Positions 1 through 43,939 of a DNA stretch of 43,939 bases are shown piece by piece (within the stretch, counting starts at the first letter, position 1; each line of letters starts with the position of its first letter). This stretch comes from Spirosoma fluviale. GTDB taxonomy: Bacteria > Bacteroidota > Bacteroidia > Cytophagales > Spirosomataceae. The notes beneath the pieces were generated by a model, which saw only the letters and a list, made by a program, of their open reading frames with translations, was not told where the DNA came from and made no database searches. A program made the position numbers and the translations under genes. The stretch covers positions 1 to 43,939 of the forward strand of contig CAMDJW010000017.1 of assembly GCA_945901025.1 (NCBI GenBank), given 5' to 3'.

Positions 1-2
1 AG

Positions 3-146
3 ATGCAATCTGATCCAAATTTCAAGGATAATCATTTGTTTTTTGAGTATTTTGACGGGGATACTGGAAAGGGTTTAGGGGCTAGCCATCAAACGGGTTG
101 GACAGGTTTGATTTCAGAAATTATAAGACAATTGTATGGAAAGTAA
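3..146 (+). CDS. C-terminal end of an (alpha/alpha)6 glucosidase-like protein (partial)
   Basis: An open frame enters from the left edge and stops at 144-146, giving about 47 residues. It includes the stretch [14 protein letters not shown] followed by a short helix ending in QLYGK. HQTGWT-type tails near the C-terminus are typical of GH63/MGH1-like glycoside hydrolases with an (alpha/alpha)6 barrel, which is the basis of the call. The stop overlaps the start of the next gene by 11 bases, so the two are probably co-transcribed. Everything upstream lies outside the window, so substrate and length cannot be judged. Confidence 0.55.
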
Positions 147-621
147 AAACGAATTTTTGGGTACGCCCGAAGACAATTTCAAGGCTTTAGGGTTGGATTT
201 ACCTCCGGCACCTAAACCGATGGGCGTATATAAGCCGGGTTTAAAAGTAGATCATTTCTATTATGTTTCGGGTCATGGACCTGTGCTTAATGATGGTTCT
301 TTAATCGTGGGCCGAGTAGGCGATGCGATGGATATGGAGGAAGGTAAAGTGGCCGCACAGCAAGTAGGCCTAACGATTTTAGCCACCTTAAAATCTCAAT
401 TAGGGAGTTTAAATAAAATTAAGCGGGTCATAAAAGTATTGGGTATGGTGAATTGTACGGCCGATTTTGAGCGCCATCCATATGTCATCAATGGCTGCTC
501 CGAATTATTTGCTAAAGTTTGGGGGGAAGAAAATGGAATTGGTGTGCGCTCGGCGGTTGGCATGGGAACCCTTCCTGGAAACATTCCGGTAGAGATTGAG
601 GTGATTTTTGAATTAGCCTAA
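136..621 (+). CDS. RidA/YjgF-YER057c-UK114 family protein
   Basis: This 161-residue protein matches the longer RidA-like subfamily (YjgF_endoribonc type) rather than the 130-residue canonical RidA. Visible landmarks are YYVSGHGP near residue 43, a central helix of the [13 protein letters not shown] type, a strand with [11 protein letters not shown], and the C-terminal [24 protein letters not shown] that forms the trimer-interface strand in this fold. Canonical RidA deaminates reactive imines and enamines; the longer subfamily is poorly characterised, so the substrate is unknown. The ATG lies inside the last codons of the upstream glycosidase-like gene, which suggests translational coupling. 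It converges with nadA 33 bases downstream. Confidence 0.85.
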
Positions 622-626
622 AAAAA

Positions 627-647
627 TTACCTCTTACCTCTTACCTG
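627..647 (+). repeat. Three tandem heptamers between convergent genes
   Basis: TTACCTC occurs twice, followed by TTACCTG, in the 33-base gap between the stops of the RidA-like gene and nadA. No hairpin was found here, so how transcription ends between these genes is not evident. It may be a simple slippage repeat. Confidence 0.5.
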
Positions 648-654
648 AAAATAC

Positions 655-1641
655 CTACTTCGATAACTCTAACATAGCCTTTAACGCTTTATAAGCGGGT
701 ACTCTCACTTTTTCTGACAGGTGAATTTCAGGCAATTCATAATAAAGTGCGTTATATAATTTCTCCAAGGTGTTCATTTTCATGTAGGGACATTCTGCAC
801 ATGCACAGGTATTTTGCTCGTTAGCCGGCGCGGGGATCAAGTGCTTATTAGGCACGGCTTGTTTCATTTTGTGTAGTATTCCCGCTTCGGTGGCTACAAT
901 AAAAGTGGAATTCGGGGAAGTTTCTACGAATTTCAACAAGGCGGTCGTTGACCCTACGTAGTCAGCTTCTTTTAAAATAACTTCTTTACATTCGGGGTGA
1001 GCGATCAATAAAGCATCTGGAAATTCATCCTTCAATTTGGATAATTTCTCTAGGGATATATCGATGTGTACCATGCAAGCACCTTCCCAAAGAATTAAAT
1101 TACGACCTGTTTTATTCGCCACATATCGACCCAAATTAGCGTCAGGAGCAAAGATAATTTCTTGGTCTGCAGGAATAGATTCGACGATTTGAACTGCATT
1201 GGATGAAGTACAAATAATATCCGTCATCGCTTTGATATCAGCTGAGCAATTGATATATGAGACTACAACCGCCTTTGGATTTGCTGCTTTTAAGGCGGCA
1301 AATTCCTCCACCGGAACAGAGTCAGCGAGCGAACAGCCTGCATTGAAATCTGGCACTACAACTTTTTTTGTAGGGTTGAGTATTTTGGCTGTTTCCCCCA
1401 TGAAGTGAACCCCACAAAATATAATTAAATCAGCCTCTGTGTTTTCCGCGGCTTGAGAAAGTCCTAAGGAGTCACCTACGTAATCAGCTAATTCTTGAAT
1501 TTCACCATCTACATAGTAATGCGCTAGAATGACTGCATTTTTTGCCTTTTTTAAAGCTTTTATTGCGTCTATTAGCTCTTGGCCTTTGGGAGTGGAACGT
1601 GCAATATAGCCCACTTCGTTTGCTTCGTCTATTAAATTCAT
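655..1641 (-). CDS. nadA: Quinolinate synthase NadA
   Basis: NadA condenses iminoaspartate with dihydroxyacetone phosphate to quinolinate, using a [4Fe-4S] cluster, in de novo NAD synthesis in the cytoplasm. The 328-residue length fits the family. Likely cluster cysteines are C76 in IIFCGVHFMGE, C218 in HPECKE and C284 in the C-terminal CACAECPYM. The N-terminal ILAHYYVDGEIQELADYVGDSL and the DANLGRYVANKTG segment are also family hallmarks. The ATG overlaps the nadC stop by four bases (ATGA), so nadC and nadA form a translationally coupled operon. No nadB (aspartate oxidase) is present in the window. Confidence 0.97.
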   Translation of the reverse strand: MNLIDEANEVGYIARSTPKGQELIDAIKALKKAKNAVILAHYYVDGEIQELADYVGDSLGLSQAAENTEADLIIFCGVHFMGETAKILNPTKKVVVPDFNAGCSLADSVPVEEFAALKAANPKAVVVSYINCSADIKAMTDIICTSSNAVQIVESIPADQEIIFAPDANLGRYVANKTGRNLILWEGACMVHIDISLEKLSKLKDEFPDALLIAHPECKEVILKEADYVGSTTALLKFVETSPNSTFIVATEAGILHKMKQAVPNKHLIPAPANEQNTCACAECPYMKMNTLEKLYNALYYELPEIHLSEKVRVPAYKALKAMLELSK

Positions 1642-2492
1642 TTTGCTTTTAAACTTAAGTCTAAACTTTTAATATGATGCGTTAATGCTCCTACCGAAAT
1701 AAAATCAACCCCCGTTTCTGCATAGGCACGCAGAGTCGTTTCATTAATTCCTCCTGATGCTTCAGTGATAAACCGACCATTAATTTTTCGGACGGCATCT
1801 CGTAATTGGCTCGGACTGAAATTATCTAACATAATGCGTTGGACCCCGCCGATTTCCAACACTTCATCTAATTCTTTTTCGTTTCGTACTTCGATTTCAA
1901 TCGCTAATTTATTTCCGTGCAGGAGGTTGTAGGCAAATGCTTTTTCTAACGCTGCTGATATACCTCCGGCAAAGTCAACATGATTATCTTTGATTAAAAT
2001 CATGTCAAATAATCCATAGCGATGGTTCGTAGCACCTCCAATTTTACAAGCCCATTTTTCTGCTATCCTGAAATTGGGTGTCGTTTTTCTCGTATCCAGT
2101 AATTTGGCTTTTGTCCCATGAATAATTTGTACCAATGATCTTGTATAAGTAGCAATTCCAGACATGCGTTGCATGCAGTTTAAGACTAAACGCTCTGCTT
2201 TTAGGATGGATTGTGAGTGGCCGTTAACCTCCAACACCGTCATTCCGGGTTCGATCCAATCGCCATCTTGTTTGAAAAACGTAAGATTTAAGTTGGGGTC
2301 AACATAAGTGAAAATGGCTTTCGCTAATTCCACACCCGCAAGCACTCCCGTATCTTTGACTAACAAGGAAGCGGAACCCGTGGCGGAGGCAGGTACTGTG
2401 GCTAATGAAGTATGATCTCCATCCCCTAAATCCTCATGTAAGGCTTCTTTTATAAAGTGCTGAATATACTCAGGTGCTTGATATTCGAACAT
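1638..2492 (-). CDS. nadC: Nicotinate-nucleotide pyrophosphorylase (carboxylating) NadC
   Basis: This 284-residue enzyme converts quinolinate and PRPP to nicotinate mononucleotide, the step after NadA. Diagnostic segments are HEDLGDGDHTS (residues 19-29), LDTRKTTPNFR (132-142), the GGATNHRYGL/MILIKDNH block (152-171), the EIEVRNEKEL strand, IMLDNF, and the EASGGI phosphate-binding end of the barrel. It is first in the operon, with nadA directly downstream. It diverges from a small membrane-protein gene and secDF, and a TAnnTTTG-type promoter element lies about 20 bases before its start. Confidence 0.97.
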   Translation of the reverse strand: MFEYQAPEYIQHFIKEALHEDLGDGDHTSLATVPASATGSASLLVKDTGVLAGVELAKAIFTYVDPNLNLTFFKQDGDWIEPGMTVLEVNGHSQSILKAERLVLNCMQRMSGIATYTRSLVQIIHGTKAKLLDTRKTTPNFRIAEKWACKIGGATNHRYGLFDMILIKDNHVDFAGGISAALEKAFAYNLLHGNKLAIEIEVRNEKELDEVLEIGGVQRIMLDNFSPSQLRDAVRKINGRFITEASGGINETTLRAYAETGVDFISVGALTHHIKSLDLSLKAK

Positions 2493-2511
2493 GTTAGCAT
2501 TTTTGTAGCGA

Positions 2512-2519
2512 CAAATTTA
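2512..2519 (-). promoter_or_regulatory. Putative -7 element for nadC-nadA
   Basis: On the minus strand this reads TAAATTTG, a full match to the Bacteroidota -7 consensus TAnnTTTG. A start site a few bases downstream would give a leader of roughly 16 nt. No convincing -33 TTTG lies at the usual distance, so confidence is moderate. Confidence 0.5.
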
Positions 2520-2546
2520 CGAATTATAATCTTATGGGCATTAGAA

Positions 2547-2577
2547 ATTGAATTCTAAAAAAAATGTCCTATTTTTG
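2547..2577 (+). promoter_or_regulatory. Putative promoter for the small protein gene and secDF
   Basis: An ATTG at 2547-2550 is followed after 19 bases by TATTTTTG at 2570-2577, which matches the -7 consensus TAnnTTTG. The predicted start site is only about six bases before the ATG at 2587, so the mRNA would have almost no leader. Confidence 0.55.
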
Positions 2578-2586
2578 CCTCCTAGT

Positions 2587-2940
2587 ATGCAAAATAAAGT
2601 CAAAATATTTCAATTAATCTTGTTCATCCCCGTGCTTTTTTGGCTCGTGGCAAAGCCGATTTCCTTAACTTCGGCTGAGAAAGTTGATTTCAAGACTGAG
2701 AAAAATGCGCATTCAAAACGTTCAACGGACTCGAAGCAAACTCAAGTTTATGCGGTACAGCATGTGTATCAAGCTGCAGCAAATCTACAGCTAGATTTTC
2801 CCTCTAATTGGAACTTTGTTTCTCCTGTAGAGTTTTTCAGCATACAACCACTCAATGATTTCAAACTGCCTACGATCCTACATCGCACGCAATTCATGCG
2901 AATTTTATTGACTCAATTTATCGCCACTCTGGCACCCTGA
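2587..2940 (+). CDS. Small exported or membrane-anchored protein of unknown function
   Basis: I do not recognise this 117-residue protein. It starts with a short basic N-terminus and a hydrophobic stretch (roughly residues 6-25, FQLILFIPVLFWLVA) that can act as signal or anchor. A hydrophilic Lys/Ser/Thr-rich segment follows, then a tail containing NLQLDFPSNWNF. I chose the ATG at 2587; the frame is open upstream to a TTG at 2548, but that would overlap the promoter. secDF starts 60 bases downstream on the same strand, so co-transcription is likely, and a link to protein export is possible but unproven. Confidence 0.6.
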   Translation: MQNKVKIFQLILFIPVLFWLVAKPISLTSAEKVDFKTEKNAHSKRSTDSKQTQVYAVQHVYQAAANLQLDFPSNWNFVSPVEFFSIQPLNDFKLPTILHRTQFMRILLTQFIATLAP

Positions 2941-3000
2941 TGAACCTTAATTTAAGAGGTTTATTTAATTTTTAATTTACAAATTTTTAATTTTTATATC

Positions 3001-5928
3001 ATGCGTTACAAAAGTGCTATTATTTGGCTGTCTACAATTATTTCGGCTTTATGTATTTTCTTCCTTTCCTTCACGTGGAAAGCGGGACAGTTAAGAGATC
3101 AAGCAAATACTTATGCGACCTCTAAGGACGGGAAATTTGACCCGGCAAAAAGACTTCATTTTATTGATTCTTTATGGAAGCAACCCGTATATATCGGATA
3201 TACCTTCCAAGAAGTTACCCAATATGCCCTTCACAAAGGATTGGATTTAGAAGGGGGTTTACATGCGGTTTTAGAGGTTTCTCCGGTAGAAATTCTTCGT
3301 GCCTTGTCAGGAAAGAGTAATGATCCCAATTTTGAGAAGGCTTTGTCTGAGGCTAATGCAGCTCAAGCAAATTCATCTAAGTCATTTAATGATTTGTTTT
3401 ATGATGCCTTTGCAAAAGTGGCACCGAATCAAACCTTAGCATCTGTTTTTGCTAATTCGGTGAATCGTGGAAAAATCAGTTCTTCTTCTTCTGATTCAGA
3501 AGTAAAGCGTGTTATTGACGCTGAAATTGATGGGGCTGTTGACCGTGTATATAAAATTATTCAAGCACGTATTGATAAATTTGGTGTCGCTAATCCAAAC
3601 ATTCAAAGACTTCCAGGTTCTAACAGAATTCAAGTTGAATTACCTGGTGTGGATAACCCAGAGCGTGCACGTAAATTATTATCGGGTGCTGCAAAATTGG
3701 AGTTTATCGAGTGCTATGAAGTAAATGAATATGGTTCTGGTTTAAATGCTTTAGGAGCCCTGTTAGATCAGGAGTCTAAGCAACCTGCCGTAGCTTCATC
3801 GGCTGCCACTCCATCTGTAAAAGATACTGCGAGCAATGCATTGGCATCCCAATTATCTAAGCCTGCCGTTAAGGATTCGGGAAAAGCTAAGACGGATACA
3901 AGTGCGGGAAGTGCATTAACCAAATTATTCTTACCTATGGGGAATGGAATTGGGGTTTATCGCAAAGATACTGCTCGTGTAAATTCTTTATTTCGTCGGG
4001 CAGATGTGCGTGCATTTTTTCCTGCAAACCTAACATTTGCTTGGGCTGCGAAAGGTATTCCAGCGACCAACGGGGATGAGATTTTGACATTAGAAGCTTT
4101 GAAAAAGGCAGAAGGCCAATCGGCCCCATTAGAAGGAGATGTGATTACAGATGCCGCTCAAGATTTCGATCAAACAGGTCGCGCCGAAGTGACTATGTCA
4201 ATGAATGGAACGGGTGCTAGAATTTGGAAAAATTTAACGGGGGCAAATGTAGGTCGCCGAATTGCTATTGTATTAGATGGCTACGTATATTCTGCACCGG
4301 TGATTAATGGTGAAATTCCAGGTGGACGTTCTTCGATCTCAGGTAGTTTTACAGTAGAAGAGGCTAAAGATTTAGCTAATGTATTGAAAGCGGGTAAATT
4401 ACCAGCGCCAACACGTATTGTTGAGGATGCATTTATTGGTCCATCTTTAGGAGTTGAGTCCATTAACCAAGGATATATGTCGATGCTTTTAGGCTTGCTA
4501 TTGGTCATCATATTCATGATCGGTTATTACGGAAATCCAGGTTGGATGGCTAATTTGGCCTTATTTTTCAACGTATTTTTCATTGCAGGTGTATTGGTAC
4601 AAATCCAAGCAGCGTTGACTTTGCCAGGTATCGCGGGTATCGTGTTAACCTTAGGTATGGCCGTGGATGCCAACGTATTGATTAATGAGCGTATTCGTGA
4701 AGAATTGCATAAGGGCAAAGGATTATTGGATGCGATTAATGTTGGTTACGAGAAAGCATTGAGTGCGATTTTGGATGGTAATATTACAACGGTATTGATC
4801 GGTGTGATCTTGATTATATTCGGTTCTGGATCTGTTAAAGGTTTTGGAGTAACGCTTTGTATTGGTTTAATAACTTCGGTATTCACGTCGGTTTACATCT
4901 CTCACATTTTGATTTTGTGGATGGCTAATCGAGCGATTAAAGCGGGTAGAGAGAAGAATATGACGTTTGAAACATTTATATCACGCGATTTATTCAAAGG
5001 AATGAATTTCGATTTTATTGGCAAGCGTAAATATTCGTATTGGTTCTCTTGGGGTTTAATTGCCGCAGGTGCCATTGTATTATTCATCCAAGGTGGTTTT
5101 AATTTGGGTGTTGACTTCAAAGGAGGCCGTTCATATGTAGTTGAGTTTGCTCAACCGGTAGATGCGGGTAAAGTTAAAGAGGCTTTATCTGATAATTTTG
5201 GAGGTAAAGGGGTCGAAGTAAAAACCTTTAATGGAGCGAGTAAATTGAAAGTGACTACTTCCTATTTAGTTGAAGATGAGTCCATTACAGCTAATAACAC
5301 GGTAAGAACTGCCTTGGAAACAGGCTTGAAAGATTTCGCAGCTAATTCTCCGTCGATTGTATCTGAAGCAAAAGTAGGTGCAACCGTAGCGGATGATATT
5401 TTAACGCAATCTTTCCTTTCCATCTTATATGCTTTGGTGGCCATCTTTATTTACATCTTGATTCGTTTCCGTAAATGGCAATATTCATTGGGTGGAATTG
5501 TGGCCTTAGTGCATGATGCATTGGTTGTGTTAGGCATGGTGGGCATTACTCGTTTGTTTGGGTTCGAGTTGGAAGTAGACCAAGTATTTATCGCGGCGAT
5601 TTTGACCGTTATTGGTTATTCAATTAACGATACCGTGGTTGTATTTGACCGTATCCGTGAGGAAATAGGTGTGAATCCAGATTTAGGAAATAAAGCCTTA
5701 ATGATCAAAACGATTAATGAATCTATTAACCATACCATGTCAAGGACGGTAATGACTGCAACCACTGTATTTTTAGTGGTTACCGTATTATTAATATTTG
5801 GTGGTGATGTGTTAAGAGGATTTTCATTCGCGATGTTTATCGGTGTTGTTTTTGGAGCTTATTCTTCTATTTTTGTAGCGGCTCCTATTGTGATTGACTT
5901 CGGAACATCATCTAAATCAAAGAAATAA
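3001..5928 (+). CDS. secDF: SecDF fused protein-export membrane protein
   Basis: SecD and SecF use the proton gradient to help SecYEG move proteins across the inner membrane; in Bacteroidota they are usually fused. This 975-residue protein shows the SecD N-terminal TM (6-24), GLDLEGGLHAVLEV (80-93), the periplasmic P1 region with IDKFGVANPNIQRLPGS (191-207) and QVELPGVDNPERAR, and the TM block with GMAVDANVLINERIREEL. The SecF half has LGVDFKGGRSYVVEF and GYSINDTVVVFDRIREE. Residues about 255-305 form a low-complexity Ser/Ala/Lys linker inside the periplasmic region, of the kind seen in Bacteroidota SecDF. A perfect inverted repeat follows the stop. The protein is relevant to exporting the many secreted enzymes further along. 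Confidence 0.97.
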   Translation: MRYKSAIIWLSTIISALCIFFLSFTWKAGQLRDQANTYATSKDGKFDPAKRLHFIDSLWKQPVYIGYTFQEVTQYALHKGLDLEGGLHAVLEVSPVEILRALSGKSNDPNFEKALSEANAAQANSSKSFNDLFYDAFAKVAPNQTLASVFANSVNRGKISSSSSDSEVKRVIDAEIDGAVDRVYKIIQARIDKFGVANPNIQRLPGSNRIQVELPGVDNPERARKLLSGAAKLEFIECYEVNEYGSGLNALGALLDQESKQPAVASSAATPSVKDTASNALASQLSKPAVKDSGKAKTDTSAGSALTKLFLPMGNGIGVYRKDTARVNSLFRRADVRAFFPANLTFAWAAKGIPATNGDEILTLEALKKAEGQSAPLEGDVITDAAQDFDQTGRAEVTMSMNGTGARIWKNLTGANVGRRIAIVLDGYVYSAPVINGEIPGGRSSISGSFTVEEAKDLANVLKAGKLPAPTRIVEDAFIGPSLGVESINQGYMSMLLGLLLVIIFMIGYYGNPGWMANLALFFNVFFIAGVLVQIQAALTLPGIAGIVLTLGMAVDANVLINERIREELHKGKGLLDAINVGYEKALSAILDGNITTVLIGVILIIFGSGSVKGFGVTLCIGLITSVFTSVYISHILILWMANRAIKAGREKNMTFETFISRDLFKGMNFDFIGKRKYSYWFSWGLIAAGAIVLFIQGGFNLGVDFKGGRSYVVEFAQPVDAGKVKEALSDNFGGKGVEVKTFNGASKLKVTTSYLVEDESITANNTVRTALETGLKDFAANSPSIVSEAKVGATVADDILTQSFLSILYALVAIFIYILIRFRKWQYSLGGIVALVHDALVVLGMVGITRLFGFELEVDQVFIAAILTVIGYSINDTVVVFDRIREEIGVNPDLGNKALMIKTINESINHTMSRTVMTATTVFLVVTVLLIFGGDVLRGFSFAMFIGVVFGAYSSIFVAAPIVIDFGTSSKSKK

Positions 5929-5933
5929 ATGTT

Positions 5934-5959
5934 ACTGGCAATCTGAAAGGATTGCCAGT
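5934..5959 (+). terminator. Hairpin after secDF
   Basis: ACTGGCAATC and GATTGCCAGT form a perfect 10-bp stem with a TGAAAG loop, six bases after the secDF stop. Only three T follow, so it is a weak intrinsic terminator or an mRNA 3' stabiliser; some read-through into the permease gene is possible. Confidence 0.55.
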
Positions 5960-5985
5960 TTGTACACCAACCTAATTTAAAACCT

Positions 5986-7464
5986 ATGAATAATAGTATT
6001 TGGAGAAAAAAGCCTTTAGAGGCCTATGCTGCGGATGTTAAGAACAGCCAACTAAAGCGTGTGCTTGGTAAATGGGCTTTAACATCTTTGGGAATTGGAG
6101 CCGTTATTGGCGGAGGAATATTCACATTGACAGGGATTGCAGCGCACGATTGGGCCGGTCCTGCATTAGCTTTAGCCTTTGTGATGGCGGGTACTGCTTG
6201 TACTTTTGCAGCTCTTTGTTATGCTGAATTTGCTTCCATATTACCTGTAGAAGGTTCGGCTTACGCGTATTCTTATGGTACTGTGGGTGAATTTTTTGCC
6301 TGGTTTATTGGGTGGAATTTGATCTTAGAGTATATGATGGGTGCTACAACGGTAGCCGTTGCTTGGAGTGGATATTTTGAAAAACTGTTGCATCTTTTCA
6401 ACATAAATTTACCGCTTTATTTAACCAATGACCCGGTCACAGCGGCTGAAAAAGTAGAAAAGTTGCGTGCCGCAGGACAAGTGGTTCCTGACTTTTCATT
6501 TGCATTTAATTTACCTGCATTTATTATTGTATGGTTGGTTACATGGGTTTTAGTGAAAGGAATTAAAGAAGCGGCAAGTACCAATAACCTCATTGTTATC
6601 ATGAAGGTAGCTGCGGTGATTTTTGTTATCGTTGTGGGTGCATTTTATGTGGATACAGCTAATTGGCATCCCTTCATTCCGGATCCAGTCGTTGATGCTA
6701 CAGGAGCCACGCACTTTGGTTTTGATGGCGTGGTGACTGCTGCCTCCATTATTTTCTTTGCCTATATTGGTTTTGATGCGGTGTCTACTCAAGCTGGAGA
6801 AGCGATTAACCCGACAAAAGATGTTCCGTTCGCTATTATTGCCTCTTTACTGATTTGTACCGTATTGTATATTTTGGTTTCATTGGTATTAACTGGGATG
6901 GTTAAGTATGATACATTGGATTTAAAAGCACCTGTTGCCTCAGCATTTGAAGGCGCAGGATTGCCTATTGCGATGTATATTGTGACCATTGCCGCAACGG
7001 CTGGATTGACCTCCGTTATGCTTGTGATGATGTTATCTCAAACGCGTATCTTCTTAGGTATGGCTAAGGACGGATTATTGCCAAAAGGTTTATTTGCTGC
7101 GATTCACCCTAAATTTAAGACGCCATGGAAGTCAACGATTTTTGTTGGCGGTATCGTATCTGTTGTTTCAGCTTTGACTCCGATAGACAAAGTATCCGAA
7201 ATGTGTAGTTCAGGTACTTTGCTAGCATTTGCCATGATATGTGGTGCGGTTTGGTTATTGAGAGTACGTGAGCCTAACATCGAACGTCCTTTTAAAGTGA
7301 AGTTTTTACCTTTCGTTGCGACCGCTGGAATTTTATGTAATTTATACTTAATGTGGGGATTGCGTACGGAAACCAAGATTTCATTTTTAATTTGGGGTAC
7401 CTTAGGCATTATTGTTTACTTCGCCTATAGCCGAGGGCATAGCAATCTGAACAAGAAATCTTAG
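5986..7464 (+). CDS. APC-family amino acid permease
   Basis: This 492-residue inner-membrane transporter has about 12 hydrophobic segments and belongs to the amino acid-polyamine-organocation superfamily, closest in look to the cationic amino acid transporter/YfnA group. Key features are the broken TM1 motif GIGAVIGGGIFTLTG (residues 36-50), the TM2 CYAEFAS segment, and the TM6 region FFAYIGFDAVSTQAGEAINP with the typical GFD and E-x-x-NP. The substrate, presumably an amino acid brought in by proton symport or exchange, cannot be assigned from sequence. The gene ends at a strong terminator, so it is the last gene of the secDF side. Confidence 0.9.
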   Translation: MNNSIWRKKPLEAYAADVKNSQLKRVLGKWALTSLGIGAVIGGGIFTLTGIAAHDWAGPALALAFVMAGTACTFAALCYAEFASILPVEGSAYAYSYGTVGEFFAWFIGWNLILEYMMGATTVAVAWSGYFEKLLHLFNINLPLYLTNDPVTAAEKVEKLRAAGQVVPDFSFAFNLPAFIIVWLVTWVLVKGIKEAASTNNLIVIMKVAAVIFVIVVGAFYVDTANWHPFIPDPVVDATGATHFGFDGVVTAASIIFFAYIGFDAVSTQAGEAINPTKDVPFAIIASLLICTVLYILVSLVLTGMVKYDTLDLKAPVASAFEGAGLPIAMYIVTIAATAGLTSVMLVMMLSQTRIFLGMAKDGLLPKGLFAAIHPKFKTPWKSTIFVGGIVSVVSALTPIDKVSEMCSSGTLLAFAMICGAVWLLRVREPNIERPFKVKFLPFVATAGILCNLYLMWGLRTETKISFLIWGTLGIIVYFAYSRGHSNLNKKS

Positions 7465-7470
7465 AAAAGG

Positions 7471-7496
7471 AGGCGCAAGAAATTGCGCCTTTTTTT
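7471..7496 (+). terminator. Intrinsic terminator after the amino acid permease
   Basis: AGGCGCAA, a GAAA loop and TTGCGCCT form an 8-bp GC-rich stem followed by a run of T. It lies six bases after the permease stop and is a classic rho-independent terminator. Confidence 0.9.
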
Positions 7497-7863
7497 GTTT
7501 TATTTAGGATTCTTTTTTCTTTGATTTTACTCATGTCAATGCGTGAATTAGTGTAGATACAGGAACGTGATATTATTTACTGATAAATGGATATAAATTG
7601 TAAAAAATTGGGTTGAATCTCAGGAATTTTTATTTACATTTAAGCAGGATTAGGTGTAGCCTAGTTGGTAAAAGAGTCAATTTCGTAAGAAATTGGCTCT
7701 TTTATTTTTTATTCAATTAGTATGGTTGAGATTGCTAGGTATATTTTATTTGAAATAATATTCAAATGCAGGATTATTTATACTTTGATTTAGCATAAAT
7801 TTTGCTCCATTGGCACAAGCTTACGCTCTTTTCAGGGTTGCATATTATGATTTTATATCCTTT
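7497..7863. other. Gene-free spacer with hairpins only
   Basis: I see no convincing coding frame in this stretch. It contains the strong hairpin listed at 7670-7710 and a small inverted repeat, ATTTGAA / TTCAAAT with a 6-base loop, at 7748-7767. The sequence is AT-rich except around 7800-7845. It separates the permease from the minus-strand zeta-like gene pair. Confidence 0.6.
7670..7710 (+). terminator. Strong orphan hairpin and T-run, possibly the end of a small RNA
   Basis: Positions 7670-7684 pair with 7689-7703 over 15 bp, with one G-U pair and a GTAA loop, and are followed by six T. No annotated plus-strand gene ends nearby, since the permease already has its own terminator 200 bases upstream. 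On the minus strand it would sit downstream of the zeta-like pair, but the T-run is on the plus side. A short untranslated transcript ending here is possible. Confidence 0.65.
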
Positions 7864-8010
7864 TCAAGGCTCTATAACCCTAATTTTTCCGTCTTCGCTA
7901 ATTACAAGTTTTTGTCCAAGAGCTTTTTTCTTCTCAATTAATTTTTGAGATGATACTTTAATAGCTTTTTTTATTCTTTCTTTTAGAATTTCTTTCTCTT
8001 TACTGCTCAT
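7864..8010 (-). CDS. 48-residue small protein paired with the zeta-like kinase; candidate antitoxin
   Basis: This small gene starts at an ATG lying inside the last codons of the zeta-like gene (11-base overlap) and ends in TGA at 7864-7866. The product begins MSSKEKEILKERIKKAI, a very basic helix-rich N-terminus, and ends with KLVISEDGKIRVIEP, which looks like a beta-hairpin with a central D-G-K. Small proteins with this helix plus 'v/i-x-x-DGK-i-x-x-x-P' layout are, from memory, common next to COG4185/zeta-like P-loop proteins. The tight overlap argues for co-translation. The antitoxin role is inference; it could also be a regulator or a structural partner. Confidence 0.65.
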   Translation of the reverse strand: MSSKEKEILKERIKKAIKVSSQKLIEKKKALGQKLVISEDGKIRVIEP

Positions 8011-8587
8011 TTGAAATAATTTTTAATGAGTTAAATTTTTGATTATTATAAATAGTGAATAATTCGTCTTCAATTTCTTTTTCTGCAATTAACTCCGATT
8101 CTGCTTTTGAGCTATCATAGATCAATAATGAATCAACCTTATTGCAATATAAACTGAAAAGATTTTTTATTCCAGCTTTGTACCTTCTTTCAATTACATC
8201 TATTTCAATATTGTGTCCACCTTCTGAGACTCTTTTTTGTACCCTATCTTTTGCTAATTCGATTGATTCCAACCAAAAGAAAATTAATGTAACGTAATAG
8301 CCTTTTGACCTGGCATTTTCAATTGTATTTGTAAAAGATTTTGTAGAAAGTGTTGTTTCAAAAGAAAAGTCTTGATTTGAGTTTATTAGTTCATCTATTC
8401 TTTTAAGCATTAATCTTCCAGCTTTAATTGATACACTTTCGGGTTGAAATGGTGATAGTCCTTTAGCGATTTCATCTGCATTTACAAACTCTTTACAATT
8501 TAGAAGATCAGGAAGTATGTTGAAAGATGCTGTTGTTTTACCAGCTCCATTACAACCGCCTATTATGTATAGATACTTTTCCTGCAT
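8000..8587 (-). CDS. Zeta-toxin-like P-loop kinase (COG4185 type)
   Basis: The 195-residue protein has a Walker A loop GGCNGAGKTT (residues 10-19), the VNADEIAKGL segment with a likely catalytic or substrate Asp at 38, FETTLS (Glu77), and a basic R-V-S-E-G-G-H segment around 119-125. This order matches zeta-toxin-related ATPases. Classical zeta toxins phosphorylate UDP-N-acetylglucosamine; whether COG4185 members do so is not established. I chose the ATG at 8587 over a TTG two codons upstream because a textbook promoter places the start site at or next to this ATG. It forms a unit with the overlapping 48-residue gene downstream and is divergent from prfC. There is no mobile-element signature beside it, but its location in a spacer between housekeeping genes suggests acquisition. 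Confidence 0.85.
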   Translation of the reverse strand: MQEKYLYIIGGCNGAGKTTASFNILPDLLNCKEFVNADEIAKGLSPFQPESVSIKAGRLMLKRIDELINSNQDFSFETTLSTKSFTNTIENARSKGYYVTLIFFWLESIELAKDRVQKRVSEGGHNIEIDVIERRYKAGIKNLFSLYCNKVDSLLIYDSSKAESELIAEKEIEDELFTIYNNQKFNSLKIISNEQ

Positions 8588-8590
8588 GTT

Positions 8591-8621
8591 CAAAGTTAGA
8601 GAACTTTCCTAGTATAGCAAA
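8591..8621 (-). promoter_or_regulatory. Promoter of the zeta-like gene, predicted leaderless
   Basis: On the minus strand TTTG (8618-8621) is followed after exactly 19 bases by TAACTTTG (8591-8598), a full match to the Bacteroidota vegetative promoter. Because the -7 element ends only three bases before the ATG at 8587, transcription should begin at or next to the start codon. Confidence 0.7.
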
Positions 8622-8711
8622 TACAGAGTTGTTGTCAACATTGGAAAAGCGATTAAGTTAATCATTTATAATTCATTCTAATTTTCTCTATCAAAACCAT
8701 TACACCTACAT

Positions 8712-8742
8712 TTTTAATCCAATGGATTTTGGCGTATTTTTG
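8712..8742 (+). promoter_or_regulatory. Putative prfC promoter
   Basis: TATTTTTG at 8735-8742 matches the -7 consensus. Nineteen bases upstream, TTTT at 8712-8715 is a one-mismatch -33 element. The leader to the ATG at 8769 would be about 23 nt. Confidence 0.55.
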
Positions 8743-8768
8743 CACCTTGATTTTATAATGTATATCGA

Positions 8769-10361
8769 ATGAGTCAGATTGAAACTGAAATAGCGAAACG
8801 GAGAACCTTTGGGATTATTTCTCACCCCGATGCGGGCAAGACCACATTGACGGAGAAATTGCTTCTCTTTGGAGGCGCGATCCAAACGGCTGGAGCGGTA
8901 AAGTCAAATAAAATTAAGAAGGGCGCTACGTCCGACTTCATGGAAATTGAACGCCAAAGAGGTATTTCCGTGGCTACTTCGGTCATGACTTTTGAATACA
9001 ATCAGGTTAAAATAAATATATTAGATACCCCGGGTCACAAGGATTTTGCGGAGGATACCTATCGGACGCTTACAGCTGTGGACTCGGTTATTCTAGTGAT
9101 CGACTGCGTAAAGGGGGTGGAGGAACAAACTGAACGGTTGATGGAAGTATGTCGCATGCGTAAAACGCCGGTGATTATATTTATCAACAAAATGGATCGT
9201 GAGGGTCAAAACCCATTTGATTTATTGGATGAGTTAGAGCAAAAATTAGGGATATCGGTTCGGCCTTTGACATGGCCTATTAACATGGGTCAAAACTTCA
9301 AGGGTGTTTATCATTTATTGGATCGCTCTTTAAATTTATTTTCGGCCAATAAAACGAAGATTGAAAAGAATGTAGTTTCTGTGGATATTTCGACGGCCGA
9401 ATTGGATACCCGAGTGGGTGACCGAGATGCGACTCAATTGCGTGATGATGTGGAATTAATTGAAGGAGTATACGAGCCTTTTGATCGGGCCGATTATCTA
9501 TCCGGAGATTTAGCCCCCGTATTTTTTGGATCCGCGGTGAATAATTTTGGTATTCAAGAATTGCTGGATACGTTCACTAAAATTGCTCCACCGACACAAG
9601 CCCGCGGAACGGATATTCGGATAGTAGAGCCTCAAGAGAAAAAATTCACGGGTTTTGTGTTTAAAATTCATGCAAATTTAGATCCTAAACATAGGGACCG
9701 AATTGCTTTTTTACGTGTTTGTTCTGGGGTGTTTCATCGGAATACCTTTTACCAACATATTCGATTGAAGAAAAACGTACGTTTTGCCAATCCCTATAAT
9801 TTTATGGCGCAGGATAAGGAAGTTGTGGAAGAGGGCTTTCCAGGGGATGTGATTGGTTTATATGATACAGGAAATTTTAAAATTGGCGATACATTAACAG
9901 AAGGAGAGGTTTTAAACTACCAAGGAATCCCAAGTTTCTCACCGGAGATATTCAAGGAATTAATGAACCTTGATCCGATGAAATCTAAGCAATTGGAAAA
10001 GGGCATAGACCAGTTGACGGATGAGGGGGTAGCCCAACTCTTCACACAGCCCCAGTTAGGAAATCGTAAGATTGTGGGAACGGTGGGAGATCTTCAATAT
10101 GAAGTAATACAGTATCGCTTAGAGCACGAATATGGGGCGAAATGTCGCTTTGACGGCATGTCAGTCACAAAGGCTTGTTGGATTACCTCGGAAGACCCTA
10201 AAAAACTGCAAGAATTCGTTCGTTTAAAAGGTCAAAACATAGCGCAAGACAAAGATGGAAATTATGTCTTTTTAGCCGAATCAGATTGGATATTACGCAT
10301 GAATCAAACTAATAATCCTGAAATCCAATTCCATTTTACATCTGAATTTAAATTAGCCTAA
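8769..10361 (+). CDS. prfC: Peptide chain release factor 3
   Basis: RF3 is a GTPase that removes RF1/RF2 from the ribosome after peptide release. The 530-residue length equals the family norm. The G1 loop HPDAGKTT lies at residues 19-26, the switch [10 protein letters not shown] at 86-93, and the NKMD base-recognition motif at 140-143. These are followed by domain II, and a C-terminal domain with [19 protein letters not shown] that separates RF3 from EF-G and other translational GTPases. It is transcribed alone, from a promoter in the divergent spacer shared with the zeta-like gene, and ends at a strong terminator. Confidence 0.97.
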
Positions 10362-10377
10362 AGTCGAATTAAAGCGC

Positions 10378-10414
10378 AAAGCCTGCCGATTCAAACGAGT
10401 CGGCGGGCTTTTTT
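10378..10414 (+). terminator. Bidirectional terminator between prfC and the BASS transporter
   Basis: GCCTGCCGATTC (10381-10392) pairs with GAGTCGGCGGGC (10397-10408), 12 bp with two G-U pairs and an AAAC loop. It is flanked by AAA before and six T after. It lies between two convergent genes and would stop prfC transcription; with its A-rich left flank it may also serve the minus strand. Confidence 0.88.
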
Positions 10415-10438
10415 ATTTGTAAGATTCCCAATGAATCC

Positions 10439-11494
10439 TTATTTATTTTTCCAATAATTGGCCAAGCTGGATCCATTGATATTCATGACTGGACCAAAGA
10501 TTGCAGCCGGTAGACCAACCGTTGCTACTTTTCCCATGGCCATAGCCAAACCAGAGGCTAGTCCTGCATTTTGAAGTCCCACTTCAATAGCGATTGTTCT
10601 GCAATCTTTTTCTGGAAGTTTGGTGAGTCTTCCTCCCCAATATCCTAAAATGAAGCCCATGATATTTTGAATGAAACATGCTAATACAAGTAACGGACCT
10701 ACGGATAATAAGGCATCTCGGCCATTAGCGGTGATAATAATGATAATTAATCCAATACTGATCATTGATATGAGTGGCAACTTTTCTTGGAACCATGGCC
10801 ATTTGTCGCCTATCACTCGCTTGTAGATGACACCCAATACGATAGGAATTAAAACCAATTTACTGATTTCCCAAATCATGGCATAAAGGTCAATTTCGAT
10901 CAATTGGCCAGCCAAATTTTTCATCAATAAGGGAGTTATAATAGGCGCAATAAAAGTGGCTACAGAAGTTAATGTAAGTGAAAGAGCTACGTTAGCCTTG
11001 GCTAAATAGGACATAACATTGGAGGCTAATCCGCAGGGCATGCATGCTACTAAGATGATACCAGCAGAAATTTCTGGAGAAAAAGTAAAGATTTTAGTAA
11101 TGCTCCAGCCTACTAAAGGCATGATGGAGAAGTGAAAAAACACACCTAATGCCACAGCTTTTGGCGATCTTAAGACCTCTTGGAAATCAGATACTTCCAT
11201 GGTGGAACCCATGCCAAACATGAGTAATTGCAACAAAGGAATAATAAAGATTTTGAATTTAATGTCTCCATAACCAATGAATGGATCTGGAAATTGTAAA
11301 GTTAAAACCACTGCTGCGACAATCCATAAGGTAAATGAGAATCCTTTTAGGGACTCTTTGGTATGAGTGGAGAGGGCGATCAATGCGACGCCAATAATCC
11401 ATAAAATTCCGGCCCAGGAAGAATCTGAAAAGATAAGTCCAAGGATTATGATGGATGCCCCTGAAATGGATAATATTTTAAAGTTGTTTTTCAT
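10439..11494 (-). CDS. Bile acid:sodium symporter family (BASS) transporter
   Basis: This 351-residue membrane protein with about ten hydrophobic segments carries BASS family motifs: GMGSTMEVSDF, ACMPCGLASNVMSYLAKANV, and the C-terminal EVGLQNAGLASGLA containing the sodium-binding region. BASS members carry bile acids in animals, but bacterial ones take up varied organic anions such as pantoate, so the substrate is open. The start at 11494 is preferred to an open-frame GTG-like extension because it begins MKNNFKIL and fits coupling: it overlaps the 3' end of the upstream chimeric gene by 17 bases. Translation may depend on ribosomes finishing that relic gene. Confidence 0.88.
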   Translation of the reverse strand: MKNNFKILSISGASIIILGLIFSDSSWAGILWIIGVALIALSTHTKESLKGFSFTLWIVAAVVLTLQFPDPFIGYGDIKFKIFIIPLLQLLMFGMGSTMEVSDFQEVLRSPKAVALGVFFHFSIMPLVGWSITKIFTFSPEISAGIILVACMPCGLASNVMSYLAKANVALSLTLTSVATFIAPIITPLLMKNLAGQLIEIDLYAMIWEISKLVLIPIVLGVIYKRVIGDKWPWFQEKLPLISMISIGLIIIIITANGRDALLSVGPLLVLACFIQNIMGFILGYWGGRLTKLPEKDCRTIAIEVGLQNAGLASGLAMAMGKVATVGLPAAIFGPVMNINGSSLANYWKNK

Positions 11495-12110
11495 AATAGG
11501 TTTTGCGGTATTTGTGCGGACTGACACCCGTCATTTTTTTAAAGGTTAACGAAAAGTGCTGTGGAGAATAGAAGCCAGTTTCATAGGCAATATCGCCTAT
11601 TTTATAATTGAAAGTTGCCATTAAATTCATGGCAATATTAATGCGTATTTTGATTAAAAAGTTGATCGGACTTAATCCCGGTTCCAATTTCATTCGTTCA
11701 CTAAATCCCTCTGTATAGACTTGCTTGTGGGTGTCAGATGGTGTGCCGTTTGATTTCACGGACCAATAAGCACCTTTGTGTTTAGTGTCCCAAAAATAGG
11801 TATTCAGGTAATTAAATGCTCGGTCGGCCAATTTTTTATATCCTGGTTTAGGGTCCATTTGATAGGCGGCTGAGAATGTCCAAAGAATCCTGCTGTTCAA
11901 TATTAGACCTTTATCGGCCTGCGTATTAGGTACATTATTCACGTCCACCGCTCCATAGAAGCCACCTTTTGCGATATCTACACTATTCTTTTCCCAATAA
12001 CTTAAAATCTCATTCAGTTCTGTGCGAATTTCTTTTTTAAAAGTATTTGGACTTTGCGCGGAAATGGAATATACTCCCAATAGAAATATAAGAATTTTAA
12101 AGATTTTCAT
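11478..12110 (-). pseudogene. Chimeric relic: 2-epimerase N-terminus joined to AraC C-terminus
   Basis: The 210-codon frame encodes two unrelated halves. Residues 1-18 are a signal peptide ending in ISA. Residues 20 to about 136 (EILSYWEKNSVDIAKGGFYG, NSRILWTFSAAY, YWSVKSNG) match the N-terminal third of N-acylglucosamine/cellobiose 2-epimerases, normally about 400 residues. From about residue 136 on, the sequence is the end of an AraC HTH domain: GLSPINFLIKIRI, then the second HTH and SPQHFSLTFKKMTGVSPHKYRK. The first HTH helices and the ligand-binding domain are missing. A DNA-binding domain behind a signal peptide makes no sense, so this is best read as an in-frame deletion scar joining two genes at a shared GFS/FSE-like point. 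A new function is unlikely but not excluded. Confidence 0.8.
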
Positions 12111-12279
12111 GGAGCTGGGATTATGGAAAACGATGCATTTTTATTTTAAATGTAAAGATTGTGTTTCAATTTTTATGATTGATTTCAATTATTTACTGTT
12201 TTTTGAATTAATTACAGAATTATTTTAATTCACTATAAATCATCGCTAATTTGCTTTCAAGTTTCCCCAATTTACGTGT
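12111..12279. promoter_or_regulatory. Divergent regulatory spacer at the left edge of the polysaccharide locus
   Basis: This AT-rich spacer separates the minus-strand epimerase/AraC relic from the plus-strand lyase-GH92 gene. A near -7 element, TAATTTG at 12247-12253, is one base short of the consensus and lies 27 bases before the ATG at 12280. I see no clear operator palindrome. Confidence 0.35.
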
Positions 12280-15200
12280 ATGAAAAATTATTTACTACTT
12301 ATTTTCTTAACTCTATCGTTCATTTCTCTTGAGGCAAAAGATCATTCTGAGCTGATTAAAAAGGCTGATCGTATCATTGCATTACATAAGCTTTATACCG
12401 TCATGCATAAAACTCAAATTCCACCTAGCGGCGACAAGCATGATTATATGAGCCAAGGACCCTATTGGTGGCCAGATCCAAGCAAGCCAGATGGAAAACC
12501 ATACATAAGAAAAGATGGTGTTAAAAATCCTGAAATAAAGGGAATCACTGATTCAGATGAAATGGATGAAATGATTGACGATGTGGAATTATTGACACAA
12601 GCATTTCAAAAAACCAAAAATGAAAAATATGCGGCCTTTGCCTCTCAATTAATTAAGACTTGGTTCATAGATCCAAAAACAAAACAGAATCCAAATTTGA
12701 ATTTTAGCCAAGGAATTCCAGGCATTAATACAGGTCGGGGAATTGGTATCATTGAAACCCGATTTCTGATTAAAATCACAGACGCTGCAGAGAAATTGCA
12801 AGCATCTGCCCAATGGCGTAAATCCGATCATCAAGCATTAAAAATCTGGTTTAAAGACTTTCTTACTTGGCTTATCGAAAGTCCTATCGGCAAGGATGAA
12901 GCTGATGAGCATAATAACCATGGCACTTATTATGATGTTCAAATTATTAATTTTGCTCTATTTTTGGGCGAAAATGAGTTGGCCAGGCGCCAATTAGAAA
13001 TTACGAAATCTCGAATGGCGTCGCAGTTGAAGCCCGACGGATCACAACCGTATGAATTAGCCAGAACTAAGTCTTTTGGCTATTCGTTAATGAATCTCCG
13101 AGGCTTCTTTTATTTAGCCGAATTTGCGCAAAAATTGAATGTTGATCTATGGCATTATCAAACACCTGAGGGTGCGTCAATTAAGAAGTGCTTGGATTTT
13201 TTAATCCCTTACATCAAAAAAGATAAGGTGTGGCCATACCAACAAATTGCTGAAATTCATTGGGCCGATTCAGAAGAAATCTTGATGGAGGGTTCTAAAG
13301 CTTTTAAAGATATTTCTTATTCAGATTTAGCGAAAAAAGTAAGTGTTGTTGGTCATGATAAATTCTCTCCATCTGATTTGGTGGATCCATTTTTAGATTC
13401 TGCTAATTCTCGCTGGTTTTTCTTTAACTCGACCAGTCGGCCTTTTGGTATGGTCAATCTAAGCCCTGATAATGGTGTTCAAAGTGACTGGGGAGCAGGA
13501 TATCGATATAAATCAGATAGCATTAAATGCTTTAGCCACATTCACGGTTGGCAATTATCGGGAGTCCCTGTGTTACCTACCACCGGGGAATTTAAAGGCC
13601 AATTAGGTTCAGGTCAATATGGATCCACTTTTTCGCATGCCAAGGAAATAGCCAAACCTGGATACCATGAAGTCTATTTGGAATCGTATAAGATTAAAGC
13701 TCAGTTGACCGCTACGACCCGAGTGGGATTTCATAAATACACCTATCCAAAGGCTGAGCAAAGCCAAATTTTATTCGATTTCGCCACCTTTTTAGGACCA
13801 TCCGATACTCAAAGTGCCTATGTTAAGCAGGTAGGAGATCGTAGAATTGAAGGCTATGCTATCATGTCGCCTGCGGTACGCCGACCAAAGATTCTGCCTG
13901 TTTATTTTGTTGTCGAATTTGATAAGCCTTTTGCTAAAATTGGCGCATGGAGAAAAGGTAAATTAGAAGCTTTCTCAAATGAGATTGAAGGAGAGAAAAT
14001 AGGGGTATATGTGAGTTTTCCATCGGTTAAAAATGAAGAGCGTTTGATGAAAGTTGCCATCTCATATGTAAGTACGGAGCAAGCAGGTTTAAACCTGAAA
14101 ACGGAAATTCCTCATTGGAATTTTGACCGTGTTGTGGAAGAAAGTAAATCTGAATGGAATGAATGGCTAGGTCGTATTCAGGTGGAAGGCAAGGACGAAG
14201 TGGCAAAGAAAAGATTTTACACGGATTTATTTCATGCTTTGCAAGGGAGACGTATCGTGAGTGATGTAAATGGGAAATATTTGGACATGACAGGTGAAAA
14301 GCCACGTGCGGGTCAAATTCCTTTGAAGGCTAATGGCCAACCTAAATTTAATCACCATAATTTTGATGCCATGTGGGGAGCACAATGGACGATCAATACC
14401 TTGTGGCATTTGGTGTATCCTGAGGTGACCGAATCGTTTATTAATTCGATGTTGATGATGTATGATGACGGAGGCTTAATTCCGAGGGGTCCCGCGGGTG
14501 GAAATTATACCTATGTGATGACGGGAGCATCTTCAACTCCTTTCATTGTGAGTGCTTTTCAAAAAGGGATTCGCGGTTTTGACGTACAAAAGGCCTATGA
14601 AGGTATGCGTAAAAATCATTTCCCGGGGGGCATGATGAGTAAGGCAGGTTATGAGCACAAGACTTTTAAAGGTGGCGGCATTGAATATTACATGGAGCGC
14701 GGCTATGTGCCTCATCCTATCAGTAATATTCGATATGGCTTTCATATGGATGGATCTGCGCAAACGCTTGAATATGCTTATCAGGATTTCTCTTTAGCCC
14801 AAATGTCAAAGGCTTTAGGAAAAACAGATGATTATCATTTGTTTATGAAGCGTTCACAGAATTTTAAAAATATTTGGAATCCAGCTTTAGGTTGGATGTG
14901 GATCAAAAATCTAGATGGAAACTGGGAGAAATCAGTGGATATTCTACGTTATGACCATGGTTGGGAAGAAGGAAATGCAGCCCAATGGACTTGGTTTGTC
15001 CCACATGATTTAAAAGGTTTAGCCACCTTAATGGGAGGAAAAGATAAGGCCGTTGCGAAATTAAATGAGTCTTTTGAAAAGGCAGAGGCTCATGATTTTG
15101 TCAGTGGAAAATCGCATGATAAGGAAACTCAGGAGGAAAATCGCCGGGTGTATTTAAATTTTGGGAACCAGCCTTCCATTCAAACGAGCTATATTTTCAA

Positions 15201-15621
15201 TCAAATCGGTGCTCCTTGGTTGACCCAAAAATGGACCCGCAAGGTCATCGAAAAAGTGTATTCAGGCCTTTCGCCCGATTATGGATATAGCGGAGATGAG
15301 GACCAGGGACTCATGGGTTCATTAGCCGTATTGATGAAAATAGGCCTATTTAGCATGGATGGTGGTGTGGCTCAAACGCCCTATTACGATTTAAGTAGTC
15401 CTATTTTTGATAAAATTGAAATTAAATTAAATCCTGATTTTTATACAGGGAAAACAATTTCAATAGAGACTAAAAATAATTCTCAGGATAATATGTATAT
15501 CCAACAGGCGAGTTTCAATGGCAAGCCGATAAAATCTTGGATTTCACATCCTGACCTAATTAAAGGCGGAAAAATCTATTATGTTTTAGGAGCTAATCCG
15601 AACAAGAACTTTGGTCAATAA
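12280..15621 (+). CDS. Alginate-lyase-family / GH92-like fusion enzyme
   Basis: This 1113-residue protein joins two carbohydrate-active modules behind a signal peptide (residues 1-19). Residues about 20-345 form an alginate-lyase-family (PF05426-type, PL5/PL38-like) toroid with GPYWWPDPSKPDGKPYI (60-76), TGRGIGIIET (151-160), a likely catalytic NNHG (212-215) and ARTKSFGYSLMNL (261-273). Residues about 365-1050 resemble GH92: RPFGMVNLSPDNG (387-399), RFYTDLFHAL (645-654), TLEYAYQDF (829-837), EEGNAAQW with the probable acid Glu898 (897-904), PHDLKGL (908-914) and GDEDQG (1005-1010). GH92 enzymes are calcium-dependent, mostly alpha-mannosidases, but several usual substrate motifs differ here. 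The two modules would cut a uronate linkage and then trim a side sugar; this is inference. A small secreted-protein gene overlaps its stop by one base. Confidence 0.85.
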   Translation: MKNYLLLIFLTLSFISLEAKDHSELIKKADRIIALHKLYTVMHKTQIPPSGDKHDYMSQGPYWWPDPSKPDGKPYIRKDGVKNPEIKGITDSDEMDEMIDDVELLTQAFQKTKNEKYAAFASQLIKTWFIDPKTKQNPNLNFSQGIPGINTGRGIGIIETRFLIKITDAAEKLQASAQWRKSDHQALKIWFKDFLTWLIESPIGKDEADEHNNHGTYYDVQIINFALFLGENELARRQLEITKSRMASQLKPDGSQPYELARTKSFGYSLMNLRGFFYLAEFAQKLNVDLWHYQTPEGASIKKCLDFLIPYIKKDKVWPYQQIAEIHWADSEEILMEGSKAFKDISYSDLAKKVSVVGHDKFSPSDLVDPFLDSANSRWFFFNSTSRPFGMVNLSPDNGVQSDWGAGYRYKSDSIKCFSHIHGWQLSGVPVLPTTGEFKGQLGSGQYGSTFSHAKEIAKPGYHEVYLESYKIKAQLTATTRVGFHKYTYPKAEQSQILFDFATFLGPSDTQSAYVKQVGDRRIEGYAIMSPAVRRPKILPVYFVVEFDKPFAKIGAWRKGKLEAFSNEIEGEKIGVYVSFPSVKNEERLMKVAISYVSTEQAGLNLKTEIPHWNFDRVVEESKSEWNEWLGRIQVEGKDEVAKKRFYTDLFHALQGRRIVSDVNGKYLDMTGEKPRAGQIPLKANGQPKFNHHNFDAMWGAQWTINTLWHLVYPEVTESFINSMLMMYDDGGLIPRGPAGGNYTYVMTGASSTPFIVSAFQKGIRGFDVQKAYEGMRKNHFPGGMMSKAGYEHKTFKGGGIEYYMERGYVPHPISNIRYGFHMDGSAQTLEYAYQDFSLAQMSKALGKTDDYHLFMKRSQNFKNIWNPALGWMWIKNLDGNWEKSVDILRYDHGWEEGNAAQWTWFVPHDLKGLATLMGGKDKAVAKLNESFEKAEAHDFVSGKSHDKETQEENRRVYLNFGNQPSIQTSYIFNQIGAPWLTQKWTRKVIEKVYSGLSPDYGYSGDEDQGLMGSLAVLMKIGLFSMDGGVAQTPYYDLSSPIFDKIEIKLNPDFYTGKTISIETKNNSQDNMYIQQASFNGKPIKSWISHPDLIKGGKIYYVLGANPNKNFGQ

Positions 15622-16013
15622 TGAATATTAATTTAAAAATAGCCCCGCTGGTTTACCAATCAAATTATTTGATCAAGGCCTTATGTGTCATTTTTTTTAT
15701 AGGTGTTTGTGTGGATGTCTCCGCACAAACAAAAAAAACCATCGAATATAAAGCTCCGAATTTTGGCTGCACGTTTGAAGATGGTCCCTTTAAGGCGATG
15801 ATCAAGGTTGAGCAAAAAGGCCAACCTAAAATCAACCTTGAGTTTTCAACTTCTGTGGAAATTCAAGGTTGCCAAGTCATCCAGATTGATTTTGACAAAA
15901 TTGAGAAAGAATTGGTGGCTAATTTTAAGCCAACAGACATCGAAGATTCCGGTAATGTGATTATATCTGCGGACCGAGGAATCAGATACGAAATTCACCT
16001 TATTTTACCCTAA
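15621..16013 (+). CDS. Small secreted protein of unknown function
   Basis: The 130-residue product is not one I recognise. It has an N-terminal hydrophobic stretch (about residues 17-34, LIKALCVIFFIGVCVDVSA) ending in a likely signal-peptidase site before QTKK. A mature domain of about 95 residues follows, with alternating strands and two cysteines (in NFGCTFEDG and IQGCQVI). The ATG overlaps the stop of the lyase-GH92 gene (TAATG), so the two are translationally coupled. Its stop is separated by one base from the stop of the convergent lyase gene. It may be a small binding or accessory protein for the fusion enzyme. Confidence 0.65.
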   Translation: MNINLKIAPLVYQSNYLIKALCVIFFIGVCVDVSAQTKKTIEYKAPNFGCTFEDGPFKAMIKVEQKGQPKINLEFSTSVEIQGCQVIQIDFDKIEKELVANFKPTDIEDSGNVIISADRGIRYEIHLILP

Positions 16014-16014
16014 A

Positions 16015-17163
16015 TTAAAAGGGTTTTTGATTCCATAAAATGGGATTTCGAATCGGGAAATTTCGGATGACTTCTTGGTTTGTAGGGAAATGATCTAGTT
16101 TTTTCCAAAGGGCTAAGCTGTTATTATCTCCATGAATCGCAGAAAAATACAGAAAACTTTGCGCGATGGGCCACTGATCGAAATACATGACATCAGCTGG
16201 ATAGGTCCACCGGCTTTTATCTTTGACGTAGGGCAATAAATAGGATACCCCTTTTTTAATCGATCGCCCATCAGGCATTTGCCAGTCCCACATATTCAAT
16301 ACATGAGCTAGTGTACTCATGATATCTAAATTAAATAGGGAATAACCATAAGGTTTAGTTCTTTTTAATTCGAGGGGAAATGATCCATCGACCGCCATTT
16401 GGTCTGGAATAAAATTTGTTCTAAAGCGTTTTCTACAAAAATCGATCAGTGAGGCGTTGCCAGTAAAAGATGCAAATACGGCCACTTGGAGCGCCCAACA
16501 AGTTCCATGGTTGTTTAGCGCATCTCTTTCAGCTATTCCATAGGGATGCGTCGTCATCCATAATACGTATTCCTTAAACCAGGCGACAAATGCGCCATAG
16601 TCCTCTGGGGCTATTTGGCTTTTTAGGGCTTCCATGGCCTTGACCACTTCCAAAAAATGGATGGTATCAATAATGCCAATGCCGCGCCCTGTTGCTTTTC
16701 CTTTAATTGCCTGAGCATATAATAGGGAAGGGTTCATACGCGTGGATGGGTCCACAAACCAAGCCTTAAAATGCGGAATAGCCGCTTTAGCATATTGAGC
16801 TTTTTTTGTGAATGTGTAGGCAGAAGCGAGTGAGCCTACGATCTCACTGAAACGTATCATGGCTAATCGGTGTGCCACAAAATTTTCAGGATTAGTCTCT
16901 CCGTCTCTTTGTATATAGGGACCATCGGGATTTGCTGGGTCGGGCCACCAATAATCGCCTTCCGAATAAAAATCATTGAGGCCTCCGGCTGATCGCGGAC
17001 TTTGAGTGGCGGTAACGGTAATGGGTTTTTGAGCTAAATTTTTATTCGCTATCGCTATCGTTTTTGCGATACGCTCTTTGGAATAAACTTCCCTAGGAGC
17101 TACAGAAAAACCTAGGCTAGTGCTTAGTAAAAAAAGAAATAAGAAAGAAATTTTCAATTTCAT
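16015..17163 (-). CDS. Alginate-lyase-family polysaccharide lyase
   Basis: This 382-residue secreted enzyme (signal peptide about residues 1-20) has the alginate lyase fold of PF05426. Motifs are GDYWWPDPANPDGPYIQRDG (69-88), TGRGIGIIDT (158-167), LNNHG (216-220) with the likely catalytic Asn-His pair, and KRTKPYGYSLFNL (268-280). These match, block by block, the N-terminal module of the fusion protein encoded opposite, so the two are paralogues. Family members include alginate and glucuronan lyases, so a beta-eliminating attack on a uronic acid chain is likely. The ATG at 17163 overlaps the sulfatase stop by four bases; an upstream start in the same frame would intrude further into the sulfatase. 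It is the last gene of the susC-led operon. Confidence 0.87.
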   Translation of the reverse strand: MKLKISFLFLFLLSTSLGFSVAPREVYSKERIAKTIAIANKNLAQKPITVTATQSPRSAGGLNDFYSEGDYWWPDPANPDGPYIQRDGETNPENFVAHRLAMIRFSEIVGSLASAYTFTKKAQYAKAAIPHFKAWFVDPSTRMNPSLLYAQAIKGKATGRGIGIIDTIHFLEVVKAMEALKSQIAPEDYGAFVAWFKEYVLWMTTHPYGIAERDALNNHGTCWALQVAVFASFTGNASLIDFCRKRFRTNFIPDQMAVDGSFPLELKRTKPYGYSLFNLDIMSTLAHVLNMWDWQMPDGRSIKKGVSYLLPYVKDKSRWTYPADVMYFDQWPIAQSFLYFSAIHGDNNSLALWKKLDHFPTNQEVIRNFPIRNPILWNQKPF

Positions 17164-18701
17164 TTGACTTGCATTTTTGTGGCCCACTCGGAGTATTTAG
17201 CTAAAAGATTTTTAAATTTTTCGGGATTTTTTTTGATCAAATTATTTGTTTCAATTCGATCTAATCTGACATTGTACAATTCCCATTCTTTCACTTCATC
17301 GTCCCAAACCAGTTTCCAATCCCCTTCCCGAATCGCCCGATTTCCAAAATGCTCCCAAGCAATAAAAGGTTGGGATGCCCTTTTGCTTTGTTTAAATATG
17401 GGCACCAAGCTTTTGCCCTCGACGGCCTTTGATGATTTAGTTTTTGTTAAGTCCATGATGGTTGGGAAAATATCCATAATATGTCCCACTTGGTCACTTT
17501 GAAAGCTTTTTTTAATGCCTGTTGGGTATGAAATAATTAAAGGCGTCGAAATTCCACCCTCGTGCATCCAATGTTTGTACATCCGAAAAGGCGTATTACT
17601 CGCATAGGCCCATTCTTTTCCGTAGGTGGTGTAGCTTCCCGGGGCGCCAATTTTCGTAGTCAATGAAGCATTGTATTTATCTTGTCCTAAATCTTTGGAT
17701 GAACGTTCGTTTAATACCTCGTGGCAAGCGCCATTATCTGAAAGGAAGAAAATAACAGTATTGTCAAAGGTTCCATTGGCTTTTAATTCCTGTATTATTT
17801 TCCCGATTCCTTGGTCCATCTTGTCGACCATCGCCGCATAAGTGGCCATTCTTTCGATCCAAATTATCTTGTCGGCTTCTTTTCCAAAATCTACAATCAT
17901 TGGATCCGATCCAGGTAAATGGTCAATATTGGGATTTAATTTAAGTTTATTTTGTTGGTCAAATCGCTGCTTCCGCAAAGCTTCCCATCCCTGAGTGTAT
18001 GTAGATTTATAGGAATCAATCAAATCTTGGGGCGCGTGTATCGGCCAATGCGGCGCCGTGTAGGCTACATAAAGAAAAAACGGCTTTCCCGTAGAATGAT
18101 TTTTCCGTAAATAGGAAACGGATTTATCTGAAATGGCATCTGTAAAATAATAATTTCCCTTGGGTGCAAACGGCTCGTTATCTTCTACGAGCTGGCGTTT
18201 AGGCAATAATTCATAATAACTATTAGCCCCTGAAATTAATCCATAAAAGTGATCAAAACCTCTTTGGTTAGGCCAATCGGGCTTTTTTTCGCCCACATGC
18301 CATTTGCCAGCCATGTAGGTATTGTATCCATTCTTTTTTAATTCCTCGGCGATCGTCGGGGTATTTACGTTTAAAAAACCTTGGTAAGATCCCGTTTTAC
18401 TCCGATCATAATCACTTGTAACCACCATTCCTCCCATACCTGCTTGGTGTGGATACATACCTGTAAGTAAAGAAGCTCTACTCGGGCAACAGCGTCCTGC
18501 ATTGTAAAATTGGGTAAAAATGGCCCCCTTCTTGCCCAGTAAATCGATGTTGGGCGTTTTGATTTCTGATCCAAATATTCCAATATCACTATAGCCCATG
18601 TCGTCCACCAAAATCACGATCACATTAGGTGGAGTTTTTTGTGCTAATAAAATCGGTGGAATAGCTATGAAAAATAAGCAAATTAGGATGTAATTTTTCA
18701 T
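17160..18701 (-). CDS. Secreted type I sulfatase (arylsulfatase family)
   Basis: The 513-residue protein has a signal peptide (about 1-20) and a sulfatase domain. The formylglycine motif is CPSRASLLTG with the modified Cys at 72, the metal-binding pair DD is at 33-34, GKWHVGEKKPD carries the Lys/His pair, PHWPIHAP carries another active-site His, and FLSDNGACHE supplies further metal ligands. It should remove sulfate esters from oligosaccharides in the periplasm after Cys-to-formylglycine conversion by a maturase encoded elsewhere. Its overall look resembles arylsulfatase A-like S1_4 members, but the subfamily is uncertain. It overlaps both neighbours by four bases. Confidence 0.93.
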   Translation of the reverse strand: MKNYILICLFFIAIPPILLAQKTPPNVIVILVDDMGYSDIGIFGSEIKTPNIDLLGKKGAIFTQFYNAGRCCPSRASLLTGMYPHQAGMGGMVVTSDYDRSKTGSYQGFLNVNTPTIAEELKKNGYNTYMAGKWHVGEKKPDWPNQRGFDHFYGLISGANSYYELLPKRQLVEDNEPFAPKGNYYFTDAISDKSVSYLRKNHSTGKPFFLYVAYTAPHWPIHAPQDLIDSYKSTYTQGWEALRKQRFDQQNKLKLNPNIDHLPGSDPMIVDFGKEADKIIWIERMATYAAMVDKMDQGIGKIIQELKANGTFDNTVIFFLSDNGACHEVLNERSSKDLGQDKYNASLTTKIGAPGSYTTYGKEWAYASNTPFRMYKHWMHEGGISTPLIISYPTGIKKSFQSDQVGHIMDIFPTIMDLTKTKSSKAVEGKSLVPIFKQSKRASQPFIAWEHFGNRAIREGDWKLVWDDEVKEWELYNVRLDRIETNNLIKKNPEKFKNLLAKYSEWATKMQVK

Positions 18702-20530
18702 TGTTTAGTCAGTTTAAGTTCTTCCATGAGGGCCAACGAGAAAAAGGCTGATGTATATGCGCAAGTAATTGGATACCATGGTCTAAAAGCGGCGCCGACG
18801 GCCGAATGAATTGTTTTCCCAACAATCCCCCCATATGCTTGTCGGTCAGGTCCTTGGTATTGATTTTTCATACACCAAGTTAATGATTTTCGAGCCATCA
18901 TGACATATTTTTTCTCTCCACTAGCTGCGTATAATTGGTATAATAAATAACTCCACAAGGCAGTGCCTTTTTCACTTATGCCCACTTTCTCTACAGGCTC
19001 ATCCGTGATAAAGTTCCAGTGGCCATCAGGTTTTTGCCAAACTTGCATGCGATCGGCCATTTTTTTAGCTAAATCGAGGTAAGGTCCTTTTGGGTTGTTT
19101 CGATGAGCGGCCAATAATCCCTCCATCGCCCAACCAAGTCCCCGAGTCATTTTTATGGTGGGTTGAACCCCAGTTTTTTGATGCCATCCTCGCTCCCATA
19201 ACCCGTCGGGCCGACTCAGTTTTTTCAAATGCTCTTGTATATATTGTTCGGCCATGTTGAAATACTTAGGGTCTTTTGTTGTAGCGTATAAATTAGCTAT
19301 TCCTTCAGCTCCAAAACCCGATTCATCAATCGTATGCTCAGAAAATTTTTGTTCATCCACATAATAATCTTGTGGGATAAGACCATATTGGGTCATTAAG
19401 CGATCCGTAGTTTCAGCTAATAATTTCGCCGCATCTAAATATTTTTTATTTCCTGTTTCAGCGTATAGGGGAATCCAAGCCCAACCTGAAAAAAAATTCG
19501 CATCAGAAGTGCTATAACATTGTTGGTACCCAAAATCTGGCAAAATAATATCTCTTCTCCAGCGGGAAAGTGGTACACCAAACATAGGATGTTTGACATC
19601 CATGATTCGTGTGTTGATGGCCGACTGACCTATTTTTTCTGCTGCTGACAATAGCCCTTCAGACGATGTGGAAATAGTTAATGCAGATATTTTTCGAGCG
19701 TTTAAAAGCACTTTTACCGCGGGTCCCGAACCCCAAATCCAATGATTTGATCGATAACTCTGTGCATCTAAATCATAAAATAAGTTGAGCCCCCCGTACG
19801 TCAGACTACTAGCATTGTTGTTTTGAGATCTAAGGATATAATCGATGGATTTTGAAAGAGCTATTTTTAAGTTTTTTTGAGTTAAACTACTATTTGTTGG
19901 CTCCGACCTCACTATAGTGTTTTTAGACCAATCTATTTTATGTTTGATTGTTTTTGATATCCCATTTTCCTCGTAATGCAACGTAATTGTACCTTTCCAA
20001 TCCTCACTTAAAGGAGTAAAATGATAGGTTAATGCACCATTTAATGGCTGTAAAGTTTGTTGAATATAAAAGTCTTTAATTTGACGGGCGCGCGGTTCTA
20101 TGTACAGCGTGTTTTCCCAGTCTTCCAAACGGTCTGCCTCAAGGTTTATGTTCTTTTTATTTTGTTCAGATTTTTTGAAAAAATGCTGATTCCAAGCTGA
20201 CACTGTGGCCATTGAATCAAGAATAATATGCCCTTTCATACCTGGATTTCGAACAAAATCAATCACGGGATACCAAATTTGTTTATTGGGTAAAGGATTA
20301 GGTAATACCGTTTGTGGCTCAGGATGTTCGGTTGAAATATCGGTGATCTTCGTTATCCGAGTATTTCGATCACTTCTTATTTGAATTTTTACATCTTGAA
20401 CATGAGTACCTAAGCTTGCATGAAGCGTAATTCCGGCTCCGTTTTGACTCCAAGACACCTCATGTTGATTAGCTTGCGCAAACAATATTTCAGAGGACAA
20501 TAGGAATAAACTGATGAATATTGATCTCAT
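18698..20530 (-). CDS. GH88/GH105-like (alpha/alpha)6 hydrolase with N-terminal beta domain
   Basis: The 610-residue protein has a signal peptide (1-18), an all-beta region of about 190 residues, and then an (alpha/alpha)6 toroid from about residue 215. The toroid contains NHWIWGSGPA (262-271), STSDANFFSGWAWIPLYAETG-type repeats (340-360), IDESGFGAEG (401-410) and KMTRGLGWAMEGL (460-472). The RGxGWAxxG motif and helical repeats resemble unsaturated uronyl hydrolases of GH105/GH88, though the match is distant. The extra beta domain is unlike a simple GH105. It overlaps the GH88 gene upstream and the sulfatase gene downstream by four bases each, so a role next to GH88 on lyase products is likely. 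Exact activity is unknown. Confidence 0.6.
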   Translation of the reverse strand: MRSIFISLFLLSSEILFAQANQHEVSWSQNGAGITLHASLGTHVQDVKIQIRSDRNTRITKITDISTEHPEPQTVLPNPLPNKQIWYPVIDFVRNPGMKGHIILDSMATVSAWNQHFFKKSEQNKKNINLEADRLEDWENTLYIEPRARQIKDFYIQQTLQPLNGALTYHFTPLSEDWKGTITLHYEENGISKTIKHKIDWSKNTIVRSEPTNSSLTQKNLKIALSKSIDYILRSQNNNASSLTYGGLNLFYDLDAQSYRSNHWIWGSGPAVKVLLNARKISALTISTSSEGLLSAAEKIGQSAINTRIMDVKHPMFGVPLSRWRRDIILPDFGYQQCYSTSDANFFSGWAWIPLYAETGNKKYLDAAKLLAETTDRLMTQYGLIPQDYYVDEQKFSEHTIDESGFGAEGIANLYATTKDPKYFNMAEQYIQEHLKKLSRPDGLWERGWHQKTGVQPTIKMTRGLGWAMEGLLAAHRNNPKGPYLDLAKKMADRMQVWQKPDGHWNFITDEPVEKVGISEKGTALWSYLLYQLYAASGEKKYVMMARKSLTWCMKNQYQGPDRQAYGGIVGKTIHSAVGAAFRPWYPITCAYTSAFFSLALMEELKLTKQ

Positions 20531-21696
20531 TTTTTATTTTTTTGACGGACCAATGCTTCTAAAAAATAGTAATCAGCATACACGATGGGTGCATCTATTT
20601 CAAATCCATTTGGCAAACCGCCCGTGCTGTGGTTTAAAAGAAACCCATGAGAAGAAGAGGCTACAGGGGCTAAATAATCGGAAGAACTAAGGCTTGCTAA
20701 GATCTTATCGGCAAATCCTTGGTAATAGTTTTTTTTGTAGGGTTGTAGGTTGGCCAACTCATACAACGCGGAAGCAGTAATAGCCGCGGCGGAGGCATCT
20801 CTGGGTACATGAGGGATTTTAGGATCATCAAAATCCCAATAAGGAACAAGGTCTGAAGGTAATCTAGGATGATTCAAGATGTATTGAGCAATATTTTCAG
20901 CTAAATGTAAATATTCTTTTTTCCCCGTTTCTCGATAACATACCGTGTAGCCATAGAAAGCCCATGCTTGGCCTCGCGCCCACGCAGATGCGTGCGCATA
21001 GCCTTGATGCGTATTTTTTTTGACTACGGCACCCGTTTGAACATCGTAATCTAATACATGGTAAGAGCTAAAGTCGGGCCTAAAATGATTTTTCAAGGTT
21101 GTGTTGGCATGCGAAACGGCAACCTTATAAAAAGCAGAATCCTTGGTTTCCCTGAAGGCCCAAAACAATAATTCTAGGTTCATCATATTGTCGATGATCA
21201 CTGGGTTAGCCCATTTGTCCCGACTATGATCCCAAGAGCGAATAACACCTGTGATGGGGTTGAATCTTTTTATATTGGTTCTGGCTGATTGAATTAAGAT
21301 ATCACGATAAGTAGCATTGTTAGTCAAACGAAGCCCATTCCCAAAACTTGTGAACATCTTAAATCCCATGTCATGGGTTCCAGCATTCATTTTTTCCTTC
21401 TCTAATGGTAGCGTGTAATTTTCTGCTTGGGCAGCCCACTTTTTATTTCCAGTTAATTCATATAAATACCACAAGCCCCCTGGGAAAAATCCTGAGCACC
21501 AGTCTTTTGAGGCAACTAAAATTAATGAATCGTTGCGCACGGTTCTCGGACTCACCTTGTCGCTATTTCTTGAAGCAACTCGGGAAGACTCCCTCAGCGC
21601 ATAATCCATTTGAGATTCTATTTTTGTGATCAGGCTGGCTTGTTGGGCCGCGCCGCTAAAACACAATAGCGAGAAAAAAGCAATGTATTTTTTCAT
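20527..21696 (-). CDS. GH88 unsaturated glucuronyl hydrolase
   Basis: GH88 enzymes remove the 4,5-unsaturated uronic acid that polysaccharide lyases leave at the non-reducing end, by hydrating the double bond. The 389-residue length and the signal peptide (about 1-18) fit the periplasmic members. The two key aspartates are visible: D109 in THDMGF and D169 in IIDNMMNLELLFWA. SAWARGQAWAFYGY and RDASAAAITASALYEL are further family blocks. Known members act on chondroitin, hyaluronan, heparan or gellan disaccharides, so this gene strongly links the locus to a uronic-acid polymer cut by lyases. Only one base separates it from the upstream sulfatase gene. Confidence 0.92.
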   Translation of the reverse strand: MKKYIAFFSLLCFSGAAQQASLITKIESQMDYALRESSRVASRNSDKVSPRTVRNDSLILVASKDWCSGFFPGGLWYLYELTGNKKWAAQAENYTLPLEKEKMNAGTHDMGFKMFTSFGNGLRLTNNATYRDILIQSARTNIKRFNPITGVIRSWDHSRDKWANPVIIDNMMNLELLFWAFRETKDSAFYKVAVSHANTTLKNHFRPDFSSYHVLDYDVQTGAVVKKNTHQGYAHASAWARGQAWAFYGYTVCYRETGKKEYLHLAENIAQYILNHPRLPSDLVPYWDFDDPKIPHVPRDASAAAITASALYELANLQPYKKNYYQGFADKILASLSSSDYLAPVASSSHGFLLNHSTGGLPNGFEIDAPIVYADYYFLEALVRQKNKK

Positions 21697-21697
21697 G

Positions 21698-23266
21698 TTA
21701 TCTGGATTGATTTTGAGTTTTTAAGAAGTTGGTTAACATCTCCTGATGTTGTTTTAAAACACTAGAATATTCAGTTTTTAAGGCCAAATTTTCTTTTTCG
21801 AGAGGATCTTTTTTATAGTCATAAAGTTCTATGCCGATCACTGGATTATCTGAATTGATTTTAGAGGTATGGAACTCTCCTTTAAACCAAGTGACCATTC
21901 TAAATTGGTCAGTCCTAATCGCATAACCCATCGCTTTATCGTTCATGCGTGGATATTGACTTTGAGCAAATCTTTTCACTTGTAGGCTCGGATTTTTCAT
22001 GGCAGGAACTAAACTTTTTCCTGCTAATCCATTCGGGATTTGAAGCCCGGCCAATTCAGTCAGTGTGGGAAATACGTCAACAAACTCAGAAATCCCCTTT
22101 ACTTGTTGGCCCCCTTTGAAACCTGGCGCAGAGAAAATTAAAGGAGCTCTTGTAGCCTGTTCAAAATTGCTATGTTTCGCCCACATCGTATGGTCACCTA
22201 AATGCCAACCGTGATCTCCCCAGAGTACGATAATGGTGTTTTTATCTAGACCTTGTTCATTTAGGGCATCAATAAGCAAGCCTACTTGGGCATCCGTATA
22301 ACTCACACTCGCATAATAACCATGAAGTAGTAATCGCTGTAATTCATCTGATTTAGGCGAATATCCAGTTGGCATACGCTCGCCCGAAGGTAAAATATAT
22401 TGATTAACTAGCTCATTAGATGCTTGAAAAGCAAATTCAGGTGTTCCTGCAGATAAGGACTGAAACTCGGCTAATTTTAGTGTGGATCTTTCGTAGCGGT
22501 CCCAATATTTTTTTGGGGCAACAAAGGGTAAATGGGGTTTAGTAAGACCCACGGCCATGAAAAATGGATTTCCTTCTGTTTTTAATTTTTTTATTTGTTG
22601 GATTGCTTTTAAGGTATTTGCTCCATCTATATAGGCGTCATCAGGAACGTCGATGGCTTCGTAAAGAGGTCGGCGGCCATTTTCGACAAAGTCCTCTAAT
22701 TCTTTTCCTTTTAGTCCATTTTTTATTCCTTCCTCTCGGAAGCTGCCGATCAATCGAATAAGTTCCTGTGACTGATAATAGTTATTGAAGGGTTTATTAA
22801 AACCTTTGGCAAAGTCATCTTTATCTAGTTTTAAGTAGGGGATAGACCAAGAGGCCTCATCCGAATTTTTATCCACAGACCTTGAGTCAAATACTTTTCC
22901 GATCCCAGAGGTGGTGTAACCTTGTTGGCGGAAATACTGCGGCAATGTCAATATGTTAGGAACTTTGTCCCGTATCAGCGTTTTTAAATCCCAAATCTGT
23001 GTATAATCTGGCCGCTGTCCTGTAAGTAAACTAGCTCGAGTGGGTGCGCAAACGGCTTGTTGGCAATAATTTGATAAAAATACAGTCCCCGACAAAGCCA
23101 GTTTATCAATATTAGGCGAGTGTACTTGAGTTTCTCCATAACAACCTAGCATGGGCTTAAGGTCGTCGATAGCAATGAAAAGTACGTTGGGTTTTGATTT
23201 ATTTTGTGCAAACGCACAGAGGGTCATGAATTGTAGAATCGCAAAAAGGTATTTTGCTGTTTTCAT
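21698..23266 (-). CDS. Iduronate-2-sulfatase-like secreted sulfatase
   Basis: The 522-residue protein has a signal peptide (1-20), DD at 34-35 and a sulfatase motif CAPTRASLLTG with the predicted formylglycine Cys at 73. The Ser of the CxPSR consensus is Thr. The pattern FIAIDDLKPMLGCYG, GRRPDYTQIWDL-like segment and the LWGDHGWHLGDHTMWAKHS block are characteristic of the iduronate-2-sulfatase branch (S1_7-like). In that branch the enzyme removes 2-O-sulfate from uronic acid, but bacterial members vary in substrate. A hairpin separates it from susD upstream, so its expression may be lower than that of susCD. Confidence 0.88.
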   Translation of the reverse strand: MKTAKYLFAILQFMTLCAFAQNKSKPNVLFIAIDDLKPMLGCYGETQVHSPNIDKLALSGTVFLSNYCQQAVCAPTRASLLTGQRPDYTQIWDLKTLIRDKVPNILTLPQYFRQQGYTTSGIGKVFDSRSVDKNSDEASWSIPYLKLDKDDFAKGFNKPFNNYYQSQELIRLIGSFREEGIKNGLKGKELEDFVENGRRPLYEAIDVPDDAYIDGANTLKAIQQIKKLKTEGNPFFMAVGLTKPHLPFVAPKKYWDRYERSTLKLAEFQSLSAGTPEFAFQASNELVNQYILPSGERMPTGYSPKSDELQRLLLHGYYASVSYTDAQVGLLIDALNEQGLDKNTIIVLWGDHGWHLGDHTMWAKHSNFEQATRAPLIFSAPGFKGGQQVKGISEFVDVFPTLTELAGLQIPNGLAGKSLVPAMKNPSLQVKRFAQSQYPRMNDKAMGYAIRTDQFRMVTWFKGEFHTSKINSDNPVIGIELYDYKKDPLEKENLALKTEYSSVLKQHQEMLTNFLKTQNQSR

Positions 23267-23300
23267 AGGTTTGTAGAATGCAATGATAAAGCGTGTAAAT

Positions 23301-23337
23301 TAAAAATAACTCCCCAATTAATAGGGAGTTATTTTTA
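23301..23337 (-). terminator. Intercistronic hairpin between susD and the enzyme genes
   Basis: TAAAAATAACTCCC and GGGAGTTATTTTTA form a 14-bp stem with a 9-base loop. In the minus direction the stem is followed by a U-rich stretch. It lies in the 90-base gap after susD, with no obvious promoter for the sulfatase, so it is more likely a partial terminator or processing site than an operon end. Confidence 0.65.
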
Positions 23338-23356
23338 AAATTACTGAGAAAAATTG

Positions 23357-24832
23357 TTATTTGATGGAAGGGTTATTAACTAACTCCACATCAGGAAGGA
23401 ATAATGTAAAGCGAGCAATGCTGCCTCCCGTAGGAGTTTTTCCAGCGGCTTTCGCTACTGCATCAGCACGTCCTGTTCTCACCATATCCCACCATCTTTT
23501 ACACTCATAGATGAATTCATATCCTCTTTCTTGGAAAATCAAATCGTCAAAAGCTGTTTTGGATAACCCGGCAGGAAAGTCAGCGAATGTGCTCGACTTA
23601 GCTAAGTCTACCCCATATCCTCTTCTACGAACTTGGTTTACCGCGTCATAAGCAGCTTGTGTTGGACCATTTAATTGGTTTTCACATTCAGCAAAAATCA
23701 AATAGGCCTCAGCAAAACGATATAAATAATAATCATTTCCAGCAGCTGTTTCTTCAGGTGCAGCACCATCTCGGAATTTACCAAACATAAAGGAAGCTTG
23801 AGGAATTAAATTGGCTCTTACCTTTACACCTTTGATAGTAATGGTATCGATTAAATTCCAAGTTCTACGTAAATCTTTCCTATCCCAATCTCTGATTAAA
23901 GGAGCATTTCTACACATTAACGCGGAGATTCCACGAGCAGCAAGACCAGCATCTAATGCTCTACCCTCGAAAGCATAGGTTGGCAAGAATGAGCCTAAAG
24001 CTTTTTGCTGTGAAAATTTGATCGCAAAAATTTCTTCAGAGTTCGTTGGCGTAGAGGGCGAATATAAAGTCTCTAATGATTTTACTAAATCATAACCATA
24101 CGTTGCTTTGTTGTCGATTACCTCCTTTGCTTTTAAACGAGCATTGGTATAATCTTTTTTCCATAAATAAATATCAGCAAGCATCATTTTGGCTGAACCT
24201 TTAGTCGCTCTTCCAGTGTTAGCTTCTGGAACTTTGTTAGGCAAATTTGCCTCACAATAGGCCAAGTCTTTGGTAATTTGATCAATGATAATGCTAGAGC
24301 TTGTTAAAGGCAAAGCTGTTCCATCTGAGTTTGCGATAGGAGACAAACGTAAAGGAACGTTGCCATGCATACGGGTCAACCACCAATAGCATAAGGAACG
24401 AACGAAATAAGCCTCCGCTTTATAAGGTGCTTTGATGTTTTCTGCAAGTGACTTATCATCTTCAATCGCTTTGATGATCAAATTTGATTTTCCGATGGCT
24501 TCATAGAAAGTTGTCCATCTTGCTGCATTATCATTTCTTTGAGGCTCAAAATTATAGTTCATATAATTAGTTCCACCCCCAGCAGGTAATTGGCAATACT
24601 CTGCTAAACCTTCAATATCCCTTGTTAAAGTAGATTCCCAGAGACGACCACGAGAACGTGAAAGTGGCTCATAGGCCCCGATGACAAACGCATCCAAAAG
24701 AGGCTTGCTTAATGTTGAAATTTGATATCGAGCGGGAGGAATTTCTTCTAAAAATTTCTCGCAGCTTGAAAGTGATCCCATCATGAAGATCATTAAAATG
24801 GGAATTATTTGTATGTTTTTTATCTTTTTCAT
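23357..24832 (-). CDS. SusD/RagB-family surface glycan-binding lipoprotein
   Basis: SusD-like proteins sit on the outer surface, bind oligosaccharides and form a lid on the SusC transporter. This 491-residue protein starts with a lipoprotein signal ending LSSC (lipidated Cys24). It contains the helical TPR-like repeats of the family, including ALTRPR-like KGSAKMMLADIYLWKKDY, and the C-terminal block FQERGYEFIYECKRWWDMVRTGR. It ends DVELVNNPSIK, the usual family terminus though without the final QNPG tail. It follows its susC with a 28-base gap. The ligand is unknown. Confidence 0.94.
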   Translation of the reverse strand: MKKIKNIQIIPILMIFMMGSLSSCEKFLEEIPPARYQISTLSKPLLDAFVIGAYEPLSRSRGRLWESTLTRDIEGLAEYCQLPAGGGTNYMNYNFEPQRNDNAARWTTFYEAIGKSNLIIKAIEDDKSLAENIKAPYKAEAYFVRSLCYWWLTRMHGNVPLRLSPIANSDGTALPLTSSSIIIDQITKDLAYCEANLPNKVPEANTGRATKGSAKMMLADIYLWKKDYTNARLKAKEVIDNKATYGYDLVKSLETLYSPSTPTNSEEIFAIKFSQQKALGSFLPTYAFEGRALDAGLAARGISALMCRNAPLIRDWDRKDLRRTWNLIDTITIKGVKVRANLIPQASFMFGKFRDGAAPEETAAGNDYYLYRFAEAYLIFAECENQLNGPTQAAYDAVNQVRRRGYGVDLAKSSTFADFPAGLSKTAFDDLIFQERGYEFIYECKRWWDMVRTGRADAVAKAAGKTPTGGSIARFTLFLPDVELVNNPSIK

Positions 24833-24860
24833 AACCTGAATAATTTAAAATTTTAAAGAA

Positions 24861-27857
24861 TTAAAAGTTGACGGTCAAACCTAATGTAACCGTTTTAGAA
24901 CCTGGATATGCACCATTGTCAACCCCTTGTTGGAGTGAGTTTCCACTAAATGCATTTACCTCAGGATCATATCCTTTGTAATTGGTTATGGTAATTATAT
25001 TATTACCTGATAAATAAATATTGGCAGATTTGATAAACTTAGTATCTCCCAAAGGCAACGCGTAATCAATACGAATGTTTCGTAAACGAATGTAAGATCC
25101 ATCCTCAATAAACAAATCAGATCTTCTGTGAATACTAGAGGCTCTTGGCTTTGGATAGTAGGTATAAATTTCCGCTGAACGATTGTAAATTGGCGTAGGA
25201 GTAGCCGCTGTAAATAACATTTGATTATCAATGCTGTTTCCTTGAACACTCGACCAAGTCATCATAAAGTTAAAGCGCTTATATTTTAAGCTCGTATTTA
25301 AACCTATGATCGTCGATGGATAAGGATTTCCAATGTACTGGTTGTCACGTCCATCAATAATTCCATCTGCATTCACATCCATAAATGCCATTTCTCCATC
25401 TGCTGCGTACCCATTGAATTTAGGTCCGTAAAAAGAGGATAATGGATCGCCCGGAGTAATTCTAGAGTTACCAGAACTAAATGGCAAATTGTTTTTAGTA
25501 GCAACTACCTTGTTCTTATTGATAGAAAGGTTGGCGTCGATAGACCAACGAAGATCCTTGGTCGCAATTAGATCAGTACCAATTTCCAATTCAAATCCTT
25601 TATTTTCTACTTCACCCACGTTGTCAATAATCGTATTATATCCAGACGATGGAGGTAGTTGGACCGTCGCTAATAAAGAAGTCGTGTTCTTTACATAATA
25701 ATCTAAAGTAACCCGATATTTATCATTTAAGAATCCGAAATCTAAACCAGCATTCGTTTGAGTTGTTGTTTCCCAAGTCAAATTGTCATTTGGCAACGTA
25801 GGAGATAATCCCACCGCTAAACCAGATCCAGCTCCCTGTGCCGTATTAATAACGTTTCCAATCAATAATGATTGATAGGGTTGAATCGCAGGGTTTCCAG
25901 ACTGTCCCCAAGTAGCACGAACTTTAAGGTTAGAAATAGCCGTCACATTTTTCATGAAAGGCTCTTCAGACGCTTTCCAAGCTAAACCCAATGAAGGGAA
26001 AATACCGTATTTTTTATTCTTGCTAAATACAGACGCGCCATCTCTACGAATACTGGCTGTAAATAAATAACGATCTTTAAAGTTTAAACGTACCCTTGAA
26101 AAACCTGAAACTAAGCGGTTTGTGATGATATCAGTAACCGGTTTTGAAACAGATCCTGCTGCCGCAAAGCTATAATTTTTCAAATCATCTGAAATATATT
26201 TTGATCCTAACAAATTGATGATGTCTTGTTGGGCCGATTGGATAGAACCCCCAACAATACCTTCAAATTCCAAATCACCAAACTTCTTTTTGTATTCCAA
26301 ATAATCTTCAGCCACTACATTTAAAGAGCTTGTCGTTGTTAATTGGCCTATACCCACCCCAGAACTTAATTGGGCTAACACAATTGGGAAATATAAATCC
26401 GCACGTGCAGAAAAATAATCACCTCCTATTCGGGTGGTATTAACTAATCCCTCAGCTAATTTAACATTGAAATCCATACCGCCTTGAAAACGAACCACAG
26501 TATTGCGATCTAATGATTCCTTCGTAAATGCTAATGGATTTTCTACGTCGATTCCACTGAAAGAAAATGGTCTAGGATTTCCATAGGTACCATCTGCATT
26601 ATAAACAGGTACTGTAGGTGATGCTAAAACCATAGCACCTACTCCATTTTTACCCGTATAACGGGTTGGTGAGTTATCTGACGCAGAGAAACCATTAGAG
26701 ACAGTTCTAGATGCGGTCATATAAGTTCTTAAGCTAATTCTTGAATTCAACTGAGAAGTTAAATTGAAACGCATGGATCCTCTATTGAAGTCAGAACCTT
26801 TGATAATTCCTGGTTGGTCTAAGTAGTTTCCAGAAACATAGTACTGCGTTTTATCATTACCACCTGAAAAACTTAAGGTGTGATTTTGCTGCAAGGCTGA
26901 TCGCAATACTTGATCTTGCCAATCCGTTTCCGCATTCTTCGCATTCGTTACTTCAGCAGGAAGTGCAAGATTTGAATTTGTATAATATTGCTTAATAAAA
27001 TCAATCATTTGAACTCCATTCATCAAGTTCAATTTTCTTTGGATGATCTGATTGGTATAAGTAGATTCGTAGGTAACGCGACTCACACCTGCTTTACCAC
27101 TTTTAGTCGTGATTTGAACTACACCATTCGCTCCTCTTGAACCATAAATCGCGGTGGCAGATGCATCTTTTAATACTTCAATACTTTCGATATCACTTGC
27201 ATTAAAAGAGGACATACCGTTCATAGCTCTATTGTCATTGTTGTATTGAGGTACTCCGTCAATCACAAAAAGTGGCTCATTACCGCCTGCGATGGATGTA
27301 ACTCCACGTACACGAATGGAAATACCTGCACCGGGTTGGCCAGAACTTTGTTGTACCTGAACTCCAGTCATTCTTCCCTGCATAGCAGATTCGACACTGA
27401 CAACCGGCATTTCTTGAATCGTTGCTGATTTAATGGAAGAAGCTGAACCTAAGAAGTCCTTCTTTTTTTGATTTCCGTAACCCGTAACGACAATTTCTTC
27501 TAAGGATTTAGCATCTACGGCTAATTGGATATTTAGAACAGATTGATTGGCAATTTTAACTTCTTGAGACTTATAGCCTACAAAAGAGAAAACTAAAACG
27601 TCTCCAGGATTTACGTCAATCGAATATTTTCCATTAACATCTGAATTGGCTCCAGTGGATGTGCCTTTTTTGGCAATCGTAACTCCGGGCATTCCAGCTC
27701 CGTTTTCATCAGTTACAGTTCCGGTTAGTTTGGAAGCTGCCACTGCATTAAGGTTCGTCGAACCAAGCGTGTAAAACAATGGCATTGCAAAGGCCATTGC
27801 GAATAGGATGCTCCAACGAGCTACCCTGTGTTTCATGGGGTAAGTTTTTTTCATCAA
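24861..27857 (-). CDS. SusC/RagA-family TonB-dependent transporter
   Basis: This 998-residue outer membrane protein imports oligosaccharides with energy from TonB. After a long signal region (to about residue 41) comes a carboxypeptidase-D-like beta domain (about 44-115, LTGTVTDENGAGMPGVTI), then the plug starting at EEIVVTGYGNQKKKDFLGSA (120 onwards) with FVIDGVPQ and ESIEVLKDASATAIYGSRGA. The rest is the 22-strand barrel, ending KTVTLGLTVNF. The start may be at residue 1, 2 or 8. It heads the enzyme operon running to 16015, and a LacI-type palindrome lies about 120 bases upstream of its start. Confidence 0.95.
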   Translation of the reverse strand: MMKKTYPMKHRVARWSILFAMAFAMPLFYTLGSTNLNAVAASKLTGTVTDENGAGMPGVTIAKKGTSTGANSDVNGKYSIDVNPGDVLVFSFVGYKSQEVKIANQSVLNIQLAVDAKSLEEIVVTGYGNQKKKDFLGSASSIKSATIQEMPVVSVESAMQGRMTGVQVQQSSGQPGAGISIRVRGVTSIAGGNEPLFVIDGVPQYNNDNRAMNGMSSFNASDIESIEVLKDASATAIYGSRGANGVVQITTKSGKAGVSRVTYESTYTNQIIQRKLNLMNGVQMIDFIKQYYTNSNLALPAEVTNAKNAETDWQDQVLRSALQQNHTLSFSGGNDKTQYYVSGNYLDQPGIIKGSDFNRGSMRFNLTSQLNSRISLRTYMTASRTVSNGFSASDNSPTRYTGKNGVGAMVLASPTVPVYNADGTYGNPRPFSFSGIDVENPLAFTKESLDRNTVVRFQGGMDFNVKLAEGLVNTTRIGGDYFSARADLYFPIVLAQLSSGVGIGQLTTTSSLNVVAEDYLEYKKKFGDLEFEGIVGGSIQSAQQDIINLLGSKYISDDLKNYSFAAAGSVSKPVTDIITNRLVSGFSRVRLNFKDRYLFTASIRRDGASVFSKNKKYGIFPSLGLAWKASEEPFMKNVTAISNLKVRATWGQSGNPAIQPYQSLLIGNVINTAQGAGSGLAVGLSPTLPNDNLTWETTTQTNAGLDFGFLNDKYRVTLDYYVKNTTSLLATVQLPPSSGYNTIIDNVGEVENKGFELEIGTDLIATKDLRWSIDANLSINKNKVVATKNNLPFSSGNSRITPGDPLSSFYGPKFNGYAADGEMAFMDVNADGIIDGRDNQYIGNPYPSTIIGLNTSLKYKRFNFMMTWSSVQGNSIDNQMLFTAATPTPIYNRSAEIYTYYPKPRASSIHRRSDLFIEDGSYIRLRNIRIDYALPLGDTKFIKSANIYLSGNNIITITNYKGYDPEVNAFSGNSLQQGVDNGAYPGSKTVTLGLTVNF

Positions 27858-27976
27858 AAGTATTTTTAGGATTTAATTAATATTGGATATTTTGAAATTG
27901 GTTAAATTAAAAAATATCCCTAAATAATGATACAGATTTATAGGTTCAAACCCAAAAGAATTAGGCACTTTTTTTT

Positions 27977-27992
27977 CCGTAAACGTTTACGG
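27977..27992 (-). promoter_or_regulatory. LacI-type operator palindrome upstream of susC
   Basis: CCGTAAACGTTTACGG is a perfect 16-bp palindrome with the central ACGT and flanking AA/TT seen in binding sites of LacI-family regulators. A second, imperfect copy with the same ACGTTT core (GGTAACGTTTGC, 27991-28002) overlaps its right edge, the two centres being 12 bases apart. It lies 120 bases before the susC start and most likely controls the operon from susC to the lyase at 16015. No LacI gene is in the window. Confidence 0.75.
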
Positions 27993-28106
27993 TAACGTTT
28001 GCAGAAAAAGATTTAGCATGATTTTATGTTTTAATACCGAAAAAAGGTTTATTTTAAGAAGTAGAAATTTAATTTTACGGAAAATTATTAATTGAATTAT
28101 TCCAAT

Positions 28107-28143
28107 AAAAAAAGGTGTTGCGGTTTTAAACGCAACACCTTTT
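28107..28143 (-). terminator. Terminator of the heparinase-fold lyase operon
   Basis: AAAGGTGTTGCG and CGCAACACCTTT form a 12-bp stem with an 8-base loop. On the minus strand it is followed by a run of T, 18 bases after the lyase stop. It isolates the two-lyase unit from the susC operon. Confidence 0.9.
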
Positions 28144-28161
28144 GAGCAATATTTTTGAAAT

Positions 28162-30087
28162 TTATTGAATAGTAAACTGATAATTTCCTTGTAATCCTTT
28201 TTCTTTTGAAGTGAATACAATTCTTTGAACAGGTTTATTCGACCACTTGGTTTTAAAACTTTTATACTCAGGTCCCTCAGTGGAAGGAAGATCTACCGTC
28301 ATCGTCCACTTTTTAGCGTCATACGTTAGTACATGTTTATCTCCTGTACTCGTTGTCAAATTTAATTTCCCTGGTGTAGAAGAATCAATCGTACACAAAG
28401 TCATGAAGGCTTGTTGGACCGCTTGCTTATTTTCAGAAAGTTCAAACTGATCTTTAATTTCTACTTGGCCTTTCAATTTATTCAATTGCAAGGTTCTTTT
28501 CCATGTTTTAATCCCTGCTTCCGCTGGATAGGCTTTCGCTAAATCTAAAGACATTCCCGCCGCTTTTTCATTCATGAAATTACTCACTGCGCTAGCTTCA
28601 AACTCCCGACCTACTTTTTGGCCTACTCCATTAATGAAAGGTAAATTGTGGTATTCAGATTGAGTAAACCAAAGGGAATAGCGTTGTGCAGAAAAAGTCC
28701 TAGCCGTGTAGTTTCCTCGGCCTGCGTCGATAATAATCGGTTCGCCTTTCGCATAATAGACAAAATCGCCTACATCATTATGGTTATGCGACTCAGCATT
28801 ATGTCCACCATGTGCTGCAAAAAACAAGTCTTTATGTCGTGCCGTCACTACTTGGATGTCATTAAACCAATAGTCGCCAAGCTCCGGATGAGCTATTTTT
28901 TCCTTCGGCATGGAACTAAAAGCCATTAAGTTCCAAAGATGTCGGTGTTTTTGATACCCTGTCATACTGATGGCCGGATCAAAATTTTGTGTCGCCCATT
29001 GGCCAAAAGCCATCAAAGGAGCATCATTTAATGCTTTTCCAAATCGATACAGCATGATGCCATCCGGTTTCAAGGTAGGATCTGCGTCAGCAAAATTCAC
29101 AAAGTAGTCATTCGAAATATGCATCTTATATACATAGGAAGCCATTTTTTGGATGAATGGCTCTTTGTAGATTTCACATTTTTCATTGGTCGCCGAAGCC
29201 AATACTTGGAGTGCATCAAATGCACTTGCTCCCGCAGCAAACCAATACGATGGACCTTCATCGCAACCCGCATCATCTCCTAAACCATTAAAATATAGGT
29301 CTAGGTAGTTCATGTGGGTGTACACATGTGAAAGCCGAGTGGCTTCATTTTTTTCTAAAAGTAAATTGGCCAACATCACATTCGAGATAATCCATGGATT
29401 CCAGTTATTTACGGCACGTGTTTTACTGAGCCAATTATACCGTTCTTGGGCCAGGACCGGTGTTAGGATTTTTTTATTGACCTCGAAGTAGATTCTTTTA
29501 CGTAAAAGTTTAGAGATTTTATCCAATTTGTCTCCCACAAAATAGTCGGTCAGCGCCAGACCCACGGCAGTTTCTGCCCCAAATAGATCGACCGTTGGGT
29601 CCTCAGCATCCGGCATTCCACTTCTCGCTTTTTGGACCGACAAATGTGCGGGAACTCCCCAATAAGTTTCTTCACAGATCGACCAGACATAATTCATGAT
29701 TTTTTCAGTAAAGCGGCCTTTATCTTCTAGTGTCTCAGCAATCACAAGTTCCATCAGACTATTTCTTTTTCCGAACGAAATTTTACCATGTTCTTCTCGA
29801 TCACCCGATCGAACATATTCCATTAAAAGCGTAGCATCAATCACTGGAACTGGCTTATTTAAAACCGATTCAGCTCTTTTGATGATTTGTTTTTGCTCAT
29901 CCTCTGGGATGATATTAACCCATTCAGCACGTGTTTTTGGATATGGCTTATAGTCCTTTTGTGAAATGAGCGCCTTTTGCACCATTTCTTTACTGAAGGC
30001 TTTAGCTAAAAAATTACGAGGAGTTACTTGTGCTTCTGCCAAAGCAGAAATCAAAATTAAGCTTACATAGAGCAAGTGTTTTTTCAT
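28162..30087 (-). CDS. Heparinase II/III-family polysaccharide lyase
   Basis: The 641-residue secreted protein (signal peptide 1-20) has an (alpha/alpha) toroid followed by a beta-sandwich, as in heparinase II/III-fold lyases (PL12/PL21/PL33 type). Likely active-site parts are NNWNPW (227-232), DEGPSYWFAAGAS with Tyr281 (276-288), and the beta-domain motif HGGHNAESHNHNDVGDF with His434/436 (426-442). Such enzymes cleave heparan, hyaluronan, chondroitin or related uronate-hexosamine chains by beta-elimination; the family cannot be fixed by eye. It is the second gene of a two-lyase unit, 17 bases after the first, and has its own terminator. Confidence 0.85.
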   Translation of the reverse strand: MKKHLLYVSLILISALAEAQVTPRNFLAKAFSKEMVQKALISQKDYKPYPKTRAEWVNIIPEDEQKQIIKRAESVLNKPVPVIDATLLMEYVRSGDREEHGKISFGKRNSLMELVIAETLEDKGRFTEKIMNYVWSICEETYWGVPAHLSVQKARSGMPDAEDPTVDLFGAETAVGLALTDYFVGDKLDKISKLLRKRIYFEVNKKILTPVLAQERYNWLSKTRAVNNWNPWIISNVMLANLLLEKNEATRLSHVYTHMNYLDLYFNGLGDDAGCDEGPSYWFAAGASAFDALQVLASATNEKCEIYKEPFIQKMASYVYKMHISNDYFVNFADADPTLKPDGIMLYRFGKALNDAPLMAFGQWATQNFDPAISMTGYQKHRHLWNLMAFSSMPKEKIAHPELGDYWFNDIQVVTARHKDLFFAAHGGHNAESHNHNDVGDFVYYAKGEPIIIDAGRGNYTARTFSAQRYSLWFTQSEYHNLPFINGVGQKVGREFEASAVSNFMNEKAAGMSLDLAKAYPAEAGIKTWKRTLQLNKLKGQVEIKDQFELSENKQAVQQAFMTLCTIDSSTPGKLNLTTSTGDKHVLTYDAKKWTMTVDLPSTEGPEYKSFKTKWSNKPVQRIVFTSKEKGLQGNYQFTIQ

Positions 30088-30104
30088 AAATTGGAGGTTT
30101 AGTT

Positions 30105-31922
30105 TTAGCCTTTGGGGCTTAGTTTGATTTGCAATTTAACATTTCCTATTTGATTGGCAATCCTGACCATTAGTCTTTGCGTTCCCGTATTTAATTTTTC
30201 GGGGGCTGATTTGCTTGCCGATTCAATTGTGAATTTTGCCCCCGCAGGACTTATGATTTCAGCTTCCAACGTTTTTGTCGTGATGGTCGCATTTCTGAGA
30301 ATGGCTTTTCCGCTCGGTAAAATCTCAATCGACTGATCCGTCGTCATTCCCCAAGCGACTTCTGTGGCCGATTTGATTACAAAATCATCTTCAATGACTA
30401 CGTCTTTTCGGTTATTCACTAGACTTATTTTTCGGGTAGATTTGCTCGAATAATCGCGATAAGCCTGGCTTAAATCTAAGATTGCATTAGGCTCAGAAAC
30501 ATTTAAAGCAGTACTAGAAAAGGTCGCTTTAGCTAATTCGTATTGGTTTTTGTTTCCTAAAACAGGTATGTTGTGACTTAATGAACCAAGTCTATAATAG
30601 GACCATCTTTTGCCGCCGACGCCCATGGTCCAATATCCATCTAGGTTATAGTCGTCGGAGCCTAGGTCTTTGGCCCAACGAACACCCCCCGCGTCTAATT
30701 CGAAACTACCTAGATCTAAATGTGAATGGGGGGAACTGTTTGTACCTGATTTGACCGCAATCCAAGTGGCAAATTTATCCGTCCAAGAACTGCGCATGAT
30801 GACCAAATCATTTATTTCTCCTTTTAACATATGGTCTAATGGTACTGTAGGTGCGGAATTACTTGAACTTCTGTACCAAACCACATGAAAAGGTTTGGCT
30901 AAAGCTGAGGTGGCCGACATGTAATTATGTAAGTAATTTGAAATGTCCGTGTTTGAATAGGTATTGGCCATAAAGAACATGGCTGGCGAGGTGGTACCTT
31001 TACTATTTTCACCCGAATCGGCAAAGTTGAAAATAAAGTTCGTCGGCCCCGTCGTTAGCATAGGAGCAAAGCCTGTTTTGGAAAGACCTTCTGTTGTCTC
31101 TAAATTTTTCATCGTTCCTAAAGCCGTTTGCAAGGCGGACATGCCATAGGAAAGGTATTCAGTGGCATATGCCCAATAGCCCGGTCCCTCATACCAAGAC
31201 CCATCCGGGGCATAAAATTTATTTGAGTAAGGTAGATTGGCGACGACTTTAGGGATGTATTCATCCGCATATTTAGGGTCGGTTTCGGCGATGGCTAATG
31301 AGGCAACGATCAAAGCTCCGTTGCAAACTTGATTCCAATTATTATCCCCTTTTGCCCACCAAGCCGTTTCGTAAATTTTTTTATACTCATCTAAGCCTTT
31401 TGTTTTTAGCCCATTTCGAATGAATGCTCGGTCTGTTTCGGATAAAAATGGATAAAGCCAATCATAGCCGATCGCCACCCCATTGGACATTTCAGCCACA
31501 TCTAAAAAATGAGACGGATTCCAATCCGAAAATTCACATACCGTTTTCAAATTAGCCACAGCGGCATCGAGATACTTTTTATCTCCAGAAAAATGATAGG
31601 CTAACGCTAAATGTGTGGTACGGTTAAGCAATTCTCGGCTGACATCTAAAAGCCTTGGACCTATTAATGTTCTTGTTAACGGGGCCCGATTCACAATACT
31701 ATTAGCGGAGGCAATCACTGCTTTGATGTATTTATCTAAAACAGGATCTGTTGGCTGAAGTTTTTTTAATTCCGCCACTCGTTCATTGGTTAACATGAGT
31801 CGAGGATGTTGGCTTTTCAACGTATTTAATGAGGCGGGCAATGCGATTATTTGAGCAACTGAATCCTCTTTCTTGCATGCGAAAAGTAAATAAGTAATGC
31901 TTAAGATGTATATAATGCGCAT
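30105..31922 (-). CDS. Heparinase II/III-like lipoprotein lyase
   Basis: This 605-residue protein starts with a short hydrophobic signal ending LLFAC followed by KKEDS, typical of a Bacteroidota lipoprotein (lipidated Cys16), so it is probably cell-surface. HPRLMLTNERVAELKK opens the helical toroid. NNWNQVCNG (194-202), DGSWYEGPGYWAYATEY (240-256) and, in the beta domain, SPHSHLDLGSFELDAGGVRWA (397-417, His399/401) form the probable catalytic set of the heparinase II/III fold. It differs clearly from the lyase downstream, so the pair probably makes different cuts. The cytoplasm-distal lipoprotein is likely the first to attack the polymer. A good promoter precedes it. Confidence 0.83.
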   Translation of the reverse strand: MRIIYILSITYLLFACKKEDSVAQIIALPASLNTLKSQHPRLMLTNERVAELKKLQPTDPVLDKYIKAVIASANSIVNRAPLTRTLIGPRLLDVSRELLNRTTHLALAYHFSGDKKYLDAAVANLKTVCEFSDWNPSHFLDVAEMSNGVAIGYDWLYPFLSETDRAFIRNGLKTKGLDEYKKIYETAWWAKGDNNWNQVCNGALIVASLAIAETDPKYADEYIPKVVANLPYSNKFYAPDGSWYEGPGYWAYATEYLSYGMSALQTALGTMKNLETTEGLSKTGFAPMLTTGPTNFIFNFADSGENSKGTTSPAMFFMANTYSNTDISNYLHNYMSATSALAKPFHVVWYRSSSNSAPTVPLDHMLKGEINDLVIMRSSWTDKFATWIAVKSGTNSSPHSHLDLGSFELDAGGVRWAKDLGSDDYNLDGYWTMGVGGKRWSYYRLGSLSHNIPVLGNKNQYELAKATFSSTALNVSEPNAILDLSQAYRDYSSKSTRKISLVNNRKDVVIEDDFVIKSATEVAWGMTTDQSIEILPSGKAILRNATITTKTLEAEIISPAGAKFTIESASKSAPEKLNTGTQRLMVRIANQIGNVKLQIKLSPKG

Positions 31923-31959
31923 GCTTTTCGAGTCAATTAGGTCTTTGTTTATTCGTATT

Positions 31960-31994
31960 CAAAGATAAAATGATTTTTTAATTAGAACACCAAA
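31960..31994 (-). promoter_or_regulatory. Promoter of the two-lyase operon
   Basis: On the minus strand TTTG (31991-31994), a 23-base spacer and TATCTTTG (31960-31967, full TAnnTTTG match) precede the lipoprotein lyase start by 37 bases. The spacer is at the long end of the usual range. Confidence 0.6.
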
Positions 31995-32141
31995 TAAAGC
32001 GGCTATTTGTGGCTCGATTATTTTATAAAAGGTAATTAGTATATAAAAATAAAAGTTTAATTTGAGCGTTAGCTTTTCGAAATCATCCGGTAAACAAATT
32101 TGGATGAGACTTTTTTCTTAATTCTATATAATCTATTAACC

Positions 32142-33386
32142 ATGCGCCAACAAATTTTAAATCACCTCGAAGACCCAGACCAATTAGAGAAATTATACCG
32201 CTCAAACAGTTCGGAATTTGCGAAGGTTTTTAATTCTGTTTTCCCTGAAATAAAGGATGATAAATTGGCCCAATATTGGCATGCTCGGTTAAGCTATGAA
32301 CGTTCAGAGATTTCTTGGGGAACAAAAAATGATTGGATTTTTATATTGTTAGCTTCTTTAGTTGCAGGTTTAATGGCCAAAATACCAGCGATATTTCAGA
32401 TCAAACCAGAATTTTTTTATACACGCAACATTGGCTTTATCGTTTTCCCAGCTTTGGCTAGCTATTTTATTTGGAAACGAAATATTCCTTTGCCACGAAT
32501 ATTATTTACTGTGGTGGCCTTCGCATTAGCGGCAGTTTACATTAATTTTTTGCCGGATCTGCCTAATAACGATACCATCATATTGGCATGTTTGCATGTA
32601 CCATTTTTGCTATGGGCACTATTGGGAATTAATTTCGTAGGTCTTGATTTGAGAAATGATGAAAGCCGATTAGATTTTTTGCGATTCAATGGAGACTTTT
32701 TAATCCTGAGTGGAATTTTGGTGATTGTTGGAGGACTGTTTACTGCGATTGTCATTAACTTATTTATGGCTATAGGGATAAAAATCGAGGACTTTTACTT
32801 CGATTATTTAGCTGTTTTTGCAGGAGCTTCCTTACCCATTATTTCCACTTTTCTGACACAATTAAACCCATCAATGGTCAATAAAGTTTCCCCCGTTGTT
32901 GCGAAAATATGTAGCCCTGTGGTATTGATTATGCTCATCGTTTATTTAGGTGCCGTTTTGCTTTCTGATAAGGATCCCTACAATGATCGGAATTTTTTAT
33001 TGGTCTTTAATTTATTGTTGCTTGGCGTCATGGCTATCATCTTGTTTTCTTTAGCTGAAACGGCTAAAGATTTCGGGAACTCTTGGAGTCTCTTTATTTT
33101 GCTTGCTCTTTCTGTTGTCACGATGGTTGTCAATGGAATCGCATTTACGGCTATTCTATTTAGAATTTCAGAATGGGGAATAACGCCTAATCGGCTAGCT
33201 ATTTTAGGGGCTAATTTTCTAATGCTGGCCAATTTAGTTTTTATCGCTTATCGACTGTTTAATCGGGTCATTAAAAAAGATGAAAAAATCAGCGTGGAAA
33301 ATGCGATAACCAATTTCCTTCCAATCTACATCCTTTGGGCCATGTTGGTCGTTTTTGTTTTTCCTCTACTGTTCAACTTTAGGTAA
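32142..33386 (+). CDS. DUF4153-family integral membrane protein
   Basis: The 414-residue protein has a hydrophilic N-terminal part of about 65 residues (DPDQLEKLYRSN) and then around ten to twelve hydrophobic segments. The late segment FRISEWGITPNRLAILGAN is the hallmark of DUF4153 proteins, whose function is unknown. I use the ATG at 32142; the frame is open to a TTG 42 bases upstream. It is on the opposite strand to its carbohydrate-locus neighbours and 45 bases before the DUF1080 gene. No direct link to polysaccharide use is visible. Confidence 0.82.
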   Translation: MRQQILNHLEDPDQLEKLYRSNSSEFAKVFNSVFPEIKDDKLAQYWHARLSYERSEISWGTKNDWIFILLASLVAGLMAKIPAIFQIKPEFFYTRNIGFIVFPALASYFIWKRNIPLPRILFTVVAFALAAVYINFLPDLPNNDTIILACLHVPFLLWALLGINFVGLDLRNDESRLDFLRFNGDFLILSGILVIVGGLFTAIVINLFMAIGIKIEDFYFDYLAVFAGASLPIISTFLTQLNPSMVNKVSPVVAKICSPVVLIMLIVYLGAVLLSDKDPYNDRNFLLVFNLLLLGVMAIILFSLAETAKDFGNSWSLFILLALSVVTMVVNGIAFTAILFRISEWGITPNRLAILGANFLMLANLVFIAYRLFNRVIKKDEKISVENAITNFLPIYILWAMLVVFVFPLLFNFR

Positions 33387-33431
33387 TTGGATGCCTGATT
33401 TGGCTAAAGGTTTAAATTAAAATTTCACTTT

Positions 33432-34265
33432 ATGAAAATGACAAAATTTGTTTTAACTGCATTGCTTGTCTCCTTGGGATCTGTCCTTTTGGGGCAAGAA
33501 ATGCATCAAGATGCAAAATCAAAATTAATTCAATACAGAAAGCCCAGCTCCTTATTTAATGGACAAAATTTAAAGGGTTGGTATACTTTTGTGCAAAAAA
33601 GAGGTAAAAATATAGATCCTAAACACGTTTTTACCGTGATAGACCAACAAATCAGAATCTCGGGGGAGGAGTGGGGTTGCATCACCACAAAAAAGCAATA
33701 CGAGAATTATCGATTGGCTCTTGATTTTAGGTGGGGTGGAAAAACGGAAGGCAATAGAATTGATAAAGCGAGGGATTCAGGATTGCTTTTACATTCGACC
33801 GGTGATGATGGTGGATCTGCGGGTATATGGATGCATTCCATTGAATGTCAAATTATTGAGGGTGGAACAGGTGATATTTTAGTGGTGGGTGATGGTTCTG
33901 AAAAATTCAGTATAACTGCTTCAGTGGCCAAAGAAAAGCAGGCGGGTTCTTATCGATATCAAGAGGGAGGTTTGCCAGCCGTCTTGAATAAAGGGAGGCT
34001 CAACTGGTATGGTCGGGATGAAAACTGGCAAGATGTTATCGGATTTAAAGGGAAACAAGACGTTGAAAAACCGATGGGCGAATGGAATCATTTGGAATGC
34101 ATCGCTGATGGAAATGGGATAATTGTTTACCTCAATGGAGTCTTGGTCAATCGGGCAAGAGAGGTTCTACCATCTAAAGGTCAAATTCAGATTCAATCTG
34201 AGGGAGCTGAAATCTATGTTAGAAATATTCAATTAACGAAACAAAAAAAATCCCGCAAGAATTAA
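33432..34265 (+). CDS. DUF1080 (3-keto-disaccharide hydrolase-like) secreted protein
   Basis: The 277-residue protein has a signal peptide (about 1-21, ending LLGQ) and a concanavalin-like jelly-roll domain of the DUF1080/PF06439 family. Visible features are SLFNGQNLKGWYTF near residue 37, RDSGLLLHSTGDDGG, the MHSIECQIIEGGTGD strand, GEWNHLECIADGNGIIVYLNGV, and the closing QIQSEGAEIYVRNIQL. Some family members cleave 3-keto-glycosides; others may only bind sugars. No oxidoreductase to make 3-keto sugars is seen here. The 5' arm of the downstream terminator lies within its last codons. Confidence 0.85.
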   Translation: MKMTKFVLTALLVSLGSVLLGQEMHQDAKSKLIQYRKPSSLFNGQNLKGWYTFVQKRGKNIDPKHVFTVIDQQIRISGEEWGCITTKKQYENYRLALDFRWGGKTEGNRIDKARDSGLLLHSTGDDGGSAGIWMHSIECQIIEGGTGDILVVGDGSEKFSITASVAKEKQAGSYRYQEGGLPAVLNKGRLNWYGRDENWQDVIGFKGKQDVEKPMGEWNHLECIADGNGIIVYLNGVLVNRAREVLPSKGQIQIQSEGAEIYVRNIQLTKQKKSRKN

Positions 34266-34278
34266 CCTGCGGGATTTT
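34247..34278 (+). terminator. Bidirectional terminator overlapping the DUF1080 stop
   Basis: AAAATCCCGCA (34247-34257) pairs with TGCGGGATTTT (34268-34278) in an 11-bp stem. The DUF1080 stop codon (34263-34265) lies in the loop and its last codons form the left arm. T-rich on the right and A-rich on the left, it can end both DUF1080 and the convergent susD mRNA. Confidence 0.88.
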
Positions 34279-34297
34279 AGATATTATCATGTGCAAA

Positions 34298-35914
34298 TTA
34301 CCAACCTGGATTTTGCTTCATGCTTGGATTAAGTGCAATCTCATTGATTGGCAATGGCCACAAATAATCACGTGCTGGATCAAACTTACGGAAACTAGCC
34401 GCTTGAGTGACAATATAGTTATCAGCTGTTAAATTCACCTTTACTGTGGTCCCAAATTCCTTAAAGAAAAAGTTTCCTAAAATTGGTTTTGGTAATTCTA
34501 TTTCAGCCGTTTTCCAACGAATTAAATCCCAGTAACGGAAACCTTCTTGCGCTAGCTCCACACGTCTTTCACGTCTGATTTCGTCGCGCATCATTAAACC
34601 ATTGGTCGCTGCAAATGCATTGCTTAAATCAGCTACTCCTCCACGCTTACGTAGGCGATTGATGGAAAGGTTTAAGTCAGCATCTGAAATACTTCCGTCC
34701 AATTCAAATTTTGCCTCAGCATAAATTAATAACACTTCCGCATAACGAATTAGGTTACGGTCAATAAAGGATGCTTGGTTATTCCAGTCGACGATGTTCC
34801 AATATTTACGGAAAGTAAATCCTGTCTTAGCGAAAACCAAAGAAGATACGTTGAATACTGGATTTGTGAAAATATACGAATCTCCTCTCTTTAAAACGTC
34901 ATCACTTAAACGTGTATCTCGGTTTACAAATACATCGGTCGATAAAACGGGTTGCACATATAAAGGAGATTTTGTGATAGGCAATCCATCCTTCATTAGG
35001 TATGAATCTACCAATGCTTTCGTCGGGCTTTTATTTCCATTTTCAAGGATACCTCTACAATAAGTGTGAGAAGTTACTCGGTCCGTTAAGCTTACTCCAT
35101 ATTGTTTGACCATTACATTTTCTCTGTTGGCCCTGCCTTCTCCCTCATATTGGAAAATATTAAAATAGGGACCTGCATACAAGTCATGTTGCTTGCTATC
35201 CATAACTGCTTTGGAAGCAGCTACTGCAAGGCTAAGGTATTTTTTAGCATCACCATAGTTATGAAATTTAGCTCTCGTTCCTTCAAAAAGGGCTACACGT
35301 GCTTTGAATGCCAAAGCAGCTGTATTGGCTATACGACCATAATCAGCTGTTCCTAAGGCTGTTGGCGTAGGTAGTTTTGCCCCAGCAAAATCTAAATCAG
35401 CCATGATGAGTGTTAAGATTTCATCACGAGTTGCAGATCCTGCTTTTAATTCAGGAGAGTCATCCGTTAGCGTTTTAGTCACCAGGGGAACACCTCCATA
35501 ACGCTGAAGCAAATTAAAATAACCCCAAGCTCTAAAAAATCTTGCTTCGGCTAAATAACGATCTAATGTAGCCGCTGCTATCCCTGTTTTAGGACCTTTC
35601 TCTAAGATATTATTGGCCGCACGGATTAATAGGTATTGGTTATTAAAATCAGCCGTTGCCGTAGCAGGAGCTAGACGAGAACCATCACTAATATTATTTG
35701 ATGCTAAACCAAATGCATCATCAGACCAGTTGTCTTCAGTACCAAAATCAGGCAAGAAAGTGTATAAATAATTGTTTGCCGTTTTTAAATCAGATTCCGA
35801 TCGCCAAAACGTCGCATCTGAAATATTGGTTTCTGGTAACCTCTCTACTTCACATCCCGTGAAGAATAAAATGGAGGCGCTTATTGCTATAATATTTTTT
35901 AATGAATTTTTCAT
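34298..35914 (-). CDS. SusD/RagB-family lipoprotein (second pair)
   Basis: This 538-residue lipoprotein has a signal ending FFTGC (lipidated Cys21) and then ERLPETNISDATFWRSESDL, a usual opening of the mature SusD fold. TPR-like helices follow, with ARFFRAWGYFNLLQRYGGVPLV being the family's most recognisable block, then IRRERRVELAQEGFRYWDLIRW and a canonical end, ALNPSMKQNPGW. It lies 27 bases after its susC and ends at a convergent terminator. The ligand is unknown; it may differ from that of the first pair. Confidence 0.95.
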   Translation of the reverse strand: MKNSLKNIIAISASILFFTGCEVERLPETNISDATFWRSESDLKTANNYLYTFLPDFGTEDNWSDDAFGLASNNISDGSRLAPATATADFNNQYLLIRAANNILEKGPKTGIAAATLDRYLAEARFFRAWGYFNLLQRYGGVPLVTKTLTDDSPELKAGSATRDEILTLIMADLDFAGAKLPTPTALGTADYGRIANTAALAFKARVALFEGTRAKFHNYGDAKKYLSLAVAASKAVMDSKQHDLYAGPYFNIFQYEGEGRANRENVMVKQYGVSLTDRVTSHTYCRGILENGNKSPTKALVDSYLMKDGLPITKSPLYVQPVLSTDVFVNRDTRLSDDVLKRGDSYIFTNPVFNVSSLVFAKTGFTFRKYWNIVDWNNQASFIDRNLIRYAEVLLIYAEAKFELDGSISDADLNLSINRLRKRGGVADLSNAFAATNGLMMRDEIRRERRVELAQEGFRYWDLIRWKTAEIELPKPILGNFFFKEFGTTVKVNLTADNYIVTQAASFRKFDPARDYLWPLPINEIALNPSMKQNPGW

Positions 35915-35941
35915 TTCAATGTTCTTTTAAATGTCTATAGA

Positions 35942-38900
35942 TTAAAACGAAAGATTTACACCTACAGAAGCTGTTGAGAAATACGGGTAATCATTGTCCG
36001 CATTATTCGCTGATTCTGGATCAAATAAGGTACCAAATTTTCCCATTCCTGAAACCGTTAAGATATCTTGACCAGATACATAAACGCGTGCACGTGAAAC
36101 GCCAATCTTCTTAGAAAGCGCACTTGGAATCGTATATCCTAATTGGATATTTTTTAACCTTGCATACTGTCCATTAAATGCCCATTTATCCGAAGTTCCA
36201 AAATTATGTGTGGCTCCGACAAAAGGACGGGGGAACAAAGCATTTGGGTTTTCAGGAGTCCAGTAATCGCGGTGAATACCCATCGCTTGTTTCCATGTAA
36301 CTAAAAGTGGTCCAACGGATTCTGATCCCGCTAGGAATGTTCTTTTACCCACACCTTGAACAAAGGCAGAAAAATCAAATCCATGTGTCTCAAAGCCTAA
36401 ATTAAATCCAAAAAGATAGCGAGGTGCTGATGAACCTAATAATAGCAAATCGCCATAGTCGGCTTTACTTCCTTTTCCTACCGTGATTTGCTTATCGCCA
36501 TTTTGGTCTACATATTTGATGTCTCCAGCGCCAGTACGGTTATCTTGGAACGCCGATGCTTTAACCTCATCAGCTGATGAGAAATATCCTGCTGTTTGAT
36601 ATCCCCAAATTGTGTTAAGAGGATAACCTTCAATCAAACTATTATTTCCTCTCGCCACCACAATTCGGTTTGAAAAAGCCACTAATTCATTCTGATTGTC
36701 TGAGAAGTTACCGCCAATATTGTAGCTGAACTTATCGCCAATTTTTCCACGGTATTTAACCTCTAATTCCCATCCCCATGATTTCAACTCCCCATTGTTT
36801 TTACGAGGCGTGGCGATACCAATGATGGCAGGAAGTTGTTGAGGTGTCAACATATTCTTATTAGATTTCACATAGTAATCACCACTGATCTGTAATTTAT
36901 TCTTCATTAAACCGATATCAAAACCTCCATTAGTTGTTTCGATGGTTTCCCAAGAAAGATTCGTACTTGGCAATGAACCTTGGAAAATAAATGAAGTTCT
37001 AGAATCTCCTAAGACTAAGGCAGACCCTCGGTTCAATTGATTTACATAATCATAATTACCTAAAGTACTTCCCAATGCTCCCCCTAATCTACCCCATGAA
37101 CCACGTAATTTAAATTCCGAGATGAATTGTAAAGATTCACTCATCCATGACTCACGGTGTAAGTTCCAACCCGCTGAAACGGAAGGGAAAATTTTCGTAC
37201 GACCATCTTCAGCTAATTTCGAGCTTTCATCTTGACGCAAAGTACCTTCTAACAAATACTTATCATCATAATTATAGTTAAAACGCCCAAAAACAGATTG
37301 GAATGCGTAAGTGGCAATCGCCTCTGAATTGGTTTTCGTTTTATCATCCCCTAAGTTCAAGGTAGGTAGGTCATTGCTGACCATGTTACTTGCTCCCGCA
37401 GTTGTATTTACATAGCGGAAATCTTCCCACTGATATCCTAATAATGCACCAAATGTGTGCTTATTGATTTTTAAATCGTAATTCGCTAAAAATTGTAAAT
37501 TTAAATTCTTAGTTACTTCGTTTGAAATCGAGTAAGAGTTAACTTGGTTTACATAACGATTTACGGCAAAACGACCCCATAATGGCACCGTTCTATTGAA
37601 GATATATCGATCACCACGGCGATATTGTGTACCAGCAACTGACCTTAACGTTAATCCTTTAACCAAATTTTCTAATTTGAACGTAAAGGTACCGTCAAAG
37701 AAATTACGGCTCATATTATTGTAACCGCCCTCAGCTAAATTAGCATAAGTCGTCGCTCCCGAGCCAGCTCCATTATATTGTCCTTTTGGAGTAAAAAATG
37801 GTGTCCTAGTTCTCAAACGATAGATATCATAGATCAATCCTTGACCACTAGCTCCCCTAGAACTTTGTTCAGTGAGTTCATTGGTATAGGCAATTCTTGT
37901 ATCTAAGGATAGCTTGTTGGTCAATTTAGCACCCAAATTTACGCGCAAATTGTAGCGGGTCAATTGGTCAGGACCCACCTTAAACAATCCTTTTTTGTTA
38001 TAATAACCGCCTGAAATCAAGAAATTAAGTTTGTCGGTACCACCTCTTGCCGAAATATTATGCATTTGCATAGAGGTATAATCCTTCAAAACTTGTTTGG
38101 CTAATGGCTCTTGATTGAAAAATAACCATTGAGTCGTATCTGCAGGATTGACTAAATAAGGAACATTGTTTCTAATTTGCTCCAAATCAAAATCAGAATA
38201 TTCTGGACCAGAACCTGAATTTTTACGGGCTAAATTGGAGAAATTTGCTTCCTCTAATAAAGTCATTCTTTCTGGAATATTAGCGGCCCAATCGGCCCCT
38301 GACATACCCGAATAATCAAAAGTTACTTTGCCATTCTTTCCTTTTTTAGAAGTAATTAAGATAACACCCCCGGCAGCTTGTGCACCATAAATAGCCGCCG
38401 CAGCCGCATCTTTTAGAATACTAATGCTCTCGATGTCATTTTGATTCATCGTTTGCAAGGTGATGGCAGGAACAGTTACCCCATCTAAAATGATTAAAGG
38501 GTCAACGGATCCATTCGCAGTAGTTGCCCCACGAATCTGAATTCCCAAACCTTCATTACCTGGCTGACCATTGGTTCTAGTCACAATTAATCCAGGTGAA
38601 GTTCCCTGTAAGGCAGATTGCAAACTGGTCGTAGGTCTGTTTTCAATCATTTTTGAATCGACCGTAGATACAGCGCCTGTCATGTTGACTTTTTTCTGAA
38701 CCCCATAACCAACTACAACCACCTCTTCAAGGCTAGCTGCATTTTCTTCTAAAGTGATTTCCACGACAGATTTATTCCCCACATTCACTTCTTGGGTTTC
38801 AAAACCAATGGAACTTATACGTAATACCGTCTTGGAGTCTACGCCACCAAGGCTAAATCTTCCATTTCCATCGGAAGTGGTTCCTTTTGTAGGTGTACCT

Positions 38901-39064
38901 TTGACTGAAATAGCGACACCGGGAACACCGTCCCCTTTTGCGTCTTTAATATTTCCTGTGATTGTTTTTGTTTGCGCCATGGCTGTTCCTGAAAAGATTA
39001 GCCAGCAAACGAAAATCCATAGGCTGTTCTGCCAGGACTTTCCTTTTTTGTAAATTTTTGTCAT
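35942..39064 (-). CDS. SusC/RagA-family TonB-dependent transporter (second pair)
   Basis: The 1040-residue outer membrane transporter has a signal peptide (about 1-30, ending AMAQ), a carboxypeptidase-D-like domain (about 33-108, ITGNIKDAKGDGVPGVAISV) and a plug starting at EEVVVVGYGVQKKVNMTGA. QGTSPGLIVTRTNGQPG and ESISILKDAAAAAIYGAQAA are typical plug motifs. The barrel ends in FSTASVGVNLSF. It starts the two-gene susC-susD unit and is divergent from the GH20 gene across a 127-base spacer with a full -7 element. Confidence 0.95.
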   Translation of the reverse strand: MTKIYKKGKSWQNSLWIFVCWLIFSGTAMAQTKTITGNIKDAKGDGVPGVAISVKGTPTKGTTSDGNGRFSLGGVDSKTVLRISSIGFETQEVNVGNKSVVEITLEENAASLEEVVVVGYGVQKKVNMTGAVSTVDSKMIENRPTTSLQSALQGTSPGLIVTRTNGQPGNEGLGIQIRGATTANGSVDPLIILDGVTVPAITLQTMNQNDIESISILKDAAAAAIYGAQAAGGVILITSKKGKNGKVTFDYSGMSGADWAANIPERMTLLEEANFSNLARKNSGSGPEYSDFDLEQIRNNVPYLVNPADTTQWLFFNQEPLAKQVLKDYTSMQMHNISARGGTDKLNFLISGGYYNKKGLFKVGPDQLTRYNLRVNLGAKLTNKLSLDTRIAYTNELTEQSSRGASGQGLIYDIYRLRTRTPFFTPKGQYNGAGSGATTYANLAEGGYNNMSRNFFDGTFTFKLENLVKGLTLRSVAGTQYRRGDRYIFNRTVPLWGRFAVNRYVNQVNSYSISNEVTKNLNLQFLANYDLKINKHTFGALLGYQWEDFRYVNTTAGASNMVSNDLPTLNLGDDKTKTNSEAIATYAFQSVFGRFNYNYDDKYLLEGTLRQDESSKLAEDGRTKIFPSVSAGWNLHRESWMSESLQFISEFKLRGSWGRLGGALGSTLGNYDYVNQLNRGSALVLGDSRTSFIFQGSLPSTNLSWETIETTNGGFDIGLMKNKLQISGDYYVKSNKNMLTPQQLPAIIGIATPRKNNGELKSWGWELEVKYRGKIGDKFSYNIGGNFSDNQNELVAFSNRIVVARGNNSLIEGYPLNTIWGYQTAGYFSSADEVKASAFQDNRTGAGDIKYVDQNGDKQITVGKGSKADYGDLLLLGSSAPRYLFGFNLGFETHGFDFSAFVQGVGKRTFLAGSESVGPLLVTWKQAMGIHRDYWTPENPNALFPRPFVGATHNFGTSDKWAFNGQYARLKNIQLGYTIPSALSKKIGVSRARVYVSGQDILTVSGMGKFGTLFDPESANNADNDYPYFSTASVGVNLSF

Positions 39065-39096
39065 ATTTAGATCGTAAATTGTTTTTTGTAAGGGGG

Positions 39097-39104
39097 CAAA
39101 ATTA
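39097..39104 (-). promoter_or_regulatory. Putative -7 element of the second susC
   Basis: On the minus strand TAATTTTG matches TAnnTTTG fully and would give a leader of about 29 nt to the ATG at 39064. No good -33 TTTG is seen at the usual distance, which is compatible with a promoter needing an activator. Confidence 0.5.
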
Positions 39105-39161
39105 GCATTTTTCTTTTAAAAATTATAATAAAGTATACCACTGTTTTCAAAATCGATCCTA

Positions 39162-39169
39162 TATCTTTA
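39162..39169 (+). promoter_or_regulatory. Weak -7 candidate for the GH20 gene
   Basis: TATCTTTA differs from TAnnTTTG only in the last base and lies 22 bases before the GH20 ATG. A -33 element is not evident. Confidence 0.3.
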
Positions 39170-39191
39170 CAACTCAAATCCAAATTGAATT

Positions 39192-40796
39192 ATGAAAAAA
39201 ATCCAACTCATTATTTTACTCATTCTTTTTGCATGTCGTTCTTTTGCTCAAAATGCTTACAACATCATTCCTTTGCCTAAATCTTTAAAGCCTGCTGAAG
39301 GTACATTTGTGATTAAAAAAGGAATCTCCGTGTACATGAATTCAGAAGAATTTAGCCCATCGGCCAATTTGTTAGCTTTACAAATTAAAAATGTGTCGGG
39401 CCAAGTAGTACCTGTTAAAATGGCTAAAACTGCTTCCTCAGGAATAATATTTAGCAAAAATGATGCTTTAGGAGAAGAGGCCTATAGTTTGAAAGTGACT
39501 TCTAAAAAAGTTGAAATTCAGGCAAAAACGGGGAAAGGTGCTTTTTATGGTTTGCAGACGTTGCTCCAATTGATGCCTGCGCCTATTTATGGAAATGAGT
39601 TGTCTACCGTTGCTATGACCATTCCCAACTGTCTGATCGAAGATGCTCCTCGGTTTAGCTACCGCGGTTTAATGCTAGATGTAGGCCGTTATTTTTTCTC
39701 AGTAGATGCGGTAAAGCGCTACATCGATTTGATGGCTATTTATAAATTAAATACGTTTCATTGGCATTTGACTGAAGATCAGGGCTGGCGTATTGAAATA
39801 AAAAAATATCCTCTGTTGACCTCAATATCTTCGGTAAGAAAGGAAAGTATGTTGGGCCATTACCGGGACCAAAAATATGATGGAAAGCCACATGGTGGAT
39901 TTTATACACAAGAGCAAATAAAGGAAGTAGTTGCCTATGCCACTTCTAAATACATTAACGTAATCCCTGAAATTGAAATGCCAGGTCACTCGACGGCTGT
40001 ATTGGCAGCTTATCCACAATTGGGTTCCAATGGGGATAAAATATTACAAGTGAAAACGAAATGGGGCGTGGCTGATGACGTCTTGTTCCCACGTGAAGAA
40101 ACTTTTACATTTTTAGAAGATGTGCTGACCGAAGTGATGGCTTTATTTCCTGGTCAATACATTCACATTGGTGGGGATGAATGTCCCAAAACCCAATGGA
40201 AAGAAAGTCGTTTTTGCCAAGATTTAATCAAAAAATTAGGCTTGAAAGATGAGCATGAATTACAAAGTTATTTCATTCGTCGGATCGATAAATTTGTTAC
40301 TTCCAAAGGGAAAAAATTATTGGGTTGGGACGAGATTTTAGAAGGTGGTCTATCACCTAACGCCATGGTCATGTCGTGGAGAGGAACGAAAGGTGGGATT
40401 GAAGCTGCAAAACAAAACCACGATGTGGTGATGTCGCCTAATTCATTTTTCTACATTGATTATTACCAAGCGGACCCTAAAACAGAACCTGTTGCTATCG
40501 GAGGATTCTTGCCTCTAAGCAAATGCTATTCTTTTGAGCCAGATTTGCCGGAATTAACAGCTGAAGAAGCTAAACATGTGGTGGGTATTCAGGCCAACTT
40601 ATGGACCGAATATGTCAGTAATTTACCTTATGCGGAGTACATGACCTATCCAAGAGCTTTGGCTTTATCCGAAGTTTCTTGGTCTCCCAAAGGATCAAAA
40701 AATTACGAGGATTTTAAAAAGCGTTTGAAGGGACACATGCCTTCCATGGATGCTTTGAAGATTAATTATTCTAAAGCATTCTTAACTCAACCATAA
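39192..40796 (+). CDS. GH20 beta-N-acetylhexosaminidase
   Basis: GH20 enzymes remove terminal beta-linked GlcNAc or GalNAc by substrate-assisted catalysis. The 534-residue protein has a signal peptide (1-20), an N-terminal GH20b alpha/beta domain to about residue 150, and the catalytic barrel starting at RFSYRGLMLDVGRYF. The catalytic Asp-Glu pair is D329-E330 in HIGGDECPKTQW. HWHLTEDQGWRIEIKKYP (190-207) and IPEIEMPGHS (258-267) line the active site, and VMSWRG and QANLWTEYV carry further conserved Trp residues. It is monocistronic with a clear terminator and implies that the target glycan contains N-acetylhexosamine, or that chitin-type sugars are also used. Confidence 0.96.
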   Translation: MKKIQLIILLILFACRSFAQNAYNIIPLPKSLKPAEGTFVIKKGISVYMNSEEFSPSANLLALQIKNVSGQVVPVKMAKTASSGIIFSKNDALGEEAYSLKVTSKKVEIQAKTGKGAFYGLQTLLQLMPAPIYGNELSTVAMTIPNCLIEDAPRFSYRGLMLDVGRYFFSVDAVKRYIDLMAIYKLNTFHWHLTEDQGWRIEIKKYPLLTSISSVRKESMLGHYRDQKYDGKPHGGFYTQEQIKEVVAYATSKYINVIPEIEMPGHSTAVLAAYPQLGSNGDKILQVKTKWGVADDVLFPREETFTFLEDVLTEVMALFPGQYIHIGGDECPKTQWKESRFCQDLIKKLGLKDEHELQSYFIRRIDKFVTSKGKKLLGWDEILEGGLSPNAMVMSWRGTKGGIEAAKQNHDVVMSPNSFFYIDYYQADPKTEPVAIGGFLPLSKCYSFEPDLPELTAEEAKHVVGIQANLWTEYVSNLPYAEYMTYPRALALSEVSWSPKGSKNYEDFKKRLKGHMPSMDALKINYSKAFLTQP

Positions 40797-40818
40797 ATAG
40801 GATCTTTTTATTTAGCAA

Positions 40819-40849
40819 AAAACTCTTTTGATATTCAAAAGGGTTTTTT
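40819..40849 (+). terminator. Terminator after the GH20 gene
   Basis: AAAACTCTTTTGA (40819-40831) pairs with TCAAAAGGGTTTT (40835-40847) over 13 bp with one G-U pair and a three-base loop. A T-run follows. It lies between convergent GH20 and sulfatase genes. Confidence 0.82.
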
Positions 40850-40877
40850 GTTTTTATACTCGATAAATTAAAATGCA

Positions 40878-42353
40878 TCAAAATTTAGGATCCACAAACT
40901 CCCAATCTTTTACGTGAGAGGGTCGATGTTGCTTTTTAGCAATCTCGTCCATCTTTTTAATGAGTTCTGGGTTTGTTTGCGCAATGTCATTTTGTTCGCT
41001 AGGATCTTTGGACAAGTCATACAATTCCCAAGGGGCTAATTTATTTTTTTTCATATTGGATTTCACCCCTTTGAAATTCCCGATGCGGATTGCGACTTGC
41101 CCCGATTTTTCTGGAAACTCGAAATATAAAAACGGATGCTTTGTTTGGGCTTTGCCCAGTAGGGTAGGCAAGAATGAAATGCCATCCGTTTTGACTGGTA
41201 TTTTGGCACCTGTCAGATCAGCTAAGGTAGCCATTACGTCAAATTGCACCGAGGGATGATCGGTGGTTTGACCGGGTTTTATCTTGCCGGGCCAACGAGC
41301 CATCATCGGTTCACGGATGCCGCCTTCATATAAGTCTTGTTTTCGACCGCGTAAACCCGCCACGGAATTGAAAAACTGGGTATCTACCCCTCCTACATCA
41401 AAGGTCGCCCCGTTATCGCTCGAGAACATGATCAATGTATTTTCATCGATTTGATATTTTTTGAGTGTCTCTATGATGCGCCCCACTTGCTTGTCTAAAT
41501 AGGTAATCATCGCGGCATAGGTCGCCCGCGGATATTTAGTGGGCACGTAGCCACCTTTCATGGACGTATAAATAGTCTCCGGAAATTTTCCTTGATAGGC
41601 TAGTATTTCATCCTCGGGTGCTTGTAAAGAAAGATGAGGAAGCGGTAGCGGGAGATATAAAAAGAACGGATTTTTTTGATTCTTCTGGATAAATGCTAGG
41701 GCTTTCTCCATCATTTTGGTTGCCGCATAATCTTTGCCTTTAAACTTATCAAAATCAATGGAGTCTATGCTGACTTTTCTGTTTTGGTATTCATGGACTA
41801 ATTGATACGTGTTTCTCAAGGTATCCCATTTTCCATTTTCCCAAAGGTGGGTCGGGTATAAATTATGTGCTTGTTTTTGGTCCAAGAAACCATAGTAATA
41901 ATCAAATCCATGTAGGTTGGGATCTCCAGTGGTATTATTCATTCCAAGACCCCATTTACCCACGAGCGCCGTTTTGTAGCCTGCAGATTTCATTAATTTG
42001 GCAATGGTAAATGTGTTTTCCGGCAAGGGCATTTGTCCACCTTCTTTATCATCTCTAAATCCACCCAATTCGTAATTGCCTCGTATGTAGGAATGTCCTG
42101 CGTGTTGGCCCGTCATCAACATACACCTGGCCGGTGCACAGACAGGCGCACTAGTATAGTGGTTCGTAAATCGAATTCCTTCTTTTGCCATGGCATCTAA
42201 AAAAGGCGTTTTGATCTTTTGCTGGCCATAGACGCCTAACTCCCCATATCCCAAATCATCGGCATAGATGTAAATGACATTTGGTTTTTTTTGAGCCAAT
42301 AAATTGACGGATACCAATAATAAATACAATGTGGTAAAAAATAATTTCTTCAT
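40878..42353 (-). CDS. Secreted type I sulfatase, CAPAR motif
   Basis: The 491-residue protein has a signal peptide (1-20), DD at 32-33 and a sulfatase motif CAPARCMLMTG with predicted formylglycine at Cys72; Ala replaces Ser in CxPSR. GKWGLGMNNTTGDPN has Gly-Leu where most members have a His after GKW, a known variant in one arylsulfatase branch. FLYLPLPLPHLSLQAP and MFSSDNGATFD carry other active-site residues. It ends with ELYDLSKDPSEQNDIA, a standard sulfatase tail. It follows another sulfatase gene by 14 bases, so both are co-transcribed. Desulfation of a sugar ester is expected; position specificity is unknown. Confidence 0.92.
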   Translation of the reverse strand: MKKLFFTTLYLLLVSVNLLAQKKPNVIYIYADDLGYGELGVYGQQKIKTPFLDAMAKEGIRFTNHYTSAPVCAPARCMLMTGQHAGHSYIRGNYELGGFRDDKEGGQMPLPENTFTIAKLMKSAGYKTALVGKWGLGMNNTTGDPNLHGFDYYYGFLDQKQAHNLYPTHLWENGKWDTLRNTYQLVHEYQNRKVSIDSIDFDKFKGKDYAATKMMEKALAFIQKNQKNPFFLYLPLPLPHLSLQAPEDEILAYQGKFPETIYTSMKGGYVPTKYPRATYAAMITYLDKQVGRIIETLKKYQIDENTLIMFSSDNGATFDVGGVDTQFFNSVAGLRGRKQDLYEGGIREPMMARWPGKIKPGQTTDHPSVQFDVMATLADLTGAKIPVKTDGISFLPTLLGKAQTKHPFLYFEFPEKSGQVAIRIGNFKGVKSNMKKNKLAPWELYDLSKDPSEQNDIAQTNPELIKKMDEIAKKQHRPSHVKDWEFVDPKF

Positions 42354-42367
42354 GTGTTTAACTTGTT

Positions 42368-43795
42368 TTATTGGCCTACGGCTCTATTCCCTTTTCCTTT
42401 TCTTTGGGTCAAATCGTCCCCTAATTCTTCTCTTGCTTTTTCTGCTAATTGCTTTAAATCGGCAACGACTGTAGGGTGTTGAGACTGAACATCATAGCGC
42501 TCACCGGGATCTCTGCGTAAATCATATAGCGCTTCAGGGTAAGGATAATCTTCTCTTAACTTCCCTGGAAATCCATCTTGCCCTGGCATGAACCCTTCGT
42601 GGGTTCTTCCAGGATGCGCAAGGACTAATTTCCACTGGCCTTTTCGGACCGCTTCCAAATTATTTTTCCGATAATAGTACAAAAATTCTTTTCGTGGCTC
42701 AGCTTTGTCCTCGTCCTTTAATAGAGAGAATACATTGACACCGTCGATTTTTTTCAAAGGTAATTTTGAGTTTGTAACGGCACAAATCGTAGGTAAAAGG
42801 TCTATGTTGGAAGCTAATCCATTATTGACTTTACCACCATCGATACGTCCTTTCCATTGGGCAATAAAGGGAACTCTTTGGCCACCTTCAAATGAGGTGC
42901 CCTTAGCTTCTCTTAATCCGCCAGTTGATCCCGCATGGTTGCCAAAATTCTGCCAAGGACCATTGTCCGAAGTAAAAATCACGAGCGTATTATTGTCAAT
43001 TTTCAAGCGCTTGAGGGTCTTTAAAATTTCGCCCACCGACCAGTCCATTTCCATCATTACATCCCCATAAAGTCCTTGTTTGCTTTTTCCTTTAAATGCA
43101 GCGGAGGCATTGATGGGAACGTGTGGCATCGGATGAGGCATGTAGACAAAAAACGGTTTTGCCTTATTTTTTTCAATGAACTTGATGGATTCTTGAGTCA
43201 ATATGTTGATCAATTGCGATTGATCATCTAAGGTTTTAATGTATCTCTCGGGTTTTGAGCCTCGGATTAAAGGAAGTTCCGGGAAGTCCTTTCTTTGATT
43301 CGTTGCGTTTCGGGTCCCATCATAATGTACGGGCCACATATCGTTTGAATACGGAATACCTACATACTCATCGAAGCCATGTTGGGTCGGCAAAAATCTC
43401 TCCGAATCTCCTAAATGCCATTTGCCAAAAATACCGGTTGTGTAACCATTGGCTTTTAAAACTTCGGCAATCGTTTCTTCGTCTTTATTGATTCCAATGG
43501 GCGAATTGGGGAATAGTGCACCTGAAATCCCAATTCTGTTTGGGTAGCAGCCGGTCAGTAGACCAGCCCTTGACGCGCTGCAAACTGCTTGAGCCGAAAG
43601 GAAATTGGTCAATCGAACCCCATTTTTGGCCATTTGATCTAAATTGGGTGTTTGATATTGACTTGCTCCGTAGCAACTTAAATCACCATAACCTAGGTCG
43701 TCCATTAAGATGACGATGACATTTGGTTTTTTTTGGGCAAAAATGGGTGTACAGGCAAAGGCCAAAATACTGGCAAGCAGAAGGAATTTTTTCAT
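42368..43795 (-). CDS. Secreted type I sulfatase, CSASR motif
   Basis: The 475-residue protein has a signal peptide (1-20), DD at 32-33 and a modification motif CSASRAGLLTG with the predicted formylglycine Cys at 72; Ala replaces the usual Pro, a form accepted by some anaerobic-type maturases. GKWHLGDSERFLPTQHGFDEY, MPHPMPHVPI and IFTSDNGPWQNFG provide the other active-site and metal residues. LREAKGTSFEGGQRVPFIAQW and LYDLRRDPGERYDV are standard for arylsulfatases. It is the first of a two-sulfatase unit and follows, by 74 bases, the tail of a probable cytochrome-c-domain gene. Confidence 0.92.
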   Translation of the reverse strand: MKKFLLLASILAFACTPIFAQKKPNVIVILMDDLGYGDLSCYGASQYQTPNLDQMAKNGVRLTNFLSAQAVCSASRAGLLTGCYPNRIGISGALFPNSPIGINKDEETIAEVLKANGYTTGIFGKWHLGDSERFLPTQHGFDEYVGIPYSNDMWPVHYDGTRNATNQRKDFPELPLIRGSKPERYIKTLDDQSQLINILTQESIKFIEKNKAKPFFVYMPHPMPHVPINASAAFKGKSKQGLYGDVMMEMDWSVGEILKTLKRLKIDNNTLVIFTSDNGPWQNFGNHAGSTGGLREAKGTSFEGGQRVPFIAQWKGRIDGGKVNNGLASNIDLLPTICAVTNSKLPLKKIDGVNVFSLLKDEDKAEPRKEFLYYYRKNNLEAVRKGQWKLVLAHPGRTHEGFMPGQDGFPGKLREDYPYPEALYDLRRDPGERYDVQSQHPTVVADLKQLAEKAREELGDDLTQRKGKGNRAVGQ

Positions 43796-43869
43796 AGGTT
43801 TACTATTTATACACTGAATGATCCATTGAAATTCTTTGAAAGAAAGATCAAAATATCACATGCAAAATA

Positions 43870-43938
43870 TTAATTATTTTTCGAACCTGAATCGATCCAC
43901 GATTTAATTTTGCTGATTTCGCAGGAAGAAATACTGAC
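43870..43938 (-). CDS. C-terminal tail of a probable cytochrome-c-domain protein (partial)
   Basis: A minus-strand frame enters from the right edge and stops at 43870-43872. The 22 visible residues contain SCEISKIKSWIDSGSKNN. A tail of the form EI-x-x-I-x-x-WI-x-x-G-x-x-NN is typical of Bacteroidota c-type cytochrome-like (planctomycete-type, PF07635) domains. The identification rests on this short tail only. Confidence 0.4.
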   Translation of the reverse strand, partial: VSISSCEISKIKSWIDSGSKNN

Positions 43939-43939
43939 G

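Follow-up and report, generated by a model that had tools for sequence, protein, structure and literature searches.

A single gene in the stretch of DNA analyzed here (43,939 nucleotides, hereafter the window) encodes a PL38-like lyase joined to a GH92 module, and this fusion is real and common to a group of related Cytophagales bacteria. Our preferred reading, which we hold with somewhat better than even confidence, is that the product works in the periplasm as a bifunctional enzyme belonging to a glycosaminoglycan-like utilization locus, its PL38-like lyase acting together with a GH92 of a divergent branch.

The fused gene and its history

The gene is one open frame with zero internal stops in the ORF check. 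Its product matches PF05426 at residues 41-318 (profile positions 2-275 of 275; 291 bits, cut-off 22.2), PF17678 (GH92N) at residues 367-595 (full profile; 210.6 bits) and PF07971, the GH92 catalytic domain, at residues 601-1104 (profile positions 1-463 of 464; 464.3 bits). The assignment to GH92 follows from these two full-length Pfam domains, both above the gathering score, and from the NCBIfam family model TIGR01180, which covers residues 363-1109 with 426.4 bits (cut-off 249.55). The N-terminus resembles a Sec-type signal peptide in which no lipobox Cys was seen by eye, and this putative signal suggests that the protein is periplasmic or secreted. The parts of the gene are as follows.

12280..15621, + strand: fused lyase-GH92 gene, 1113 aa (ORF, Pfam; present in 12 of 38 genus genomes)
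12280..12336, + strand: putative Sec-type signal peptide, about residues 1-19 (by eye, no prediction program)
12340..13350, + strand: PL38-like lyase module, residues 21-357 (alignment with BoPL38)
13351..13377, + strand: joint, from the lyase C-terminus to the start of mature GH92, without the signal peptide of standalone relatives (nine standalone N-termini, joint of L012)
13378..14064, + strand: GH92 N-terminal domain PF17678, residues 367-595 (Pfam)
14080..15591, + strand: GH92 catalytic domain PF07971, residues 601-1104 (Pfam)

One frame with three Pfam domains bears out the earlier sequence-only reading, which had proposed a single secreted polypeptide of lyase and GH92, the signal peptide having been judged by eye. 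That reading placed the lyase at residues 20-345, which is approximately right, the BoPL38 alignment extending the module to about residue 355. It was also correct that the GH92-like module is full-length, as both Pfam profiles indicate, but the end that it gave, residue 1050, falls about 55 residues short. The genome (G000; 2.64 Mb in 32 contigs) contains two PF05426 matches, the fused gene and its neighbor at 16015-17187, and one GH92 match, the fused gene. A look at repeats around the gene found nothing informative.

Both modules lie in one frame at 12 of the 38 loci recovered in a contig search with GH92 (L004-L014 and L020), all from records titled Cytophagaceae, Cytophagales or Spirosoma MAGs. 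Nine of the 12 are complete at both ends, and contig ends truncate the other three (L008, L009 and L011); at the remaining 26 of the 38 loci, no lyase was found attached to the GH92 match or in its vicinity. The genus sample, 38 genomes that are partly the same assemblies as the locus set, holds 13 fused genes in 12 genomes (that of the window included), all open across the joint, with G004 and G009 cut at the ends. Pfam finds the same three domains in three of the fused loci. By Nei-Gojobori counts on three pairs, dN/dS is 0.047-0.076 for the lyase and lower, 0.031-0.037, for GH92; synonymous sites are saturated in a fourth pair, with L012. Because dN/dS is low in these three pairs, both halves are maintained by purifying selection. 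Among plasmid records there are 83 matches, none covering >80% of the query; the ten of these that were listed match the GH92 part.

In the tree, the fused GH92 modules fall into a single clade (support 100/100), which groups with standalone GH92 proteins of Emticicia, Arsenicibacter, Spirosoma, a Flavobacterium and Chitinophagaceae (100/99). The standalone GH92 of genus members G003, G010, G018 and G030 (60-63% identity) falls outside that group. Nine standalone GH92 relatives have an apparent signal peptide of their own, followed by a motif that also opens the fused GH92. The two genes were apparently joined a single time, in a common ancestor of some members of this Cytophagales genus.

One relative, G018, carries a standalone lyase at the same locus as the fused gene, flanked by the transporter and the small gene that also border the fused gene, upstream and downstream respectively. 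This lyase is sister to the fused L012 lyase (100/99), the fork that unites all fused lyases with it having a support of only 88/76. Its tail keeps the linker and continues into a stretch resembling the GH92 end. The 25-nt DNA match between this tail and the GH92 end is reached by 0 of 5000 letter shuffles, in a test chosen after the stretch had been noticed, and the protein match is reached by 24 of 5000 and is therefore modest when taken alone. The likely history is that an internal deletion, later than the fusion, removed the GH92 part in G018 and left the lyase in place. We do not favor G018 as the pre-fusion ancestor, given the sister position of its lyase and the remnants in its tail. 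In G010 and G031, a 340-aa standalone lyase lies at a different place.

These relatives also bear on whether two genes were merged by a sequencing or assembly error, which the sequence-only reading had raised as a danger near residues 345-365. The genomes are draft assemblies, and both the lyase module and the GH92 module also occur in standalone form. However, the 13 fused genes are open and collinear across genomes whose DNA has diverged, and the G018 lyase tail resembles the scar of a fused ancestor, so that we reject an artifact of this kind, whose probability is negligible.

Active sites of the two modules

The closest solved structures to the lyase module in phmmer searches are 3nfv (E 1.2e-76) and the B. 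ovatus PL38 chains 9fi1 (E 1.7e-57) and 8bdq (BoPL38; E 3.2e-57). Residues N213, H214, R262 and Y268 align with BoPL38 N242, H243, R292 and Y298, and all 21 rows of the alignment carry the same four residues; Y298 and H243 are the proton acceptors named for BoPL38 (PMC13169297). We class the module as PL38-like on its similarity to a characterized member, its catalytic Tyr/His with neighboring Asn and Arg, and its (alpha/alpha) barrel fold. The AlphaFold model is good for GH92 and weak for the lyase, with pLDDT <50 at residues 41-93, 210-214 and 258-265, and the lyase active site is therefore read from sequence. Characterized PL38 enzymes act on alginate, glucuronan or glycosaminoglycans (PMC13027841, PMC11790493), RiPL38 (PMC13027841) and an Akkermansia PL38 (PMC11790493) being members that degrade the latter. 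The fused lyase differs from BoPL38, to which it is 31.7% identical, and from RiPL38 and the Akkermansia enzyme in having GH92 attached, an arrangement that the available descriptions of these enzymes do not include.

In the GH92 module, the general acid E897 and D1006/D1008 are kept, their counterparts in BT3990 being E533 and D642/D644, and the acid and the D644-type base are present in 46 of 46 aligned rows. The subsite -1 is different. In BT3130, Asp353 and Trp390 bind mannose O4 in this subsite (PMC5930347), and the alpha-mannosidases BT3990, BT3130 and BT3965 all have the O4-binding Asp and Trp, whereas the fused module has Gly at both positions (G700 and G737). Both residues are absent in 33 of the 46 rows (Gly-Gly in 30) and both present in 13, in an alignment that leans to the query's relatives, includes 12 closely related fused rows, and leaves out matches below about 650 profile positions (such as L011, L036 and fragments at contig ends) as well as every locus numbered L042 or higher, these being largely repeats of the same genomes. 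Standalone GH92 proteins from several families are among the rows that lack the pair. Of the BT3990 residues that go with alpha-1,2-mannosidases, the position of Trp88 (the W88/G92 site) is a gap in the fused module, and at His584-Glu585 MAFFT aligns D-K and phmmer H-D, leaving no clear His-Glu pair in the 580-loop.

Because the subsite -1 is altered, the label alpha-mannosidase may be wrong; the module is a GH92 by sequence and fold and is not filed here as an alpha-mannosidase. Degeneration of the GH92 is not favored, the altered positions being common to standalone proteins. The complete motif set announced by the sequence-only reading therefore holds for the lyase N/H/R/Y and for the GH92 general acid and base, but not for the GH92 glycone-binding pair. 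NnGH92 offers a comparison in domain layout: it is a five-domain GH92 whose extra domains are described as noncatalytic (PMC10167667), whereas the partner in the fused protein is a complete lyase.

The surrounding locus and the proposed function

Downstream of the fused gene, the window continues with the following genes.

15621..16013, + strand: small protein of a family without assignment, directly downstream (10 of 10 fused loci with sequence beyond the gene, partial in L013)
16015..17187, - strand: second, standalone PF05426 lyase (Pfam; 35.5% identical to the fused module)
17160..18701, - strand: sulfatase, PF00884 (Pfam)
18698..20530, - strand: 610-aa protein with weak GH127/GH88-like matches (profile and sequence search)
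20527..21696, - strand: GH88-type unsaturated glucuronyl hydrolase (3wiw, E 1.5e-102)
21698..23266, - strand: sulfatase resembling iduronate-2-sulfatase (arylsulfatase 6hhm, E 7.9e-82; iduronate-2-sulfatase 5fql, E 4.5e-76)
23357..27857, - strand: SusD and SusC, pair 1 (profile search)
28162..30087, - strand: PL33-like lyase (8r73, E 7.1e-111, and 8r6z, E 3.5e-107, named BcPL33HA and BtPL33HA/BT4410)
30105..31922, - strand: PL35-like lyase with a lipoprotein-type signal by eye (PL35 chondroitinase 9o3q, E 6.8e-86; 8khv, E 1.1e-83)
33432..34265, + strand: 3-keto-disaccharide hydrolase domain protein, PF06439 (profile search)
34298..39064, - strand: SusD and SusC, pair 2 (profile search)
39192..40796, + strand: GH20 family hexosaminidase (profile search)
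40878..43795, - strand: two further sulfatases, PF00884 (profile search)

The flank thus totals four sulfatases, a second PF05426 lyase, a GH88, PL33-like and PL35-like lyases, two SusCD pairs and a GH20. By sequence, its SusCD pairs, glycosaminoglycan-type lyases, GH88 and sulfatases give it the gene content of a glycosaminoglycan utilization locus. Reported substrates are glycosaminoglycans and gellan for PL33 enzymes (PMC11848413) and glycosaminoglycans for PL35 enzymes (PMC12088678). The PUL of Bacteroides thetaiotaomicron for CS/DS/HA is likewise built from SusCD, GH88 and sulfatases, and is co-regulated with a PL33 and a 2-O-sulfatase whose genes are located elsewhere; neither a PF05426-type lyase nor a GH92 is listed among its described components (PMC6994673). 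Judged from these genes, a glycosaminoglycan-like polymer is the best-supported substrate class, rather than alginate or plain glucuronan.

Ten fused loci have sequence past the end of the gene, and the standalone lyase lies downstream in 9 of them. It is not the source of the fused lyase by duplication, a candidate rejected on their low identity and wide separation in the tree. Fusion and locus do not always go together, because in L013/G011 the fused gene is placed away from the genes of the locus, and G024 (L069) has the second lyase, a sulfatase and GH88 yet zero matches to the fused GH92. Three unfused GH92 relatives of Chitinophagaceae or related bacteria (L021, L022 and L023) adjoin sulfatases, and both of those scanned with Pfam (L021 and L022) have heparinase-II/III-type lyases near GH92. 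Other standalone GH92 relatives adjoin GH95, rhamnosidase or cytochrome genes, not lyases.

We infer the activity, substrate, location and order of steps as follows. The PL35-like lipoprotein would make a surface cut, followed by SusCD import; the PL33- and PL38-like lyases and GH88 would then shorten the chain, and the sulfatases and GH20 would strip it. The PL38-like module would cut a 4-linked uronic-acid bond by beta-elimination, using Tyr/His as base and acid with the neighboring Asn and Arg. On the same imported oligosaccharides, the GH92 module would hydrolyze an alpha-glycosidic bond by an inverting Glu/Asp mechanism, taking off an alpha-linked sugar other than plain, free terminal mannose. 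The sequence-only reading had deduced a uronic-acid repeat with a sugar branch; the locus does point to a uronic-acid glycan, but the branch is only one possibility, as GH92 could equally well follow the lyase in acting on one chain. To our knowledge, no activity has been shown for any fused protein. A more specific proposal, which we regard as a long shot, is that the branch without the Asp/Trp pair has a new glycone specificity, for a sugar substituted at O4 or without it, such as one bearing the unsaturated uronate made by the lyase. If true, the fusion would be a relay in which the lyase makes the very end that GH92 removes. We know of no description of such a cut for GH92.

Among other substrates, the likeliest, although improbable, is a sulfated algal polymer resembling glucuronomannan, with mannose alternating with glucuronic acid. 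The lyase, GH88 and GH92 would act on it in sequence and the fusion would tie the first step to the last. There is precedent for a GH92 acting on C6-sulfated alpha-1,3-mannan (PMC13063451), but such a substrate leaves the PL33-like, PL35-like and GH20 genes unexplained, the fused gene is the one GH92 match in its genome as against the GH92-rich loci described, and the -1 subsite is unlike that of a characterized mannosidase. The Pfam name would instead suggest an enzyme for alginate or plain glucuronan, and PL38 includes glucuronan lyases (PMC13027841); the nearest solved structures, 3nfv and BoPL38, carry the name alginate lyase. Identity to them is just 42.5% and 31.7%, however, and the sulfatases, GH20, PL33-like and PL35-like neighbors misfit alginate, which leaves this assignment with a low probability, below that of the glucuronomannan-like polymer.

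It is about as doubtful, and at most marginally less so, that the lyase alone is catalytic and that the GH92 has become a binding or structural domain. The loss of the glycone-binding Asp and Trp would fit, as would the loss of the GH92 part in G018 with its lyase kept, and one fused module, that of RiPL8, is described as having no detectable function (PMC13027841). Against this, the GH92 acid and base are kept in every aligned row, the same pair is missing from standalone GH92 proteins of several families, and dN/dS of GH92 is below that of the lyase.

Rarity and significance of the pairing

In a sample of 395 Bacteroidota genomes, 41 scored PF05426 matches reach 200 bits, and one of them, the fused gene studied here, has a frame of >1000 aa. 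In a second sample, of 390 genomes from the order, there are 104 such matches, 6 of them with frames of 800 aa or longer: the gene studied, a GH88-lyase fusion (G493/L101), a lyase-GH2 fusion (G535/L102), and three proteins (G659, G794 and G646; L098-L100) in which the lyase is followed by a C-terminal part of about 500 aa without a Pfam match. The survey covers Bacteroidota and 14 named control genomes, its phylum and order samples share genomes, six candidates were scored in rows that had many at first look, and in long frames the reading was confined to strong matches. For strong matches whose frame spans 500-800 aa, the reading covered G299:C33 and part of G244 (L057), leaving aside G234:C4. 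G299:C33 (L104) is a second GH88-lyase fusion, of another lyase subtype by its motifs. In L101 and L104 the lyase is likewise tied to an enzyme acting after it, a GH88 at the N-terminus whose substrate would be the unsaturated uronate; neither has a GH92. PF05426 lyases are thus repeatedly fused with other glycan enzymes in Bacteroidota, and among the sampled genomes the pairing with GH92 is seen only in this genus.

No lyase-GH92 fusion appears among the papers listed by our literature searches, which were judged mostly from the title and the opening of the abstract, and no paper searched carries both the lyase and the GH92 Pfam accessions; PL38 and GH92 are both named, apart from one another, in PMC12323373 and PMC13169297. 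Such lyase modules do occur in larger proteins of Bacteroidota glycosaminoglycan loci, with other partners: RiPL8 combines an Alginate_lyase module, the N-terminal one found without function, with PL8, and RiPL38 a 3keto-disac_hyd module with an Alginate lyase (PMC13027841). The claim that no described enzyme has this domain order thus agrees with the literature found, but the protein is less isolated than that suggests, with PF05426 fused to GH88 and GH2, and a module named Alginate_lyase to a PL8, elsewhere. What is new is the pairing with GH92; multimodular glycan enzymes with a PF05426/PL38-like lyase were already known.

The most interesting part of the protein is its divergent GH92 branch. 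This branch is spread over several Bacteroidota families, and a natural pairing with a uronate lyase narrows its possible substrates, while G018, in which the lyase is kept and the GH92 part is gone, is a natural control. PF05426 lyases emerge as modules that have joined repeatedly with other glycan enzymes (GH88 twice, GH2 and GH92), and such fusions may therefore help to read the order of pathway steps. For the organism, a Cytophagales bacterium of a genus that MAG names suggest to be freshwater, a glycosaminoglycan-type locus raises the question of which glycan it serves.

Genes neighbouring the fused gene

Two genes of the window near the one encoding the lyase–GH92 fusion are as follows:

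11478-12110, minus strand: 210-aa ORF, residues 1-136 of an N-acylglucosamine 2-epimerase joined to an AraC-type helix-turn-helix end
18698-20530, minus strand: 610-aa protein

At the position matching the shorter ORF, a relative (locus L010) carries a 409-aa epimerase. The chimeric ORF looks like the product of a deletion or an assembly join within the window. The 610-aa protein, which also lies next to the fused gene in relatives, gave only weak matches to GH127 and GH88, and a search among solved structures returned no convincing relative. It may be a glycosidase outside the assigned families.

Three loci, the window and two others, carry genes with a 3-keto-disaccharide hydrolase domain close to the fused gene or to a GH92 relative:

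window 33432-34265
L012:7137-9017
L017:4199-5575

A module of the same name is included in the PL38 enzyme RiPL38 (PMC13027841).

Atypical fused copies

A second fused copy is found within one MAG (L020, on G001:C74). Its lyase half is 84% identical to that of the window's protein but its GH92 half 96%, a difference that may point to a mixed bin or to a recombination event close to the joint. At locus L013 (G011:C15), the fused gene lies apart from other locus genes, some of which sit on a separate contig, L068.

Other partners of PF05426 lyases

In three genomes of one genus (L098-L100), a PF05426 lyase is followed by a C-terminal region of ∼500 aa without a Pfam match, which by eye reads like a beta-helix. 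Fusions to recognizable enzymes occur in three further loci:

L102:396-4694: PF05426 lyase with a GH2 beta-galactosidase-type enzyme, 1432 aa
L101:4332-6797: GH88 with PF05426
L104:2869-5145: GH88 with PF05426

The two GH88 fusions belong to separate lineages. The L101 lyase clusters in the tree with the subtype of the fused lyase, and the L104 lyase, from its motifs, looks like the other PF05426 subtype. The two may have arisen independently, each joining a lyase to an enzyme that would act on the lyase product.
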